From the NCBI GenBank assembly GCA_023957835.1, contig JAMLGP010000001.1, forward strand, positions 551,575 to 615,574: a DNA stretch of 64,000 nt. The letters run 5' to 3'. This document shows, one piece after another, positions 1-64,000 of the stretch. The position numbers and the translations under genes are program-made. The number at the start of each line of letters is the position of its first letter. Positions within the stretch are counted from its first letter, which is position 1. The notes beneath the pieces are model-generated. The model saw only the letters and a list, made by a program, of their open reading frames with translations, did no database searches and was not told the origin of the DNA. Source of the DNA: Homoserinimonas sp. (lineage in GTDB: Bacteria; Actinomycetota; Actinomycetes; Actinomycetales; Microbacteriaceae).

Positions 1-777
1 GGTTTCGCAGATTACTCGGACTCCGTGACCACAGCCGAGAGAGCCGCAAGTGATCGCACCTGGGCATACGGTCACGTTGTAGTTGACGAAGCGCAGGAGC
101 TCTCTGCAATGCAGTGGAGGTTGCTGCGACGCAGAGGGCCATCACTGTCGTTCACAGTCGTCGGTGATATTGCGCAGGCGGCTTCAGCTTCTGCTGTGGG
201 GGACTGGTCGACAGCGTTGAAGTCCCTGATAGGCGCCAGGAACCAATCAGACTGGCTGAGGCTCGAAGAACTCACAGTCAACTACCGCACGCCCTCGCAA
301 ATCGCCGAACAGGCCGAGCGAATGGCATTGGCACACAACCTGCCGATCACTGCCGCCGCTGCGGTCAGATCCAGCAATTGGCCTCCTGAGCTGGTAAACA
401 GCGCCGAAACTGCAGTCGAACTCGCCTTCGAAGTTGGAGGGACTATTGGGGTGATGGCGCCAAAGTCGCGATTGCCTGAGTTATTTGAGGAGCTTCAAGC
501 TACTTTCCCGGGACGAGTCGGGATCGGGGCAGAAGGCATTGATTCTGAGATCACCGTCTTGAGCACTTTCGATGCAAAGGGGCTCGAGTTCGATACCGTA
601 GTTATCGTTGATGCCGTGCAAATCGTCGATGAATCGGATCGCGGCGCAGCCTCGCTTTATGTGGCAATGACAAGGCCGACTCAGCGGCTGGTCTTCGTCG
701 GGACGAATGCCCTTCCGGACGGAATCGACTTGTCTCGATCTTCAGGAAAACAGTCCGAATCCGAAATGGCCAATTAG
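1..777 (+). CDS. HelD-like UvrD/Rep family helicase, C-terminal part (5' truncated)
   Basis: The reading frame is open from the first base of the window, so this is the C-terminal part of a longer protein. The fragment has a Walker B-like VVVDEAQELS near its start, GDIAQ (motif III region), VNYRTP (motif IV) and a C-terminal LSTFDAKGLEFD...YVAMTRP signature, all of superfamily 1A helicases. The DEAQELSAMQWR wording and the short spacing resemble the actinobacterial HelD/HelR family, which displaces stalled RNA polymerase from DNA; that family placement is from memory. The N-terminal Walker A part lies outside the window. Its 3' end overlaps the convergent gene by 36 bases. A general UvrD-like DNA helicase is the alternative. 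Confidence 0.85.
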   Translation, partial: GFADYSDSVTTAERAASDRTWAYGHVVVDEAQELSAMQWRLLRRRGPSLSFTVVGDIAQAASASAVGDWSTALKSLIGARNQSDWLRLEELTVNYRTPSQIAEQAERMALAHNLPITAAAAVRSSNWPPELVNSAETAVELAFEVGGTIGVMAPKSRLPELFEELQATFPGRVGIGAEGIDSEITVLSTFDAKGLEFDTVVIVDAVQIVDESDRGAASLYVAMTRPTQRLVFVGTNALPDGIDLSRSSGKQSESEMAN

Positions 778-1782
778 CAGCCAGAGCAGGAAGATTCCAA
801 CCATAAGGGAAACCGCCGCCCAGGAGATTCCCCTCTTGAGCCTTCGACCCTGAGGGGCGATCATGTCTGCGGCCAGTCGGGAATTCAGGCCACTTCGAGC
901 TTCGGCCGGCGACTGTAAGCGAGAGTCAGCGTATCTGGCTGATTGGGAAATCACCTTCTTGCCGACCGTCTGCACAATCTTGAAGAACTGCGAGAGGACC
1001 TCAGGAGTTGACAAGTCAAGCTGACCGTTTGCGTAGAAGAAGATCCAGTCATCCACAACTTCGACATCCAGTGCGGCCGCCTTGTCCATGAGAGCGCTCA
1101 TGAGATCTGGAGTGAAGATGTATAGAGCATCGGTTTCATACTCTTTCGGGCAATACAGCTTGAATTTGCTGTTGAAGTCTCCCTCAAGTTCCAGCACCTG
1201 GCTCCGAGTGAAGATCGCCGGCAAGTTGCTCAAAATCGTGTTGTTGAGTTTGGAATCCAGCACCATCTGCGGCAGCCTGCGGTCCAGTTTGAGAGCCAGA
1301 TAGGTCCAGTGATGAGTCCTCTTGTTCTTTCCCGATCCGGTCGTGTATCGATATTGCGCAATGTCTACGAAGGGGTCATCAAGGCGACTGATTCGCTCCT
1401 GAATGGCTCGGTTTTCGCCAATCGAAAAGATCATGCCTGCATAACCTGGAGGGGCGGTCTCGGTTTCGAACACCAGATCGTTGTCGAGGGCGAATCTGCT
1501 CATTCGAATCCAGCGTTCCCACTGCCCCCGGCTTCTTACGAGCGAGAGCACGACGAAAATACCTCCTGCGACAAGGAGCAGGATGAGAATCAATGCAGGG
1601 TTGCTGAACTCCACTTCGAAGAGGATCGAAGCCGCGAGACCGATTATTGCCAGAATGAAGGTTCCGATTATGAGCCTGAAGATTAGCTCGCCGGATTGAG
1701 AGGAGGAGTGCGCTCGCTTGAATTGCCTGATTTGCTCTGCAGTTACCGAAGAGTTAAGCGGGCTGTAGTCGAGTTCTTTCAT
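742..1782 (-). CDS. Conserved membrane protein of unknown function
   Basis: About 346 residues. The start at 1782 (MKELDYSPL) follows a GAGG ribosome-binding site and is preferred to the longer in-frame start at 1830, which would overlap the divergent acyl-CoA dehydrogenase gene. Two adjacent hydrophobic segments lie near residues 35-57 and 60-82 and a third at the C-terminus, with a soluble domain of about 230 residues between. The soluble domain has motifs such as YTTGSGKN, LKLDRRLPQMVLD, LEGDFNSKFKLYCP and DALYIFTPDLM that I recall from conserved hypothetical proteins of Microbacteriaceae. No catalytic motif is evident. The 3' end overlaps the helicase gene tail to tail. Confidence 0.8.
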   Translation of the reverse strand: MKELDYSPLNSSVTAEQIRQFKRAHSSSQSGELIFRLIIGTFILAIIGLAASILFEVEFSNPALILILLLVAGGIFVVLSLVRSRGQWERWIRMSRFALDNDLVFETETAPPGYAGMIFSIGENRAIQERISRLDDPFVDIAQYRYTTGSGKNKRTHHWTYLALKLDRRLPQMVLDSKLNNTILSNLPAIFTRSQVLELEGDFNSKFKLYCPKEYETDALYIFTPDLMSALMDKAAALDVEVVDDWIFFYANGQLDLSTPEVLSQFFKIVQTVGKKVISQSARYADSRLQSPAEARSGLNSRLAADMIAPQGRRLKRGISWAAVSLMVGIFLLWLLIGHFGFGLFS

Positions 1783-1828
1783 TTCCGCCTCAGAGTTCGT
1801 CGGTCGGTCTAAATGGCATCCTAGAACC

Positions 1829-2974
1829 ATGGCTATTCTCTCCGACGCGATGCTCGACCGGTTTCGATCCAGAGCAGGGGCTTACGATCGCGAAAACAGG
1901 TTTCCATTTGAGGATTTCGAAGAGCTAAAAAAGGCGGGCTATCTGGCGGCGCTTGTCCCGGAGCAATTCGGTGGAAAAGGACTTAGCCTGCAGGAGGTAG
2001 CTGAAGAGCAGAAGCGGCTTGCCGCTGCAAGTGCAGCCACTGCACTCGCGGTGAACATGCACCTGATCTGGACCGGCGTCGCGCTGGTTCTTAACAGGCA
2101 AAGTGATCATTCACTTGATTTCGTTCTGGAGGAGGCGGCCAGAGGCGAGCTGTTCGCACTTGCAATCAGTGAAGCCGGCAACGACTTGGTCCTATTCGGG
2201 AGTCAAACTCAAGCGGTTCCACTCGACGATGGGGGATACGAGTACACCGGCACCAAGATCTTCACGAGTCTTTCACCGGCCTGGTCAAGGCTTGCGATTT
2301 TCGGGATGGACTCGACTTCTCCGGATGCGCCGAAGCTTGTCCATGCGGTAATCGAGCGCGATGCGGAAGGAATTCAAATTCTCGACGACTGGGACACGCT
2401 CGGAATGCGCGCGACAAGCGGCAACACCACGAAGCTCTCAAAGGTTCGGGCCCGGGCGGATCGCGTACATCGCAGGATCGACCCGGGTCCCAGTTCCGAT
2501 CCGCTCATTCTTGCGATCTTCGCGAACTTTGAGATCCTTCTTGCTTCGGTATACACGGGCATTGCCTTGCGGGCGGTTGAACTTGCGATTGAAAGTGCAA
2601 AGGCCCGTACCTCATCCAGGGCTGGAGGAGCACCGAAGTCCTCGGATCCTGACGTTCGACGCAGAATCGCGGGAGCCGCGATGGCCCTGGACGGTATTCA
2701 TCCGCAACTGGAAAAGTTTGCAGGTCAGGTGGATGCCGGAGCCGACCTCGGCGATCGCTGGTTTCGAGAACTGGTTGGCCTCAAGGTGCGTGCCGTCTCT
2801 GCCGCACAGTACGCAGTTAACCAGTGCGTCAAGGCTTCAGGTGGTGGCGCATACTTCAATCGCAGCGAGCTAAGCAGGTTGTATCGGGATGTGCTTGCTG
2901 GCTCGTTCCAGCCGAGCAACGAAGACTCTGCCCTTTCTACGGTAGCTTTGGACATCCTTGGTCCGATGACCTGA
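1829..2974 (+). CDS. Acyl-CoA dehydrogenase family flavoprotein
   Basis: A 381-residue protein of usual family length. Domains run in the standard order: an N-terminal helical part (LVPEQFGGKGLSLQEV), a middle beta domain (YEYTGTKIFTSLSP, LGMRATSGNTTKL) and a C-terminal helical domain (AGAAMALDGIHPQLEKF, KASGGGAYFNRSELSRLYRDV). Members oxidise acyl-CoA thioesters using FAD in the cytosol; some relatives act on other substrates such as dibenzothiophene, and the substrate here cannot be read from the sequence. It stands alone, divergent from the membrane-protein gene on its left, with a 46-base gap. No electron-transfer flavoprotein genes are nearby. Confidence 0.88.
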   Translation: MAILSDAMLDRFRSRAGAYDRENRFPFEDFEELKKAGYLAALVPEQFGGKGLSLQEVAEEQKRLAAASAATALAVNMHLIWTGVALVLNRQSDHSLDFVLEEAARGELFALAISEAGNDLVLFGSQTQAVPLDDGGYEYTGTKIFTSLSPAWSRLAIFGMDSTSPDAPKLVHAVIERDAEGIQILDDWDTLGMRATSGNTTKLSKVRARADRVHRRIDPGPSSDPLILAIFANFEILLASVYTGIALRAVELAIESAKARTSSRAGGAPKSSDPDVRRRIAGAAMALDGIHPQLEKFAGQVDAGADLGDRWFRELVGLKVRAVSAAQYAVNQCVKASGGGAYFNRSELSRLYRDVLAGSFQPSNEDSALSTVALDILGPMT

Positions 2975-2978
2975 AAAG

Positions 2979-3026
2979 ACTCATCGCCCGGTGCGGCACT
3001 TGGTGCGGCTCTTCCGGGCGATGAGT
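2979..3026. terminator. 13-bp perfect inverted repeat after the acyl-CoA dehydrogenase gene
   Basis: ACTCATCGCCCGG at 2979-2991 is perfectly complementary to 3014-3026, with a 22-base loop. It begins five bases after the stop codon. There is no T-run, so it may be a factor-dependent terminator or an RNA-stabilising hairpin rather than a classical intrinsic terminator. Confidence 0.5.
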
Positions 3027-3215
3027 TGACCTGATTACAGAATGCGCTCAAAAGCCAGCCAGGTCAATAGCCGGATGCTATATGAAGGGCACAGATTCGA
3101 CCTTTGGAACCCATTTCTGGGGGTTAGTGGAGGCCATTGCTACAAGGTAGCTTCAAAGTGAGCCCGCTACCCGAGTGAGCTTGAGGCGCGCCCTGCCCAT
3201 AAATTGGAGAACCCG

Positions 3216-4028
3216 ATGTCCAATCGACCTACTGCGACGCAGGGCGCAGTGGCATTGGGTCGACCATTTCCAAATTTGAAGGAACTGCTTGGCGAAGCGA
3301 GACTCCTGCCCTCGCGATCCGGACTGGCCAGATTCTTTGGCATCAACCCGCTGCCTCCGGGATTGCGATTGTCGTATATTTCCGCTCTCGGAGAAGTCGC
3401 AATTGCGGACATGCTCGCGAGTCTGGGAGAAGATTGCTACTCGAGGCACTCGATTCCGATAGGCAAGTCCGACAGCGAAATTGATCATTTGCTGGTCGGT
3501 CCGATGGGGGTATTTACGATCTCTGTGCAGCCGCTCGCCGGAAAATCGCTCTGGGTTGGTGACGTGACAGTGATCGTGGATGGGGAGAGGGTGCCGTTCA
3601 TCAGAGACTGCGAGTTTGAGGCAGTCAGGGCAACCCAGTTGCTCTCCGACGCGGTGGGCGAGCGAGTGGATGTTACCCCCTGCCTCGTAGTCGTTGATCC
3701 GAGAAATGTGACTGTTGCCAGACCGCCTAAGAAGGTTGCGGTTCTAACTCCCAGGGAACTTCGGCCGTGGTTGAGCTCCCTTAAGTCGGAAATCTCAGAG
3801 TCCCGACTGAAGGCGATTCGCGCTGCGGCAGAGTCGGATTCCACCTGGGGATCCAGGGCGAAAGGATCTGGTGATGTAGAAGCTGATCTGGCCGAGTTTC
3901 GCCGGATCAGAGCAGAGTCGAATCAGGCTCGCCGCATCCGTCTCGTCTGGATAGCCGGAGCACTTATAACGGTGTGGCTGCTGATCATGCTGGCCATTGG
4001 GTTGGCTAACGGCCAGTTGTTCCACTAA
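3216..4028 (+). CDS. NERD-like domain membrane protein with altered active-site region
   Basis: About 270 residues starting at ATG 3216, which has GGAG eight bases upstream; an in-frame TTG at 3204 is less likely. The middle part has the nuclease-related-domain layout: GEVAIADMLASLGEDCY, a basic beta strand, then SEIDHLLVGPMGVFTISV. In typical NERD proteins the last strand is followed by ExK, but here the corresponding stretch is SVQPLAGKSL, so the catalytic acidic-lysine pair looks lost. A hydrophobic segment near the C-terminus (LVWIAGALITVWLLIMLAIGLA) suggests a tail anchor. It may bind nucleic acid without cutting it. The function is unknown. Confidence 0.75.
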   Translation: MSNRPTATQGAVALGRPFPNLKELLGEARLLPSRSGLARFFGINPLPPGLRLSYISALGEVAIADMLASLGEDCYSRHSIPIGKSDSEIDHLLVGPMGVFTISVQPLAGKSLWVGDVTVIVDGERVPFIRDCEFEAVRATQLLSDAVGERVDVTPCLVVVDPRNVTVARPPKKVAVLTPRELRPWLSSLKSEISESRLKAIRAAAESDSTWGSRAKGSGDVEADLAEFRRIRAESNQARRIRLVWIAGALITVWLLIMLAIGLANGQLFH

Positions 4029-4047
4029 TCAATCGGGTTCAGGCAAT

Positions 4048-4383
4048 TCAGGGGCGAAGCAGAAATGTCGCCCCTACAATTGCGATGGCGATCGAGGCGA
4101 TGAGAGCGAACAAGCCCCCAAACATGAGGAAAGTCGACTTGCGGATGCGCTCCCGCAAAGTTTCTTCCTGAAAGCTCTCCAGGCGATGCCGAACCTGCGC
4201 AAGTGTGTCGAAGGTTCCAAGCTTTCGGCCATTGCTGCTGGTGACTCTGAACTTGCCTGCAGAGGTCAAATTGACTTCAGCCGCGACTTCTCCGTCCTTT
4301 TCTACGATCCAGCTTTGAGGCAAGCCAGATTGAGGTTCCGGGCTGGGCATGCCGGAAGAAATCGATCGGGTCATCGATGTCAT
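4048..4383 (-). CDS. Small protein with a C-terminal membrane anchor, unknown function
   Basis: The likely product is 111 residues from ATG 4383 (MTSMTRSISSG); an in-frame start at 4500 would add 39 residues of unlikely sequence. A short globular part (SWIVEKDGEVAAEVNLTSAGKFRV, then a charged helix) precedes one transmembrane segment ending in FLLRP. The beta-rich middle resembles a small sensor or immunity-type fold, but no family is recognised. It converges on the NERD-like gene, with a 19-base gap. The start is uncertain. Confidence 0.55.
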   Translation of the reverse strand: MTSMTRSISSGMPSPEPQSGLPQSWIVEKDGEVAAEVNLTSAGKFRVTSSNGRKLGTFDTLAQVRHRLESFQEETLRERIRKSTFLMFGGLFALIASIAIAIVGATFLLRP

Positions 4384-4800
4384 GGTTGATCTGCTTTCCT
4401 GAACGGTTAACTTCAGACCGTTCAAACTGAGCCACTCGAGGAGATTGACCTTCTGGTACTTCCCTGAATCGGGTGCGAGCCGACGGTGGCAACTCAGCAA
4501 CTTTACCTGAACCGACTAGCTTCGTGCTTATTGAAGTCAGCGAGTTTTCAGCAAATTCCCGAGCGCTGTACAGTGCTGATCAAGTTCGGTCATTCGTAAC
4601 GATTCACAATTCCCGATAAAAACTGAGGCGCCAATACCCCCAATTGCACTACGCTCTGATACGCAGTTGCTGTACCTCGCAGATCTTGAATGACAGTGTG
4701 CCAAGAGGCGTTCTGAACCTTCGGGAGCGGACGATGATCACCGCGACGGGTGGCTTCGGCAATCGGAGCTATCGAGATTGACTCCTGAAGGAGAAGGAAA
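4384..4800. other. Non-coding stretch carrying the cold-shock gene leader
   Basis: About 417 bases lie between the start of the leftward small gene and the rightward cold-shock gene. No protein-coding frame is convincing here. The right part presumably holds the promoter and the long untranslated leader usual for csp genes, ending in the AAGGAG site before 4801. I could not fix a promoter with confidence. Confidence 0.4.
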
Positions 4801-5004
4801 ATGGCAGTAGGCACGGTCAAGTGGTTCAATGCGGAAAAGGGATTTGGCTTCATCGCTCCAGACGACGGCAGCCCCGATGTATTCGCCCACTACACCGCGA
4901 TCGCCGGGAGCGGGTACCGCTCTCTGACTGAGAACCAGAAAGTCGAATTCGACCTGACTCAGGGACCGAAGGGTCCGCAGGCGGAAAACATTCGCGCACT
5001 CTGA
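4801..5004 (+). CDS. cspA: Cold-shock protein of the CspA family
   Basis: A 67-residue single cold-shock domain. It opens with the canonical [15 protein letters not shown], including the RNP1-like KGFGFI motif, followed by an RNP2-like VFAHYTAI. Such proteins bind single-stranded RNA and DNA and melt RNA structure, usually in the cytosol during cold or growth-phase changes. AAGGAG sits nine bases before the ATG. The gene is 15 bases ahead of the DUF1684 gene and may be co-transcribed with it. The symbol is by family; the paralogue number cannot be told. Confidence 0.95.
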
Positions 5005-5019
5005 AATCTCTTTACCGAG

Positions 5020-5826
5020 ATGGATGCGCGCGAGCAGTTTGAGAAATTCCGGGAGAGACGCACCCGCGCGGTGCTGGAGCCAAGAGGCAATCTGGCTCTT
5101 GTCTCGACAAACTGGATTGATTCGCCGCAAGAGGTCTGGGGAGTCCCGGGCCGCTGGGAGCCATTGCCTCCCGGCGAGTCCGGGCTCAAACTGACAGCTA
5201 CCGCTGGCGAGGGGATTCGGCTTGATGGCGAACTGGTCGATTCTGAAGTGGTTGTCAGAGGCAAGGACTCGGAATCTCCCGGTGAGCTTGAGTTCAGCAG
5301 TACCGTCAGTGGCTTCGTTATTGCAGGCGAGGGCGGTCGTTACGCGCTCCGAGTCTGGGACTCTGAATCAGAGGCGGTTCAGAACTTCGGTCGAATTGAC
5401 TTCTACCCATACAACCCGGAGTGGGTGGTTGAAGCTCGGTTCTCCGAAAAGCCGGGGATGACCCTCCCGTTTGAACATAGCAAGGACGAGGGCAAGACCC
5501 GCGACCTGGAAGTTCCGGGCGAAGTGAGCTTCACGAAGGATGGCGTCGAGTATTCGCTTGCCGCGATCAGCTCCGGCAAAGCATTGCAGATCGTCTACTC
5601 GGATTCGACGAGCGGAGTGGACACCTACGGAGTCGGAAGATTCCTCTTCGTCCTTCCCGACAAGGCCGGAAAGGTGACCCTCGATTTCAATCTCGGGGTA
5701 CTGCCGCCCTGCGCTTTTTCCTACGCATTCAACTGCCCGATGCCGCCGAAGCAAAACCGATTTGCCGTCCCAATCGAAGCCGGGGAGAAAAATGTCCTCG
5801 CCCGAAGCGGCGAGCTTCTGCACTGA
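5020..5826 (+). CDS. DUF1684 domain protein
   Basis: A 268-residue soluble protein. The C-terminal end carries the DUF1684 signature: LDFNLGVLPPCAFSY, the CPMPP motif, then QNRFAVPIEAGEK. The upstream GRFLFVLPD stands where family members have a YRPP-like segment. The family is widespread in Actinobacteria and some Bacteroidota and has no established enzyme activity; the conserved cysteines and acidic residues suggest metal or ligand binding, which is inference. There is no signal peptide. It follows the csp gene by 15 bases without a strong ribosome-binding site of its own, so the two may be transcribed together. Confidence 0.85.
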   Translation: MDAREQFEKFRERRTRAVLEPRGNLALVSTNWIDSPQEVWGVPGRWEPLPPGESGLKLTATAGEGIRLDGELVDSEVVVRGKDSESPGELEFSSTVSGFVIAGEGGRYALRVWDSESEAVQNFGRIDFYPYNPEWVVEARFSEKPGMTLPFEHSKDEGKTRDLEVPGEVSFTKDGVEYSLAAISSGKALQIVYSDSTSGVDTYGVGRFLFVLPDKAGKVTLDFNLGVLPPCAFSYAFNCPMPPKQNRFAVPIEAGEKNVLARSGELLH

Positions 5827-5865
5827 TTGAATCGGTTTGTCGGCGACTCCGGGCAGACTTGAAGC

Positions 5866-7581
5866 GTGTTTCGGGTTCTGGCAAGAGTCGAAGGCTCGAA
5901 TCGAGTCCGATTCAAACTTGCGCGACTCGAAGAGCCGGACTCTGCCTTCGAATATTCTCCCGTTCAAGACTGGAGTGAGCTGGCCCGGATAGTTTCCCGT
6001 GAAGAAGCGCCGGGCATTCGCTGGGTGTGGGACGATACCGCGATCTGGTATCCGCCGCTGCTAGAAGCGGGAGTTCGAGTCGAGCGCTGCCATGACTTGC
6101 GGCTGGCTCACGTCATTCTCAGAAATTCCGAGTTCACCGCCGATACCGGGTTTGCGAGGGCGGCGCCGACCGTGTGGGATGAACCGACCGGGGAGCAGAC
6201 TATTCACTTGGAACAGGCTTCGACATCCCTCTTCGATGACGAGTTCCTGAACCAGAGCCTCGAGACCTCCAATACTTCGCAGGCAGCGGATCCGATTGAA
6301 GAGCTTCGTGCGCAAAGGAAAGCGATCGAGGCCTCGGGGGAATCTGGTCGACTCGGGCTGCTCGTTGCTGCGGAATCCGCGGGGGCGCTTGTAGCAAGCG
6401 AAATGCATTTCGCGGGACTGCCGCTTCGGGCGGAGTTGCACGAGAAGATGCTTGCCGAATTGCTTGGTCCGCGCCCGGTTTTGGGAATGCGGCCAGCGAG
6501 GCTTGAAGCAGTGCTTGCGAGAGTCAGAGTCGCGCTGCAGTCACCCGAACTGAATCCCGATTCGCCGTCGGAGCTGCTGAAGGCGCTGCGCCAGGCGGGA
6601 CTCAGAGTGGCTTCGACAAGATCCTGGGACCTGCGCAAACTGGATCACCCGGCGATCGAACCGCTGCTCGAGTATAAGAAGCTGTCGAGACTCCTGAGCG
6701 CCAACGGCTGGCACTGGCTCGATGCCAATGTGCACGACGGCCGGTTTCGCCCGGACTATGTGGTGGGTGGGGTGGTTACCGGTCGCTGGGCGAGCAAAGG
6801 CGGCGGAGGCGCACTCCAGTTGCCGAAGCAAGTCCGTGGTGCAGTGGTAGCTGACCCCGGTTGGAAACTCGTGGTGGCGGATGCCTCGCAGCTCGAGCCG
6901 CGCATCCTCGCCGCGCTGTCGGGCGATACGGCGATGGCCGAAGCGGGCCGCGCCAGGGACATGTATGCGGGGATTGTGGAAAGTGGAGCGATTAAGTCCC
7001 GTGATCACGCAAAGGTCGCCATGCTAGGAGCGATGTACGGCGCAACAACGGGGGAGAGCGGCAGGCTCATGCCTGCCCTGACCAGAGCCTTTCCACGGGC
7101 AATCGGACTGGTCGAAAGCGCGGCGCGAGCGGGAGAACGGGGCGAGATCGTTACTACCCGGCTCGGTCGCAGCTCGCCCAAACCCGGCGGAAACTGGCGC
7201 GAACTGCAGTCGGCAGCGTACGAACAGGGTGCGACGGATGCTGATGCGAGTCGTGCTCGCGGTCAGGCTCGGTCCTGGGGTCGGTTCACCCGCAACTTCG
7301 TTGTTCAGGGCACCGCAGCAGAGTGGGCGCTGTGCTGGATGGCGACACTGCGAGGATTGCTGCACGAACTGGGCGGCGAAGCGTGGTTAACGGATGCCCC
7401 GCACCTAGTGTTTTTCCTGCACGATGAAATCGTCGTACACTCGCCGGCTGCAAGGACGGATGCCGTGGTCGATGCGATCGAGCGAGCCGCCGCGGAGGCC
7501 GGCCGCCTGCTGTTCGGCGCAACCCCGGTCGAGTTCCCGCTGAGCATCTCGGTCGTGGACTCCTACGCCGACGCCAAGTAG
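5866..7581 (+). CDS. Stand-alone family A DNA polymerase-like protein with degenerate exonuclease domain
   Basis: 571 residues from a GTG start. The C-terminal half has the family A polymerase motifs: motif A VADASQLEPRILA (catalytic Asp), the O-helix equivalent KVAMLGAMYGATTGE with Lys and Tyr, and motif C FLHDEIVVHS. The upstream TGRWAS matches the TGRLSS element. The N-terminal 150 or so residues occupy the place of the 3'-5' exonuclease domain, but I see no DxE pair. It is much shorter than PolA and has no 5' nuclease. Similar genes in Microbacteriaceae are annotated as bifunctional 3'-5' exonuclease/DNA polymerase; the exonuclease half looks inactive here. A repair or translesion role is inference. 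Confidence 0.88.
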   Translation: MFRVLARVEGSNRVRFKLARLEEPDSAFEYSPVQDWSELARIVSREEAPGIRWVWDDTAIWYPPLLEAGVRVERCHDLRLAHVILRNSEFTADTGFARAAPTVWDEPTGEQTIHLEQASTSLFDDEFLNQSLETSNTSQAADPIEELRAQRKAIEASGESGRLGLLVAAESAGALVASEMHFAGLPLRAELHEKMLAELLGPRPVLGMRPARLEAVLARVRVALQSPELNPDSPSELLKALRQAGLRVASTRSWDLRKLDHPAIEPLLEYKKLSRLLSANGWHWLDANVHDGRFRPDYVVGGVVTGRWASKGGGGALQLPKQVRGAVVADPGWKLVVADASQLEPRILAALSGDTAMAEAGRARDMYAGIVESGAIKSRDHAKVAMLGAMYGATTGESGRLMPALTRAFPRAIGLVESAARAGERGEIVTTRLGRSSPKPGGNWRELQSAAYEQGATDADASRARGQARSWGRFTRNFVVQGTAAEWALCWMATLRGLLHELGGEAWLTDAPHLVFFLHDEIVVHSPAARTDAVVDAIERAAAEAGRLLFGATPVEFPLSISVVDSYADAK

Positions 7582-7703
7582 TGGACGTAACCCCTCCTCC
7601 TCGAAACATCGACCGCTTCCTTATCCACAATTCAAGCTGTCAAGCCCGATGTTTCCGGTCTATCGCGCTAGATTTCCGTCAACCGGTCCGTGAAAATGGG
7701 AGT

Positions 7704-7979
7704 GTGATCGAGTTGACCGAACCCCAAGTTTGGGTGCTCATGGGCATTTTCGCAACGGCGGTTTTCGGCATGCTCGGCTGGCAGACGACGAGTTTCAACC
7801 GCAACCTAATAATCGTCAGAGACTCCCTTCGCGAGAGCATCGAATCTCAGGGCAAGGTAATCGACGCCAGATTTGAGGCGCTTGATTCTCGGATTGACAG
7901 ACTCGAGCGCAAGGTAGACGATCTGGATCAGGACGTACAGGCTATTTCGCGGCGCGTCTTCGGCACCGATCCTCACTGA
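7704..7979 (+). CDS. Small membrane-anchored coiled-coil protein
   Basis: About 91 residues from GTG 7704, preceded by GGGA; upstream in-frame sequence back to 7581 reads as non-coding. A hydrophobic segment (VWVLMGIFATAVFGMLGW) is followed by a heptad-rich helix containing ARFEALDSRIDRLERKVDDL, a predicted coiled coil. Such proteins are common beside metabolic genes and their role is unknown. It lies 122 bases after the polymerase gene on the same strand. Confidence 0.7.
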   Translation: MIELTEPQVWVLMGIFATAVFGMLGWQTTSFNRNLIIVRDSLRESIESQGKVIDARFEALDSRIDRLERKVDDLDQDVQAISRRVFGTDPH

Positions 7980-8028
7980 CTTCCGAGCTGGTAGGTCGAT
8001 GCCGCTTTGAGGCATATCACCGCTTGCC

Positions 8029-8445
8029 TTAAGCGATCGCAACCCTACGCGCCAGTACCTTGCTTCGCATGGTTAACAGCCAACTTCCCACAGCAATCAG
8101 AAAAGGAAGAGCGATCACAATTTGTCCTATCTGTAGCCATGGAGGTACGAATGGCAGTCCGGTGGGGCCAAGAGCCCAGGCCGGAACGAGTGCAGTCACC
8201 GCACCCAGCAAACTCCCGATCCCGGTGATGACTATCGCCTGCCAGAACGCGAAGCTCTTGCGGACGAATCGTCCGGCCCCGATCGCCGATAGTGTTGCAT
8301 CATCCTGCCGTCCATCGAAGCGAGCGAGCCCGATTGCGATCGCCGAGGAGGCGATGGCGATGAGCCCCGCGAGTCCGAGCAGACCCCACACCCAGGGCGC
8401 AAAATAGTCTGTCGGCCCTGTCTCAATATTTGCGTTGATCCGCGA
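8029..8445 (-). pseudogene. C-terminal module of the FtsX-like permease, cut off by an in-frame stop
   Basis: This segment is in the same frame as the permease gene upstream on the same strand and follows directly after its TAG (8446-8448). Read through, it encodes 138 residues with hydrophobic helices (WVWGLLGLAGLIAIASSAIA, FAFWQAIVITGIGSLLGAVT, IVIALPFLIAVGSWLL), which is the usual last transmembrane module of FtsX-type permeases. The internal ATG at 8391 has no obvious ribosome-binding site. The simplest reading is a nonsense mutation that removed this part. Amber readthrough, or translation of a separate fragment, is possible but has no support here. Confidence 0.75.
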
Positions 8446-10875
8446 CTACTCGCTGTTATTGTCGGGTAGCGCAGCGATTGCCTGATTCAGAGCATCCTGT
8501 TCCTGCGTAGTCGGGACGGTCTTCGTCGAGGCGATAACGACGGAAGGGCGGTAGCCAAGTTCGAGTCGATCGGCAGTCGCTTTCGAAATGAAGGCCCCGA
8601 AGTAGAGCGGGTGCTCGGGTAATTCTATGACCGCACTAAGCGTCTCCGTACGCTGCGGCTTGCCAGGATCCTCCCCTTGATCCCGCTCTTCGAGTTGCTC
8701 AGGCGACCACCAGGAAATGGATACTTTATCCCCATCTACATAGTCGCGGTAGAGCGCTACAACGCCTCCGCTGTTTAGCACTTCTTTAGCTCGTGCGCTC
8801 GGCTCCTTGCCCAGAATGATTGCAAGACTTTCGGCGTCCCCGACAAAAAGATGATCGAATCCTGGACTCGAGAATCCAGAGGGGAAGAAGTTCTGGCAAC
8901 GCCAGTCTTTCTGTGCAGCCCGGCCGGCGGGGGTCGCTGAGTCGTCGGCGCCGGGAGTGTAATCAGACGAGAACGGATTACTGGGGCATAGGTTCTGCGG
9001 TGGGACATCCAGAGTGGTGACCTCCGAGCTCCCGCCGGGTGAAACCCAGTCGGGCACTCCGTAGAGCAATTGCATTTGATCTTCGTTGACCGATTCCTGA
9101 ATGGCGCGTTCGATGGCCTCGGGATGCGCATAGGTCGAGACGATGGGTTTTTCTGGGTCACTAAAGTCTGCCAGTGTGAGCGGTACTCTGACGCCGCCGA
9201 GCGGCATGCTCCACTGGTAAGTGTTCAACATTCTCGCGTCGCTGCCAGCGGCGATGCACATGCCGAGGACGGCAACAAACACTGTCGTCATAACGGCGGC
9301 GAGCGCCGGAACGGCGCGCCCGGGATTGCGTGCCGAGTCACGGGATGCGAGTCTCGCGCCAAGCCCGGAACCGCGCATGATCCGGGCGATCGCGCGCAGG
9401 AGGAGTGGCCCGCACAGCACGAGACCGAGCTGTACGAGAATCGGTCCAATGATGAGCATGAGGACCGGGATCCACTGCAGCGGATGCCCGCTCGGATAGT
9501 CTCGCCCCGCCTCGATGAGCACGGCCATGAAGATGCCGCCGACGAGCGTGATCCCGATGCCGCTCAGAAGCATCGCGAGTCCGACCACTGGCCGCCGAGC
9601 GCTCGGCGCCGGCGGCTTACGTGCTCCGCGCAGTGCGGCGACGACATCGAAGCGGCTCGTGTTGCGCGCCGGCAGCAGTGACGCGATCCAGCCGATGAGT
9701 ACGGCGAAGGCTACGGAAGCGAGATAGCCGAGCCAGGGCAGATGGAATCCGTAGTACTGGGTGGCACTGCCGTCGGCGGTCACCACCATGAAGATCGCGG
9801 CCGCGGCAATCCCGACAACGATGCCGATCAGTCCGCCGATCGTGCCGAGCACGCTGCCGTTCGCGGCGAGGATGCGGAACAGGAGTTTGCGCGATGCCCC
9901 GACGCTCGCGATCGTCGCAAGAGTTCGCTGCTGTTGTCGTGCCGTCACTGTGAAGGCGGCACCGGCCAGGAGAATCACTTCGAAAGCCGCGAAAGCGGCA
10001 ACGATCGCCACGAGCGAAAGGATTGAGAAGAAACTGCTCAGGGTATTGAACTCGGGAATGGAACCGTCCGGCACCGGCGGGTTCAGGAGGACGCTCCTCG
10101 ACAGAACCGTGATCCCTTCGTCGTTGAGCTCCTTCACCTGCTCCCAGCTCAGTTTGGTGTCGGGAAGGTAGAAGGTGGCGTTCTGCAGGTCATCCCAGGC
10201 TGATGTGCCGGAGAGCGCACCAGGTCTTGCGAAGAACCACTCCTGTCTGTCGGCGTGGGTCTCGTCGTCGATGATCCCGACGATCGAGACCCGGGAAATC
10301 GGCCCTTCACGCAAGGCGACGGTATCGCCGATCTTTGCCCCGAGTCGGGTCAGAAGGGAGGCGGTTACCATGACTTCTCGGTCGTTACGTGGCGCGCGGC
10401 CTTCGGTCACGTCATACATTCCGACGAACGCAGGGTCCCACACCTCGCCCTCGCGCACGTCGATTCGTCCGATGCCGGTTGCGGTCTCCGCCAAGATGGT
10501 CGCGGTCGTGATCGGCAGGATGCGCGTCCCAACGGGTAGTGCATCGCGCGGCGAGACCAGATCGCCCTGATCGTCCCAGCAACAAGCGCTGTAATAGTCG
10601 GGCTGGTCGGGCACTTGGCGCAATTCAGCGTTCGGCCCCGTGGTGACACGGAGTCGTGCCTCAGTGTGTCCGAGTTCCGTTGCAATGCGCTCCTGTGCGG
10701 TCGGGTTGTACATGCTGTCGGCCACAGTCGCGATGCCCACTAGCCCCGTGACGGGCAGCGCAACCATCGCGACAATGAGCACGCTGCGACCGAGGGAGCG
10801 AAGGCTTGTGCGCGCCGCAATCTTGAGCGCGACGCGCAGGCTAGCCTTTCGGTTCGCACGCTCCGAGCGGCTCAC
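8446..10875 (-). CDS. FtsX-like ABC transporter permease, truncated by an amber codon
   Basis: 809 residues from GTG 10875, whose GTGA overlaps the stop of the ATPase gene, a coupled start. An N-terminal transmembrane helix (SVLIVAMVALPVTGLVGIA) is followed by a large extracellular MacB-like domain. A helix cluster with the FtsX signature (QQQRTLATIASVGASRKLL) follows, then a second cluster (IPVLMLIIGPILVQLGLVLCG, PALAAVMTTVFVAVLGMCIAA) and another extracellular domain. The frame stops at TAG 8448-8446 just before the expected last transmembrane module, which lies open in frame downstream. Without that module the transporter is probably non-functional. G and C content looks higher than in the flanking core, suggesting acquisition. 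Confidence 0.88.
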   Translation of the reverse strand: MSRSERANRKASLRVALKIAARTSLRSLGRSVLIVAMVALPVTGLVGIATVADSMYNPTAQERIATELGHTEARLRVTTGPNAELRQVPDQPDYYSACCWDDQGDLVSPRDALPVGTRILPITTATILAETATGIGRIDVREGEVWDPAFVGMYDVTEGRAPRNDREVMVTASLLTRLGAKIGDTVALREGPISRVSIVGIIDDETHADRQEWFFARPGALSGTSAWDDLQNATFYLPDTKLSWEQVKELNDEGITVLSRSVLLNPPVPDGSIPEFNTLSSFFSILSLVAIVAAFAAFEVILLAGAAFTVTARQQQRTLATIASVGASRKLLFRILAANGSVLGTIGGLIGIVVGIAAAAIFMVVTADGSATQYYGFHLPWLGYLASVAFAVLIGWIASLLPARNTSRFDVVAALRGARKPPAPSARRPVVGLAMLLSGIGITLVGGIFMAVLIEAGRDYPSGHPLQWIPVLMLIIGPILVQLGLVLCGPLLLRAIARIMRGSGLGARLASRDSARNPGRAVPALAAVMTTVFVAVLGMCIAAGSDARMLNTYQWSMPLGGVRVPLTLADFSDPEKPIVSTYAHPEAIERAIQESVNEDQMQLLYGVPDWVSPGGSSEVTTLDVPPQNLCPSNPFSSDYTPGADDSATPAGRAAQKDWRCQNFFPSGFSSPGFDHLFVGDAESLAIILGKEPSARAKEVLNSGGVVALYRDYVDGDKVSISWWSPEQLEERDQGEDPGKPQRTETLSAVIELPEHPLYFGAFISKATADRLELGYRPSVVIASTKTVPTTQEQDALNQAIAALPDNNSE

Positions 10876-11600
10876 CGCAACGTCCCGGGCGAGAGCAGCT
10901 CGTCGAGGTTGCCTCCGTCGCTCTCGTCGACGATGCGGCCGTCGCGCAGGAACACGATCCGGTCGGCCCACGCGGCGTGCCGCGCGTCGTGGGTCACGAG
11001 GATGCCGCCCGCACCGGCGTTGACGCGGCGGCGCAGCATCCTTAGCACGACCTCACCGGTCGTGCTGTCTAGCGCTCCGGTAGGCTCGTCGGCGAGGATG
11101 AGGCGTCGCGTTCCGACGACTGCGCGCGCAATCGCGACGCGCTGCTGCTGGCCGCCCGAGAGATCGTCCGGGTAGCGGTCGGCACGGTCGTCGAGCTCGA
11201 CCGAGCGGAGGGCGTTGAGACCGGCCGAGCGTGCCTTGCGGCGGCGCCATCCGTCGAGTTCTAGCGGTAGCGTCACGTTCTCGAGGGCGGTGAGCGCGGG
11301 GATGAGATTGAAATCCTGGAAGACAAAGCCGAGCGTGCGGCGGCGCAGCGCTGCTATACCCGCAGGCGACATGGTTGAGAGCCACTGCCCCTGCACGATG
11401 ACTTCGCCGCTCGTGGGCGTCGTGAGGCCGCCGGCGATAGTGAGCAGAGTCGACTTGCCCGAACCGGACGCGCCCATGATCGCCACGAGTTCGCCTTCGT
11501 GCACAGACAGATCAACGCCAGCCAGGGCTGTGATAGCGGTTTCACCTTTGCCGTAGTGCATTGAGACTCCATCGAGCCGAAGCAGCACCTCGGCGCTCAT
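10872..11600 (-). CDS. ABC transporter ATP-binding protein, MacB/LolD type
   Basis: 242 residues with all nucleotide-binding motifs intact: Walker [13 protein letters not shown]-loop [11 protein letters not shown], signature [14 protein letters not shown], Walker [13 protein letters not shown] and H-loop VTHDARHA. The sequence belongs to the LolD/MacB branch that works with FtsX-like permeases to extrude peptides, lipids or drugs, or to drive conformational signalling. Its ATG overlaps the PadR stop (ATGA) and its stop overlaps the permease GTG, so the three genes form one operon. Since the partner permease is broken, this ATPase may now be without a job. Confidence 0.93.
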
Positions 11601-12229
11601 CGGGAATCCGCCTTTGCCGGCCTTCCGCGCTTGGGCACCTCGGTGCTAAGCGGCATCGGTGCGGCGCGGCCGGCGGCGCTCGCTCGGGTAAGCCTTGCCT
11701 CAGAGTGGTCGAGCCAGCGAACTTCCGCCTCCGCCTGGAAGATCATCGAGTCGACCACGAGCAACCAGGCGAGATCCTCCGAGGACTCGGGATCGCCAGA
11801 GGCATTCTTTGTGCGGGTGAGTTCCTGCAAGTTTCTCAGTGTCGCGGTGCGCTGCACCTGGATAACTTCTGCAATGTCCACGCCTGGCAGAGTCACGGCG
11901 ATTGCGAGTTTGATCGCGAGCTCATCCCGCGTGGCAGCGCTCCGCTCGACTGGGGAACCGAGCCAGCCGGCGACCTCCGCTCGGCCCGTCGCGGTGATCG
12001 AATAGTAGATCTGCCCGGTATCGGTCTGCCCCGAGTCTTCGAGCCCCAGCTCGGCAGTGTCGGCTTTGACAACCAGCCCATCGCGTTCGAGACGATCCAA
12101 AGTGTTATAGATCTGACCGACATTGAGAGGCCAGGTCGAGCCGGTTCTGCGGTCGAACTCATTTCGAAGCTGGTAGCCGTAGCAGGGTCCCTGATCGAGG
12201 ATGGCGAGGAGGCTCAATCTGACTGACAT
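11597..12229 (-). CDS. PadR family transcriptional regulator
   Basis: About 210 residues from ATG 12229 (MSVRLSLLAIL), which has GAAAGG upstream; the frame opens earlier, but that part would run through the promoter. The N-terminal winged helix is typical of PadR: LLAILDQGPCYGYQL, then VGQIYNTLDRLERDGLV and the wing with YYSITATGRAEVAGWL. A C-terminal helical dimerisation part follows. PadR repressors often control an adjacent exporter and respond to drugs or phenolics. It is first in an operon with the ABC ATPase and permease, so self-regulated repression of that transporter is the likely job. Confidence 0.92.
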   Translation of the reverse strand: MSVRLSLLAILDQGPCYGYQLRNEFDRRTGSTWPLNVGQIYNTLDRLERDGLVVKADTAELGLEDSGQTDTGQIYYSITATGRAEVAGWLGSPVERSAATRDELAIKLAIAVTLPGVDIAEVIQVQRTATLRNLQELTRTKNASGDPESSEDLAWLLVVDSMIFQAEAEVRWLDHSEARLTRASAAGRAAPMPLSTEVPKRGRPAKADSR

Positions 12230-12250
12230 GGGGCGCCTTTCGATAAAGGG

Positions 12251-12302
12251 ATACCGTGTATATAGTCGCCGAGTATAACCATACTGGATATTGGATTTGC
12301 AA
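12251..12302 (-). promoter_or_regulatory. Probable padR operon promoter with overlapping inverted repeats
   Basis: Reading leftwards, TTGCAA (12302-12297) and a perfect-looking TATACT (12277-12272) are spaced 19 bases apart and would start RNA about 35 bases before the padR ATG. Two short inverted repeats of the ATAC/GTAT kind overlap or follow the -10: 12273-12284 (GTAT, 4 bases, ATAC on the transcribed sense) and 12251-12261 (ATAC, 3 bases, GTAT). They are plausible PadR operators. The spacer is a little long. Confidence 0.45.
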
Positions 12303-12422
12303 CTCCGACCGCGTGTCGGAATCACACAGTTGTTATTTGCCGGTTTGATCAGTCATAATTCAAGGGAAACTTCAAACGTCACAACTACATTCGCAGGCCG
12401 ATGGGGAAGTCGCACCTGACGA

Positions 12423-12938
12423 ATGGAGAAGACTGTGACTGCAAATAGAGCGCGTGGAGTGCTTTACATTCACTCTTCGCCCAAGGCGCTGTGTCCGCAC
12501 GTCGAGTGGGCGGCAGGCGGCGCGATTGAACACGCCGTGAATTTCAACTGGAATCCCCAGCCGATCCTCAAGAACTCGATGCGGACCGAGTACTACTGGG
12601 AAGGCCCGCAGGGTACAGGTGCCCGCCTGGCCTCTGCTCTTCGCGGCTGGGAGCACTTGCGCTACGAAGTTACAGAGGACGCGACCCCCGGTTCAGACGG
12701 AGCCAGGTGGATGCACACTCCGGATCTCGGGATCTTCTACGCCCAGACAGACACCGCCGGCAATCTGGTGGTCCCGGAAGACCGGATCAGGTTCGCAATG
12801 GAAACCGCCGGTTCCGACGCTTTCGAGCTGCACCGGGAGCTGCGGCTTGCTCTCGGACAAGCCTGGGATGATGAACTCGAGGCGTTCAGGCACGCAAGCG
12901 ATGAAAATCAGGTTGTTTGGCTGCATAAGGTTGGCTAG
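12423..12938 (+). CDS. DUF3145 family protein
   Basis: 171 residues, a cytosolic protein conserved across Actinobacteria. Recognisable stretches include RGVLYIHSSPKALCPHVEWA, NFNWNPQPILKNSMRTEYYW, the middle GWEHLRYEVTED and DLGIFYAQTD, and the C-terminal LGQAWDDELEAFRHA. The family has no established biochemical function. The gene is divergent from padR and convergent with the SDR gene. The ATG at 12423 is used; a GTG four codons later is also possible. Confidence 0.9.
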   Translation: MEKTVTANRARGVLYIHSSPKALCPHVEWAAGGAIEHAVNFNWNPQPILKNSMRTEYYWEGPQGTGARLASALRGWEHLRYEVTEDATPGSDGARWMHTPDLGIFYAQTDTAGNLVVPEDRIRFAMETAGSDAFELHRELRLALGQAWDDELEAFRHASDENQVVWLHKVG

Positions 12939-13038
12939 CGCGCCGCCGCTCCTGCGGCGCGCACGCGAAACCGCCGAGCGCGGTCGCCGATTTCGCTGGG
13001 TTGGTTAGCGCGGGCCGGCTAGCGAGGGTCGGCTAGCG
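12931..13038. repeat. Four copies of a short GGCTAGCG-containing motif
   Basis: TTGGCTAGCG (12931), TTGGTTAGCG (13001), CCGGCTAGCG (13015) and TCGGCTAGCG (13029) are near-identical. The last three are spaced exactly 14 bases apart. The first contains the DUF3145 stop codon and the last contains the stop codon of the convergent SDR gene, so the repeats fill the space between two gene ends. Confidence 0.6.
12938..12962. terminator. GC-rich hairpin between convergent genes
   Basis: GCGCGCCGC (12938-12946) pairs perfectly with 12954-12962 across a seven-base loop, directly after the DUF3145 stop. A T-run is missing, so it is called a terminator from position and stability. It could serve both converging genes. 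Confidence 0.55.
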
Positions 13039-13974
13039 GTCGCGCCAGGCTTCGAGGGCCGCAAGGCTGGTCAGGCTCGGCGTGTAGCCGAAAACGGCCT
13101 TGAGCCTGGCGTTTGAGAGCACCGGGCGGTACCTGAGGAATCCAACCTGCTCCGGCCCGTAGCGAGAAACGCGAAGGCGCTTTCCAACCCACAGGGCGGC
13201 AGTCAGCAGCCAGGCGGGGACGGTAAGTGTAGTTTTCCCGAGGGTGCGGGCGAGATCTCGAACCGTCACCGCGCCATCGCCTGCAAGATTGAAGATTCCC
13301 GCGGGGCCGACCGTTGCAGCACGAAGCATGGCCGCTACGACATCCTGATCCCAGGCGAAAACGAATGGACTGTCGGACCCGGCGATCGCCAGAATCCGCT
13401 TGTGCTCGAATAGTGCGGTGATCTGATTGTCGACGGTGAGGCCGAGAATTGTTCCGATCCTGAAAGTTACCTGCTCGAGTTCCGGGTGCTGCACCCTCGC
13501 CTCGGCCAGCAGTCCTTCGACTTGCCGCTTGTGATCCGAATAGGCGAACTCGACGTTTCCCCGCAGAGGCTGATCCTCGCTGATCCATTCCGGATTGTCA
13601 CGGTGATACCCGTAGGCTGCACCGCTCGATGAAACCACCAGTCGCCTGACCCCGGCTTCCAGACAGGCGCGGATGACGTTCCGGCTGCCTTCGACATCCA
13701 CCTTGAACTCTTGCTGCCTTGTGATCTTCGGACCGGGGTTCACAATCGCGGCCAGGTGCACAACAACATCGATTCGATGCTTTCGCAACTGGGGGAGCAG
13801 CGCCTCGGGGTCAGTAATGTCGAGGGGCTCGTAGGTCACGTCTGGCAGCTTCTCTCTGGGTTCTCTGAGATCTCCGCTAACTACGAGTTCGACGGAATCA
13901 AGCTTGCTGAGCCCTGAGACTACAGAGCTGCCGAGAAAGCCGCTCCCTCCGGTGACATAGACCCTGTGTGACAC
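13033..13974 (-). CDS. NAD-dependent epimerase/dehydratase (extended SDR)
   Basis: 313 residues from GTG 13974. The N-terminal Rossmann motif VTGGSGFLGSSVV binds NAD(P), with VHLAAIVNPG and the Ser preceding the catalytic pair (LVVSSSGAAYG) in place; the catalytic YxxxK is seen as YSDHK. These features mark the extended short-chain dehydrogenase family of sugar nucleotide epimerases and related reductases. The substrate cannot be read. It follows the transporter gene with a three-base gap on the same strand and looks like the last gene of the fabF-FMO-BASS group. Confidence 0.88.
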   Translation of the reverse strand: MSHRVYVTGGSGFLGSSVVSGLSKLDSVELVVSGDLREPREKLPDVTYEPLDITDPEALLPQLRKHRIDVVVHLAAIVNPGPKITRQQEFKVDVEGSRNVIRACLEAGVRRLVVSSSGAAYGYHRDNPEWISEDQPLRGNVEFAYSDHKRQVEGLLAEARVQHPELEQVTFRIGTILGLTVDNQITALFEHKRILAIAGSDSPFVFAWDQDVVAAMLRAATVGPAGIFNLAGDGAVTVRDLARTLGKTTLTVPAWLLTAALWVGKRLRVSRYGPEQVGFLRYRPVLSNARLKAVFGYTPSLTSLAALEAWRDR

Positions 13975-13977
13975 AAC

Positions 13978-14913
13978 TCAGGCCGAAGTCCGTGCCGTCT
14001 CTGGAGGGGCGGCATCCGTCTTCTTGTGCCGAGCGGCCCAGAATGAAGCAAGAGCGAGGCCGGCGACAATGTCCCAGATTCCCCACCAGCCTGCAACAAC
14101 TGCCATTCCGCCGAGGCCACCGAAGAATGCGAAGACGAGTCCCAGTCCGAGTCCGGAGTTTCGAATTCCGACCTCGAACGTGACCGCTTTGGTGCTCGGC
14201 GAGTCGAGCCGGAACAGTTTCGAAGTTCCCCAGCCGAGGGCGAGGGCGATTGCATCGTGCAGGAATACCGCAAGCAGCACCATTCCGATGAAGCCGATGA
14301 AGTACTTCCAGTTGCCGATGAGCGCGATAACAATGAACGCGAGCAGCGCTACGAGGCTGAAACCGCGAACCCAGGGCTGCACTTTGGCGGAGAATTTCGG
14401 CCAAAGGTGTGCGATGAAGATTCCCACCGCAAAGGGCACTCCGATAATCAGGACGATCTTCAGGAGCATGTCGAGAGCGTCCAGATTGACGGTCTTGAAG
14501 ATTTCTTTGGCGGTGGGGTGCAACCCTCCCCAGAAGGCGAAGTTGATCGGCATGAGGAAGATTGCCAGAACATTGCTCACGGCAGTCATTGAGGCGCTCA
14601 GCGCCACATTTCCTCTGGCCTGATTGGTGAGCACCTGTGAAATGTTTCCCGGCGGGCAGCAGGCCACGAGAATCATGCCAAGAGCAATCGAGGGTCCGAC
14701 CTGCAGCAGCAGAGTCAGCCCGAAGGTTACTGCCGGAAGCAAAATGAACTGTGCGGCTATTGCCACCGAGATTGCCTTTGGCATCTTGAGTACGGCCTTG
14801 AAGTCCTCGACTTTTACTCCGAGGGCAATTCCGAACATGATCAGGGCGAGCACGACATCCAGCGCCATCAAAGAAGCGGGATTGAAATTCAGTACAACTT
14901 CATCGATGTCCAT
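13978..14913 (-). CDS. Bile acid:sodium symporter (BASS) family transporter
   Basis: 311 residues with about nine or ten hydrophobic helices. The region LVACCPPGNISQVLTNQARGNVALSAS contains the family's conserved Pro-Gly and Asn residues near the sodium sites, and EVGIRNSGLGLGLVFAFFGG matches the second crossover helix. BASS proteins take up organic anions with sodium across the cytoplasmic membrane; bacterial members transport bile acids, pantoate or other acids. The gene starts inside the last codons of the monooxygenase gene (14-base overlap), so the two are probably translated together. The substrate is unknown. Confidence 0.9.
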   Translation of the reverse strand: MDIDEVVLNFNPASLMALDVVLALIMFGIALGVKVEDFKAVLKMPKAISVAIAAQFILLPAVTFGLTLLLQVGPSIALGMILVACCPPGNISQVLTNQARGNVALSASMTAVSNVLAIFLMPINFAFWGGLHPTAKEIFKTVNLDALDMLLKIVLIIGVPFAVGIFIAHLWPKFSAKVQPWVRGFSLVALLAFIVIALIGNWKYFIGFIGMVLLAVFLHDAIALALGWGTSKLFRLDSPSTKAVTFEVGIRNSGLGLGLVFAFFGGLGGMAVVAGWWGIWDIVAGLALASFWAARHKKTDAAPPETARTSA

Positions 14914-16255
14914 TAGCTGCTTTCTCCAGTTCTCTGGTCAGTCGCCTCACGACTTTGAGATAGGCGAATTTGTTGACGTAGAAAGCCATTCGGTCCAGAG
15001 CGAGGTACTTGTAGCCGCCGGTCAAGTCGGGCCACTTTCCGGCCGCCCTTTGCTCAAAGCGGGTCCTGGCTTGGGAATCCGCCGCAAAGTAGGACGCGAG
15101 CAGTTCGGTCTGGGCGAAGCGGCCCTCCCAGCCGAGGCCGGAGGCTTCGACCATCCCGGCAATATAGATTCCATTGAATTTGGCCGAACCGGTGTCGCTG
15201 CCGAAGATGTTCAGGAAGATTTTCGGGGATGCCCCGGTCCAGTTCAAGTGCTCGCGATCGATAAACGGGTAGTCGAGTTTGTAGCCGGTAGCGAGCATCA
15301 CGAGGTCATACTCCTGGGAGCTTCCGTCCGAGAAGTGCACAGTCCTGCCCTCGAAGCTTGCGATGTCGGGCTTGATCCTCAGATCGCCCTGGCCGAGATG
15401 CTGGAGGATGAGCGAATTGACCACCGGGTGCGATTCGTAGATTCGATAATCGGGCTTTGGAAAGCCGAATCGGGTTGGATCGCCGGTGAACCAGCTGAGC
15501 AGCCTGGAATCGACAAATTGCTTTATCCGGCGAGGCAGCGGCCTCTTCCCGCCAATGGTGTCGGAAGGCTTGCCGAAAACGTACTTCGGCACGAAATAAT
15601 AGCCGCGGCGAACGCTCAGGTCGATGTGTGCCGCGTGATGGACCGCATCAACGGCTATATCGCAGCCGCTGTTTCCTGCTCCAATGATGAGCACCGACTT
15701 TCCGTCGAAAACCGAGGCACTCTTGTAGCTGCTGGAGTGGATTAGTTCCCCGCTGAATTCGCCCTTGAAACTGGGAAAGAACGGCTCTGCAAGGGTGCCG
15801 TTTGCCAGAATGACACCGGTGAATCTTGAAGCGTGCTCCCCGTCGGGAGTGCTGTAGCTCACGAGCCACTCTCCGGCATCCGGCTTGACCGATGTCGCTT
15901 TGGAATTGAACCTGAACTTCTCCACCAGTCCGAAGTGCTTGGCGTAGTCGCTGAAATAGCGCTTTAGGTGCGAATGCTTCGGATAATCGGGTGTATCCGC
16001 CGGCATTGGGAACTCAAGAAACTGAGTGGTTCCCTTGCTTGAAATGAGGTGGGCGGATTCGTAGACGGTGCTTCTCGGATTGTCGATGTCCCAAAGTCCG
16101 CCTACCGAGTCGGAGGCCTCGAACCCTTCGAAGTCGATTCCCCGCTTGCTCAGGCTTCGCGCGGCCGCGAGCCCCGAGGGCCCGGCGCCGATGATTGCGA
16201 AGCGAGGGCTTGAATTGCCAGCGCCGGAGTCTGCAGCGCGCGCCTTTGCCCCCAT
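14900..16255 (-). CDS. Flavin-containing monooxygenase-like protein
   Basis: 451 residues. The FAD-binding GAGPSGLAAARSL lies near residue 25 and the NADPH-binding GAGNSGCDIAVDA near the middle, with the late LATGYKLDYPF motif (ATG motif) beyond it. This is the order of class B flavoprotein monooxygenases. Such enzymes use NADPH and oxygen to oxidise amines, sulfides or ketones. It lies 10 bases after fabF on the same strand and overlaps the transporter gene. Coupling of a monooxygenase with an organic-anion importer suggests a small catabolic unit, which is inference. Confidence 0.9.
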   Translation of the reverse strand: MGAKARAADSGAGNSSPRFAIIGAGPSGLAAARSLSKRGIDFEGFEASDSVGGLWDIDNPRSTVYESAHLISSKGTTQFLEFPMPADTPDYPKHSHLKRYFSDYAKHFGLVEKFRFNSKATSVKPDAGEWLVSYSTPDGEHASRFTGVILANGTLAEPFFPSFKGEFSGELIHSSSYKSASVFDGKSVLIIGAGNSGCDIAVDAVHHAAHIDLSVRRGYYFVPKYVFGKPSDTIGGKRPLPRRIKQFVDSRLLSWFTGDPTRFGFPKPDYRIYESHPVVNSLILQHLGQGDLRIKPDIASFEGRTVHFSDGSSQEYDLVMLATGYKLDYPFIDREHLNWTGASPKIFLNIFGSDTGSAKFNGIYIAGMVEASGLGWEGRFAQTELLASYFAADSQARTRFEQRAAGKWPDLTGGYKYLALDRMAFYVNKFAYLKVVRRLTRELEKAANGHR

Positions 16256-16265
16256 TCGATAGAGG

Positions 16266-17504
16266 CTACACGCTGCGGAAAGCCACTACGGCGTTGTGGC
16301 CGCCAAAGCCGAACGAATTGCTAATCGCGAGCAGATCGCCGTCAGGGAGCTTGCGCGGTTCGCGGACGACGTCCAGAGGAATCTCCGGATCCTGCTCGGT
16401 CAGGTTGATGGTCGGCGGAGCCAGGCGATTGTGCAGGGCGAGAACGGTGAACACCGCCTCGATAGCTCCGGCGCCGCCGAGCAGGTGGCCGGTAGCGGCC
16501 TTGGTTGCAGAGACCGGAATTTCGCCGAGGTGATCTCCGAAGACTCGAAGCAGGGCGTTGTATTCGGCGATGTCTCCAACTCCGGTGCTGGTCGCGTGGG
16601 CGTTGATGTGCCGAACGGCCTCTCGAGGCGCATCGGCGTGCTCAAGGGCCTGAATCATCGCTCTGGCAGCGGCAGAGCCCTCGGGGTCGGGGGCGGTTAT
16701 GTGGAAGGCGTCGCTCGTCACGGCTCCTCCGGCCAGCTCGGCGTAGATTCTCGCTCCTCTGGCCTTTGCGTGCTCTTCGGTCTCGAGAACCAGGGCGGCT
16801 GCGCCTTCGCCGAGGACGAATCCGTCCCGAGTCACGTCATACGGTCTGGAGGCGGTTTCAGGGGAGTCGTTGCGCTTTGACAGAGCCTGCATATTTGCAA
16901 ATGCCGCAATCGGCAGAGGGTGGATTGCCGCTTCCGAACCGCCCGCAATGATCACGTCGGCAAGGCCCGCCTGGAGGTGCTCGAAGGCATTTGCGACCGA
17001 CTCGGTGCTTGAAGCGCAGGCCGAGACTACAGTGCGGATGCCCGCCCTGGCGTGCAGGTCCATCCCAATTGCAGCTCCAGGTGCGTTCGGCATGAGCATC
17101 GGCACAGTCATCGGCAGAACCCTGCGTGGCCCCTTTTCGCGCAGGGTGTCCCAGGCGTCAAGAAGGGTCCAGACTCCGCCGATTCCGGTGGCCCAGTCGA
17201 TTCCGAAGCGCTCAGGCTCTGTCTCGGGCGAGCCAGCGTCTGCCCAGGCCTCGCGTCCCGCGAGCAGTGCGAACTGGCTGGAAGGATCAAGCCGCTTCGC
17301 CTCCACTCGATCGAGCACGTCTGTTGCCTTGACTCTGGCATGGGCCGCGAAGGTCACCGGAAGTTCGAGGGCAGAAACCCAGTCGGCCTCGATTGTGCTC
17401 GCGCCGGACTGGCCCGCAAGCAGGTTCTGCCAGGAATCAGCGGCATTGCCGCCAAGCGGAGACGTGGCTCCGATTCCGGTGACAACGATCTTCTTTGCTG
17501 CCAT
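16266..17504 (-). CDS. fabF: Beta-ketoacyl-ACP synthase II
   Basis: 412 residues. The catalytic triad is visible: Cys in VVSACASSTESVANA, His in HINAHATSTGVGD and His in ATGHLLGGAGAIEA. It condenses malonyl-ACP with acyl-ACP in cytosolic type II fatty acid elongation. It is the last of fabD-fabH-acpP-fabF on one strand. The gene start MAAKKIVVTGIGATSPLG is typical. The order matches that in other Actinobacteria that make fatty acids by FAS II. Confidence 0.96.
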   Translation of the reverse strand: MAAKKIVVTGIGATSPLGGNAADSWQNLLAGQSGASTIEADWVSALELPVTFAAHARVKATDVLDRVEAKRLDPSSQFALLAGREAWADAGSPETEPERFGIDWATGIGGVWTLLDAWDTLREKGPRRVLPMTVPMLMPNAPGAAIGMDLHARAGIRTVVSACASSTESVANAFEHLQAGLADVIIAGGSEAAIHPLPIAAFANMQALSKRNDSPETASRPYDVTRDGFVLGEGAAALVLETEEHAKARGARIYAELAGGAVTSDAFHITAPDPEGSAAARAMIQALEHADAPREAVRHINAHATSTGVGDIAEYNALLRVFGDHLGEIPVSATKAATGHLLGGAGAIEAVFTVLALHNRLAPPTINLTEQDPEIPLDVVREPRKLPDGDLLAISNSFGFGGHNAVVAFRSV

Positions 17505-17573
17505 CTAATCGACTCTTTCGACGGTCATTCGAAGGTAAATCGCCGTACGTCAGCGCGCACGGACCGATTCAGC

Positions 17574-17822
17574 CTAGTTCTGGGCCTTGACGATGAAGTT
17601 GACCGCGTCTGCGACGGTCTTGAGGTTCTTGACCTCGTCATCCGGAATCTTGACGTCGAACTTCTCTTCGGCGTTGACCACGATGGTCATCATCGAAATC
17701 GAGTCGATGTCCAGGTCGTCGGTGAAGGACTTGTCCAGCTCGATCGTGTCGGTGGCGATTCCGGTCTCATCGTTAATGAGCTCGGCGAGGCCCGCGAGGA
17801 CTTCTTCAGTAGACAGTGCCAT
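17574..17822 (-). CDS. acpP: Acyl carrier protein
   Basis: 82 residues, acidic and helical. The Ser that takes the 4'-phosphopantetheine arm lies in DIDSISMM, the local version of DSL. GGAGA stands a few bases before ATG 17822. It carries acyl chains between the FAS II enzymes encoded on both sides. It is 35 bases after fabH and 69 bases before fabF. Confidence 0.96.
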   Translation of the reverse strand: MALSTEEVLAGLAELINDETGIATDTIELDKSFTDDLDIDSISMMTIVVNAEEKFDVKIPDDEVKNLKTVADAVNFIVKAQN

Positions 17823-17857
17823 TGTTTTTCTCCTTGGTTGGTTGGCCGGGGAATAGT

Positions 17858-18862
17858 TTAGGGCAGGACGACGACTTGCGCCCCAAAAACCAGTCCGGCT
17901 CCAAAGCCGATCTGCAGGGCGAGGCCGCCGTGAAGTTCAGGATGCTCCTTTAGGAGCCGGTGGGTAGCAAGCGGAATCGAAGCAGCGGAGGTGTTCCCTG
18001 TGGTCTCGATGTCCCTTGCAATCACTACGGATTCCGGAAGTCTCAGTTGCTTGGCGAACTCGTCAATGATTCGCATGTTTGCCTGGTGGGGGATGAAGGC
18101 GGCGAGATCTTCCGGCTTGACGCCGGCAAGTTCGAGTGCCTGCTTCGCGGCCTTGGCCATCTCCCAGACCGCCCAGCGGAAGACTGTCTGTCCTTCCTGT
18201 CGCAGAGTCGGCCAGTTGGCGTCTCCCTCGCGGTAGTCGATGAGCGTGGCATTCATGCCTACTGCGCCAGCTTTTGAACCGTCTGAGCCCCAGACTGCCG
18301 GGGAGATGCCCGGGTAGTCGCTTGGGCCCACCACCGCAGCTCCGGCGCCGTCGCCCAGCAGGAACGAGATTGACCGGTCGGTGGGGTCCACCAGATCGGA
18401 GAGCTTTTCGGCGCCGATGACGAGAGCGTAGTGGGCTGCTCCCGCTTTGATGAGTGCATCAGCCTGAGTTAGACCGTAGGAATAACCCGCGCAGGCGGCG
18501 TTCGAGTCGTAGGCTGCTGCCGGGTTTGCCCCGACTCTGTCTGCGACCACTGCGGCGATCGACGGAGTCTGCTGGACATTGCTGATCGTTGCGACTATCA
18601 CCAGATCGATTTGCGAGGGTTCGACTCCGGATGCTGCGATCGCCTCTTTGGCCGCCTCGGTCGCAAGATCCACGGCCAGGATTCCCTCGGAAGCGCGGGT
18701 TCTCGTGATGATCCCGGTGCGCTGGCGAATCCACTCATCGCTCGAATCGATCGGGCCAACGAGCTCATCGTTTGGAACCACCCGGTCGCCCCTCGCAGCG
18801 CCGAATCCGTAGATTCTGGTGTACTTTGCTCCGGTTGACTGGTTCAGGGTCGGATTGCTCAT
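17858..18862 (-). CDS. fabH: Beta-ketoacyl-ACP synthase III
   Basis: 334 residues. The catalytic Cys-His-Asn set is visible as AACAGYSYG, FIPHQANMRI and ETTGNTSAAS. It starts fatty acid chains by joining acyl-CoA to malonyl-ACP; in Actinobacteria branched primers are commonly used. Its ATG overlaps the fabD stop codon (ATGA), so translation is coupled. The C-terminal LQIGFGAGLVFGAQVVVLP is standard for the family. Confidence 0.96.
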   Translation of the reverse strand: MSNPTLNQSTGAKYTRIYGFGAARGDRVVPNDELVGPIDSSDEWIRQRTGIITRTRASEGILAVDLATEAAKEAIAASGVEPSQIDLVIVATISNVQQTPSIAAVVADRVGANPAAAYDSNAACAGYSYGLTQADALIKAGAAHYALVIGAEKLSDLVDPTDRSISFLLGDGAGAAVVGPSDYPGISPAVWGSDGSKAGAVGMNATLIDYREGDANWPTLRQEGQTVFRWAVWEMAKAAKQALELAGVKPEDLAAFIPHQANMRIIDEFAKQLRLPESVVIARDIETTGNTSAASIPLATHRLLKEHPELHGGLALQIGFGAGLVFGAQVVVLP

Positions 18863-19773
18863 GCGTTCTCCAGCATTTCGATAGCAGCTTCCAGGTCGTC
18901 CGGAGTCTTCACTGCAACCGTCGGAGTGCCCTTGAGTGCTCGCTTTGCAAGCCCGACGAGAGCCCCGGCGGGTGCAAGTTCTATGATTCCGGTTACTTCA
19001 TTCCTCGAGAAGGATTCCATGCACTTGTCCCAGCGGACCGGGGAAGCGACCTGGCCGACGAGCAGGTCGAGGAACTCGCTGCCGCTGGAAACGCGGTGGC
19101 CGTCCTTATTGGTCCAAAGCGTCAGGTCGGGTTCGCCAGGCTCGATCCCGGCAGCGGCTGCGGCGAGAGCCTCTACTGCGCTCGCCATGTAGCGGGTGTG
19201 AAATGCTCCGGCGACCTGCAGCGGAATAACGCGAGATGAAGCCGGCGGATTCGCGGCGAGCTTTTCGAGCGCGTCGAGGGCTCCGGCAACCACGATCTGG
19301 CCCGCCCCGTTGAAGTTGGCCGGTTCGAGTCCGAGTTCGGCGAGCCTGGAGAGGAGTTCGTCTTCGTCGGCTCCGATTACCGCGCTCATTCCGGTCGGAG
19401 TCAGGGCCGCCGCTTCGGCCATTGCCCTGCCCCTAGCAGCGACGAGCGAAACCGCGTCAGTGTCGGTAAGAACGCCTGCAGCGGCCGCGGCCGTGAATTC
19501 TCCAACTGAATGACCGGCAACCCCGCCGATCAGGTCGAGATGACCGTCAATGAGCGCCGACAGGGTCAGCAATCCGGCCGCAACGATGAGCGGCTGCGCG
19601 ACTGCAGTATCCCGAATCGTTTCCGCATCGCTGACTGTACCGTGCTGTTCGAGATCCAGCCCTGCCGCTTCGGAGTACTTCGCGAGCCGTTCAGACAGAC
19701 CCGGGATTTCGAGCCAGGGAGCAAGAAAGCCGGGGGTTTGAGAACCCTGCCCGGGGCAGACTACGACAATCAC
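18859..19773 (-). CDS. fabD: Malonyl-CoA:ACP acyltransferase
   Basis: 304 residues from GTG 19773. The nucleophile Ser sits in GHSVGEFTAAA and the catalytic His in AGAFHTRYMASA. The start CPGQGSQTPGFL is typical. It loads malonyl groups onto ACP and is the first gene of the fab operon. About 93 bases separate it from the regulator gene upstream, and the fab promoter could lie there. Confidence 0.95.
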   Translation of the reverse strand: MIVVVCPGQGSQTPGFLAPWLEIPGLSERLAKYSEAAGLDLEQHGTVSDAETIRDTAVAQPLIVAAGLLTLSALIDGHLDLIGGVAGHSVGEFTAAAAAGVLTDTDAVSLVAARGRAMAEAAALTPTGMSAVIGADEDELLSRLAELGLEPANFNGAGQIVVAGALDALEKLAANPPASSRVIPLQVAGAFHTRYMASAVEALAAAAAGIEPGEPDLTLWTNKDGHRVSSGSEFLDLLVGQVASPVRWDKCMESFSRNEVTGIIELAPAGALVGLAKRALKGTPTVAVKTPDDLEAAIEMLENA

Positions 19774-19866
19774 TAATCCAGTTTCCCTTCAATCGGGTCA
19801 GGCACACTGTGCAGCGTCTACCAACAATACTGGCGAACTTTGTCGATTGGACGCAAAGGTCTGGCC

Positions 19867-21093
19867 TTAACGGCGCCGGAAGTTGAATTCGGACTCGGCA
19901 ATCGAACCGACGATCAGAGCCGCCTGCAGCACGAACGCCTCTCGAGGACCGGTCGCGTCGTACCCGATCAGATCACTTACTCGCTTGAGCCTGTAGCGGA
20001 CCGTATTCGGGTGTACAAAGAGTTCTCGAGCGGTTGCCTCGAGAGAATGCCCGTTGTCGAGGTAGGCCCAGAGGGTAGAGAGCAATTCACCCGCATGGGC
20101 CTGAAGCGGGCGGTAGATCCGACTGATTAGGGCGGCTCTGGCCAGGGGATCCCCAGCGAGTGCCCGCTCGGGGAGCAAATCGTCGGCCATTGTCGGCCGC
20201 GGGGCGTTTCTCCATGATCTGGCTACCGCGAATCCTGCAAGTGCGGCCTTGGCGCTCCGGTTGGCTTCAACGAGAGTGGGGACTTCGTGGCCCAGAACCA
20301 GATACCCGTCACCGAAACCGGGTTCGAGGGCCGTGGCGATCTCGATGAAGGGACGGTTTGAAGCGCCGTCGGCGGTTTCCGCCGGCAGTGCCCGGCCGAT
20401 CACTACCACAAGGCGGTTTCCCTGAACGCCGATGAGGACATCCGCTTCGAGGTGGCGAGCGGTTCGGCGAATTGTGTCGACATCCAGTTGCCTTGGGGCG
20501 GTGCCGACGAGGACTGCAACTTCGCCGTGGCCGTGCCAGCCGAGAGCTGCGATTCTGCTCGGCAGTTCATCGTCATACTCTCCGCTGAGGATGCTGTCGA
20601 CTACGAGCGCCTCGAGCCTCGCGTCCCAAAGCCCCCTCGCCTCTGCCGCACGCGCATAGACGTCGGCAGCTCCGAAGGCGATTTCACGGGAATAGTGAAG
20701 AATCGCCTCTCGCAGACTTTCATCCCGCCCCTTTACCCGGTCTTCGACTACTTCGACGGTGACCTTAATGAGCTGGAGAGTCTGGGAGAGGCTTACCGAG
20801 CGCAGCAATTCGCGCGGCGCAACTCCGAAAACATCTGCCGCGATCCACGAAGTGGAACTCGGATCGTCATACCACTGGATGAAGGATGAGATTCCAGCCT
20901 GGGCGACCATTCCAACTGCAGATCTGCGCCCGGGGGGCATTTCCCGATACCAGGGGAGAGTGTCTTCGAGGCGCTTGAGAGTTGCTGTTGCGAGTTCACC
21001 AGAGATCTTCTTCAGCCAGACAAGGGTCTGCGCCTTGGCTTTAGGGTCGATAGGCTCTGCCTGATGCATTGCCGAGGTTTCAGCTTTCGCCAC
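19867..21093 (-). CDS. fasR: PucR-type regulator, likely activator of fatty acid synthesis genes (FasR-like)
   Basis: 408 residues from GTG 21093. The C-terminal PucR helix-turn-helix is clear ([28 protein letters not shown], shown only in part by [12 protein letters not shown]). The N-terminal part ([25 protein letters not shown]) matches the Streptomyces FasR protein, which activates the fabD-fabH-acpP-fabF operon by binding its promoter. It sits between aceE and fabD, and its start overlaps the aceE end by 14 bases. Linking regulator expression to pyruvate dehydrogenase would tie lipid synthesis to acetyl-CoA supply, which is inference. Confidence 0.85.
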
Positions 21094-23806
21094 CGGCAGT
21101 ACCTGTCGTTCCGGCGTTCACATCGTGCAGCGAGTACTTCTCTATAGCCTGTCTTGCCAGGTCCGGATCGACCCTACCCTGTCTCGCGAGAGCTTCCAGG
21201 GTTCGGACCACGATTGACGGTCCGTCGATCTTGAAGTAGCGTCTCGCGGCGGCCCTCGTGTCAGAAAAGCCGTAGCCGTCGGCGCCGAGAGTGTAGAAAT
21301 CGCCTGGCACAAACCTTCTTATCTGATCGGGAACAGCGTGCATGAAGTCGCTCACTGCCACAAACGGCCCCTCCCTGTTCATGAGCCTTTGAGTCAGATA
21401 GGGCAGCATTCCGCCTTCTCCCGGGTGCAGGAAGTTCCATTCTTCGGCTTCCAGTCCCTCCCGGCGCAGCTCCGACCAGGATGTGACAGACCACACGTCT
21501 GCGGCGATTCCCCAGTCGGATTCAAGCAGGCCCTTCGCCTCGAGAGCCCATGGCACGGCCACCCCCGAAGCAAGCAGGTTCGCTCTCGGACCGTCGATCG
21601 CAGATTCCGAAAGCAGGTAGATGCCCTTTAGCAAGCCGTCGACATCCAGGTTCTCGGGCTCCGCGGGCTGAATCAGAGGTTCGTTGTACACAGTGAGGTA
21701 GTACATGACGTTCGGTTTCGGATGTTCGCCCCCGTACATCCGCTCGATTCCGGCTTTCACAATGTGCCCGAGTTCGTACCCGTAGGCGGGGTCATAGCTG
21801 ACCACCGAAGGATTCGTGGACGCCAGCAGCGGCGAATGCCCATCGGCGTGCTGAAGGCCCTCGCCGGTGAGAGTGGTCTTTCCGGCGGTCGCCCCGATGA
21901 TGAAACCGCGAGCCATCTGGTCTCCGGCCGCCCACATTCCGTCTCCGGTTCGCTGGAAGCCGAACATCGAGTAGAAGACGTAGATCGGAATGAGGGTCTC
22001 GTCGTGAGTCGAGTAGGAGCTGCCGACCGCAGTGAAGGCGGCGAAGGCGCCGGCCTCGTTTATTCCGACGTGCATGATCTGGCCGTCTTTACTTTCCTTG
22101 TAGGCGAGCAGCAAATCGCGGTCGACCGAGGTGTAGTTCATCCCGTTCGGGTTGTAAATCTTGGCGGTGGGGAAGTAGGCATCCATTCCGAAAGTTCGCG
22201 CCTCATCCGGAATGATCGGGACAATTCTCGCCCCGAAGTCTCCCGATCGAAGCAGGTCTTTGAGCAGCCGGGCGAAGGCCATGGTCGTGGCGATCTCCTG
22301 CTTGCCTGAGCCCCTGCGAGCTACTTCGTAAGCGCTGTCTTCCGGCAGCTCCATCTGAATGAATCTGCTCCTTCTCTCGGGGAGAAAGCCGCCGAGGTCG
22401 CGCCGTCGCTCAAGCAAATACTGAATCGCCGGGTCCGTTGCGCCCGGATGGTAGAACGGCGGCCGGTACGGATCGCTCTCCAGAGCGGCATCGGTAATCG
22501 GAATCTGCATGGCATCGCGGAAGTCCTTCAAGTTCTCCAGCGAGAGCTTCTTCATTTGATGCGTCGCGTTTCTGCCTTCGAATGAAGGACCGAGTCCGTA
22601 GCCCTTAATGGTTTTCACCAGAATCACGGTCGGCTGCCCCTTGTGCTCTGTAGCCGCTTTGAACGCTGCATAGACCTTTCGGTAGTCGTGTCCTCCGCGC
22701 TTGAGTCCCCAGAGTTGATCGTCGGTATAGTCCTTGACCATTTCGGCGACTCTTGGGTCGCGGCCGAAGAAGTTCTCGCGAACGTAGGCTCCGCTTTCGG
22801 CCTTGTAAGTCTGGTAGTCGCCGTCCGGAGTGCGGTTCATGAGTTTGACGAGGGCGCCTTCGGAATCTTTCGCGAGCAAGTCATCCCACTCGCGACCCCA
22901 GATGACTTTGATCACATTCCAGCCCGCGCCGCGGAAGTAGCTCTCGAGTTCCTGGATTATCTTTCCGTTGCCGCGAACCGGGCCGTCGAGGCGCTGGAGA
23001 TTGCAATTGATGACAAAGGTCAGGTTGTCGAGCTTGAAGTTTGCCGCCCATTGAAGAGCACCGCGGCTCTCGACCTCGTCCATTTCGCCATCGCCGAGGA
23101 AGGCCCAGACCCGGCTTTCCGAAAGATCCCGGATGCCGCGGTCGGTCAGGTAGCGATTGGTTACGGCCTGCCAGATCGCATTCATTGGGCCAAGGCCCAT
23201 TGAAACCGTCGGGAATTCCCAAAATTCGGGCATGAGCTGCGGGTGCGGGTACGAGGGAAGCCCTCCGCTCGAGTGGGACTTCTCCTGCCTGAAGCCGTCA
23301 AGCTGAGATTCAGTCAGCCTGCCTTCGAGAAAGGCTCTCGCATACATTCCGGGGGAGGCATGTCCCTGATAAAAGATCTGGTCGGCGCCGCCAGGGTTGT
23401 CGTGACCGTGGAAAAAGTGGTTGTGTCCGACTTCGTAGAGAGTTGTTGAGGAGGCGTAGGTGGAAATATGCCCGCCGACCGAGATGCCGGGTCTTTGAGC
23501 CCTGTGCACGATCATTGCGGCGTTCCAGCGCAGCCAGGCGCGGTATCTCCGCTCTACGTCCTCGTCCCCCGGAAACTCCGGCTCGTCCTGAGGGGCGATG
23601 GTATTGATGTAGTCCGTGGTAGGGACCATTGGAACCCCGAGTTGCAGTTCCTTGGATCGCTTGAGAAGACTGAGCATAATTGCCCTGCCGCGCTCCGGTC
23701 CTTTGGCGGCAATCAATTCATCCAGAGACTCCTGCCACTCCGCGGTCTCTTCCGGATCGGAATCGAAATCACTCTTCGAATACGGATCCTGGTCATTGAC
23801 TGTCAA
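21080..23806 (-). CDS. aceE: Pyruvate dehydrogenase E1 component, homodimeric
   Basis: About 908 residues from TTG 23806 (reading [11 protein letters not shown]), with GAGG eight bases upstream; the frame stays open to 23911 but that part reads as non-coding. The thiamine diphosphate motif is [20 protein letters not shown], and [19 protein letters not shown] is typical of actinobacterial AceE. It decarboxylates pyruvate and passes the acetyl group to the E2 subunit in the pyruvate dehydrogenase complex; the E2 and E3 genes are not in the window. The full length agrees with the family. Confidence 0.95.
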
Positions 23807-23994
23807 GATTGACCTCGCTTGGGCTCGGGTAAATTGAACTTCGCAGTTTCTGGCGGTCTCTGAGTTTTTCCTAGCATTCCACCCGACACCTCGGCTTGCC
23901 AATTTCCGCAAATTCCGACCGATAGTTGCGCCGGGGATGCTTTGAAGGATATCTGGCCGGTAGCATGTACTGCGTCCCGAAGAAATCCGGGCAA

Positions 23995-24067
23995 GGGCCT
24001 TTAGCTCAGCTGGTAGAGCGCCACGTTTACACCGTGGATGTCGTCGGTTCGATCCCGGCAGGGCCCA
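23995..24067 (+). tRNA. tRNA-Val (anticodon UAC)
   Basis: The 73 bases fold as a cloverleaf. The acceptor stem GGGCCTT pairs with AGGGCCC with one G-U pair, the D arm is GCTC...GAGC, and the anticodon stem CCACG/CGTGG encloses the loop TTTACAC with anticodon TAC. The T arm is GTCGG TTCGATC CCGGC. The 3' CCA is not encoded. Confidence 0.96.
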
Positions 24068-24161
24068 CTTTCAAGTGACAAGTGGTCGAAATTGTCCCGC
24101 TATCCATTGCATTTAGATTTCGCAATCGGCATGCCGATAACCGAGAATCTCTCTTTCCCCG

Positions 24162-24167
24162 TATTCT
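24162..24167 (+). promoter_or_regulatory. -10 element (TATTCT) six bases before the start codon
   Basis: TATTCT fits the TANNNT consensus and lies exactly six bases before ATG 24174. There is no ribosome-binding site between. Transcription would begin at or next to the A of ATG, giving a leaderless message. No clear -35 is seen. Confidence 0.45.
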
Positions 24168-24173
24168 TGGCGC

Positions 24174-26942
24174 ATGGTTGACGAAAACAACCTGGCCGAT
24201 GACGGCTCGGAGTCCGGGGGGATTCAAGAGAACGAAGGCGAGCCGACCGGTCCAAGGCGCTCGACCTTCACGCCCCCCGATTCTGGCGCGCCGAAATCCC
24301 CAACCGGTACGAGCGATGATGAACTCGCCGACGCTTTGTTTGCAGATTTTGAGAAGCTTGCGCATACCGGTGCGGCCCACATTGTGCCACCAATGCCCGG
24401 CGCCGAAGATTTAATTGAGTCAGAGCCCGTCGCTGAACCTGTAGCGGAGTCTCTTGCTGAGCCGGTTACTGAGCCGGCTACTCCGGTCTCAGAGTCATCA
24501 ATTTCCGAGCCTTCAAGCCCGGCAGCGCAAATTCCCGAAGTGCCAACTGGAGAGAGTACTCATTCGTTGGTTGAGGAACCGACTCCAATTGCCGACTCGA
24601 GCCGGACAGCCCCTTCAAAACCTCAGCGCAAATCGATTCCGGTTGCAGAACTGGCAACTGAACTTGGTGCACAAGATGGCTTGAGCACACTGGACGCGCT
24701 TCAGAAATTGGAGCTTCAACTCAAATTACGACAAGAGGATGCCGCCGCCTTTGTGGCCTGGCAGGATTCTGCGTTGAAGAGCGGCGATCCGGGTGCGATT
24801 GCCGAGGTTGCTGACGCCCGTGCTGAGTTTCAGGACATCCTTGATCCAGAATCAGTTCCATTTGCGACCACTGACCCGGGGCGGACAGAAGGCGGGGACT
24901 CAGGCGGCGGGGACTCCGGCGGCAGCGACTCCGGCGGCGAGACTCCGTCGGCGCCGATCGGTGAGAGTGCAGGAGCAACCCTGCTGCAGGACCCGATCTA
25001 CTTTCAGGAGCCAGAAGCTACCCTGCCTCACCCGGTTGCCGCTCCGGAAGCGGAAGAAGCCACTCACACCTTCCGTATCGACGACGTTCTCGACAGTGAG
25101 CTGCTGAACGCGCCAGCTCCGATGTCGGCTCCGATTTCGAATCTTCCGCCTCCTCCGGGCCACGCTGAGCCTGCTGCCGGACCCCAAATTCCCGACCTCG
25201 TCGCACCCGAGTTGAATGTTTCGACCCCTTCCGGGGAGTTCAAGTTCGAAGACTTGCTGGCTGGGAATGATGTTGGGCCATCGGATTCAGTTCCGACTCA
25301 GCTCTGGCTGGACCCCGATGAATCAGGAAGTCCCGAGTCAACTTTGGATCCAGCCGGGATCATTGCGGAAGCGGGTTCGCCAGAAGATGCCGCGGGTCGA
25401 ACGGGTACCGCAGAGAAGCTCGCAGTCGCCGCCATGAAGACTCCCCGAGGCTTTCAGGTTGAGCAAGTCGGGGTGGAGCCAACCCCGGTTGAGCAAAGAG
25501 CCGCGAGGGCCGCGAGGGGGTTCTGGCTGTGGTTCGCGATCAATTCAAGCGTTGTTTCAGTGGTGTTCGGTGGTGCAATCCTTTCCCTCGGGCTTAGTCT
25601 TCGTCAGGCCCTCATAGCAACCCTCGCAGGAGTCGCGCTCTCATTCCTGCCCCTGGGTCTTGGGGCGCTCGCCGGAAAGTGGAGTTCCCAGCCGACCATG
25701 GTTGTTTCGAGAGCCGCCTTCGGCCACGTCGGGAACGCCCTGCCCTCCCTGCTTGCGCTGGCGATTCGTGTGTTTTGGGGCGCGCTGCTGCTGTGGTTCC
25801 TCGCGGCGGGGAGTGCTCGAATCCTTGCCGGTGCTGAACTTGACTTCGGGCTGGGCGAAGGACTGTTGACCTTCATTTTTGTCGGTCTTGGGTTCGTACT
25901 CGCCCTGCTGGTGTCAACCTTCGGCTACGGGCTGCTGGCTCGGCTTCAGATGGTCGTGACTGTCGGCTCTTCGCTGCTGCTGATCGGTTTCATTGTTATT
26001 ACCTGGCCGATGGTAGATCTCGAACAGGCGCTTACGATTCCGGATGGTTCCTGGATGCTCGTCGTCACGGGAGCCATTCTCGTGTTCAGTTTCGTGGGAC
26101 TGGCCTGGGCGGTAAGCAGCTCAGATCTGGCCAGGTATCAGCGCAGCGGCAGTTCTGCGGTTACGACCGTCCTTTGGTCCACTTTCGGCGCCACAATACC
26201 GGCCTTTGTACTGATCGCCTATGGAGCGCTGCTGGCGGCATCCAGCCCGGACACAGCAAAGGGTTTGATTGAGTCCCCTCTGGATACGATCGCGCTAATG
26301 ATTCCGATTTGGTATCCGGCTCCTTTGCTGGCATTCCTTGCACTGGGGCTCCTTTCGGGAGTGGCCCTCTCCATGTACTCGGGGGGTCTTGCTTTGCAAA
26401 GCCTTGGCGGTTCCATACGCCGACCGGTTGGGGCGGCCCTAATCGCAATTCTGATTGGCGCGGTTGGCGCACTCTTCGCAGCCTCCGGGGCAGATCTGAT
26501 CGAACTGCTCAGGGATGTCGCAACCAGCCTCGCAGTTCCGGTTGCCGCCTGGGCGGGCATCTTTGGTGCCGAGATGATGATCAGGAATAAGCACTTCGAT
26601 AGCGCTTCCCTCGTCAAGCCGGGAGGGATCTATCCGAGTGTTATCTGGAGAAATCTGGTGGCTCTGCTTGTGGCGAGCGCCATCGGATTCGGGCTGACGA
26701 GCGCTTCAGTCGGTTGGCTTAGCTGGCAGGGATACCTGTTGCCCTACCTGGGTGGTACATCAGACCTCGCCTCGAGCGATGTAGGAGTGCTCGTCGCAAT
26801 GGCAATCGGGTTGCTTGCACCAATAATTTTGGGCATCCCGGCTATTCGCAGGCAGGAGGCCGGAGGGGTTTCGAAGCCTAAGGCCGAACGGAAGCCCAAG
26901 GCACCGAAGCCGCCGAAAACGCCAGCGCCCGGCGGGGCATAG
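24174..26942 (+). CDS. Cytosine-permease-like (NCS1) transporter with a long acidic disordered N-terminus
   Basis: 922 residues. The first 440 or so are rich in Ser, Pro, Glu, Asp and Gly, with runs such as GGDSGGGDSGGSDSGGE, and look disordered. The remaining half has about twelve hydrophobic helices that resemble nucleobase:cation symporter 1 proteins: GFWLWFAINSSVVSVVFGGA, an early VVSRAAFGHVGNALPSLL, and YPSVIWRN late. This half would sit in the cytoplasmic membrane and import a purine, pyrimidine or related compound; the substrate is unknown. The extension is much longer than in normal NCS1 proteins and may tether partners. The start appears leaderless. Confidence 0.82.
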   Translation: MVDENNLADDGSESGGIQENEGEPTGPRRSTFTPPDSGAPKSPTGTSDDELADALFADFEKLAHTGAAHIVPPMPGAEDLIESEPVAEPVAESLAEPVTEPATPVSESSISEPSSPAAQIPEVPTGESTHSLVEEPTPIADSSRTAPSKPQRKSIPVAELATELGAQDGLSTLDALQKLELQLKLRQEDAAAFVAWQDSALKSGDPGAIAEVADARAEFQDILDPESVPFATTDPGRTEGGDSGGGDSGGSDSGGETPSAPIGESAGATLLQDPIYFQEPEATLPHPVAAPEAEEATHTFRIDDVLDSELLNAPAPMSAPISNLPPPPGHAEPAAGPQIPDLVAPELNVSTPSGEFKFEDLLAGNDVGPSDSVPTQLWLDPDESGSPESTLDPAGIIAEAGSPEDAAGRTGTAEKLAVAAMKTPRGFQVEQVGVEPTPVEQRAARAARGFWLWFAINSSVVSVVFGGAILSLGLSLRQALIATLAGVALSFLPLGLGALAGKWSSQPTMVVSRAAFGHVGNALPSLLALAIRVFWGALLLWFLAAGSARILAGAELDFGLGEGLLTFIFVGLGFVLALLVSTFGYGLLARLQMVVTVGSSLLLIGFIVITWPMVDLEQALTIPDGSWMLVVTGAILVFSFVGLAWAVSSSDLARYQRSGSSAVTTVLWSTFGATIPAFVLIAYGALLAASSPDTAKGLIESPLDTIALMIPIWYPAPLLAFLALGLLSGVALSMYSGGLALQSLGGSIRRPVGAALIAILIGAVGALFAASGADLIELLRDVATSLAVPVAAWAGIFGAEMMIRNKHFDSASLVKPGGIYPSVIWRNLVALLVASAIGFGLTSASVGWLSWQGYLLPYLGGTSDLASSDVGVLVAMAIGLLAPIILGIPAIRRQEAGGVSKPKAERKPKAPKPPKTPAPGGA

Positions 26943-26950
26943 AGCGCAAC

Positions 26951-26956
26951 TACACT
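26951..26956 (+). promoter_or_regulatory. -10 element (TACACT) six bases before the start codon
   Basis: TACACT lies nine bases after the permease stop and exactly six bases before ATG 26963, the same geometry as at 24162. No ribosome-binding site precedes the ATG. A leaderless message is suggested. Confidence 0.45.
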
Positions 26957-26962
26957 GGGGTA

Positions 26963-27790
26963 ATGCCGGCCAATAGCGCGACCGTAGCCGATGTGATTTC
27001 GGTTGCCGAATCGTTTTGGCCGCCGAGCGGGGCAGAAGACTGGGACGCGATCGGCCTGCTCTCAGGTGACCCGGCTTCACCTGTCGACAGGATTCACCTG
27101 ACAGTCGACGCAGTACCGGAAGTGGTCGACGAAGCGGTTGATTTGGGAGCTCAATTGCTCCTCGCACATCACCCACTACTGTTGCGAGGCGTCACCGCGA
27201 TAGCTGAGACCGAATTCAAGGGGTCAGTCCTCGCGAGGCTCATTCGGGGAGGTTGCGCGCTGTACGCTGCGCATACGAACGCCGACGTGGTCGAAACCGG
27301 CACTTCAGCCGAGCTCGCGAAAAGGCTCGGACTGCTCGAGGTTGAACCTATCTCTGCGCTGCCCGGAGCGAGCACCGGAATCGGCAGGGTCGGCAATCTT
27401 CCGGAGCCGATGGCTCTTGGCCGACTTGCTCGATTACTCGCCGAGATTCTGCCGCCGACTGCTACCGGTGTTCGGGTCTCCGGCGGCTATGACCGGGAAA
27501 TCACCCGGGTCGCAGTGTGCGCGGGAGCCGGTGACAGCTATCTCGATTCTGAAGCCGTTCGGACTGCCGACGTGTACGTGACGAGCGACTTGAGGCATCA
27601 TCCGGCCTCGGCATTCAGGGAGACTGCGAAGCTCGGCAGCGGTCCTGCTCTGATCGATATCTCGCACTGGGCGGCCGAATGGCTTTGGCTGGATGTCGCC
27701 GCCGAGCAATTGAGGAGCGCGCTCCCAGGAGTGGAAGTGTCGGTTAGCGACCTGCGCACCGACCCGTGGGATTTCACGATTGTCCAGTAG
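26963..27790 (+). CDS. Nif3-like dinuclear metal centre protein
   Basis: 275 residues. Metal-binding motifs of the Nif3/YbgI family are present: ahead of them WDAIGLLSGDP, then LLLAHHPLLLRG with the paired His, HTNADV, and the late ISHWAAEW. Members form hexamers or higher ring assemblies and are linked to GTP cyclohydrolase I type 2 names, but the true reaction is unsettled. The gene precedes the coiled-coil and RNase H genes with short gaps, a grouping common in Actinobacteria. Confidence 0.9.
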   Translation: MPANSATVADVISVAESFWPPSGAEDWDAIGLLSGDPASPVDRIHLTVDAVPEVVDEAVDLGAQLLLAHHPLLLRGVTAIAETEFKGSVLARLIRGGCALYAAHTNADVVETGTSAELAKRLGLLEVEPISALPGASTGIGRVGNLPEPMALGRLARLLAEILPPTATGVRVSGGYDREITRVAVCAGAGDSYLDSEAVRTADVYVTSDLRHHPASAFRETAKLGSGPALIDISHWAAEWLWLDVAAEQLRSALPGVEVSVSDLRTDPWDFTIVQ

Positions 27791-27808
27791 AGAAACCGGA
27801 ACCAGCAA

Positions 27809-28549
27809 ATGCCAATGAAAGCCAGCCCCGAGGATCAATTGATCCTTTTGGACCTGCAGGCGATCGACACCCAGTTGAGTCAGGTGAACCACAGAGCCAA
27901 TTCCTTGCCCGAGACCGCGCTAATTGCCGACCTGAACTCGCAAATCGAGGCTGCACGAAGGATTCAGGCAGTACACCAGGGAGAAGTCGAAGACTCTAAA
28001 GCCGAGCTTTCGAGGATCGAAGCGGATGTCGAGGTGGTTGAGACTCGGATCGCGAGGGATGTCGAAAGGCTCGAGGCGACATCCTCGGTCAAAGATGTCG
28101 CTGGGCTGGAAACCGAACTCGCCGCCCTGCGCGGAAGGCTGAGCGACCTCGAGGATATGCAGCTGGTTGTAATGGAGCGCATCGAAGAGCAGGAAAAGAC
28201 AGCCGGAACTTCAGCGGCCGAGGTGCAGGAACTAGAAGCCAAGCTCAGCGAGGCTGAGGCAGGCAAGGCGAAGGCGCTTTCAGGCTTTTCAAGCGAAACG
28301 GATCACCTGAAGGCGAACAGGGCAGAAATCACCGCAAAGATTCCGGGCGAACTGCTTGCCCTTTACGAGAAGCAAAGGGAGCGCTACGGAGTCGGCGCCT
28401 CACTGCTCGAGCGCGGAATTTCAAGCGCGAGCGGGGTAAAGCTCACCGAGAGTGATCTGGCTGAGATCCGAGCGGCCGCCGCAGACGATGTCCTGCTTTG
28501 CCCGGACAGCAATGCGATTCTGGTAAGAACCGCCCAGTCGGGACTCTGA
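27809..28549 (+). CDS. Coiled-coil CT398/DUF164-like protein with degenerate zinc ribbon
   Basis: 246 residues. Most of the protein is a long antiparallel coiled coil (LSQVNHRANSLPE..., RLEATSSVKDVAGLETELAALRGRL in parts). The C-terminus is where relatives have a zinc ribbon with two CxxC pairs (CxGC...CPxCxRILVR); here the first pair is absent (ERGISSASGVKL) and the second is LCPDSNAILVR, so only one Cys of four remains. The family is often encoded between a Nif3-like protein and RNase H as here, and its role is unknown. Zinc is probably not bound. Confidence 0.85.
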   Translation: MPMKASPEDQLILLDLQAIDTQLSQVNHRANSLPETALIADLNSQIEAARRIQAVHQGEVEDSKAELSRIEADVEVVETRIARDVERLEATSSVKDVAGLETELAALRGRLSDLEDMQLVVMERIEEQEKTAGTSAAEVQELEAKLSEAEAGKAKALSGFSSETDHLKANRAEITAKIPGELLALYEKQRERYGVGASLLERGISSASGVKLTESDLAEIRAAAADDVLLCPDSNAILVRTAQSGL

Positions 28550-28565
28550 GGCGGCGGGCCAAGGC

Positions 28566-28988
28566 ATGCGCGAGCTAATCATCGAGGCAGACGGCGGTTC
28601 TCGTGGAAATCCGGGTCAGGCGGGGAGCGGTTCGGTGGTAATTGACGCCGCAACCGGACAGGTACTCGCCACGGTGGGGCGGTACCTCGGCATCGTTTCG
28701 AATAACGTCGCGGAATACACTGCCCTCATCGAGGGAGTGCGCAGGGCACTCAAAATCGACCCGGACGCGAGCCTGCACGTGCGAATGGACTCGAAGCTCG
28801 TGGTCGAGCAAATGTCCGGCAGGTGGAAGATCAAGCACCCGGACATGGCAGAACTGGCAGCGGTTGCCCGGCAGGAGCTAATTGGTACTCCGGTGAAGTT
28901 CGAGTGGATCCCCAGAGAAAAGAACAAGCGTGCGGATGCCGCAGCCAATCGGGCAATGGACCTTCAGTCGGACTTCGAAGCACCGTAG
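28566..28988 (+). CDS. Ribonuclease H-like protein (RNase HI family)
   Basis: 140 residues. The four acidic catalytic residues are visible: Asp in EADGGSRGNPG, Glu in NNVAEYTALIEG, Asp in VRMDSKLVVEQM and Asp in NKRADAAANRAM. It removes RNA from RNA-DNA hybrids in the cytosol using magnesium. In many Actinobacteria this domain is fused to an acid phosphatase-like domain (RnhC type); here it stands alone. It follows the coiled-coil gene by 16 bases. The start ATG 28566 encodes MRELIIEADGG. Confidence 0.92.
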   Translation: MRELIIEADGGSRGNPGQAGSGSVVIDAATGQVLATVGRYLGIVSNNVAEYTALIEGVRRALKIDPDASLHVRMDSKLVVEQMSGRWKIKHPDMAELAAVARQELIGTPVKFEWIPREKNKRADAAANRAMDLQSDFEAP

Positions 28989-28998
28989 ACTCGATTGC

Positions 28999-29377
28999 GA
29001 ATGGGTCGGCAAGACGGTCGCGTCGCGCAGAAATACGCGCCGAGGAACGTCCGGGCTCCGCAGGGCAGGGCGGTGGGTAACTCCCACCCGGAGCAATCCG
29101 CGAGAAAGTGCAACAGAAAGCAGACCGCCGGCGGCTTCGGCCGCAGGTAAGGGTGAAACGGTGGTGTAAGAGACCACCAGCGACTCGAGTGATCGAGTCG
29201 GCTAGGTAAACCTCGCCCGGAGCAAGATCAACAGGGAACGCCAAGGTGGCCCGCCAAGTTCCCGGGTAGATCGCTGGAGGATTGCGGCAACGCAATCCCG
29301 AGATAGATGGCCGTCCAGCGCCGAGAAGCTTTGGCTAATCGGCGTCAACAGAACCCGGCGTATCAGCCGGCCCATTC
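28999..29377 (+). ncRNA. rnpB: RNase P RNA
   Basis: The 5' conserved block GAGGAACGTCCGGGCTCC, the ACAGAAAGCAGACCGCC element, GTAAGGGTGAAACGGTGG and the 3' GATAGATGGCCGTCC with ACAGAACCCGGCGTATCAGCC are all present in order. The ends pair as helix P1: 28999-29010 with 29366-29377, with one G-T pair. This is the catalytic RNA that matures tRNA 5' ends, in the type A form with the actinobacterial GAACGTCC variant. It begins just after the RNase H gene. Confidence 0.96.
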
Positions 29378-29389
29378 ACACTCCTCGGG

Positions 29390-29409
29390 AGCGGGCGATT
29401 CAGCCCGCT
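29390..29409. terminator. Hairpin shared by rnpB and ppgK ends
   Basis: AGCGGGC (29390-29396) pairs perfectly with 29403-29409 around a six-base loop. It lies 13 bases after rnpB and contains the last codons of the convergent ppgK gene. There is no T-run on either strand. Confidence 0.5.
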
Positions 29410-30146
29410 GCAAGCGAAGCTGCGCCGATTATTCCGGCGTTGTTTTTGAGCATTGCCGGCAGGATTTCCGTCTGAAGCTCAAGCAGGGGAAGGAAGTCTC
29501 CGGCATCCTTTGACACTCCGCCGCCGATGAGAAAGAGATCGGGGGAGAGCAGCAGCTCCAGGTGTTCGTAATACCTCTGCAGGCGCTCCGCCCACTCTTT
29601 CCAGCTGAGGTCCTTCTCGTCCTTGACCGAGGCTGCTGCGAGCTTCTCCGCCTCCTTGCCGTCGATCTCCAGGTGTCCAAGCTCGGAATTCGGGATGAGG
29701 ACCCCGTTATAAATCAACGCACTGCCGATCCCGGTGCCGAGAGTCGTGAGCACGGTGAGACCGTCGCGGCCGGAGGCTGCACCGTAGCGCAGTTCGCCGA
29801 TGCCGGCGGCATCCGCATCATTCACAAAGTGGATGTCCCGCTTGAGCCGCTGCTCGAAGAGTTTTTCGGCTTCGAGCCCGATCCACTTCTTCGAAATATT
29901 GGCGGCTGACATCGTGCAGCCATTCCGAATGATCGCTGGAAAACAAACCCCTACCGCCACGTCATCTTCCAGTCCATCGAATCTTTCGAAGAGTTCGACC
30001 ACGGTGTCGAGTATGTCTTCGGGCTCCCCGCCTTGCGGGGTATCGATCCGTTCGCGGTCCGAAAGCAGATCGCCCTTTCGACAATCGACTACCGCTCCCT
30101 TGATTCCGCTTCCGCCGATATCAATTCCGATTGCGGCATCGGTCAT
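29400..30146 (-). CDS. ppgK: Polyphosphate glucokinase
   Basis: 248 residues of the ROK family. DIGGSGIKGAVVD is the phosphate motif near the N-terminus, followed by a catalytic Asp in FVNDADAAGIGE and the TTLGTGIGSALI loop. GHLEIDGKEAEKLA replaces the zinc-binding GHxxxxxxGxxCxCGxxGC of other ROK kinases, as in polyphosphate-using enzymes of Actinobacteria. The enzyme phosphorylates glucose from polyphosphate (and ATP). It is convergent with rnpB. Confidence 0.93.
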   Translation of the reverse strand: MTDAAIGIDIGGSGIKGAVVDCRKGDLLSDRERIDTPQGGEPEDILDTVVELFERFDGLEDDVAVGVCFPAIIRNGCTMSAANISKKWIGLEAEKLFEQRLKRDIHFVNDADAAGIGELRYGAASGRDGLTVLTTLGTGIGSALIYNGVLIPNSELGHLEIDGKEAEKLAAASVKDEKDLSWKEWAERLQRYYEHLELLLSPDLFLIGGGVSKDAGDFLPLLELQTEILPAMLKNNAGIIGAASLAAG

Positions 30147-30240
30147 TGCGATTCTCTTCTCTGTTTCTGGAGGGGCCGGGCGACTCGCCGCGAGGAGTGC
30201 TCGGGCTTAAGATCGATTTTAGGCTGAGCGGGAGGTGCCC

Positions 30241-30420
30241 ATGACCGAGTGGTGGTTCAACTCGCGGACAGGCGAGGTCGAGGAGGGACCGCAATCCCTC
30301 TCGTTGGATCGGATAGGTCCGTTCAAGTCCAGAGAAGAAGCTTCTCGCGCCCTCGAGATCATTTCGCAGCGTGCCCGCGATTGGGCCGAAGAGGATCAGG
30401 CAGACTGGGATGACGACTAG
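30241..30420 (+). CDS. Small SPOR-like conserved protein
   Basis: 59 residues from ATG 30241, with GGGAGGT a few bases upstream; a GTG at 30235 overlaps that site and is rejected. MTEWWFNSRTGEVEEGPQS then DRIGPFKSREEASRAL, and the acidic C-terminus WAEEDQADWDDD, recall short actinobacterial proteins annotated as SPOR-domain proteins. No signal peptide. It is divergent from ppgK. Confidence 0.85.
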   Translation: MTEWWFNSRTGEVEEGPQSLSLDRIGPFKSREEASRALEIISQRARDWAEEDQADWDDD

Positions 30421-30453
30421 GCGCCAGAGCGCTCCGTACACTCAGTGTGCCGG

Positions 30454-30651
30454 TCAAATCAACCCCTGGTCGAGCATTGCATTTGCAACTCTCAGGAATG
30501 CCGCTGAGTTCGCTCCGACAACGTAGTCTCCTGGGTGCTCGTAGCGTTCAGCCGCCTGCAAAGCCGCCGAGTGGATGTCGACCATTATCGACCCCCTTGG
30601 AGGGAATCGCTCGACCTTATCCAGACACTCGGTTCGGGAAAGGGTAGGCAT
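30454..30651 (-). pseudogene. Detached copy of the glutamate dehydrogenase C-terminus
   Basis: The last 45 residues of this 65-codon frame differ from the end of gdhA (32351-33700) at two positions only. The preceding 20 codons are unrelated. Within the 130-base matching segment nine of ten differences from gdhA are synonymous. An ATG with GGAAAG upstream could give a 65-residue product, but it would be a dehydrogenase fragment without a catalytic part. It marks one edge of the islet between this copy and gdhA. Confidence 0.85.
30463..30592 (-). repeat. gdhA-tail direct repeat, detached copy
   Basis: 130 bases aligned without gaps to 32360-32489, with ten mismatches. The mismatches cluster toward the gene's 3' end; the last 61 bases, up to ATTATCGAC, contain just one mismatch. 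Similarity ends abruptly on both sides. Confidence 0.9.
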
Positions 30652-30688
30652 TATCGTCTTTCCGATTTACTCTCTTAGGAGGCCAACA

Positions 30689-30745
30689 ATGAGTCGGCTG
30701 AACGAGTTCCCCCAATCGGAGTGCCCTTTCGTCGGTTCCAGTTAG
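30689..30745 (+). CDS. Possible 18-residue peptide ORF
   Basis: AGGAGG stands six bases before ATG 30689, an unusually good ribosome-binding site for so short a frame (MSRLNEFPQSECPFVGSS, then TAG). It lies between the detached gdhA tail and the inhibitor-like gene. It could be a leader peptide, a remnant of a deleted gene or chance. Confidence 0.25.
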   Translation: MSRLNEFPQSECPFVGSS

Positions 30746-30781
30746 GCCAACAAGTTTCAACTAGGAAGGGACGGTGCAGGG

Positions 30782-31297
30782 ATGTATTCAATCTCAACTC
30801 TCGAGACGGCGAATGTTCCACGGGTTCGATCTCATTGGATTAGCACATCCCGCCAAGAGCGACTATCGAGTCTTAGCCAAGTCCTCTTATTCGTAAGTGC
30901 TGTAACGCTGCTAGTTCTGACTTCGGGGACTGCGGCACTCGGGGCCGCATATGACGGTAACTGTGACTCCGACGAAGTGTGTGTATATAACACAGCGGGG
31001 TATAGCGCGCCCTATTCTGATCTGCCAGCGAACTATCCCGACATGAGTGGCTGGCCTGCCATCCATACCTATAATGTCCCGGATGTGTGTAATAGCCCCC
31101 TTGCCCTGACTTACCCACTAGTCACCTGGTGTCAGTTGAATGACACCATTAGCTCTGTCAAGAATCTCTCATATAGTCGTGATCTCCGTATTTACACCAA
31201 CGCCAACTACACGGGTTCTAGCCAATTCATTGGGACACGAACCTTCGTCAGCCAAGTTACATACAACGATCAAACAAGCTCGTTGAAGTGGTTCTGA
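30782..31297 (+). CDS. Exported peptidase inhibitor I36-like protein
   Basis: 171 residues. A long N-terminal extension and a hydrophobic signal segment (VLLFVSAVTLLVLTSGTAAL) precede the mature part. The mature domain starts YDGNCDSDEVCVYN and has NDTISSVKNLSYS and LRIYTNANYTGSSQFIG, the beta-crystallin-like pattern of family I36 inhibitors of secreted metalloproteases (SMPI type). Four cysteines would form disulfides outside the cell. Its target is unknown. It overlaps the open frame of the next gene and sits within the gdhA-tail islet. Base use is poorer in G and C than in the core around it. Confidence 0.72.
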   Translation: MYSISTLETANVPRVRSHWISTSRQERLSSLSQVLLFVSAVTLLVLTSGTAALGAAYDGNCDSDEVCVYNTAGYSAPYSDLPANYPDMSGWPAIHTYNVPDVCNSPLALTYPLVTWCQLNDTISSVKNLSYSRDLRIYTNANYTGSSQFIGTRTFVSQVTYNDQTSSLKWF

Positions 31298-31308
31298 GAG
31301 GTGTGACC

Positions 31309-32280
31309 ATGTTGACGAATAATAAGAAGAAGATAATTGCGGTATTGGCCGGTCTCGGCGTCGCTGTTCTATGCACGGGCGTCCTTTCGGCAGCCACGTT
31401 CTCACCCAAGTTGGTCGGGTTCAATGATGAGCCGAACCTAACGGCTATCCCGACGATCACAACTCCAGGCGATATCAGGCTTCCTCTGGACACGTATCTT
31501 CCTACTGCTGAAGCAATCCGAACCATGCAGCATGGCGTCTACGAAGCAGTAGCCAATTGCATGACGGGATTTGGTCTCGACTTCGAAGTTCAGCCCGTCT
31601 GGTACCAGACGGTATCGATGTTCCCTGTAGACGGCAGCGAGTTCACAAACGCAGGGCTTTACGGCCTGCTCGATGCAGAACACGCGGTGCATGACGGCTA
31701 CCACGCGGGCCCCACGACAGTGGAAGGGGTTGAGTCAGCCCGTCGACAGGCCGAGGAAGAGGCGGAGTCGTGGCAGAACCTTCCCGACGATTACCTGAAC
31801 GTGCTGGGTGCGGAGTCTGGCGGCGGTACCTATGCCGGCAAAGCGATCCCCCAGGGCGGCTGCTTTCAGGCAGGTAAGCTCCAAGTTGAGGGATCGGGGA
31901 TCGAACTCCTTCGGCTCTATGAGGAGATCAGTTCACAGTCCTGGACGTCGGCATCCCAGGACAGCAGGGTGCATTCTGTGTTCGCGGCATGGAGTGAGTG
32001 CATGGCGCGCGCAGGCTATTCATACCAGTCGCCGTGGGAGGCAAACGACGATCGCCGCTGGGGTACGGCAACCGTATCGCAATTGGAGATCGAAACAGCA
32101 GTCGCCGACGTAAATTGCAAAATGCAGACCAATCTCGCAGGTATCTACTCGGCCGTTCAAAGCGCCTATGAGCGCAGGCTCATCGAAGAGCATGCCGGGG
32201 AGCTCAATTCCGCAGTGAACAGTTTCCAACGTGCGGTCGAGAGAGCCGAGGCAATACTTTCTGCAAACGCGAACAGGTGA
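31309..32280 (+). CDS. Exported protein of unknown function
   Basis: About 323 residues from ATG 31309, with GAGAGGTG upstream; the frame opens at 31288 inside the previous gene. An N-terminal signal segment follows three Lys (KKKIIAVLAGLGVAVLCTGVLSAAT); a typical lipobox is not clear. The rest is soluble, with CMTGFGLDFEVQPVWY, a middle GGCFQAGKL, and WSECMARAGYSYQSPWEA near the C-terminus followed by a helical tail. I recall similar proteins from Streptomyces and relatives as conserved hypothetical secreted proteins. It is the second gene of the islet, just after the inhibitor-like gene, so the two are probably co-transcribed. Confidence 0.7.
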   Translation: MLTNNKKKIIAVLAGLGVAVLCTGVLSAATFSPKLVGFNDEPNLTAIPTITTPGDIRLPLDTYLPTAEAIRTMQHGVYEAVANCMTGFGLDFEVQPVWYQTVSMFPVDGSEFTNAGLYGLLDAEHAVHDGYHAGPTTVEGVESARRQAEEEAESWQNLPDDYLNVLGAESGGGTYAGKAIPQGGCFQAGKLQVEGSGIELLRLYEEISSQSWTSASQDSRVHSVFAAWSECMARAGYSYQSPWEANDDRRWGTATVSQLEIETAVADVNCKMQTNLAGIYSAVQSAYERRLIEEHAGELNSAVNSFQRAVERAEAILSANANR

Positions 32281-32350
32281 TTCCGCTTGTGGATGCTGCA
32301 GAGGACTTGTCCTGTAGCTAATAGCGACCGCTACTGGAGAAGAACCATCG

Positions 32351-33709
<1,359 letters not shown>

Positions 33710-33829
33710 TCAATTCGATTGAATGAATGGCGCACCCGAACACCGCACGCTCGTGGGCGGGCATTCCCGGCATCCTCGGCGGAATGTGCGATCGGAGAGA
33801 AGCTGATCGAACCTCAAACCTCTGGATTG

Positions 33830-33835
33830 ATTATA
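33830..33835 (-). promoter_or_regulatory. Consensus -10 (TATAAT) upstream of gdhA
   Basis: Reading leftwards, a perfect TATAAT lies 130 bases before the gdhA start. No good -35 is found at 16-18 bases. If used, it gives a leader of roughly 120 bases. Confidence 0.35.
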
Positions 33836-33867
33836 GAAGTCAGTTACGGCCTGCCCGTGGAATATTG

Positions 33868-34707
33868 CTATTCGTAATTGTGTTCGGGCGCTGGATAGGC
33901 ACCGCTCGCAACCTCGGCTCTGAACTCTCCAACCGCATTAGTGAGCACTTCGGCCAGATTCGCGTACTGTTTCACGAACTTCGGGATGCGACCGGTCGAA
34001 AAGCCCGCCCAATCGGTCCAGACGAGCAACTGGCCGTCGACATCGGGACCCGCCCCAACCCCGATCGTTGGGATTTTGAGCTCCTTTGTCACCTGGGCTG
34101 CCGAGGTTGCCGGGACCATTTCGAGTACGACTGCGAACGCCCCCGCATCTTCTACAGCGTGGGCATCTGCGAGCAACTGCGCTACGGCATCCCCCCTGCC
34201 CTGAATCAGGTGCCCGCCGAGGCCGTGCTCGCTTTGCGGAGTGAAACCGATGTGCGCCATTACCGGGATGCCTGCGCTGACAATTCGTTTGATTTGCTTG
34301 GCACTGCGCTCTCCGCCTTCGAGCTTGACCGCGTGTGCGCCGGTTTCCTTCATGAATCGGAACGCGGTGTGCAGCGCTTCCTCTGGCCCGGTCTCGTAGG
34401 AACCGAAGGGCATGTCTGCGACAACGAATGCCCTGCTGACCGCGTTTGCGACCGCCCGAGTCAGCGGAATGAGTTCGTCAACCGTTACCGGGAGGGTCGT
34501 ATCGAAGCCGAGGACGTTGTTTCCCGCTGAATCGCCGACCAGAAGGAAGTCAATTCCGGCCCGATCGAAGATCGTTGCACTCAACTGGTCGTAGCTGGTG
34601 AGGCCGGTGATTTTGATCCCGTTTTCCTTGGCAGACTGGAAGTGCCTGGTTCTAACCCGCTTTAGATTTGCCTGAGCGGCTACTGCCTCCGCTGTCGGTT
34701 CGCTCAT
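33868..34707 (-). CDS. panB: 3-methyl-2-oxobutanoate hydroxymethyltransferase
   Basis: 279 residues. ITGLTSYDQLSATIFDRAGIDFLLVGDS gives the TIM-barrel start and metal-binding Asp; family motifs MPFGSYETGPEEAL, KLEGG, MAHIGFTPQSEH and GAGPDVDGQLLVWTD follow. The enzyme makes ketopantoate from 2-ketoisovalerate for pantothenate and CoA. It is divergent from glnA2 with 56 bases between, and stands in the same panB-glnA2-glnE neighbourhood as in mycobacteria. Confidence 0.95.
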   Translation of the reverse strand: MSEPTAEAVAAQANLKRVRTRHFQSAKENGIKITGLTSYDQLSATIFDRAGIDFLLVGDSAGNNVLGFDTTLPVTVDELIPLTRAVANAVSRAFVVADMPFGSYETGPEEALHTAFRFMKETGAHAVKLEGGERSAKQIKRIVSAGIPVMAHIGFTPQSEHGLGGHLIQGRGDAVAQLLADAHAVEDAGAFAVVLEMVPATSAAQVTKELKIPTIGVGAGPDVDGQLLVWTDWAGFSTGRIPKFVKQYANLAEVLTNAVGEFRAEVASGAYPAPEHNYE

Positions 34708-34763
34708 GCAGGCAGTCTAGCCACTAGCCTGATAATCGGCACCGAATCAAAGCTGGAGGGGCA

Positions 34764-36104
34764 ATGGACAAACAGCGCGACTTCGTACTGCGCACCATTG
34801 AAGAGCGCGGAGTCAAGTTCGTTCGGCTTTGGTTCACCGATGTCATCGGTACCCTCAAGTCGGTAGCAATCGCTCCGGCAGAGGTTGAAGGCGCATTCGC
34901 CGAGGGGGTCGGAGTAGACGGTTCGGCAATCGAGGGACTGACCAGGCTGTTCGAGGCGGATGTCCTGCTCAATCCGGATCCCGCAACCTTCCAGATTCTT
35001 CCGTGGCGCGGCGAGGTTGACCCGACTGCGAGGATGTTCTGCGACATCAGCACCCCTGACGGCGAACCGGCGGTTGCCGATCCTCGAAACGTGATGAAGC
35101 GCACCCTCGCAAGGGCGGCAGATAAAGGGTTCACCTTCTACACCCATCCGGAGATCGAGTTCTACCTGCTAAAGAGTTCCAAGCTCGACGAGAACGGCCG
35201 ACCGGTACCGGTCGATTCGGCAGGCTATTTCGACAATGTGCCCGGCGGAACGGCTCACGATTTTAGGCGCCGCTCGGTGCGGATGCTCGAAGACCTCGGA
35301 ATATCGGTCGAATTCAGCCACCACGAGGGTGGCCCCGGCCAGAACGAAATCGACCTTCGCTACGCCGACGGGCTCACGACCGCTGACAACATCATGACGT
35401 TCCGCACCGTGGTCAAGGAAGTTGCGATTGAGCAGGGGGTCTACGCGACCTTTATGCCAAAGCCCTTCTCTGAGCATCCGGGATCCGGAATGCACACCCA
35501 CATGTCTCTTTTCGAGGGGGACACCAATGCGTTCTTCGAGGCAGGGGCGGAGTATCAGCTCTCCAAAGTGGGCAGACAATTCATCGCGGGACTGCTAAGA
35601 CATGCTCCGGAAATCACCGCGGTCACAAACCAGTATGTGAACTCCTACAAGCGCTTATGGGGCGGGGGAGAAGCCCCGAGCTTCGTTTGCTGGGGACACA
35701 ACAACCGCTCCGCACTGATTCGGGTTCCGCTCTACAAGCCGAGCAAGGGCCAGAGTTCGAGAATCGAATACCGAGCCCTGGACTCAGCCGCCAACCCCTA
35801 CCTCGCCTACTCGCTAATTCTGGCTGCTGGCCTCAAGGGAATTGAAGAGGGCTATGAACTCCCTGCCGAAGCCGAAGACAACGTCTGGAATCTGACTGAT
35901 TCCGAACGAAAGGCGCTCGGGTTCCATCCGCTGCCGGCAAGCCTTGACCATGCAACTGCCATCATGGAGGGTTCCGAGCTAGTCGCTGAAACTCTGGGGG
36001 AGCAGGTCTTCAACTACGTACTGCTCAACAAACGCCGCGAATGGACTGCCTACCGTTCCCAGGTGACTCCGTTCGAACTTGAGAACAATCTGGAAGCACT
36101 TTGA
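34764..36104 (+). CDS. glnA2: Glutamine synthetase, GlnA2-type
   Basis: 446 residues with GSI motifs: the Asp region DGSAIEGL, NEIDLRYADGLTTADNI, HPGSGMHTHMSLF and QSSRIEYRALDSAANPYLA. At the place of the adenylylation NLYDLP of GlnA1, this protein has NVWNLT, so the Tyr is Trp and it should not be a target of GlnE. Mycobacterial GlnA2 next to glnE shows the same feature. It ligates ammonium and glutamate with ATP, though some paralogues favour other amines. GGAGGGG precedes the ATG. The gene is followed by glnE. Confidence 0.93.
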   Translation: MDKQRDFVLRTIEERGVKFVRLWFTDVIGTLKSVAIAPAEVEGAFAEGVGVDGSAIEGLTRLFEADVLLNPDPATFQILPWRGEVDPTARMFCDISTPDGEPAVADPRNVMKRTLARAADKGFTFYTHPEIEFYLLKSSKLDENGRPVPVDSAGYFDNVPGGTAHDFRRRSVRMLEDLGISVEFSHHEGGPGQNEIDLRYADGLTTADNIMTFRTVVKEVAIEQGVYATFMPKPFSEHPGSGMHTHMSLFEGDTNAFFEAGAEYQLSKVGRQFIAGLLRHAPEITAVTNQYVNSYKRLWGGGEAPSFVCWGHNNRSALIRVPLYKPSKGQSSRIEYRALDSAANPYLAYSLILAAGLKGIEEGYELPAEAEDNVWNLTDSERKALGFHPLPASLDHATAIMEGSELVAETLGEQVFNYVLLNKRREWTAYRSQVTPFELENNLEAL

Positions 36105-36108
36105 GCGA

Positions 36109-39036
36109 ATGCCTGGTTCGCCATCGCCTCGAAAACGCTCTACGCTAACCGGCCTCGCGAAGCTTGGCTTCGTAAACCTTGCAGCGAGTTCTCTTGCCCT
36201 GAGCCAAGTGCCGGCGGATGTTGTTCCGGAATTTGAGCGAGCAGCGGACCCCGATCAGGCGCTCCACTATCTTTCATTACTGGAGGAGAGGGATGCGCCC
36301 GCAGTTCGCGGAATCCTCGAAGATCGTGCTGCAGCCGGCCGGTTAATCCGAGTTCTGGGCGCTTCGGCGGGACTCGGCGAATTTCTGCGCAGGAGACCCG
36401 CCGCGCTCGCCCTGTTCAGGAAGCCGGTGGCCGAGTTGCCACAGCCGGAAGCGATGAACAGAAGATTGCAGGATTCTGTGAAGGATCGCGAGGGCGAGGA
36501 AGCAATCGTTACCCTGCGCGTGGCATACCGTGAACTTCTAACTGAAATCGCCATCTTCGATCTTGAGCTGAAAGACCCTCTGGGCGGAGTGGATTCCTTG
36601 GCTGCAGCTCTCGCGGATCTCGCGGGTGCCGCCATAGTCGCGGCCATCGACCTTGCAACATCAGAACTCACGCGCGAAGGCGCGAACCCGAGTTCAACTT
36701 CTATCGCCGTGATCGGAATGGGAAAGACCGGGGCGCGAGAGCTCAACTACCTGAGCGATGTGGACGTACTGTATGTCGCTTCACCCGTCGGAGAGGCAAC
36801 AGTCGAGGAATCAGTCAGGGCAGCGACGGCAATCGCAAAACGACTGACTCGAATTCTGCACGGTCCATCGCCGGAGCCCGGGCTTTGGGAGCTGGATGCG
36901 AACCTGAGGCCCGAGGGCAAGTCGGGTGTCCTGGTTCGCAGTCTCGATTCCTATCTTGCCTACTACGAGCGATGGGCAAAGGGATGGGAGTTTCAGGCTC
37001 TGCTGAAGGCCCGGCCAATCGCTGGTGACCTCAAACTCGGCGCCCAATTCGTGGATGCCATTCAGCCCCTGGTCTGGAGCAGCGCTTCGAAGGAGAACTT
37101 CGTCGAGTCTGTACAGAAGATGCGCGAGCGAGTCACAGCGCACATCCCGGAGCACGATCGCGACGTGCAGGTCAAACTCGGAGAGGGAGGACTTCGGGAC
37201 ATCGAGTTCACGACCCAGCTTCTGCAGCTCGTGCACGGTCAGACAGACGAACGAGTTCGACAGCGTTCCACCCTCGGGGCGCTGGCTGCGCTGGTTGAAT
37301 TCGGTTACATCGGCAGAACAGAAGCGGAAAGATTCGGCATTGATTATCGAACTCTCAGGCTGATTGAGCACCGGCTCCAGCTTCGCCGCCTTACGCGGAC
37401 GCATCTCATGCCAAGGGATGAACCTTCCCTTAGAGTTCTTGCGAGAGCCACCGGACTTGCTCCAACCGCTGATGGTCTCCTCGACCACTGGCGAGGGGTA
37501 AAGGCCGAAGTGCACTCCCTGCACGAGCGTCTGTTTTACCGCCCACTGCTCTCGGCGGTCGCGGCACTGCCTGAAGAAAGCTTCGCGCTTTCCAGCGATC
37601 AGGCGCAGGCGAGGCTTGGAGCTATTGGCTTCAAGGATCCTGCGGGGGCTCTGAGGCACATAGCCGCACTAACTGAAGGACTGTCCCGCAGGGCAAAGAT
37701 CCAGCGGAATCTTCTGCCGGTGATTCTTCAGTGGCTCTCCGAAGGCACCGACCCGGATCACGGTCTGCTTGTCTTTCGCCGACTAAGCGATGCCCTCGGT
37801 GAGTCCCACTGGTATCTCAGGATGCTCAGGGATTCGTCCGGAGCGGCGCACCGGCTCATGCAGGTCTTGTCGACTTCCCGCTTCGTCGGCGACCTCTTTG
37901 AGCGGATCCCGGAGTCCGTAGCCTGGCTGGAGGATGACGCCGAGTTGAAGCCTCGGACTCTGGATTCGCTGTCGAAAGAAGCCGAATCGATTGCCATGAG
38001 ATATTCGGATGATTCGGATTCTGCGGCTTTGGCAATCCGCGCTATTCGAAGACGAGAGACACTGCGACTGGCCATTGGCAGCATCCTGAATCTGATCGGG
38101 GTAGAGGAGCTCGGCGAAGCGCTGTCAGACCTCAACACGGCGGTGCTTGGGGCCTTCCTCTCTCTGGCTGCCAATGCCGAAGTACCTTCGGGTTTCGAAT
38201 TCGCAATTATTGCAATGGGACGGTTCGGGGGACGGGAACTGGGCTTCGGCTCCGATGCCGACATAATCTACGTCTATCGCTCGGCAGATGCCGGGGAGGG
38301 CCAGAAAGCTGCGGAGCGAATCGTTTCAGAACTGAACCGGCTGACCGAAGACTTCCAGCTTCCTTTCGAGCTTGACATTGATCTCAGGCCAGAAGGCAAG
38401 AACGGCCCGGTAGTTCGCTCGCTCGAGTCCTACCGCGCCTACTATGAGCGCTGGTCACTAACCTGGGAGGCGCAGGCGCTCCTTCGTGCGAAGGGCACCG
38501 CGGGCAGCGAGCCGCTGATCCGGGACTTTCTGGCCCTCGCCGACGAGATTCGCTACCCGAATTCTCTTTCTGAAAGGGATGTTCGCGAGATCAGAAGAAT
38601 TAAGGCGCGAGTCGAAGCTGAGCGGCTTCCCAGAGGCGCTGATCCTTCGAGACACCTCAAGCTTGGCCGCGGTTCGATTAGCGACGTTGAGTGGCTGGTG
38701 CAATTGATCCAGCTGCAGCGTGCGGCAACGGATGAGAAACTCAGGACCACCTCAACCCTTCGCGCGTTGAAGGTCGCGGCTGACACCGGTGCTGTTTCGC
38801 GCGGCGATGCGCGGATACTGCGAGAGGCCTGGCTGCTGGCTTCCCGCTGCCGCTCCGCGCTTTACCTTTGGACCGCCAAAACGACCGACGTGCTGCCGAG
38901 GGATCGATCCCAACTCGAGGGCGTTGCTAGACTGCTGGGCCTGCCTGCAGGCTCAGCGAACAGACTCGAAGACGAATACCTGCGCACTACCCGGCGCTCA
39001 AGAGCGGTCTTCGAACGCCTCTTCTACGAGACTTAA
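36109..39036 (+). CDS. glnE: Bifunctional glutamine synthetase adenylyltransferase/deadenylylase
   Basis: About 975 residues from ATG 36109, four bases after glnA2; a TTG at 36079 would overlap glnA2. Two nucleotidyltransferase domains are seen, each with a GxG...DxD pattern: GKTGARELNYLSDVDVLYVAS with DANLRPEGKSG in the N-half, and FGGRELGFGSDADIIYVY with DIDLRPEGKNG in the C-half. The linkers have the SMART-like helices of GlnE. It controls GlnA1, which is not in the window, and not the GlnA2 encoded next to it. Length fits the family. Confidence 0.95.
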   Translation: MPGSPSPRKRSTLTGLAKLGFVNLAASSLALSQVPADVVPEFERAADPDQALHYLSLLEERDAPAVRGILEDRAAAGRLIRVLGASAGLGEFLRRRPAALALFRKPVAELPQPEAMNRRLQDSVKDREGEEAIVTLRVAYRELLTEIAIFDLELKDPLGGVDSLAAALADLAGAAIVAAIDLATSELTREGANPSSTSIAVIGMGKTGARELNYLSDVDVLYVASPVGEATVEESVRAATAIAKRLTRILHGPSPEPGLWELDANLRPEGKSGVLVRSLDSYLAYYERWAKGWEFQALLKARPIAGDLKLGAQFVDAIQPLVWSSASKENFVESVQKMRERVTAHIPEHDRDVQVKLGEGGLRDIEFTTQLLQLVHGQTDERVRQRSTLGALAALVEFGYIGRTEAERFGIDYRTLRLIEHRLQLRRLTRTHLMPRDEPSLRVLARATGLAPTADGLLDHWRGVKAEVHSLHERLFYRPLLSAVAALPEESFALSSDQAQARLGAIGFKDPAGALRHIAALTEGLSRRAKIQRNLLPVILQWLSEGTDPDHGLLVFRRLSDALGESHWYLRMLRDSSGAAHRLMQVLSTSRFVGDLFERIPESVAWLEDDAELKPRTLDSLSKEAESIAMRYSDDSDSAALAIRAIRRRETLRLAIGSILNLIGVEELGEALSDLNTAVLGAFLSLAANAEVPSGFEFAIIAMGRFGGRELGFGSDADIIYVYRSADAGEGQKAAERIVSELNRLTEDFQLPFELDIDLRPEGKNGPVVRSLESYRAYYERWSLTWEAQALLRAKGTAGSEPLIRDFLALADEIRYPNSLSERDVREIRRIKARVEAERLPRGADPSRHLKLGRGSISDVEWLVQLIQLQRAATDEKLRTTSTLRALKVAADTGAVSRGDARILREAWLLASRCRSALYLWTAKTTDVLPRDRSQLEGVARLLGLPAGSANRLEDEYLRTTRRSRAVFERLFYET

Positions 39037-39161
39037 ACTCGCTGCCACCGGCGCTCCTCGCGCGTCCCTGCCTTGCTCGGTCTCGTTCTGCATCCCAATG
39101 TTGCAGGTCTCGCACCGGTCCCGACCTTTATCGTGCAGGAGTGCGGGCGTACCCCGTTCGG

Positions 39162-39167
39162 TAAACT
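39162..39167 (+). promoter_or_regulatory. -10 element (TAAACT) six bases before the start codon
   Basis: TAAACT lies exactly six bases before ATG 39174 with no ribosome-binding site between, again suggesting a leaderless message. A clear -35 is missing. Confidence 0.45.
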
Positions 39168-39173
39168 CGCGGC

Positions 39174-40325
39174 ATGGTACACGGTCGCTCCGCGGTAGTG
39201 ATCGCCGTCGTCGCACTCCTGCTCGTCGGCTGCGCGGCCGGTCCCGATGCACCGGGATCTTCGCCCAGCGGCAATGCATCGACCTCGGACAGAACCCCCG
39301 GTGAGCTCGCGACACCCACCCCGACCGCTGAACCGCTCGCGATCGAGCGTCCCGCGCCCTTGTGGTCGGTCAGTTGCGCGGAGCTCGGCGCAATGTTCGG
39401 GACCTCGCTGGACGGAATGAAGCTCCTCGACCTTCCGATTGGGGAGGTCCGGGATATGTTGACCCATCTGGGCAGTTGGCGGGATGCGGTGGCTAATCAG
39501 GGTGGTCTGGACTGCGTCTGGACAAACGACGTGGGTATGGCCTATCTCGATACGCCCAACATCTGGTTGCGGGGTACCCCGGCCATGGACCTCTTCGAAG
39601 CGCGCTATCTGTCCATCGTCGCCCTGCCCGGCGCTGCAGCTGGCTATCGTTCGCTCTACGGATACACCGGGAAGGATTTCAAGGGCGATAACTGCCAGTG
39701 GAACAATACCTACGGCTATACGAACGCCGACTACGAGGCCGCAGTCGGGGAGGATTGGATCCGGATCAACCTGATGATCGGCCCGACCGGCTGCGATCAG
39801 TACTGGACGCCGCGCGTCAAGAAGGTAATCGAGCGGATCGGCCAATCCCGACTTTCCGACCCGTCCAGCCGGCCTGCCGGGGTCGCGACGCTGCCGGCCG
39901 ACTGCAAGGCCCTCATCGCGCCTGTGGACGCTCTACTCTCCGCGCCGGTGGGCCCCGATCCATACGCTGCTGCGCTCTACGGCGCTGAGCCATTCACCTC
40001 GCTGGAGCGCAGCAAGCTGCTTTGCATCTGGGGCACGCAGGCGACCGTCGTGATCACGGCGCTCGAGGGTGGCGCCTGGCTGATGCCGGAATACCATGCG
40101 TGGGCTGCCACGATCGGCCGCCCGGTTGCGATCGATGCTACTTCGCTTCGCCCAGGGGACGAGGCCTGGATGATCCCTGAAAGCAGCGGCTGGGTGACGT
40201 TCTGGGCCGCGCTCGGCGGCAATCTCTACCGCGGATCCGTCGACCGTGCCCTGCCACCCGACAAGGTGGCGGAAAGGATGGCATCGCTGATCGACGCGCT
40301 TGTCGCCTGGCAGGGCACGCCCTGA
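39174..40325 (+). CDS. Lipoprotein with two similar Cys-containing halves
   Basis: 383 residues. The signal segment ends in LLLVGC, a lipobox, so the mature protein is anchored outside the membrane after a Ser/Thr/Pro linker. Two halves show the same pattern: VSCAELGAMFG with LDCVWTNDVG and an aromatic strand, then LPADCKALIAPVDALL with LLCIWGTQATVV. This resembles two copies of a DUF3558-like domain, each probably with a disulfide. The function is unknown. It is paired with a second lipoprotein gene, and the DNA looks richer in G and C than the core genes to the left. Confidence 0.75.
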   Translation: MVHGRSAVVIAVVALLLVGCAAGPDAPGSSPSGNASTSDRTPGELATPTPTAEPLAIERPAPLWSVSCAELGAMFGTSLDGMKLLDLPIGEVRDMLTHLGSWRDAVANQGGLDCVWTNDVGMAYLDTPNIWLRGTPAMDLFEARYLSIVALPGAAAGYRSLYGYTGKDFKGDNCQWNNTYGYTNADYEAAVGEDWIRINLMIGPTGCDQYWTPRVKKVIERIGQSRLSDPSSRPAGVATLPADCKALIAPVDALLSAPVGPDPYAAALYGAEPFTSLERSKLLCIWGTQATVVITALEGGAWLMPEYHAWAATIGRPVAIDATSLRPGDEAWMIPESSGWVTFWAALGGNLYRGSVDRALPPDKVAERMASLIDALVAWQGTP

Positions 40326-40415
40326 TATTCCCGTGGAGGTAGAGCATTTCGCCGACCGGTCTCACACCAGTCCCGACTTCGTCCAGCAAGGCTGTGGGTA
40401 CCTGATTCGGTCGGT

Positions 40416-40421
40416 TAGCAT
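40416..40421 (+). promoter_or_regulatory. -10 element (TAGCAT) six bases before the GTG start
   Basis: TAGCAT lies exactly six bases before GTG 40428. No ribosome-binding site is present. It is the fourth example in the window of this geometry. Confidence 0.4.
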
Positions 40422-40427
40422 TTCGGC

Positions 40428-42047
40428 GTGTCTTGCCTACGACGATTCGGTCTGCTGTCCACCGTCGCAATCGGCCTGTTGCTCACTGCGACTGGCTGCG
40501 TCCCGGGGGGTGCGCCTGTGCCCTCGATTCCGACGCTGCCGACGATCACCGTCTCCCCGATGCTCGACGACGCTCATGCGGTGGGCGCCATGGTCGGTCG
40601 AGACGGCGGCGAACTGACGACGACCGGTGCCGACGGCACGGTCTACACCCTGCTGTTGCCCGCGGGCGCACTGCTTGCTCCTGCCCGGGTCACTATGACA
40701 CCGCTTAGCTCGCTCGACGGTCTGCCTTGGGGTGATGGACCCTCCTACGGGGTGCAACTGGAGCCCTCCGGGACGATGCTCGCCGAATACGGTCGACTCA
40801 CGATCACGCCCGCAGGGGAGGTACCGGCGGATGCGCGCGTGCTCTTTGGCTACAGCGGCGCGGGTACCGAGCTCGCCCTTGCCATGCCGGATCCTCAGGC
40901 CGAGACCATCACGCTGCTCGTTGAGCACTTTAGCGGTGCGGGGGTGCAGCAGGGCTACCTCGGCGACGTTGAGTCGGCCAAGAAGCGGCTTGGCGGCACG
41001 GCAGAGCAGCAGGTTCGCAACGAGGTAAGCGCCTTGCTGCAGGCGGAGCGGAACGCCCAATTGAGCGGCGTCGCCGGCGATCCGGCGTTCCAGGAGACGA
41101 TGGAACGGCTGATGGACCGTTACCAGAAAGAGGTCGTCGATGTGCGGCTCGCCGCCGCCGACTCGAGCTGCGAAGCTGCCCGGGCCGCCACAGAGACGGT
41201 GCTCGCCTTCGAGCGCCAGCGGCAGTTGCTCGGCTTTGCAGAGCAAGGCGTCGACATGAGCGAGCTGCTCGCGCTGCAAAGTGTCTGCGTAGAGGAGGAG
41301 TATGCGCTCTGCGCCGAACAGCACATCGTGCACCGAATGATCTCGGTCCTCTTGCAGATCGAGCGTGCGGCGCAGTTGATGGGCGGCGGTGACGATCCGG
41401 TGGTTCAGCTCGCGAGGCAGCGCACCGAGGACTGCCTGCGCTTCGATCTGGAGTTCAGTTCCGACGGCGCAGGACATGGCGATGAAGGTCAGCTAACCTC
41501 CTCGATGACTGCGACCGTGCCGTTCCGCTTCAATGCCGCAGCCCTGGACTTCGACTACGAGCGGCAAACGTTACGCAACACCGCCTACGACTTCACCTTC
41601 GAAGGCAGCCACAATCTCGGCGACGGCTGTAGCATCCGCAACAAGCAGGGCGATGGCGGGTTCGTCCCCATAGCACTCTGGTGGGATGTGGATTACGGCA
41701 AGGGGGGCGATGGCGAGCCGGGCTCGCTGTCCACCGCCAGAGGCGAGGTCACCGGGCTGCATCTGGTCTGGGTACCCGAACAGACCACCGAGAGCACGAT
41801 CGTCGTCTGTACCGACTTCACGAGCCCGCTCTACAAGAACGTCTGGAGCAACTACTTCTGGGGGGCAGGACATTATGAGAAGCAGTACAAGCCGAGCCCC
41901 GATGGCTTCTGGATCGAGGATTGGGAGTTGCTCGGTGGCGAAACCTGGGCCAGGAAGCAGGAGCACACCTCTTCCTCCGGGAATGACCTGATTCTCGAGG
42001 ACACCTCGACCTTTGAACTGCGCCATGTGCCGCAGAAGAGCAACTGA
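40428..42047 (+). CDS. Large lipoprotein with a ZU5-like beta domain
   Basis: 539 residues from GTG 40428. A signal segment ends in TATGC, a lipobox. The following beta domain (GAMVGRDGGELTTTGADGTVYTLLLPAGALLAPARVTMTP) resembles ZU5-like/GAG-type domains of surface proteins. The middle (residues about 180-330) is a helical array with repeated ALLQAERNAQL and VLLQIERAAQL motifs and four Cys. The C-terminal part is beta-rich and ends in the domain with TFEGSHNLGDGC. I do not recognise a function. It follows the other lipoprotein gene by 102 bases and is the last gene before the conjugative element. Confidence 0.72.
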   Translation: MSCLRRFGLLSTVAIGLLLTATGCVPGGAPVPSIPTLPTITVSPMLDDAHAVGAMVGRDGGELTTTGADGTVYTLLLPAGALLAPARVTMTPLSSLDGLPWGDGPSYGVQLEPSGTMLAEYGRLTITPAGEVPADARVLFGYSGAGTELALAMPDPQAETITLLVEHFSGAGVQQGYLGDVESAKKRLGGTAEQQVRNEVSALLQAERNAQLSGVAGDPAFQETMERLMDRYQKEVVDVRLAAADSSCEAARAATETVLAFERQRQLLGFAEQGVDMSELLALQSVCVEEEYALCAEQHIVHRMISVLLQIERAAQLMGGGDDPVVQLARQRTEDCLRFDLEFSSDGAGHGDEGQLTSSMTATVPFRFNAAALDFDYERQTLRNTAYDFTFEGSHNLGDGCSIRNKQGDGGFVPIALWWDVDYGKGGDGEPGSLSTARGEVTGLHLVWVPEQTTESTIVVCTDFTSPLYKNVWSNYFWGAGHYEKQYKPSPDGFWIEDWELLGGETWARKQEHTSSSGNDLILEDTSTFELRHVPQKSN

Positions 42048-42201
42048 GGCGCACTAAACAGAGTACGGGCGTCGGAGGCTGCGAGTGCGATCCCCAAGAC
42101 CTCTCGGAATCAGACCCCGTAATACAGCTCGGCTTGAGGATCTGAGAACCGGAGGGTGTTCCACAGGATCATACTCCCCTGCAAATACAGGGAAGTGCGA
42201 T

Positions 42202-42211
42202 GTTGAGCATG
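42202..42211 (+). promoter_or_regulatory. Operator-like half-site upstream of xis
   Basis: GTTGAGCATG here matches exactly the half-site of the palindromes at 63240-63345, 21 kb away at the other side of the element. It lies about 110 bases before the likely xis start. A single ten-base match has a few percent chance of occurring at random in the element, so this is suggestive only. Confidence 0.4.
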
Positions 42212-42319
42212 GAGTTGGTCGCTACTGCGGCGGTCCGAGAACCCGTCCGTTTACTCGATTCTTGGCCGTCCTACGGGGTTCGCTGGAGGTCTGCGGGTGG
42301 TGCCGCCTACCTCATTGGT

Positions 42320-42544
42320 ATGAGCGACGACCGCCCCCGCCTCTGGACTCCGCAGGAGCTTGCGGAGTACACGGGCATCCCGATCAGGACGCTCGCTGAC
42401 TGGCGCACAGAGCGTGCGCGCAGCCGAGGTCTCGGGTTGCCGTTCGTCGCACTCTCGTCGCACAACGTTCGCTACCGCGATGAGGATGTCGAGGCGTTCA
42501 TCGCTGGGCGGATCGTGGCCCCGACGGATAGGGCGGGCGACTGA
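42320..42544 (+). CDS. Excisionase-like helix-turn-helix protein
   Basis: About 74 residues from ATG 42320 (MSDDRPRLW). It has the MerR-like winged helix of excisionases: LWTPQELAEYTGIPIRTLADWRTER and VRYRDEDVEAFIAGR. It would bend att DNA and steer the integrase toward excision. The frame is open from ATG 42200, which has AGGGAAG five bases upstream, so a longer 114-residue product with an unfamiliar N-terminus is possible. The stop overlaps the integrase start (TGATG). Confidence 0.8.
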   Translation: MSDDRPRLWTPQELAEYTGIPIRTLADWRTERARSRGLGLPFVALSSHNVRYRDEDVEAFIAGRIVAPTDRAGD

Positions 42545-43866
42545 TGGCGCGGCCGAAGCGCGCACTCGGCGAACTCGGCAAGGTGACCTACACGGTCGAG
42601 CCGAGCGGACTGGTCATCGCGCGAGCGCGGGTCTATGACGGCCAGGGGCAGGAGCGTCGTCCCAGCGGCAGCGGAGCGACCGAGGCTGAGGCGCTGACGG
42701 CGTTGCAGGAAGCTGCTGATGTCGCTGTCGGTCGAGTGCTGGCGCGACGAGCACAGGTCATGACTGTCGCTGAGCTGGCGAAGGCGTGGCTGAAGACGGC
42801 GTATCACGACGATGATCCGCGGGTGCTGCGCCAGCGCCGCGAGCAGACCGTCGATGGCTACGCATCGGTTGTTCGCGCGCATGTCGTCCCGCGCGCCGGT
42901 GCCATCCCCATTGCCGACATCACCGCCGACCGTGCTGATGGGCTGCTCATGGACGTAGCACGGGAGAAGTCGGTAACGACCGCGAACAAGGTTCGGAACG
43001 TGATGTCGCTCATGTTCGACTGGGCGATCCAGCAGGGGCACTTCTCGGCTGCCGGGTCGATCCAGAACACACGGTACGGAGCGGTCGTCATGGCGAACCC
43101 GATCCGTGCGACCAGGCGAGCGGACGAGCCGGACACGGTGTACTTCGAACTCGACGCGGTGCAGGTCAAGTACATCCTCCACCTCATCCGCGAAGTGTGG
43201 CCCGAGCGGCACCGAAAGCGGTATCCGGTGGGCCGACGGCCCAACTACAAGCTGCTCGCCGACTACATCCTCATCACGCTCGGCACCTCCGAGAGGACGG
43301 CAGAACCGATTGCGATCCGGTTCCAGGACGTGAAGTTCGAGGCGGTGGAACAACCGGATGGAAGCCTCACGATGGAGGCGCTCGTCTGGGTCGGCGGGAC
43401 GATGGTTCGCACCAAGTCCCGCGGCCTGTTTCGCCAGGACTCGCCCAAAGCTGAGCGACAAAAGCGTTGGATTCGCGTGCCGAAGTTCGCAGCGAAGGTA
43501 CTGAGCGAACTCGTGGCGAACCACGTTCCCGACCCCGAACGGAATCCAGACGACGTGCTGTTCACGACCGAGCGCGGCCGTCCGCGCGACCCCAGCGCCG
43601 TCGGCGAGTTGCTCCGGATGTTCCGCCGCGAATTCGAACCGGAACTGCTGGCTATCGGGGTCGACGCTAAGCACCTCACCTTCCGCAGCCTCCGCAAAGC
43701 AGTTGCAGCGGCGGTGTCGGATACGGCCGGTGTCGAGGCCGCACGCGACCTCCTGGGACACAGTGACGAGGCGATCACTGAGGGGCACTATGCAAAGCGT
43801 CCCGAACTTATCGTCGAAGTCGCGGCTGAAGCGCTCAACAAGGTGTTCGAGGGTATCGAGACCTGA
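42544..43866 (+). CDS. Tyrosine-type site-specific integrase
   Basis: 440 residues. An N-terminal arm-binding part and SAM-like core-binding domain (VAELAKAWLKTAYHDDD...) precede the catalytic domain. Catalytic residues are Arg in SERTAEPIAIR, an RSLRK in place of HxxR, LLGH, and the Tyr nucleophile in ITEGHYAKR. The first His of HxxR is replaced by Arg. The enzyme would join and excise the element at its att sites. It overlaps xis by one base. The insert target is not identified. Confidence 0.9.
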   Translation: MARPKRALGELGKVTYTVEPSGLVIARARVYDGQGQERRPSGSGATEAEALTALQEAADVAVGRVLARRAQVMTVAELAKAWLKTAYHDDDPRVLRQRREQTVDGYASVVRAHVVPRAGAIPIADITADRADGLLMDVAREKSVTTANKVRNVMSLMFDWAIQQGHFSAAGSIQNTRYGAVVMANPIRATRRADEPDTVYFELDAVQVKYILHLIREVWPERHRKRYPVGRRPNYKLLADYILITLGTSERTAEPIAIRFQDVKFEAVEQPDGSLTMEALVWVGGTMVRTKSRGLFRQDSPKAERQKRWIRVPKFAAKVLSELVANHVPDPERNPDDVLFTTERGRPRDPSAVGELLRMFRREFEPELLAIGVDAKHLTFRSLRKAVAAAVSDTAGVEAARDLLGHSDEAITEGHYAKRPELIVEVAAEALNKVFEGIET

Positions 43867-43916
43867 ATGAGCTGCGACAGAGGCTCGTCGTCGAGATCCC
43901 AACGGTGAGGTAGCTG

Positions 43917-44894
43917 TTACAGCACGCGGCTGTCGGGCACGACGGCACGTGACGCCCCCGGGTGGATAGCATTCCGCTTGGGGGCGTTCGCGGTGCACTC
44001 TCGCGTGATGTCGCTTGCGTTCGTCACAACGCGAGCGTCGCCCGACTGGAGCAACGAGTTCGTGCCAGCGCTCGCCGCGCTGGTAACAGGCCCCGGCACG
44101 GCACCAACATCGCGGCCCAGAAGTGCGGCCTCCCGAGCCGTGTGTAACGCCCCAGACCGAAACCCGGCCTCGACGACGATGGTGGACTCGGAGAGCGCGG
44201 CGAGGATACGTGCGCGATCTATGAAGCGCTGTCGAGTCGGGACAAGCCCTGGTGGCACCTCGGAGATCACCAATCCTTGACGCGAGATGCTCTGAATGAG
44301 GTCTGCGTGACCGGCAGGGTACGGGCGGTCGACTCCTGCAGCAAGCACGGCGATCGTGTCTCCGCGTTCGAGAAGCGCTGACCGATGCGCCGAGCCCTCG
44401 ATGCCGTAGGCGGCTCCGCCAACGACCGTTCTCCCGCTTCGAGCCAGCTCACTGGAAAGGTCCTCCGCAACATGCACCCCATAGCCGGTTGCTGCGCGGG
44501 CGCCAGTGACGGTGATCAGTTGGGAAGCGGGTGCGGTGAGAAGCTCGGTGCGACCCAGCGCCCACAGCGCGTAGGGTGCTCGTGCTCCAAGGTCGTTGAG
44601 AGCGATCGGCCATTCTGGGTCGCTCGGGATGAGGACCCGAACCCTGTCCGCCTCAGCCATGCGTGCTACCAGGCGATCGAGAGTACCGGCCACTCGCATG
44701 CGATCCCGCCACACCGCGGTTTCCACGGTATCCATGCCCGGGATTGGCTTGTCGCTGTCTGCCAGAGTGATCAACTCAACGCCGCCGACGCTTGCGAGCA
44801 AGGAGCCCGTAACCGTGTCGTTGGAAGTACCAGCGAGCGACAGCAGGATTCTCGCGGTGCGCTCGTCCTGGACAAAAGCAGAGAGCGTGGGCAT
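43917..44894 (-). CDS. DprA/Smf-like DNA-processing protein
   Basis: 325 residues. The Rossmann-like DprA core is present: LITVTGARAATGYGVHVAEDL, then RTVVGGAAYGIEGSAHRSAL, ILAALSESTIVVEAGFRSGALHTAREA, and VGAVPGPVTSAASAGTNSLL. DprA binds single-stranded DNA and loads RecA during transformation. On mobile elements such genes may protect or process single strands on entry. GGAGG stands before ATG 44894. It is convergent with int. Together with SSB and the antirestriction protein, it forms a set for handling newly entered single-stranded DNA. Confidence 0.88.
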   Translation of the reverse strand: MPTLSAFVQDERTARILLSLAGTSNDTVTGSLLASVGGVELITLADSDKPIPGMDTVETAVWRDRMRVAGTLDRLVARMAEADRVRVLIPSDPEWPIALNDLGARAPYALWALGRTELLTAPASQLITVTGARAATGYGVHVAEDLSSELARSGRTVVGGAAYGIEGSAHRSALLERGDTIAVLAAGVDRPYPAGHADLIQSISRQGLVISEVPPGLVPTRQRFIDRARILAALSESTIVVEAGFRSGALHTAREAALLGRDVGAVPGPVTSAASAGTNSLLQSGDARVVTNASDITRECTANAPKRNAIHPGASRAVVPDSRVL

Positions 44895-45086
44895 GGCGAC
44901 CTCCTTCAGTGAACTTCTTCTCTCCGAAGGTGCGCGACATCTGCCCCTTTATGTTCCTTGAAGGTAGGCGTACAGTGAAAGGCGAGGCACGTCCACAAAT
45001 TAGTAGGCCCCTCGGGGCGGCCCTTCGGGGAACTCGATATATGTTGCCTCCTCTGCGGAGAAGTACGTGTATCGAGAGGTCCCATC
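44895..45086. other. Divergent intergenic region with adjacent GC hairpins
   Basis: The 192 bases between the divergent dprA and membrane-protein genes contain GCCCCTCGGGGC (45007-45018) and CCCTTCGGGG (45021-45030), two side-by-side hairpins. They would lie in the leader of the rightward gene. Promoters for both genes are presumably here; none was fixed. Confidence 0.35.
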
Positions 45087-45452
45087 ATGATTCGTTCAAT
45101 TTTGCTTCTGAGCATGTATGGACGCGAGTTTATGCGCCGCTACATGCCCACCAACGTCGTTCTTGCGCTCATCCGCAGCCGCGGTGGTCTGAAGTGGGGT
45201 GTACCTGCGATGATCATCGCGGTGCCCTACGTCCTGGTCGCCAGTTGGTGTTCAGACCTCGTCGCGGAGGGCGGGCCGGGATGGCTGCACCTCATCATCC
45301 TGGTGTGTCTGTGGAACGCGATGAAGTTCATCGCAATAGGCCCCATCAGCTTGGTTCTTCTTCTCCGGTACCGTCGTCGCGAAGCGGTCGAGCGGCGTCA
45401 AGGTGAGCAGGTTCCAGACACAGTTGAACGGGTTGAGGCACTGACGTTCTGA
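45087..45452 (+). CDS. Small conserved membrane protein of actinobacterial conjugative elements
   Basis: 121 residues with two hydrophobic segments (WGVPAMIIAVPYVLVASWCS, GWLHLIILVCLWNAM and FIAIGPISLVLLL) after a basic N-terminus containing RYMPTNVVLALIRSRRG-like sequence. I recall similar small proteins from conjugative elements, sometimes wrongly labelled sulfate permease. It runs against the transfer genes on its right, with a six-base gap to the convergent gene. Its role is unknown; surface exclusion is one possibility. Confidence 0.68.
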   Translation: MIRSILLLSMYGREFMRRYMPTNVVLALIRSRGGLKWGVPAMIIAVPYVLVASWCSDLVAEGGPGWLHLIILVCLWNAMKFIAIGPISLVLLLRYRRREAVERRQGEQVPDTVERVEALTF

Positions 45453-45458
45453 CTGCGG

Positions 45459-46025
45459 TCAATCTTCCGGACCACTGGCGAGATCGTCGATACTCGCGAA
45501 GAAGGCGTCTTCCGCAGCTTCCCGCGCCTGCACCTGGTCGATGACGAACTGTACGAAGTCGGCCTCCCTGTCGGTGACAGCTTGTTCGACCGTCTCGACC
45601 AGGTGGTCTTCCCCTGGCCAGATCGTTTGTCGTGTCGGCCTATCTCGATCGAGTCGAGTGCCACTTGTGGTGACCCAATCGCGGAGGCGCTGGCGCGCAT
45701 CGGCAAAGTCGCGATGCCAGCCCAGCGGCGCAGACCCGTCTTGGTTGACGTCGTAGGCGCAGAGCCAGTGCAGGTGAAGCGCTGAAAGCTCCCAGACCAG
45801 CTCTCGGTGTCGGTGCCACAGCGGAGGTATGACCGAGGCCGGGAGTCCGTACTCCAAGCGAAGCCAGTTCACCCAGCGATTGAGTTCGAGAAGCTCTTGT
45901 TCAAGGTCATTCGCGGTGAGGAGGTTCCAGTTGATCGGGTGTGGCGGTTCGGCGATGGATTCAGCTTCGAACCTGGGTTCGGGCGCGTCGTTAAAGGCCG
46001 AGCCGGGGAGACTGCTGTCGTTCAT
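45459..46025 (-). CDS. Conserved element protein of unknown function
   Basis: 188 residues, soluble. NWNLLTANDLEQELLELNRWVNWLRLEYGLPASVIPPLWHRH is followed by HWLCAYD, GWHRDFADARQRLRDW and an acidic helical tail. The aromatic, Trp-rich pattern recalls the DUF4913-like proteins of actinobacterial elements, a weak match. It is the last gene of the leftward transfer block, 18 bases after ssb. Confidence 0.65.
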   Translation of the reverse strand: MNDSSLPGSAFNDAPEPRFEAESIAEPPHPINWNLLTANDLEQELLELNRWVNWLRLEYGLPASVIPPLWHRHRELVWELSALHLHWLCAYDVNQDGSAPLGWHRDFADARQRLRDWVTTSGTRLDRDRPTRQTIWPGEDHLVETVEQAVTDREADFVQFVIDQVQAREAAEDAFFASIDDLASGPED

Positions 46026-46043
46026 GGTGTGCTCCGGTTCCGT

Positions 46044-46499
46044 TCAGCGACCGAGTGCTGGGGCAGGGCTACTCGGCCGCTGCGGAGGGGAGCTGAACTC
46101 TCGGCTGCCGTCTCGCGTCGGGCCACGATGCGCCGCCGCGCGTGGCGTGCGGTCAACCTCGTATCGGGTGCGAGCGGTGTCGTGGCCGATGCGCTTGGCA
46201 ACGAACTCCTCACCTTCAACGCTCTGACCGTCGCGTTCGTAGGAGTACTCGTGCGCGTAGCCTTCGGCGACGAAACTGTCACCCTTCTGGAATCGCTCTT
46301 GGGCGTATTCCGCGGAACGACCGAACATCACCAGGTGGTGATAGCTCGTCTCGGTTTGGGTGAATGTGCCGTCCTCTTCGCGGCGAAAGTGCTCTTGCCC
46401 GAATCGGAAATACAAACGAGTGTCGCCGTTGGTCGAGGAAGTGAGCTTCGGGTCCGTAGCGACGAAGCCCGAGACGGATGATTGTGTGTGGATGGACAT
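46044..46499 (-). CDS. ssb: Single-stranded DNA-binding protein
   Basis: 151 residues. The OB-fold domain reads SVSGFVATDPKL, LYFRFGQEHFRRE, YHHLVMFGRSAEYAQERFQKGDSFVAEG, followed by a Pro/Ser-rich tail. The typical acidic DDDIPF tip of housekeeping SSB is missing, as is common in plasmid types. It would coat the transferred strand in the recipient. It lies 79 bases after the coupling protein gene. Confidence 0.88.
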   Translation of the reverse strand: MSIHTQSSVSGFVATDPKLTSSTNGDTRLYFRFGQEHFRREEDGTFTQTETSYHHLVMFGRSAEYAQERFQKGDSFVAEGYAHEYSYERDGQSVEGEEFVAKRIGHDTARTRYEVDRTPRAAAHRGPTRDGSREFSSPPQRPSSPAPALGR

Positions 46500-46578
46500 G
46501 GTCGTCTTCCTGTCTGCTTGGGTGACCGCGTCGTTCGGTCACTGCATCGGACAGGTGCGCGTCGACGCCCAACGCCGG

Positions 46579-48360
46579 TCAGTATCTCTGCGCACGCTGC
46601 AGGAGCGACTCAACGGTGCTGCGATCCGTCTTGAGCTGCTGTGCGTCGGCACGTTTCGGCCATGGATGAAGGTCGGTGACTATCGGCGGGGTCGAGCGGA
46701 GCATGATGACGCCGGTCCCGAAAGGGAGGGTCCGAATGCGATCCGGGGGCATGATCGGGACTCTTCGGACGGAGCGCTGATTGGAGCGTGAGCCGTAGTC
46801 GCCGTGGGTGACTGACTCCGTGAACTCGTCGCGTTCGCCGATGAGGGTGGAGAGGTCCTGAAGATCGCGAGAGTTCGACGCGCCGCCGAGGATGATCTTC
46901 GCGATGCTCGCATCCCAGATCGCTGCTGCCTGATTCTCTGACCATTTGTCGCGCGCCTGCGCGAGCGATTGCAGCACGGGCATCGTGGTGATGCCTGTGC
47001 CACCGCCCTCGGCCATCAGGGTTGGTAGGGACGGGAGTGGCGCGAGATTCCCGATCTCATCGAGCGCGAGCAGTAGCGGCGGATCAAGCCGCGCGCCGGA
47101 CGATCGAGCTGCCATACGACGGGCTGTCTCGACGAGGTCTTCGACGAATGCTGAGACCAACGCAGCGCTGTTCCCGGCTCCGGCTCCGGTCGCGAGCAGG
47201 TAGAGCGTGCCGCGGCGTCGGATGAACTGTTCCGGGTCGAAGTGTTCGCCCTCTGACGGGCTGACCGCGTCCAAGACTCGCGGATCGGCGAGCGCCGCTA
47301 GAGCGAGCGACACTCCCTGCCAAATGCTGTCACGAGTGCGCGGATCGGAGTCGAGCATCGCTTCCAACGATTCCGCCCAGCCCGTCGCGGCAAACGGAGA
47401 GCCAATCAGGATCGCGACGGCCTCGGCAGCGGCAGCAGGGTCGAGCGTCCACCGGAAGAGTTCCGCAGGCGTCCGATGGTCGAGGGCCGCGGCGTGGAGG
47501 AGCGCTTGCAGCGCGACTCGGGTCTTGCCCTCCCAGAAGCCGCCACCTTCGACACCGCCTGAAGAGAGTTCGGTCGCTGCTGCGAGGCCCGTCGCTCGGA
47601 TCATCGCGGTGAGCGGATCCTCGCAGCCACGGATAGGTGACCATCGCAGCCCTGCAGGAATACCTTCGGCGAGGTGCTGCGGATCGAAGACAGCAACAGG
47701 GCCGAGTCGCTGCCTTGCCTTGAGCGTGACCGTCAGGTTGTCGGGCCGAGTCGACGTCGTGACGACGGCACCTGGTGCGTCGAGGATGGCTGGAATCACG
47801 ACGTGCAGTCCCTTGCCGGAGCGCGGCGGCCCGATGAGCAGGATCGAATCTTCGACACTGGCCCAGATTTGCTTACCGTGCGAGCGCCCAAGTAGGAAGC
47901 CGACATCCTCGGGCTTCGGACGCACAAGTGACGGCCTGAGGGTCGCAGCACGGTGCAGGAGCGCCCTCGACGACGCGTTGGATGCGACATTATGTCTGCT
48001 CGCGATTCCGTGAAGCTTGCGGGGGTCGGCCGTGGCCGCGACAGAGTGACGCCGCAGCCTGATCCAGACCCACACACTCGTCGTGGCGAGTGCACCGAGC
48101 ATGAACGTCGCGACGACCCAGTAGAGCACTGCGTTGAGGCTTGGCGATTCCAGCGCTGCGGCAGGGTCTGCCGGATTGAAGAGCACGTTGACGCCACCCG
48201 CGAAACCGACTTCCGATTGCTCCGCACCAGACAGAAATGCGGCGATAGATCCGGCGCCGCGAAGTACCGCTGCGATACCGAACAGAGCAAAGAGACCGAT
48301 CATGAGTGCGTTGGTCAGCTCATCACCGAGACCTCGGCTGTGAGACTGGGCGCCCGTCAT
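46579..48360 (-). CDS. Type IV coupling protein (VirD4/TraG)
   Basis: 593 residues. Two or three N-terminal hydrophobic segments anchor it in the membrane. Walker A is IGPPRSGKGLHVVIPA and Walker B LLLALDEIGNLAPLPSLPTL, with the TraG-type MPVLQSLAQARDKWSENQA. It links the relaxosome to the secretion channel and pumps DNA with ATP. Its ATG overlaps the stop of the preceding gene (ATGA). Confidence 0.93.
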   Translation of the reverse strand: MTGAQSHSRGLGDELTNALMIGLFALFGIAAVLRGAGSIAAFLSGAEQSEVGFAGGVNVLFNPADPAAALESPSLNAVLYWVVATFMLGALATTSVWVWIRLRRHSVAATADPRKLHGIASRHNVASNASSRALLHRAATLRPSLVRPKPEDVGFLLGRSHGKQIWASVEDSILLIGPPRSGKGLHVVIPAILDAPGAVVTTSTRPDNLTVTLKARQRLGPVAVFDPQHLAEGIPAGLRWSPIRGCEDPLTAMIRATGLAAATELSSGGVEGGGFWEGKTRVALQALLHAAALDHRTPAELFRWTLDPAAAAEAVAILIGSPFAATGWAESLEAMLDSDPRTRDSIWQGVSLALAALADPRVLDAVSPSEGEHFDPEQFIRRRGTLYLLATGAGAGNSAALVSAFVEDLVETARRMAARSSGARLDPPLLLALDEIGNLAPLPSLPTLMAEGGGTGITTMPVLQSLAQARDKWSENQAAAIWDASIAKIILGGASNSRDLQDLSTLIGERDEFTESVTHGDYGSRSNQRSVRRVPIMPPDRIRTLPFGTGVIMLRSTPPIVTDLHPWPKRADAQQLKTDRSTVESLLQRAQRY

Positions 48361-48890
48361 GACTGCAACCGCTCGGCGACAATCACACCTGAGATACGCC
48401 CGATGAGCACGAGTTCTGTGTTCTGATCCGCAATCTGGCTGAGATCGACAACTGCGCGAGCCGTGCCGTCTGCGGCGCCTTCCGCGCTCGACAACGTGAG
48501 CGCAACCGTCACGTCCTCGCCCGGGATGAAACCAGAGCCGCGTATCTCGATCAGTTGATGAGTCGTTCGATGGCGCGCTCGCCGCGTGGCACTGGGCAGC
48601 GGCACCTCGTCTGCGATGCGTTCGCTGCGAGTTGCGTGCACGATGTCAGTGAATACCGAGCCGTCGTACTCGTGCACCTCGACACGAACGGTACGGGTGC
48701 GGTGAGACGAGAGCGCGTCGAGCAACTCACCGAACCGAACCCTGCTCCATTTCGACCCCACACCAGGAGGCGGGAACTCTTCGCCGTCCAGCGTGACGTG
48801 CATCGCACCGCGTTCATCAACGCGGACTCTGGCGATCGGAATGTTGATAGATGACTCGGACGATGAATCCATGGTGCTGCTCTTGCTCAT
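48357..48890 (-). CDS. Conserved element protein of unknown function, beta-rich
   Basis: 177 residues. A beta-rich N-half (ARVRVDERGAMHVTLDGE, VRVEVHEYDGSVFTDIVH) is followed by a C-half with IRGSGFIPGEDVTVALTLS that resembles an Ig-like fold. No transmembrane segment. It is translationally coupled to the coupling protein downstream and lies 33 bases after the VirB4-like gene, so it probably serves transfer. Confidence 0.72.
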   Translation of the reverse strand: MSKSSTMDSSSESSINIPIARVRVDERGAMHVTLDGEEFPPPGVGSKWSRVRFGELLDALSSHRTRTVRVEVHEYDGSVFTDIVHATRSERIADEVPLPSATRRARHRTTHQLIEIRGSGFIPGEDVTVALTLSSAEGAADGTARAVVDLSQIADQNTELVLIGRISGVIVAERLQS

Positions 48891-48923
48891 ATGGCGTAGG
48901 TGCGTAGGAGCGTCCTCGCGAGT

Positions 48924-50408
48924 TCAGCTCATCATTCGTCCGGTCGTGTCGAAGAGTTCCATCTCGCCCGGGTGCAGCTGGTGCTGGCAGACGAAGGAAC
49001 GGTCCTTGATGCGCCAGAGGCCTTGTCCTGCGCCGAGTCCGGGCAACAGTTTCTGCTCGGTGCCGGTAAGCCCGAGTGCCCCGGCCGTGACGCCGAGTTG
49101 GTCGGATTCCTGCCGGTAGATGATCCTGGTCTCGGCATTGGCCAGCAGGCTGTTTGCCAGAGCGCGCATTGCTGACCCTTGATCACCGACGTTCTCCAAA
49201 TCGGTGAGCTTGTGAAAGATCAGCATGTTCGCGATCCCGTAGTGTCGCGCAAGTCGCCAGTGAGCGTCCATCCGGCGCAATAGAGCTGGGTGGGACATCA
49301 GCCGCCACGCCTCGTCGTAGATACACCAGCGCTGACCACCGTTTGGATCGAGCAGCGCGGACTCCATCCACGCTGAGGAGCACGTCATGAGCACCGAAAT
49401 CAGCGTCGAGTTCTCCGTCACTCGTGACAAGTCCAGAGAGATCATCGGCAACGTGGGATCGAAGGTCACCGTTGACGGACCATCGAAGAGTCCGGCGAGG
49501 TCGCCAGCAACGAGCCGTCGGAGCGCATGCCCGACGAGACGTCCGTCTTCGGCAAGTCTGCCGTCGGGGTCTGCGTGAGTAGTTGGCGCAAGGATGTGCT
49601 CGACGACCATCGGAAGGATCGGCACGTCATTGCTGCGCATGACGTCGGTGAGGGCCGTGTCGATTGCCGTGTGTTCCAGCGGTGTCAAGGGACGATTGAG
49701 AACCGTCTCAGCCAGCGCACCGATGAGGTCGCGGCGACGAGACGCGACGGTGGACGCCCAGCTCTCATCGCTCATACCAGAGGGGCGGTAGCCCTCGTCG
49801 AGCGGGTTGAGTCGCGTCGCGAGCCCGTGCCCGAGGACGATTGCTCGGCCACCCACTGCTTCCGCGACTGCCGTGTGCTCACCTTTGGGGTCACCTGGCA
49901 CATACACGCGGCGCCCGAACGGGAGGGATCGCGTGTAGAGACTCTTCGCCAAGCTCGACTTGCCCGACCCCACGATGCCCGCGAGCACGAGATTCGGTGC
50001 AGTGATGATGCCACGGGCGTACAACACCCATGGGTCGTAGACGAAGGAGCCGCCCGAGTACAGGTCCTGCCCGACGAATACGCCATCGGAACCGAGCCCG
50101 CCCTCGGCGAGGAACGGGTACGCGCCCGCGAGAGTGGCTGAGGTGTCTTGATGTCGGGGCAGGCGAAATGGTCCTGGCGTACGTAGCTGAGCCGGTCCGG
50201 GCTCGCCAGCTGCGGGCAAATATGTAGTTCCCCGACGCTCGGCCATCTCGGCGAGGTACTTCGCGTGGGCTTCCCGCCGTTCAGCACGTTGCTGCTCGAT
50301 CTGCAGCTTTGATGCCGCCTTACGTCGCTGCGCGCGCACCCGGCGCTTCTCGGATGCCGGAGCCACGAGTACTGCGCTGTGGAGCTTCTCGGCATCGTCC
50401 CGGTTCAT
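48924..50408 (-). CDS. VirB4-like conjugation ATPase
   Basis: 494 residues. Walker A is AGIVGSGKSSLAKSL and Walker B-like RWCIYDEAWRLMSHP, with VPGDPKGEHTAVAEAVGG and a RAAD-like IIYRQESDQLGV arm after it. It powers assembly or work of the type IV channel. It lacks the N-terminal VirB4 domain of Proteobacteria; in this element the separate SCO6880-type protein may supply it. Its ATG overlaps the stop of the upstream gene (ATGA). Confidence 0.88.
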   Translation of the reverse strand: MNRDDAEKLHSAVLVAPASEKRRVRAQRRKAASKLQIEQQRAERREAHAKYLAEMAERRGTTYLPAAGEPGPAQLRTPGPFRLPRHQDTSATLAGAYPFLAEGGLGSDGVFVGQDLYSGGSFVYDPWVLYARGIITAPNLVLAGIVGSGKSSLAKSLYTRSLPFGRRVYVPGDPKGEHTAVAEAVGGRAIVLGHGLATRLNPLDEGYRPSGMSDESWASTVASRRRDLIGALAETVLNRPLTPLEHTAIDTALTDVMRSNDVPILPMVVEHILAPTTHADPDGRLAEDGRLVGHALRRLVAGDLAGLFDGPSTVTFDPTLPMISLDLSRVTENSTLISVLMTCSSAWMESALLDPNGGQRWCIYDEAWRLMSHPALLRRMDAHWRLARHYGIANMLIFHKLTDLENVGDQGSAMRALANSLLANAETRIIYRQESDQLGVTAGALGLTGTEQKLLPGLGAGQGLWRIKDRSFVCQHQLHPGEMELFDTTGRMMS

Positions 50409-51178
50409 AGCCCGAGCCCTCGCTGCTGCTTGAGTGCCGTGATGTTCGCTGGCTCGAACCAGGAGGAGCGTTGCTGGCGCCGCGTCGCTGGGCTGGTGTG
50501 GAGGCCACGCGACTCGTCTGGAAGTCCGTCTTCGAGGCTGACTGTGTGGCGTCGATACAGTGCGACATGGTCGAAACTGTGGCTGTACGTGAGGTGATAG
50601 TTACCCTCGCGCAACTCGTGCTCCAGCGCGCCGCTGGGCGGCTCGTCGTAGACGTACCCGTTCTCCATCGCTGCGCTCGTGGTCTCGTCTCCGAAATCCC
50701 AGTTCTTCAGGTGGTCCAGCCCTGCGGCAGGGCCGTCGGAGTCGATCATGTCGAGTACTTCGTCTGCCTCGTCGCCTTGCATGAAGACGACGTTGATCCA
50801 ACGAACAGTCGTGGTGGCGCGTGCGGCGGGTGAGTCGTGCCAAGCGACCTGGCTCGCGGCAGACGCTGCGGCGTTCAGTCGCTCTTCGGCTTGGTCGATG
50901 AACGTTGCCGACTGGTGCAACTCATCGGCGGCAGCGAGCGCGTCCGCTGATCCAACGGCATGGTTTCCGTGATCGTCAAAGGCGCGGGCATGGTTGTTGA
51001 CGTGAGCCGTAGCGAGTTGGTCGAGCACTTGCCTCAGCGACCGGACTCCCGACAGCAGATCGCCCAGGACACCGTACATATCCTGCAGGTTCTCGAAGTT
51101 GCGTGTCGCATGCGCGAGCCCGCGTAGCGCCTCGGATGCTTCACCGGCGTCGGCGCCGGGATCGTAAAACGTTGGCAT
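50405..51178 (-). CDS. Two-part element protein of unknown function
   Basis: About 257 residues from ATG 51178, five bases after AGGAGG; an ATG next to it (51181) sits too close to that site. The N-half is helical (ASEALRGLAHATRNFENLQ, VLDQLATAHVNNHARAF). The C-half begins RWINVVFMQGDEADEVLDMID and includes ENGYVYDEPPSGAL. I recall each half as a separate small protein in related elements, so this may be a gene fusion; that is from memory. It is divergent from the 51290 gene. Confidence 0.7.
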   Translation of the reverse strand: MPTFYDPGADAGEASEALRGLAHATRNFENLQDMYGVLGDLLSGVRSLRQVLDQLATAHVNNHARAFDDHGNHAVGSADALAAADELHQSATFIDQAEERLNAAASAASQVAWHDSPAARATTTVRWINVVFMQGDEADEVLDMIDSDGPAAGLDHLKNWDFGDETTSAAMENGYVYDEPPSGALEHELREGNYHLTYSHSFDHVALYRRHTVSLEDGLPDESRGLHTSPATRRQQRSSWFEPANITALKQQRGLGL

Positions 51179-51289
51179 CATGACCTCCTGGCTTTGCGAA
51201 TCGCTAGTAGCTGACAGGTGCACGAAAGAAACTCGGGTCGATGTCTGCGGTACGCAATACGCTTGAAGCATCCGATAGGGAGGGGCGTA

Positions 51290-52501
51290 ATGACTGACGA
51301 GATCGAGCTTGTAAGTGATGGCGATGGTCTCGCGGTCGTGGGCGAGCAGAATGCAGTTGATCGCTTCCTGGAGTCAATGGGACTGCTAGCAGTCTCGGAT
51401 GTTGTTCGCCCCGACAACTTGGCTCGGATACTGGGCGGCGGGAGTGAAGCGATTCGTGCGGCGTCGGATGCGGTGGAGAGATCTGGAAGGTACTTGAAGC
51501 TGACAAAAGAGTCGGCCGCGCGGGTGAAGGAACTCGGGTTGATGCCGACCAAGACCAAAGGCATCAGCCACGCGATGTTCGGAGAGCCAGGAGCAATCAA
51601 CAAGTGGGTGCAGGTCGAGAACGGACCTGGATCGTTGTTGACGAACCCTGCGCTGCTCTCCGGGCTCGGCGGGCTGATGACCCAGCTCGCGAAGCAAGCA
51701 GAAGCCAATGAACTCAAGGCGCTGCTAGTCAAGATCGACGAGAAGTTGGACGACGTTCGCCGAGCGCAGCGAGACGCAGTCCTGTCGAAACTGGATCGTG
51801 TAGTGCTCGCGATCAGAGAAGCTCAGATGATTGGCGAGCATGGCGGTAACAGGGAGACCGCCTGGAAGAAGATTGAGTCAGAGTCGGGCACAATCGCTGA
51901 AGTTCAGGGGTCTGCGTTGCGCGCTCTCGATGCTCTTGCGGACAAGGTCGAGGAAAAGAAGAAGATCGGCGAGATTGCGAGTGCGACGTACGAAGTCGAG
52001 TTCGAAGTGAGTATCTGGCTCGCAGTACTCGCTCGGTGTTTCCAGTTGCAGGATGAGTTTTCTGTGCTGGAGCTGGATCATGTTCTTGGCCTTGCCCCAG
52101 CAGACATTGATGGACATCGCATCGGGCTCGTGGCCGCTCAACAGGAGCGAAGAGACCTAATTGTTGGGAGGACGAGGAAGCTGATCCAGAGGATGGACAG
52201 CGCCGGATCGACAGCCGACTCAAACAAGCTTTTGCATGCCCGGCGAGCGCGAGCCGTGGTGGATTCCGTGAACACGACAGCACTGAGTATCGATGAGTTT
52301 CATGAACCACTTGGCCTCGATCCCGTACGAGCGCCGCTCAAGGCAACCCGCTGGCGTGACGCACTCCGTGACGGCGCGCAACTGAAGAATGCAGGTATTG
52401 AGGCTGGCAAGAAGGCGTTGACTGGTGCAGCGATAGCTGGGGGCACCGTTGTCGCCGCGGTGGCATCGGTCGCAGCCGCGAATAACGTCAACAAGAGTTG
52501 A
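51290..52501 (+). CDS. Unknown protein encoded against the transfer operon
   Basis: About 403 residues from ATG 51290, with GGGAGGGG nine bases upstream; the frame is open from 51218. No known domain is recognised. The start (VVGEQNAVDRFLESMG) leads to MFGEPGAINKWVQVENGPG, a helical and partly coiled-coil middle (KALLVKIDEKLDDVRRAQRDAV, in part) and AVLARCFQLQDEFSVLELD. The C-terminus has a Gly/Ala/Val-rich hydrophobic helix (AAIAGGTVVAAVASVAAA). It sits on the opposite strand, splitting the transfer genes between the two-part protein and SCO6880. I recall relatives in other actinobacteria as hypothetical proteins. A cargo, defence or exclusion role is inference only. Confidence 0.75.
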   Translation: MTDEIELVSDGDGLAVVGEQNAVDRFLESMGLLAVSDVVRPDNLARILGGGSEAIRAASDAVERSGRYLKLTKESAARVKELGLMPTKTKGISHAMFGEPGAINKWVQVENGPGSLLTNPALLSGLGGLMTQLAKQAEANELKALLVKIDEKLDDVRRAQRDAVLSKLDRVVLAIREAQMIGEHGGNRETAWKKIESESGTIAEVQGSALRALDALADKVEEKKKIGEIASATYEVEFEVSIWLAVLARCFQLQDEFSVLELDHVLGLAPADIDGHRIGLVAAQQERRDLIVGRTRKLIQRMDSAGSTADSNKLLHARRARAVVDSVNTTALSIDEFHEPLGLDPVRAPLKATRWRDALRDGAQLKNAGIEAGKKALTGAAIAGGTVVAAVASVAAANNVNKS

Positions 52502-52540
52502 ATCTGAGCAACGAATCTGCGTGATTCAGGAAAGCGCCGC

Positions 52541-54007
52541 TCACACGGTCCGGCACAGCGGCAACGCCGCCGCGGTGAACGCCTGGGCCTGCTGACCGAC
52601 AAGGAGACGTGTCTCGCAGGAGGCCTGGATCGCCGCCTGCTCAATGGCGGCAACCGCGGCATCGAGGTCGTCGGCTGTGCGCGCCGAGACAGAGACGAGA
52701 CCCGTGTAGCGGAGCACCCCGTGCCCGGCCGTGAGGTCGGCTTCCTGCTGCAGCACATCGTGAAACTCTGCTGCCTGCGACGCGTCTTCTATTTGACCGA
52801 TCCGCTGCCGTTGGGCCGCGTCAGAGATGTACTCGGTCTTCTTCTTTCGAATGTCGCGCGCCGCCTGATCGGAGCGCATCGGAGTGCAGAGCAGCGAGAA
52901 GGAGCGCTGGATGCCCGTCGACAGCAGCAGCGGCGCAAGGAACCCCGGGTAGACCATCGACCGAGGCCATTCCGAGATCCACAGCACTGCGTGAAATGCT
53001 GAGTCGGTGCGCAGCCGAGACCAAGACTCATTGACGGCCACGGGTCCGGCGGTCGCGAGCGACTGCCCAAGCTCACCGTGGCGTTCCAGGGTCGCCGCAA
53101 CAGCAGGGTCATACGCCGACCGCAGAATCACTGCGATTTCACCGGAGGTCAGCCAGGACGAGGGTGAGAGATCCGCCGAGCGCAACGCAGCAACGAGCGT
53201 GGACATCTCTTGGCGGAGCACAGCCGCCGCGCCGCGGATGCCGCCGCCAGCAGTGCGAATCTGACGCGAGGCAGCTCGCATATCAAGTGACAGCGACAGG
53301 GTGGTCGCATGGCGTTCACCTGCGGGTCCCGCGCGATCAATCAGCTCGGCGTATGTGGTCGAGGCCCAAGAGGCGTCGGCGACGCCGTGCGAGGCCCACC
53401 ACTCGGCAAGCCCGCTCCCGGAGTCAGGCAGCGTCCGCTCAAGCACCTGGAGCATCGAGATGCGACCCGACCGGCAGACCGTCGCGAGCACACGCCCCCA
53501 CGAACTGACTCGACGTTCTTGCTCGCCGGGGTCGAGGAGCACGAAAGCGGGATGTGAGACGGCAACGATGGCAGTGAGCGTCTCAGCCGTCGGATCGTGA
53601 ACCATTCCTGCGCCAGTCACCGGATCGTCGTATTCGCGAAGCCGGGCCATGTCGCCGGGAAGCGCGAGCGTGCCCGCTGGCCGAGGCTTCACGACTCGTC
53701 GACGGTAGAGGAGTTGCCCTGCGGTGGTCTTCCAAATCCACCAGAGGAACACGGGGATCCACTCGACGATTGCGCGGCCTGTAATCCGGATCCAGACCAC
53801 GGCGGCCGATGCGAGCCACACGGGTGACGAGAACGCAATCAGGATGCCGCCGCCAGCGTAGAACGCCCACACAAGCGTGCCGATACCGATGCCCAGGGCA
53901 ACAAGTTGTGAGAGCGACAGGCCGAGGAGCACGCCGCGGCGAGTCAGTCGCGAGAACTTGACCGGTACAAGCTCACCGGCGCGGTGAACGTCGTAATTCT
54001 TCGACAT
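52541..54007 (-). CDS. SCO6880-family type IV secretion protein
   Basis: About 488 residues from ATG 54007, nine bases after AAGGAG. Two transmembrane helices near residues 28-65 (LGLSLSQLVALGIGIGTLVW and the next) precede a large cytosolic part. The pattern KFSRLTRRGVLLGLS, RRRVVKPRPAGTLALPGD and FVLLDPGEQERRVSSWG is that of the SCO6880 family, a PrgI-like inner membrane start joined to a VirB4 N-domain-like part. It is thought to act with the separate ATPase encoded at 48924. It starts seven bases after the TrbL-like gene. Confidence 0.88.
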   Translation of the reverse strand: MSKNYDVHRAGELVPVKFSRLTRRGVLLGLSLSQLVALGIGIGTLVWAFYAGGGILIAFSSPVWLASAAVVWIRITGRAIVEWIPVFLWWIWKTTAGQLLYRRRVVKPRPAGTLALPGDMARLREYDDPVTGAGMVHDPTAETLTAIVAVSHPAFVLLDPGEQERRVSSWGRVLATVCRSGRISMLQVLERTLPDSGSGLAEWWASHGVADASWASTTYAELIDRAGPAGERHATTLSLSLDMRAASRQIRTAGGGIRGAAAVLRQEMSTLVAALRSADLSPSSWLTSGEIAVILRSAYDPAVAATLERHGELGQSLATAGPVAVNESWSRLRTDSAFHAVLWISEWPRSMVYPGFLAPLLLSTGIQRSFSLLCTPMRSDQAARDIRKKKTEYISDAAQRQRIGQIEDASQAAEFHDVLQQEADLTAGHGVLRYTGLVSVSARTADDLDAAVAAIEQAAIQASCETRLLVGQQAQAFTAAALPLCRTV

Positions 54008-54013
54008 GGTCAA

Positions 54014-55405
54014 TCACTCCTTGATGCTCGGCCGAGGTCGAGGGGTGCTCGTCGGGGCGGGGTCTGATCGTGGTGCTGGAGGCTGAGGCGCAGGGGGAGG
54101 CGTAGTGGCGGCAGGCGTTGCAGAGGGTGAGGACCCGACCTCACCCGCACCAGTCACAGCCGTTTCAGCCGTGCCACCAATCGCCTGCCCAACCTTCGGC
54201 CCCGCGGTGGCAGCGCCCTTGACGACTTCCGCTCCGATGATCACGGCTGCGGCAGGACCGGCCGCCGCGGCGGCACCAGCTCCCGCTCCTGCCCCGGCAC
54301 CAGCGCCTGCGCCTGCGCTCGCGCCCGTTCCCGCCTTGGCGCCTGCCGCGGCCCCGCCGCTGCTCGCACCCGCTGCGGGGATTGCGCCCCGGGCACTGCT
54401 CGACGCAGTTGACGTACCGGTGCCAGAGCCCGAACCGCCATCCAGAACCTTCTTTACGCCGTCGCTTTGCGGCTTCGACGGAACAGGCACGGGCCGATTG
54501 ACGGCGTTCTTCGCTTCCTGCTCGCTTCCCATCGCTTGGTAGAGATCGAAACCCAAGAACGAGATGAATCGGTAGACCATGTAGGGCGCGAACGCCGCGA
54601 TGAACAGCAGCACGATGCCAGCGATCGGTTCAGTGACGGCGGCCAGGTCAGCTTCGATCGGTGTTGACACCTGGGTGATAGCGATGAGGAACACGACAAC
54701 AAGGACGAGCTTTGACACGATGAGCGCAACGACGAACGCCACCCATTTGCCGATCCAGCCGCGAGTGACATCCCATGCGGCACCCGCGAACGCGACTGGG
54801 GCGAGGACGATTGCCACGAGCAGCAGAGCTTTGCGAATGAGGAGCGAGAACCAGACAATCGCGACCGCGCAGATCATGAGCCCGGCCAGGAAGATCGTGA
54901 TGATCGCACCGACGCCCGGTGCCGCGATATTGATCGTCGTGAGTCCCGCCGCGAGCAGCGCGATCTTGTCGCCCATCGTCCCAGTGGTCTCTCCTGCGGC
55001 CTGGACGATGCCGATGGAGAGTTGGTCGACGATCTCCAGCGCCGTCGCCGTCAGCGTGATGACAACAAATGAACCAAGTACAGCTTTGGCCGCGCCCAGT
55101 GCTGCGCGTGAGAGCGCCGCAGGTTCGCGTCGAATCAATCCCAGAATGAGCTGGAAGCAGAAGAAGAGCAACACGATGAAGACGCCGACACCGAAGAGCA
55201 GGTTGTAGACGTCGAGGTAGCCCTGTGACTGGACGTCGACGAAGGTGGTGCTGTCGAACACAGTCCACATGGCTTCGATGAGCCATCCTGCGGCTTGCCC
55301 CATCGTCGCGGCCAGCCAATCGAAAGGAGCAGACACCAGTGACGCGGCTCCTTCACCAACGGCATCGCACACGCTGGAGATGACGGGGATATCGCAGATA
55401 CTCAT
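54014..55405 (-). CDS. VirB6/TrbL-like polytopic channel protein
   Basis: About 463 residues from ATG 55405 (MSICDIPVI). At least six hydrophobic segments fill the first 300 residues, including VFIVLLFFCFQLILGLI, VLGSFVVITLTATALEI and a late IAGIVLLFIAAFAPYMVYRF. The tail is a low-complexity run of Ala-Gly and Pro, with a dozen Ala-Gly units, then a basic Pro-rich end. VirB6/TrbL proteins form part of the inner membrane pore. It lies 34 bases after the second pilin-like gene. Confidence 0.85.
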   Translation of the reverse strand: MSICDIPVISSVCDAVGEGAASLVSAPFDWLAATMGQAAGWLIEAMWTVFDSTTFVDVQSQGYLDVYNLLFGVGVFIVLLFFCFQLILGLIRREPAALSRAALGAAKAVLGSFVVITLTATALEIVDQLSIGIVQAAGETTGTMGDKIALLAAGLTTINIAAPGVGAIITIFLAGLMICAVAIVWFSLLIRKALLLVAIVLAPVAFAGAAWDVTRGWIGKWVAFVVALIVSKLVLVVVFLIAITQVSTPIEADLAAVTEPIAGIVLLFIAAFAPYMVYRFISFLGFDLYQAMGSEQEAKNAVNRPVPVPSKPQSDGVKKVLDGGSGSGTGTSTASSSARGAIPAAGASSGGAAAGAKAGTGASAGAGAGAGAGAGAGAAAAAGPAAAVIIGAEVVKGAATAGPKVGQAIGGTAETAVTGAGEVGSSPSATPAATTPPPAPQPPAPRSDPAPTSTPRPRPSIKE

Positions 55406-55439
55406 GACGTGGCCCTCGAAGCGGATGCCTGGGCGAACT

Positions 55440-55751
55440 TCACACCTGCTGCCCAACGTTCCAGAAGAAATTGATGAGCGTCACGGAAGCGCCGCAGATA
55501 ATCGCGGCGCCGCAGGAGACGAGCACGCCGAGCTTGCCGCGGGAGGCGAGGTGAGGGTTGGACGAGTTCGCTCCGAATCCCCACACGATCGCTGACACGA
55601 TCAAGGCGAGCACGGACAGGATCAGTCCGATCGTCATGACGGCACCTACAATGACGCGCAACTGCCCGATCCCGGGCAACCCCGAGTCATTGGGGGTGAC
55701 GTCAATGTTCATCGGCAGAGCAGCGGTGAGGGTCGTGATGAGTTCAAACAC
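55440..55751 (-). CDS. Small pilin-like membrane protein (DUF6112-like), copy 2
   Basis: 103 residues from GTG 55751, six bases after AAGGAG. Two transmembrane helices (VIVGAVMTIGLILSVLALIV and LGVLVSCGAAIICGASVTLI) flank a short polar loop with FGANSSNPHLASR. It is closely similar in layout to the 88-residue protein encoded next to it, so the two are tandem paralogues. They have the size and topology of VirB2-like subunits; the DUF6112 assignment is from memory. Confidence 0.8.
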   Translation of the reverse strand: MFELITTLTAALPMNIDVTPNDSGLPGIGQLRVIVGAVMTIGLILSVLALIVSAIVWGFGANSSNPHLASRGKLGVLVSCGAAIICGASVTLINFFWNVGQQV

Positions 55752-55835
55752 GGTGTCTCCTTGGCACGAGGACCGCCCGGGGCGGTGATGAAACATGGTC
55801 GAGAGCAAGGTGCGCACGTCGTCACGTGGAAGGGA

Positions 55836-55864
55836 CAGGCCTGGCGGGATTCCCGCCAGGCCTG
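55836..55864. other. 13-bp perfect hairpin between the two pilin-like genes
   Basis: CAGGCCTGGCGGG (55836-55848) pairs perfectly with 55852-55864 around ATT. It starts 16 bases after the stop of the first pilin-like gene and lies 85 bases before the start of the second. No T-run follows, so it may stabilise the upstream message or attenuate downstream genes. Confidence 0.6.
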
Positions 55865-55879
55865 ATGCAAGCAGTAGCT

Positions 55880-56146
55880 CTACAACTGGCCGCCGACACC
55901 GATGAGCCAGTTCACCCAGGTCACGGCGCCACCGGCGAGGATCGCGGCGCCAAGCGCCACAAAGACTCCGGTCCGCGCCTTCGCAACGACCGCGGGGTTG
56001 CCCGTCGAAGAAGCTAAGGCCCAAGCGATGGCGCTGACGATGATCATGAGGACCGCCACGACCAGGATGACCGTCAGCATCGCGCCGATCACGATTGCGA
56101 GGTCCCCGATGCCACTGAGGCTGCCGAAGTCAGGGAACACATTCAC
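55880..56146 (-). CDS. Small pilin-like membrane protein (DUF6112-like), copy 1
   Basis: 88 residues from GTG 56146, eight bases after GGAGGTGG and overlapping the stop of the M23 gene (GTGA). Two helices (VIGAMLTVILVVAVLMIIV and VFVALGAAILAGGAVTWV) and the polar loop ASSTGNPAVVAKA match the paralogue downstream. The longer frame from 56173 is rejected because it would overlap the M23 gene without a site. A pilus subunit role is inferred from size, topology and place. Confidence 0.78.
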   Translation of the reverse strand: MNVFPDFGSLSGIGDLAIVIGAMLTVILVVAVLMIIVSAIAWALASSTGNPAVVAKARTGVFVALGAAILAGGAVTWVNWLIGVGGQL

Positions 56147-57336
56147 GAGAGTCCACCTCCAAGCGCTGAACATCCGGCGCCCGCGGTGGCTTCGGGAAGA
56201 TCGGCGGCGTCGTGGTCATTGAGCCACTTGGCAGCATCCACAGCTTCGCCACTCGTTCCGCCTGGTCGGACTTCGAAGTGCAGGTGTGGGCCGGTTGATC
56301 GTCCCGAGGAGCCTACGTCGCCGATGTGTTGTCCGGCGATCACCCGCTCGCCGACGGAAACATGGATGCCGTGCTGCCACATGTGCGCATACGCGGTCGC
56401 AATAGTCGTGCTTCCGATGCGGTGCTCGATCACGATGAGACCTCCGTAGCCACCTGAAAACTCGGCGACCGTGACGATCCCATCAGCGACGGCGAGGATC
56501 GGTGTTCCGTCTGGAGCGGCGAAGTCGGTGCCGGTATGGAAGGCGCGTTCGCCGGTGAGTGGATCGATGCGCGGACCGAAGTCGCTGGTATGAACCCAGG
56601 TGCCTTCGGGTAGCGGGAACACTACGCGCGACGCCTCCGCCACAGCCGCGACCGTTGTCGGGCGTGCTGCGGAGGCTGTCATTGATGCCGACGTGCCACT
56701 CGTGAGGGCGACGAGGATCGTCTCGGCGACGGGTTCGTATTTGTTGTACCGGTCGGGGTAGGCGGACACTTCCACTGCCTGCGCGACTTCGCCTTTGCCC
56801 ATGCTCTGCCAGCCCGGGATGTCGAGTAGGCCACGCGGCGAGGGAAAGTTGGGGCCAGCCGGCCCACCGAAGAATGCTTTGGCTTGATACTCGGGGTCCA
56901 TCAACTCCGCGACCGAGCCCCAGCCTGATTGCGGTCGCATCTGGAACAGGCCGAGCGAGTCGTGGTCGGAGCCGTTCCCGTCGTTCGGGTAGTTGCCGGA
57001 TTCGGGATAGGCGCCTGTGTTCGCCAGTTGCCGAAGCATCGACTCGGTCAGCGCCGCCATCAGCGCGATTTGGATGGCGTCTCTTGTGACTCCTTCGATT
57101 CCCGATCCGACAGTGATGATCGTCGCCGCGTGCGTGAGCTGTTGTTTGTCCAGTGTGATCGTCTCGCCATTGGCGGTTGTGACCAGGAGAGAATCCGGCA
57201 CCTTTCCCACGGTCAACCCCGACGAGGCGAGGCAAACGATCGCTGTGGGGTTCACCACCAGTCCGACAGTGACGAGTCCGAGTGTCGGTGCGAGCAGTAT
57301 CAAGGAGACCACTGCGATCGCGAGCTTTTTCATCAT
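56143..57336 (-). CDS. Exported M23-family peptidase with lysozyme-like region
   Basis: 397 residues. A basic start and hydrophobic helix (LAIAVVSLILLAPTLGLVTVGLVV) export or anchor it. The middle (TESMLRQLANTG, DSDGLGLFQMRPQSGWG-like) resembles the transglycosylase fold of VirB1-like proteins; the Glu in LTESML could be catalytic. The C-terminal M23 domain shows the metal motifs HTGTDFAAPDGTP and HLHFEVRPGG. It would open the cell wall for channel assembly. It follows the VirB8-like gene by 12 bases. Confidence 0.9.
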   Translation of the reverse strand: MMKKLAIAVVSLILLAPTLGLVTVGLVVNPTAIVCLASSGLTVGKVPDSLLVTTANGETITLDKQQLTHAATIITVGSGIEGVTRDAIQIALMAALTESMLRQLANTGAYPESGNYPNDGNGSDHDSLGLFQMRPQSGWGSVAELMDPEYQAKAFFGGPAGPNFPSPRGLLDIPGWQSMGKGEVAQAVEVSAYPDRYNKYEPVAETILVALTSGTSASMTASAARPTTVAAVAEASRVVFPLPEGTWVHTSDFGPRIDPLTGERAFHTGTDFAAPDGTPILAVADGIVTVAEFSGGYGGLIVIEHRIGSTTIATAYAHMWQHGIHVSVGERVIAGQHIGDVGSSGRSTGPHLHFEVRPGGTSGEAVDAAKWLNDHDAADLPEATAGAGCSALGGGLS

Positions 57337-57348
57337 GGGCCCGCCGTC

Positions 57349-58029
57349 CTAACGCAGCGGATTGTTCACTTGCGAGAGCCGCAGGACGTGGCAAGGGTCG
57401 TCGGCTGGGCACGCGATGAAGATCGTAAACGCGACCGGCTGCTCTGCGGTGACTGGGTCGCCGTTCCACACGCCGGATCGCTGGCGGATGCCCTCGATCG
57501 TGTATGCCGCGGCGCCGTCGGGGAGCTGCCCTGGGCGAGCCTGCGCGAGCGCATCAGCCCAGGCATCCGGCACGAACACTGAGGTGATCTCCAACCGCTG
57601 CGTCGTTGCGTACGGTCGCAGCTGCGCCCACGCGCTCTGCGTGGGCAGGTAGGTGGCGATGTCGGCGGCGAGTCCCGACTGTTCGAAGCCGGTCGGGTCG
57701 GCGACGTTGAGGATGACGGCGGTGTAGTCGAGCGGCAGGAACCCACTGCCGGTGTCCCAGGTGAACAGTGCCTCGGCGACGCTGCGCGCGAACGCCTCGG
57801 CGTCGGTGGTCTGTGGGAGCGACGGGATCCGAGGTGGTGAGGTCGGCTCACGAGAAGGTTCTGCGCTCGGAGCAGCACTCGACAATGGAGGATCAGTTGA
57901 CTCGGTGGGTTGCTCGGATCCGATGACGAGTCCGTAGATGCCGATGCCAGCGACAAGGATCGCCAGCGACAGCGACGTGATGAGGGCGATCAGAGTGCGG
58001 CGTGCGCGGGGAGCGGTAGGAAGCTTCAT
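57349..58029 (-). CDS. VirB8/TcpC-like conjugation protein
   Basis: 226 residues. One N-terminal transmembrane helix (TLIALITSLSLAILVAGIGIYGLVI) is followed by a Ser/Pro-rich linker and an extracytoplasmic domain of about 140 residues (AFARSVAEALFTWDTGSGFLP, TSVFVPDAWADAL). The fold pattern of NTF2-like VirB8/TcpC is plausible, with weak sequence support. It lies 12 bases before the M23 gene and 30 after the ParB-like gene. Confidence 0.72.
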   Translation of the reverse strand: MKLPTAPRARRTLIALITSLSLAILVAGIGIYGLVIGSEQPTESTDPPLSSAAPSAEPSREPTSPPRIPSLPQTTDAEAFARSVAEALFTWDTGSGFLPLDYTAVILNVADPTGFEQSGLAADIATYLPTQSAWAQLRPYATTQRLEITSVFVPDAWADALAQARPGQLPDGAAAYTIEGIRQRSGVWNGDPVTAEQPVAFTIFIACPADDPCHVLRLSQVNNPLR

Positions 58030-58059
58030 GCGGGACAGGTGCGCCGCATCAGTCTCGGC

Positions 58060-59076
58060 TCAGAGTGCGCGAAGGTTCCCCACCTGGGTCGCCGACTCGG
58101 CGTCTGCACTATCGAGGTCGCGCGCGGCACGGAGTTGCTCAGCGACCTGAACGGTGGCTTCAACAACGTGCAGGAACATCTCGACCTCGGCGTCACTCAG
58201 ATGGCGGGCCAGTTCATCGACGTCGAAGTGCCGCCACCAGCCGTCGAGTTCCGTCCACGTGACGACGAATGCGCGAATTGGCCACGGCTCGTCGCCGTCG
58301 ACGCGCGAAGTCAGCGCGCTTGGCGAAGGTCGCCGTTTGGGCTTCGGAGCGTTCTTGATGCGTGCGAGCGCTTCCTCAGCCAGCTTCGCCACATCCACAA
58401 CGTCACCATCGGGTTGTGCCGAGGTCACGAGCTGCCGAGCACGCTGGAAGCTTGGGTGCACGGGAGCGCCTGAGCCGATGAGTTCCAGCTCGGCCGCGAT
58501 GCCTTCTCGCACGGAGTCGGGCTGACTTTCGTCTTCCGTCAACTGCTGCAGATAGTTGATCTTCTCCAGCGTCGTGTGCGAGGCGCCCTCCGGGATCATC
58601 GCCGCAGCCTGCTCGCGCGCGTCTCCGACCGAGTCTGACGGTGCCGCAAATTTTGCGGCACCGTCATTTCCCGGCTGATTCTCGGTGCTGAATCGTGATG
58701 CTTCTTGGCGACGGGCGGCATCCTCAGCCATCAATGTCTTGATCTCCCGGTACAACGCTGCATTCTCCAGCTGGGTGAGCGACTTGTGCAGCGCGTTGTC
58801 ATCCTGCTCAGCAAGGAGGTGCGCGAGTTCTCCCGAGATCCCTGAGCGCACCCAGACTTTGACGTGCATCCATCCCAGTTGCTTGATCGCGGCCAGCCGA
58901 CGGGCCCCGCACACGAGATTGCCCTCCGGCGTCACAGTGATTGGTTGCAGCAATCCATCCCGTTCGATCGAGGCGGCGAGGAGAGCGAGTTCCCCGAGAT
59001 CCTTGCGGTGACGATGGCCAACGTGGATTGAGTCGACAGCTCGTTCCAGCTCGATGTGCCCGTCGTGGGTGCTCAT
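58060..59076 (-). CDS. ParB N-terminal (nuclease-like) domain protein
   Basis: About 338 residues from ATG 59076, near GGGAGCGG and overlapping the stop of the upstream gene (ATGA). The ParB/Srx-like domain is clear: RKDLGELALLAASIERDGLLQPITV, then NLVCGARRLAAIKQLG. It binds CTP in true ParB proteins; plasmid relatives act in regulation or partition. There is no ParA gene beside it. The C-terminal half is helical and charged. It may aid element stability or gene control. Confidence 0.85.
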   Translation of the reverse strand: MSTHDGHIELERAVDSIHVGHRHRKDLGELALLAASIERDGLLQPITVTPEGNLVCGARRLAAIKQLGWMHVKVWVRSGISGELAHLLAEQDDNALHKSLTQLENAALYREIKTLMAEDAARRQEASRFSTENQPGNDGAAKFAAPSDSVGDAREQAAAMIPEGASHTTLEKINYLQQLTEDESQPDSVREGIAAELELIGSGAPVHPSFQRARQLVTSAQPDGDVVDVAKLAEEALARIKNAPKPKRRPSPSALTSRVDGDEPWPIRAFVVTWTELDGWWRHFDVDELARHLSDAEVEMFLHVVEATVQVAEQLRAARDLDSADAESATQVGNLRAL

Positions 59077-59927
59077 CGTCCGCTCCCATGACTGGGTGCG
59101 CACGTCACGATGATCGACACGAGGTCGTCATCGAGCAGCAGAGCAGGAAGAGTCTCGCCGACAAGGATGCGAAGGAGGATGCCGCGGCCGGTGCTCGTTG
59201 CGCGATATGCGGGGTTGGGATGTCCGAGTAGTGCGTGCAGCAGGGCCGACCACGCGTCGCCGGGCAGATCGAGGAGCGCGCGAGCATGCTTGTCACGGCG
59301 CAACACTTCGTAGGCGCTCTGCCGAGACCCGGCCCGTGCGATCGCGCCACACACGTGCTCGATCGCGGCGCGGGTCGTGCTCTCCGGCCAGCCCAGCGTC
59401 GCGAACAACGCGATTGACACTTCAATCGCCTGTTTGGCGGTGCCTACCTCGTCATTCTTGTTGGCGTCTTCAGCCTCAGGTTCGAGGTACTTGTCGACCA
59501 CATGGAATGCGGGATGGTAGTCGGCGAGAGGATTCTCTCTGTCAGCGAATCGTTCTGGGTCATGGAATGCGGAGACGTGCGGGCGGCGAGCTTGGTGCGT
59601 GGCGCAAAGTAGCCCTTGCCCACGCTCTTCGGCGATGCAGGTGATCTGCACGCCGCGAGTGACGACGGCCCAGGGGTCGTCAGCTTCGCGGGCCGAACGA
59701 GTTCGCATCACATCGAAAGCTGCGGATGCGGCCTCCCACGGGTCGAGCCCGTGTTTTCGAGCGAGCGCCCCATACTTCTCGGCAGCAAACGTGGCGAGTT
59801 CCGCGGCTACGCGGTCGTGTTTCCATGCGTGGGCACCCGACTGGTGCAACCGGTGCAGCAGGGCGCGCAATCCTTCGCTCGTGGTGAAGTCCTCGCGAGG
59901 GTGCGACGGGGAATAGTGAGTGGTCAT
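59073..59927 (-). CDS. Conserved element protein of unknown function
   Basis: About 284 residues from ATG 59927, close after GGAGGTGC. The N-half has a sigma-factor-like helical stretch (EKYGALARKHGLDPWEAAS, then VMRTRSAREADDPWAVVTRGV). The C-half is helical (TAKQAIEVSIALFATLGWPESTT, DAWSALLHALLGHPNPAYR). No known active site. It precedes the ParB-like gene with a coupled start, so it may be a DNA-binding partner. Confidence 0.75.
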   Translation of the reverse strand: MTTHYSPSHPREDFTTSEGLRALLHRLHQSGAHAWKHDRVAAELATFAAEKYGALARKHGLDPWEAASAAFDVMRTRSAREADDPWAVVTRGVQITCIAEERGQGLLCATHQARRPHVSAFHDPERFADRENPLADYHPAFHVVDKYLEPEAEDANKNDEVGTAKQAIEVSIALFATLGWPESTTRAAIEHVCGAIARAGSRQSAYEVLRRDKHARALLDLPGDAWSALLHALLGHPNPAYRATSTGRGILLRILVGETLPALLLDDDLVSIIVTCAPSHGSGR

Positions 59928-60023
59928 GACAAGAGCACCTCCTGCCATGCAGGTGCGCACCCGCTCCCCAGTGGGAAGGTTGGATGCAGATGAGGTACCC
60001 ATGACGATGTCCGCTCTTCACGA

Positions 60024-60395
60024 TCAGGCGGTGCCGATCGAGCTGCGCCCCGCATCCGGTCGCGTGGCACCACGCCCAAACGCTGACAGGGGCGGGAGAT
60101 GACGTGCACGTTCGGCGATGCGCCGGGTGCCGTCCTGTGCGGCTGAGCGCGTGCGCCGATGCAGCTCGGACTGGAAGTTGATCCCCGCACCGGCCACTCG
60201 TGCGCTGCTGCGAGCCACCAGGTCGGTCGGGCGTACCCATTCAACACCGCGCCCTCGGTATGTCGAAGGATCACGCATCGAACTCCGCTGCTGATTGCGA
60301 AGCCTCATCGACTCGACGGCTTCGTGCCTCGTCGTAACGTCGATGGCTTCCGCATCGATGGGGCGGTTACCGACGTCGGCCGTGTTCTCGTTCAT
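60024..60395 (-). CDS. Conserved element protein, 123 residues
   Basis: Soluble and basic. The core RDPSTYRGRGVEWVRPTDLVARS and AGINFQSELHRRTR recurs in related elements to my memory. Its ATG at 60395 overlaps the stop of the DUF2637 gene (ATGA), supporting that it is real rather than a shadow frame. Function unknown. Confidence 0.65.
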   Translation of the reverse strand: MNENTADVGNRPIDAEAIDVTTRHEAVESMRLRNQQRSSMRDPSTYRGRGVEWVRPTDLVARSSARVAGAGINFQSELHRRTRSAAQDGTRRIAERARHLPPLSAFGRGATRPDAGRSSIGTA

Positions 60396-60997
60396 GTTGA
60401 GTCCTCTGTTTCGTCGGGTGCGGAACGCGCCCGCTCATGTTCAGTAGGTGCGCTCGCGCACCAGCGCCCGACGGTAGAAGGATGCACGGCGAGTTCGCGG
60501 GCGATGCGCTTGTTCGACCAGCCTTTTTCACGCAAGACGGTCGCTTGTTCCTGGGGAGAGAGAAGCGCGACATCGGCGTGCTCCTCGGCCGCCTCAGGCG
60601 TGCGCACGAGCAGCACAGTCAAGTGCGTGATTGCCAACAGCACCACCGGTGGAACGGCTGCGACAGCCGCGGCAAGTACACTTGGCACGTCGGCATCGGC
60701 GGCGACCACCGCATGGATCGAGTTTGCCGTCACCGAAACGGCTGCGGCTCCCGCAAGCAGCGTCCACGGATACCAGGCGGAACGTGACCCGGCGAGGGCA
60801 ACAACAGCAACGGTCGAAACGACGATGACGCCGTCGACAATGAGCGGCCACGCCCATGCCTGCCCCGCACCGATGCCCGAGCGGGCAGCGAGATCCGCCA
60901 GGGAGGTAAACGACAGCCAAAACGCTCCCGCAGCGATGAAGACTGTGCCCGCGACCGCCGTGATGATCGCCGATCGGCGCGCCCGAATGCTCCTCAT
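60392..60997 (-). CDS. DUF2637 membrane protein with C-terminal helix-turn-helix
   Basis: 201 residues. Four or so hydrophobic helices (IITAVAGTVFIAAGAFWLSF, WPLIVDGVIVVSTVAVVAL) make the DUF2637 part found in plasmid and element proteins of Actinobacteria, often called SpdA-like. The C-terminal WSNKRIARELAVHPSTVGRW is a helix-turn-helix. It is coupled on both sides by ATGA overlaps. A role in spread or regulation at the membrane is inference. Confidence 0.83.
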   Translation of the reverse strand: MRSIRARRSAIITAVAGTVFIAAGAFWLSFTSLADLAARSGIGAGQAWAWPLIVDGVIVVSTVAVVALAGSRSAWYPWTLLAGAAAVSVTANSIHAVVAADADVPSVLAAAVAAVPPVVLLAITHLTVLLVRTPEAAEEHADVALLSPQEQATVLREKGWSNKRIARELAVHPSTVGRWCASAPTEHERARSAPDETEDST

Positions 60998-61917
60998 GCC
61001 AAGGCCCGAGAATCCGTGACCGGTCGCGGTCGGTGCGGCGGCGTCATGGGGGCGCCCAATGGTAATCGTTGAGCTGACCGGCCATGCACGGATCGATAGG
61101 CCGAGCGGACGGTCGTCGTCACTTCACGCTCACTGAGCCCAGCAGTCGCACCCGCGGCCGTGAGAGCGTCGAGCGCCGCTCCTGTGGGGATGTCTTTCTC
61201 CGCCATTTTGCAGGCTGCCCAGAAGACGCCGTGGTTCCGCTCGCCCTCTTGGAGGCGGGATACCCAACTCGCCAATCGCGTGAGATCAGCGGGCGCCATA
61301 TCTGTGGCTGCATCGCGTGGGTTCGCGGACGGCCGTGGAGGATCCAAGAGATCACGAAGGCGCTGTGCGTCGAGCGGATGTCCGCTTCCGTGAGCGAGCC
61401 GCAACGTCTTGTACCGGCGCGCTTCACCGTCAATGGTCCGCACCGAGGGCGGCAGGATGATGTAGCCGCCGTCGCCACGAAAGTCGATTCCCGCTCGCGC
61501 CGATTGCCAAGACGTCTGATGCGCATTGCCCCTCGCAGAGAAGTACAGGTGCAGGCCGCGCGATGGTGTTTCCACCGCTGCGACCCAGCCATTCACCAGC
61601 CCTTCGCGTCGCGCACGCTCCAGCGCCGCGTATCCGTCGACAGCGCCGTGAACGTCGACATCGACGACGACGAGGCCCGAGGCTGCGCCCGTCGGCATCC
61701 CAATGTTTGCCTTGGGCATCGCCGTCCACCAACGATGCACCAGGTCCCTGTCGGCGCTCGCGGCGTGAAATCCTCCCGCGACAGCGGGGCGCTTCCCGCC
61801 AGCGGCACATGGAAACACCGGGATGCCGCTCGCTGCCAACGCGAGTGCGCTTCGACCGAGTGCTGCATCGTGGCCCATTCGATCGAGGACCTGAACGAAT
61901 GAATCTGCCGCGCCCAT
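60994..61917 (-). CDS. Bifunctional DNA primase/polymerase
   Basis: About 307 residues from ATG 61917, whose A overlaps the preceding stop (TGATG). The prim-pol fold is clear: LALAASGIPVFPCAAGGKRPAV, GMPTGAASGLVVVDVDVHG (metal Asp pair) and GLHLYFSARGNAHQT, with GIDFRGDGGYIILPPS. The enzyme starts and extends DNA strands during element replication. A helical C-terminal tail follows; a helicase domain is lacking. Confidence 0.88.
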   Translation of the reverse strand: MGAADSFVQVLDRMGHDAALGRSALALAASGIPVFPCAAGGKRPAVAGGFHAASADRDLVHRWWTAMPKANIGMPTGAASGLVVVDVDVHGAVDGYAALERARREGLVNGWVAAVETPSRGLHLYFSARGNAHQTSWQSARAGIDFRGDGGYIILPPSVRTIDGEARRYKTLRLAHGSGHPLDAQRLRDLLDPPRPSANPRDAATDMAPADLTRLASWVSRLQEGERNHGVFWAACKMAEKDIPTGAALDALTAAGATAGLSEREVTTTVRSAYRSVHGRSAQRLPLGAPMTPPHRPRPVTDSRALA

Positions 61918-62999
61918 CACAGCCCCCGCGAATCGGTCGTAGCCGCGTGCTTCGAGCTGCTCGCGATGGACGGCACAGTGCCCGTGCGCTTCGAGGGGGC
62001 GGAGTTGGTACGCCCGGCGGTGCGATCGAGCCCAGGGGGAGTGCCATCGCCGATCATCTGCGTGTCCAGCTGCTCGAGAATTTTCATAGCGGTGGCGCGC
62101 ACTCGTTCTCCGGTCGCGCGCACGATCTCCGCGGGTTCCTGGCCGTCGGCGTTTGCGGCCCACGAGGTGACATAGGGGATCGTGTAGTCGCTGGTATCCA
62201 TCCCGTGCGCGGCGCCAATCATGAGCGCGACGGACTCGGCCTCCACCTCGCCGACACCCCGGTGCAGCCGCGCGGCATCTTGATCAGGGCCATGCATGAG
62301 CACATGGGCGAGTTCGTGAGCAAGCGTCTTCACGCGCGCGGCCGGATCCATGTTCTCGCGGACCTTGACCGTCTTCTCCGTGTAGTCGGTGACACCGTTC
62401 GCGCCGTGGATCAGGCCCTCGTGCTCTACATTGAGGAGCTGAAATCCTGCGGCCTTGATTCGCTCGGCGAGTCCCGCCCAGAGGCCCTCCGGTGCTTCGC
62501 CCTTCAACAACGTCGGTGCAGGTGGAGTCGGCAGGGTATCGCCGGAAGTCTGCGCCGCGTCCCACACGTAGGCGGGGCGAACGCCGATCATCTTCGAGCG
62601 GACTTCCTCGCTCGGTCGTGGCTTCTCGAATCGGTTGAGCCGCCGCCACGACGTCGGATCCGCAGGCGTCGGCGACGCGAATCGACCGGTCACCGGAGCA
62701 AGAATCTGATACCCGGGCTGCCCCTTCTCGACCTGGCGGCCCAACTGCTGCCACTGCTTGTACCCAGCCACATATGACGGCATCGGCTCGGACACGAGTC
62801 CCGCCTCGAATACGGCGGCGTGCTGCATCCAGATGAGCAGGGTGTTGTTGAACGAGCGGCTGCGGAACCTGGCTGCGAACCGGAGCGCAGCCGCCCAATC
62901 CTCACCGGACACCAGCTTGTCGACTGCTTCGGTCAGCTTCTCGTGCAACTCATCGAGCTTCGCTTCGCGGGTGGCTCGGCGTTCATCTGTCGACACCAT
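61917..62999 (-). CDS. ArdC-like antirestriction protein with metallopeptidase motif
   Basis: About 360 residues from ATG 62999, seven bases after AGGAGG. The N-terminal ssDNA-binding domain has FRSRSFNNTLLIWMQHAA and YKQWQQLGRQVEKGQPGYQI. The later HELAHVLMHGP is the zinc motif of the M78-like peptidase part, with a Glu downstream in EVEAESVALMIGAAHGM. ArdC protects incoming DNA from restriction. It is the first gene of the leftward block and is divergent from the XRE-like regulator. Confidence 0.87.
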   Translation of the reverse strand: MVSTDERRATREAKLDELHEKLTEAVDKLVSGEDWAAALRFAARFRSRSFNNTLLIWMQHAAVFEAGLVSEPMPSYVAGYKQWQQLGRQVEKGQPGYQILAPVTGRFASPTPADPTSWRRLNRFEKPRPSEEVRSKMIGVRPAYVWDAAQTSGDTLPTPPAPTLLKGEAPEGLWAGLAERIKAAGFQLLNVEHEGLIHGANGVTDYTEKTVKVRENMDPAARVKTLAHELAHVLMHGPDQDAARLHRGVGEVEAESVALMIGAAHGMDTSDYTIPYVTSWAANADGQEPAEIVRATGERVRATAMKILEQLDTQMIGDGTPPGLDRTAGRTNSAPSKRTGTVPSIASSSKHAATTDSRGL

Positions 63000-63133
63000 C
63001 AGGTGCCCTCCTCTCCGGCGCGCCACGTCGCAGGAGTGCGTGGCGATACACCGGTGAGGTGGGCGAGCGACTGCACGAACTCTGCGGATGCGCCTGCCTG
63101 TGCCAACGGCACGACTTAGCGACTCGTTTCGGC

Positions 63134-63164
63134 GCGAGTGTGGTTGACCGCGAGTGTGGTTGAC
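63134..63164 (+). repeat. 15-base direct repeat, period 16
   Basis: GCGAGTGTGGTTGAC at 63134-63148 is repeated exactly at 63150-63164. Each copy ends in TTGAC, the second continuing as TTGACA, a possible -35 for a rightward promoter, but no good -10 follows. It may be a binding site. Confidence 0.5.
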
Positions 63165-63239
63165 AAGGCGTACGAAGCCAGAATCTGGGCATGGTTCACC
63201 TCCCTGGGAGTGATCGAAGGGTCCAGAGGCCTCCGGGCG

Positions 63240-63345
63240 TTGAGCATGCTCAAAACGTGCGGGGCTTCGTTTCTAACACCGACCGTTGAGCATGCGCAAC
63301 CCTTGATTTGTTCATGCTCAACAGCTATATTGAGCATGCGTAACG
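63240..63345. promoter_or_regulatory. Array of four palindromic operator-like sites
   Basis: Site 1 is the perfect palindrome TTGAGCATGCTCAA (63241-63254). Site 2 is GTTGAGCATGCGCAAC (63286-63301). Site 3 is TGTTCATGCTCAAC (63310-63323). Site 4 is ATTGAGCATGCGTAAC (63330-63345). Centres are about 46, 23 and 21 bases apart, close to two or four helical turns. They lie just before the XRE-like regulator gene and are probably its operators. Confidence 0.7.
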
Positions 63346-63402
63346 TGCCGGGATTACCCTGCCGAGGATGCTTCTCACCGCGAGCGAAGGAGGTCAGCGC
63401 GC

Positions 63403-63834
63403 ATGACCGACGACGAGGGCGCAACTGCGGCTGCGGATCTTGCGAAGCGCCTGCGGCTGTTGCTCGATGTTGCGATCGCCGAAACCGGCGCCGAGCCTAC
63501 CTACTCGCAGATTGCGGCATTTCTCCGGGATCGCGGCACCAACCTGTCGAGGTCGCGTTGGACGTACATGGTCAATGGGCACCGGTACGTTCAGGACCCC
63601 GCCGTCTTCGCCGGGCTTGCAGCGTTCTTCGATGTCGACACTGACTTCTTGATCGGCGCGAACGACGCCGTAGTTCCCGAGAAGGTCAGCGCACAGCTTG
63701 ATCTCGTGCGCTCCATGCGTGCGGCGAAGGTGAAGTCGTACGCGGCGCGCACTCTTGGAGATATCTCACCGAAGGCACTCCAAGCCATCAGCAAGTTCTT
63801 GGATGAGGAAATGACGCATACAGACCAGCAATAA
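63403..63834 (+). CDS. XRE-like transcriptional regulator
   Basis: 143 residues. An N-terminal helix-turn-helix (AEPTYSQIAAFLRDRGTNLSRSRWTYMVNG, in part TYSQIAAFLRD) is followed by a two-helix part typical of SR1-like phage regulators with VFAGLAAFFDVDTDFLIG, and a helical C-terminus. GAAGGAGG precedes ATG 63403. It is divergent from the transfer block and next to four palindromes, so it likely represses transfer genes and itself, as in ICE control modules. The next gene (partial) may encode its partner. Confidence 0.85.
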   Translation: MTDDEGATAAADLAKRLRLLLDVAIAETGAEPTYSQIAAFLRDRGTNLSRSRWTYMVNGHRYVQDPAVFAGLAAFFDVDTDFLIGANDAVVPEKVSAQLDLVRSMRAAKVKSYAARTLGDISPKALQAISKFLDEEMTHTDQQ

Positions 63835-63895
63835 CGGCGTCGCTCATGTAGCCGAGTCGATGCCGCGAAGTGCCCTCGAAGGAGGTGAGCGCAAC

Positions 63896-64000
63896 GTGAA
63901 TATCGAACAGGTCGTTCAAGCGGCCGTCTCGGATCTTGCCCTCGGCAGTGCGTTCACCTTCGACGATCTCTACGGTGTCGTGCAACAACGCAGGAGGCGC
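63896..64000 (+). CDS. Unknown protein, N-terminal part (cut by window edge)
   Basis: Frame open from GTG 63896 to the window end (35 codons), with AAGGAGG eight bases upstream. The visible sequence VNIEQVVQAAVSDLALGSAFTF and FDDLYGVVQQRRRR is not enough to name. In similar control modules an ImmA/IrrE-like peptidase gene follows the regulator, which would make this a candidate. Confidence 0.6.
   Translation, partial: MNIEQVVQAAVSDLALGSAFTFDDLYGVVQQRRRR

What the first reader, a model, noticed from the sequence alone, without database searches (positions are those of the whole stretch)
63240..63345. Four palindromic operators before the element's XRE-like regulator, with a half-site before xis
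Consensus GTTGAGCATGCGCAAC repeats four times at near-helical spacing, and the half-site GTTGAGCATG recurs at 42202-42211, about 110 bases before xis. This would let one regulator control both transfer genes and excision from the two ends of the element.
Basis: partly seen in the sequence, partly recalled or inferred. Interest (0 to 1): 0.7.

Follow-up and report, generated by a model that had tools for sequence, protein, structure and literature searches.

The report
Switch controlling a mobile DNA element
A run of four near-identical DNA 'landing pads' sits between the gene-transfer genes and the regulator gene of a 55-kb mobile element; the same arrangement recurs in about 75 other actinobacterial loci, so it looks like the element's on/off switch, but the claimed extra site that would also control the element's excision does not hold up.

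Summary
The four palindromes are real (63239-63254, 63285-63300, 63307-63322, 63329-63344; spacing 46, 22, 22) and beyond chance. They lie between the leftward transfer operon and the rightward EspR-like regulator, in the middle of a ~54.6-kb ICE at the 3' end of glnA, not at its end. The array recurs in nearly all of 79 related loci. In 50 relatives' genomes the perfect palindrome occurs in 47, almost always once. Distant plasmid homologues carry altered CATG-centred palindromes before the regulator operon and/or before transfer genes. Sites 2-4 cover the regulator promoter; sites 1-2 bracket a conserved promoter-like motif facing the transfer operon. The half-site before xis is rejected: its second half is absent, a core base is lost in 6 of 7 elements with the same integrase, another exact half-site lies inside brxC, and relatives show no perfect palindrome at a second gene region. 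In the 80 loci the regulator is followed by an IrrE/ImmA-fold protease (80), a seven-helix MAB_1171c membrane protein (78) and usually a hydrolase (74). Best explanation: an ImmR/ImmA-like, protease-relieved repressor built on an EspR-type protein, controlling transfer and itself. No DNA binding, cleavage or inducing signal was shown.

The parts
63239..63254 (.). Operator site 1, GTTGAGCATGCTCAAA (perfect 14-bp palindrome TTGAGCATGCTCAA)
   Evidence: the same perfect palindrome in most of 79 relatives; would lie at about +10 to +25 of the inferred leftward transcript
63285..63300 (.). Operator site 2, GTTGAGCATGCGCAAC; the right half is nearly always GCGCAA in relatives
63307..63322 (.). Operator site 3, TTTGTTCATGCTCAAC, inside the -35/-10 spacer of the regulator promoter
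63329..63344 (.). Operator site 4, ATTGAGCATGCGTAAC, overlapping the end of the regulator -10 and the start region
63303..63331 (+). Putative sigma-70 promoter of the regulator operon: TTGATT-17-TATATT
   Evidence: 1 found, 0.1 expected; -35 and TA of the -10 conserved in 28 aligned upstream regions
63270..63299 (-). Putative leftward promoter of the transfer operon: TTGCGC (63299-63294), 18 nt, TAGAAA (63275-63270) with extended TG; the conserved motif reads about GTTCTAACAC on the + strand
   Evidence: conserved between sites 1 and 2 in 28 aligned upstream regions; promoter reading is inference (-35 is poor, and the consensus scan did not report it)
63403..63834 (+). EspR-like regulator (143 aa), the probable operator-binding protein
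   Evidence: profile hmmsearch to EspR structures E=1.1e-13; phmmer E=0.005
63860..64000 (+). Start of the IrrE/ImmA-like metalloprotease gene (166 aa, HELSH...GH); runs past the window end (L007:5435-5935)
62983..63192 (-). Small leader ORF (69 aa) with a strong Shine-Dalgarno; start conserved, sequence not
   Evidence: coding status uncertain
61917..63026 (-). ArdC-like gene, first recognisable gene of the leftward transfer operon
   Evidence: Pfam ArdcN 8.6e-9; opposite the regulator in 64 of 80 loci
46579..62163 (-). Leftward operon: PrimPol, ParB-like, M23 peptidase, SCO6881-family protein, TraG/VirD4 coupling protein
42320..42544 (+). xis (HTH_17-like, 74 aa)
42544..43866 (+). Tyrosine integrase (440 aa)
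   Evidence: 87-97% relatives in 7 of 50 genomes
42105..42131 (.). attL repeat, 27 bp, 93% identical to attR at the 3' end of glnA (L008:18236-18262)
42202..42211 (+).

Best explanation
The array is the central operator of an integrative and conjugative element, bound by the adjacent EspR-like protein. Dimers occupy four CATG-centred palindromes across the 210-bp divergent promoter region. Sites 2-4 cover the promoter of the regulator operon (autorepression); sites 1-2 cover the promoter of the leftward transfer operon, so the element is kept silent. The regulator is probably co-transcribed with an IrrE/ImmA-fold metalloprotease, a seven-helix MAB_1171c membrane protein and an alpha/beta hydrolase. 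By analogy with ImmR/ImmA, a signal through the membrane protein and/or hydrolase would activate the protease, which inactivates the repressor and switches on transfer. Shown by computation: the array, its position, its conservation, its tie to this regulator family, the synteny and the protease fold. Inferred: binding, repression rather than activation, the leftward promoter, cleavage and signal. Excision is not controlled through this operator; xis/int must be governed another way.
For: Array conserved at fixed positions in nearly all of 79 loci with upstream sequence, 67-97% identical regulators, many genera. Perfect palindrome in 47 of 50 relatives' genomes, normally once. In the own genome the four further one-mismatch hits all lie inside ORFs. 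Conserved regulator promoter with site 3 in the spacer and site 4 on the -10, and a conserved TG-TAGAA motif between sites 1 and 2 facing the transfer operon. 19 plasmid loci with 33-46% identical regulators hold 21 CATG palindromes (4.1 expected), 19 intergenic, several before the regulator operon and before the transfer genes. Recognition-helix residue 51 goes with the base next to CATG: Ser with G, Ala/Gly/Thr with A; Arthrobacter D5-1 shows Ser+G outside the own clade. EspR similarity 1.1e-13. Synteny: ImmA-like in 80 of 80, MAB_1171c 78, hydrolase 74. HE..H invariant in 21 aligned proteins; IrrE/PprI/CapP fold Z 7.7-8.3. ImmR/ImmA mechanism: PMC6540685.
Against: No binding, footprint, transcript or cleavage data. 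The leftward promoter is weak on sequence (TTGCGC, TAGAAA) and was not reported by the consensus scan. Only some of the 19 plasmid loci show a CATG palindrome at the module. The residue-base match rests on two Ser lineages, and one origin is not excluded by the tree. Repression versus activation cannot be read from DNA; mycobacterial EspR positively controls ESX-1 (PMC3315491). The protease has no Pfam or NCBIfam hit and its Foldseek match alone was weak.
Confidence: 0.7

Rival explanations
1. One regulator controls both transfer and excision: it binds the array and, through the half-site GTTGAGCATG, the region before xis.
For: Exact 10-bp half-site 109 bp before xis; 0.075 expected per element in Markov shuffles.
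Against: Second half absent. A 99%-invariant T is lost in 5 of 7 same-integrase elements and another core base in a sixth. A further exact half-site lies inside brxC, and four more elsewhere in the chromosome. The perfect palindrome occurs essentially once per relative genome, at the regulator.
Confidence: 0.07
2. The array serves only autoregulation of the regulator-protease-MAB_1171c-hydrolase operon; the transfer operon is driven independently and is not repressed through it.
For: Sites 3 and 4 lie on the regulator promoter, which is the clearer of the two. In ICEs without a recognisable ardC the array is still there (L117, L119-L125, L127).
Against: Site 1 and the TG-TAGAA motif are conserved on the transfer side, away from the regulator promoter. 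In plasmids where the regulator is last in its operon, a second palindrome sits between it and the transfer genes (L032, L034, L165) or before a separate transfer-side gene (L164).
Confidence: 0.2
3. The regulator is an activator: bound sites recruit polymerase to one or both promoters, as EspR is thought to act on ESX-1 genes.
For: EspR positively controls ESX-1 genes (PMC3315491); the sites are close to promoters.
Against: Sites 3 and 4 overlap the spacer and -10, the usual place for a repressor; a linked IrrE/ImmA-like protease fits relief of repression.
Confidence: 0.15
4. The regulator mainly controls the defence cargo (BREX) downstream.
For: BREX genes follow the module on the same strand in this element; BrxA within 10 kb in 29 of 80 loci.
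Against: 51 of 80 loci show no BrxA in the DNA held (up to 10 kb) although array and module are intact; conjugative plasmids carry the module next to transfer genes.
Confidence: 0.06

Closest known systems
ImmR/ImmA switch of ICEBs1 (Bacillus subtilis; review PMC6540685)
   Same: Small HTH repressor encoded beside an ImmA-type HExxH metalloprotease; governs a conjugative element; operators near the repressor's own promoter (ICEBs1 operators from general knowledge).
   Different: Repressor is EspR-type; the operon adds a seven-helix MAB_1171c protein and a hydrolase; the divergent target is the transfer operon (ArdC/PrimPol first), whereas ImmR represses the excisionase and downstream genes. 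No RapI/PhrI was looked for.
EspR of Mycobacterium tuberculosis (PMC3315491)
   Same: Similar along most of the chain (profile E 1.1e-13); binds upstream of its own gene.
   Different: EspR is a nucleoid-associated protein with hundreds of sites and the motif TTTGC[TC][GA]; here a strict 14-bp CATG palindrome occurs at one place per genome.
CapH/CapP and IrrE/PprI HTH-protease pairs
   Same: The protease model matches IrrE, PprI and CapP best (Z 8.3, 7.9, 7.7). A protease cleaving a linked HTH repressor: from general knowledge.
   Different: Those pairs act in defence or DNA-damage response; here the module sits on conjugative elements, with a membrane protein gene between protease and hydrolase.
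MAB_1171c family putative transporter (NCBIfam NF042915; Pfam DUF6545)
   Same: E 4.2e-28 over residues 6-303.
   Different: 98.4 bits, just under the cut-off of 100 (100.1 with its neighbours); the model looks like a 7TM receptor bundle rather than a transporter, a weak inference.

Membership tests
EspR family | Sequence similarity along the EspR chain (N-terminal HTH, C-terminal dimer domain) | tested here: met
   hmmsearch with A3: EspR 3r1f E=1.1e-13, profile positions 9-122 of 144
EspR family | EspR motif TTTGC[TC][GA] and many genomic sites (nucleoid-associated behaviour) | tested here: not met
   Sites are TTGAGCATGCTCAA; one site cluster per genome. So an EspR-type relative, not EspR itself
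ImmR/ImmA-type switch | Repressor gene adjacent to an ImmA/IrrE metalloprotease gene | tested here: met
   80 of 80 loci; HE..H...H invariant in 21; IrrE/PprI/CapP top the structure list
ImmR/ImmA-type switch | Repressor operators in a divergent promoter region next to its own gene | tested here: met
   Array between start codons 63192 (-) and 63403 (+), conserved; binding itself not tested
ImmR/ImmA-type switch | Repressor directly controls xis | tested here: not met
   No full site outside the regulator region; half-site not conserved
ImmR/ImmA-type switch | Protease cleaves the repressor on a signal | not testable with these tools
   Needs biochemistry
MAB_1171c family (NF042915) | Score above the curated cut-off of 100 bits | tested here: inconclusive
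   98.4 bits; 100.1 with its neighbours in the frame
Integrative and conjugative element | Integrase/xis, att direct repeats, T4SS coupling protein and transfer genes | tested here: met
   excision and transfer themselves not tested

The most novel reading that the evidence does not exclude
The EspR-like repressor, IrrE/ImmA protease, seven-helix MAB_1171c protein and linked enzyme form an undescribed actinobacterial signalling system: a receptor-like membrane protein senses a molecule made or removed by the enzyme and activates the protease, which clears the repressor from its CATG operators. It would control conjugation of ICEs and plasmids, and a related set would act on chromosomes of large-genome actinobacteria.
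Probability: 0.3. Interest if true: 0.8.

Novelty: new variant of a known kind. Interest (0 to 1): 0.55.

Why it matters
It gives a concrete operator, promoter layout and cognate regulator for an ICE family found across several actinobacterial families, and a testable hypothesis for what turns transfer on. It also links MAB_1171c proteins, annotated only as 'putative transporter', to a protease-repressor pair: the library held one paper naming MAB_1171c and none naming DUF6545. It suggests that an EspR-type protein can act as a site-specific regulator rather than a nucleoid protein.

Tried and rejected
No relatives in phages or viral contigs. No Pfam/NCBIfam hit for the regulator or the protease; PDB profile search with the protease alignment found nothing. 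Control of xis via the half-site: rejected. The small ORF 62983-63192 as a conserved protein: not supported, as its sequence drifts freely and it reads in frame into ArdC in many relatives. Plasmids with SRTRWSYL regulators (L158, L160, L166, L167) show no matching palindrome near the module.

Full report
Observation. The four palindromes are present at 63239-63254, 63285-63300, 63307-63322 and 63329-63344. With three mismatches allowed, 0.78 hits were expected and 6 found (both strands), all in this array. Sites 2-4 are 22 bp apart, the first gap is 46 bp. A PWM built from relatives scores the four sites 20-30 bits; the next best place in the element scores 11. In the 2.07-Mb genome four further one-mismatch places exist and all lie inside ORFs.

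Element. The window cuts the element. A 27-bp, 93% identical repeat at 42105-42131 and at the 3' end of glnA (L008:18236-18262), together with 24-bp repeats inside both ends that look like integrase arm sites, gives a ~54.6-kb element. That L008:18241-19665 is glnA is read from its sequence and C-terminal residues, not from a family search. The left part holds xis, int and the leftward transfer operon with a TraG/VirD4-type coupling protein; the right part holds the regulator operon and a BREX defence system. The array and regulator lie about 21 kb inside, not at an end.

Conservation. A scan of 84,980 species genomes gave 80 loci with 67-97% identical regulators. Of 79 with upstream sequence, most carry four sites at about -165, -120, -98 and -76 from the start codon; a few of the most divergent carry one to three recognisable ones. 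In 50 of these genomes the exact palindrome is present in 47 and almost always once; the four genomes with two have either a second site within one array or a second place. In 28 aligned upstream regions the conserved blocks are the four sites, the regulator promoter (TTGATT, 17 nt, TANNTT; also found by the promoter scan) and about GTTCTAACAC between sites 1 and 2, which on the other strand reads TGT-TAGAAC, an extended -10 facing the transfer operon. Site 3 sits in the spacer and site 4 on the -10 of the regulator promoter; sites 2 and 1 bracket the leftward motif.

Link to the regulator. The protein is a relative of EspR (E 1.1e-13 with a profile). Among 19 plasmid loci with 33-46% identical regulators, CATG-centred palindromes number 21 against 4.1 expected, 19 of them intergenic. 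Not all belong to this operator type, but TTGGACATGTCTAA, TTGAACATGTTCAA, TGAAACATGTTTCA and CTTGAGCATGCTCAAG lie before the regulator operon, between regulator and transfer genes, or both. The base next to CATG follows residue 51 of the recognition helix (Ser with G; Ala, Gly, Thr with A). Arthrobacter D5-1, outside the own clade, has both Ser and G; this supports but does not prove direct contact, as a single origin is not excluded.

Half-site. GTTGAGCATG at 42202 exists, but the second half is absent. In seven genomes with the same integrase (87-97%), one near-identical copy keeps the half-site, while the others read GGTGAGCATG (3), GCTGAGCATG (2) and GTTAAGCATG (1). The T lost in five of them is 99% invariant in true sites. 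About a quarter of the 10-mers around it are more conserved, so the stretch is not special. The own genome holds six exact half-sites outside the array, one of them inside brxC. Only 7 of 50 relatives share this integrase, so the regulatory unit travels independently of the xis/int unit, which also argues against a fixed link.

Module and mechanism. The regulator is followed by a 166-aa protein (80 of 80 loci) with an HE..H...H motif invariant in 21 aligned members. Its AlphaFold model (mean pLDDT 80) matches IrrE, PprI and CapP at Z 7.7-8.3, with unrelated proteases from 4.7 down. Next come a MAB_1171c protein (78 of 80) and an alpha/beta hydrolase (74 of 80). The MAB_1171c model (pLDDT 80) is a seven-helix bundle whose fifty listed matches are all 7TM receptors (Z 12.5-14.2); for helical bundles such Z may mean only a common arrangement, so this is a lead. 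In large genomes of the same class, MAB_1171c genes are also beside HExxH proteins (most of 16 loci) and some beside EspR-like proteins (5). By analogy with ICEBs1 ImmR/ImmA (PMC6540685), the simplest reading is a repressor cleared by the protease after a signal.

Known or new. The protease-relieved repressor of a conjugative element is known. New, as far as the held papers show, are the EspR-type repressor with a strict palindromic array, the conserved four-site layout over the divergent transfer and regulator promoters, and the addition of MAB_1171c and an enzyme. The open-access library held one paper naming MAB_1171c, on Mycobacterium abscessus drug resistance, and none naming DUF6545; subscription papers were not searched.

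Noticed in passing
L007:8241-19094 and L008 (window coordinates about 66666-77519 and on): The element carries BREX genes (BrxA, BrxB, BrxC, PglX, PglZ) right after the regulator module; BrxA lies within 10 kb of the module in 29 of 80 relatives, so this spot looks like a defence-cargo site.
   Followed up: partly
42105-42131 and L008:18236-18262: The element integrates at the 3' end of glnA (glutamine synthetase); several same-integrase relatives show the same glnA-like sequence at their left end.
   Followed up: partly
42233-42256 and L008:18098-18121: 24-bp, 92% identical repeat GTCCGAGAACCCGTCCGTTTACTC inside both ends of the element, possibly integrase arm sites.
   Followed up: no
L007:5932-6951 (P0005): MAB_1171c/DUF6545 protein, annotated as putative transporter, is modelled as a seven-helix bundle; its fifty listed PDB matches are all 7TM receptors.
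   Followed up: partly
L033 (Arthrobacter sp. ERGS1:01 plasmid) 3079-6420: A related regulator sits close to an integrase and HTH genes, with the palindrome ATTGAACATGTTCAAT in between; in this element direct control of excision is conceivable.
   Followed up: no
62983-63192: Conserved strong Shine-Dalgarno and start codon before ardC; in many relatives the frame runs into ArdC (N-terminal extension), here it ends as a 69-aa leader ORF.
   Followed up: partly
63133-63164: Perfect tandem 16-bp repeat CGCGAGTGTGGTTGAC in the transfer-side leader.
   Followed up: no
L087 and L123 (Microbacterium sp. BR1): Two arrays with their regulators on one contig, about 230 kb apart, so two related elements can coexist in a chromosome.
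   Followed up: no
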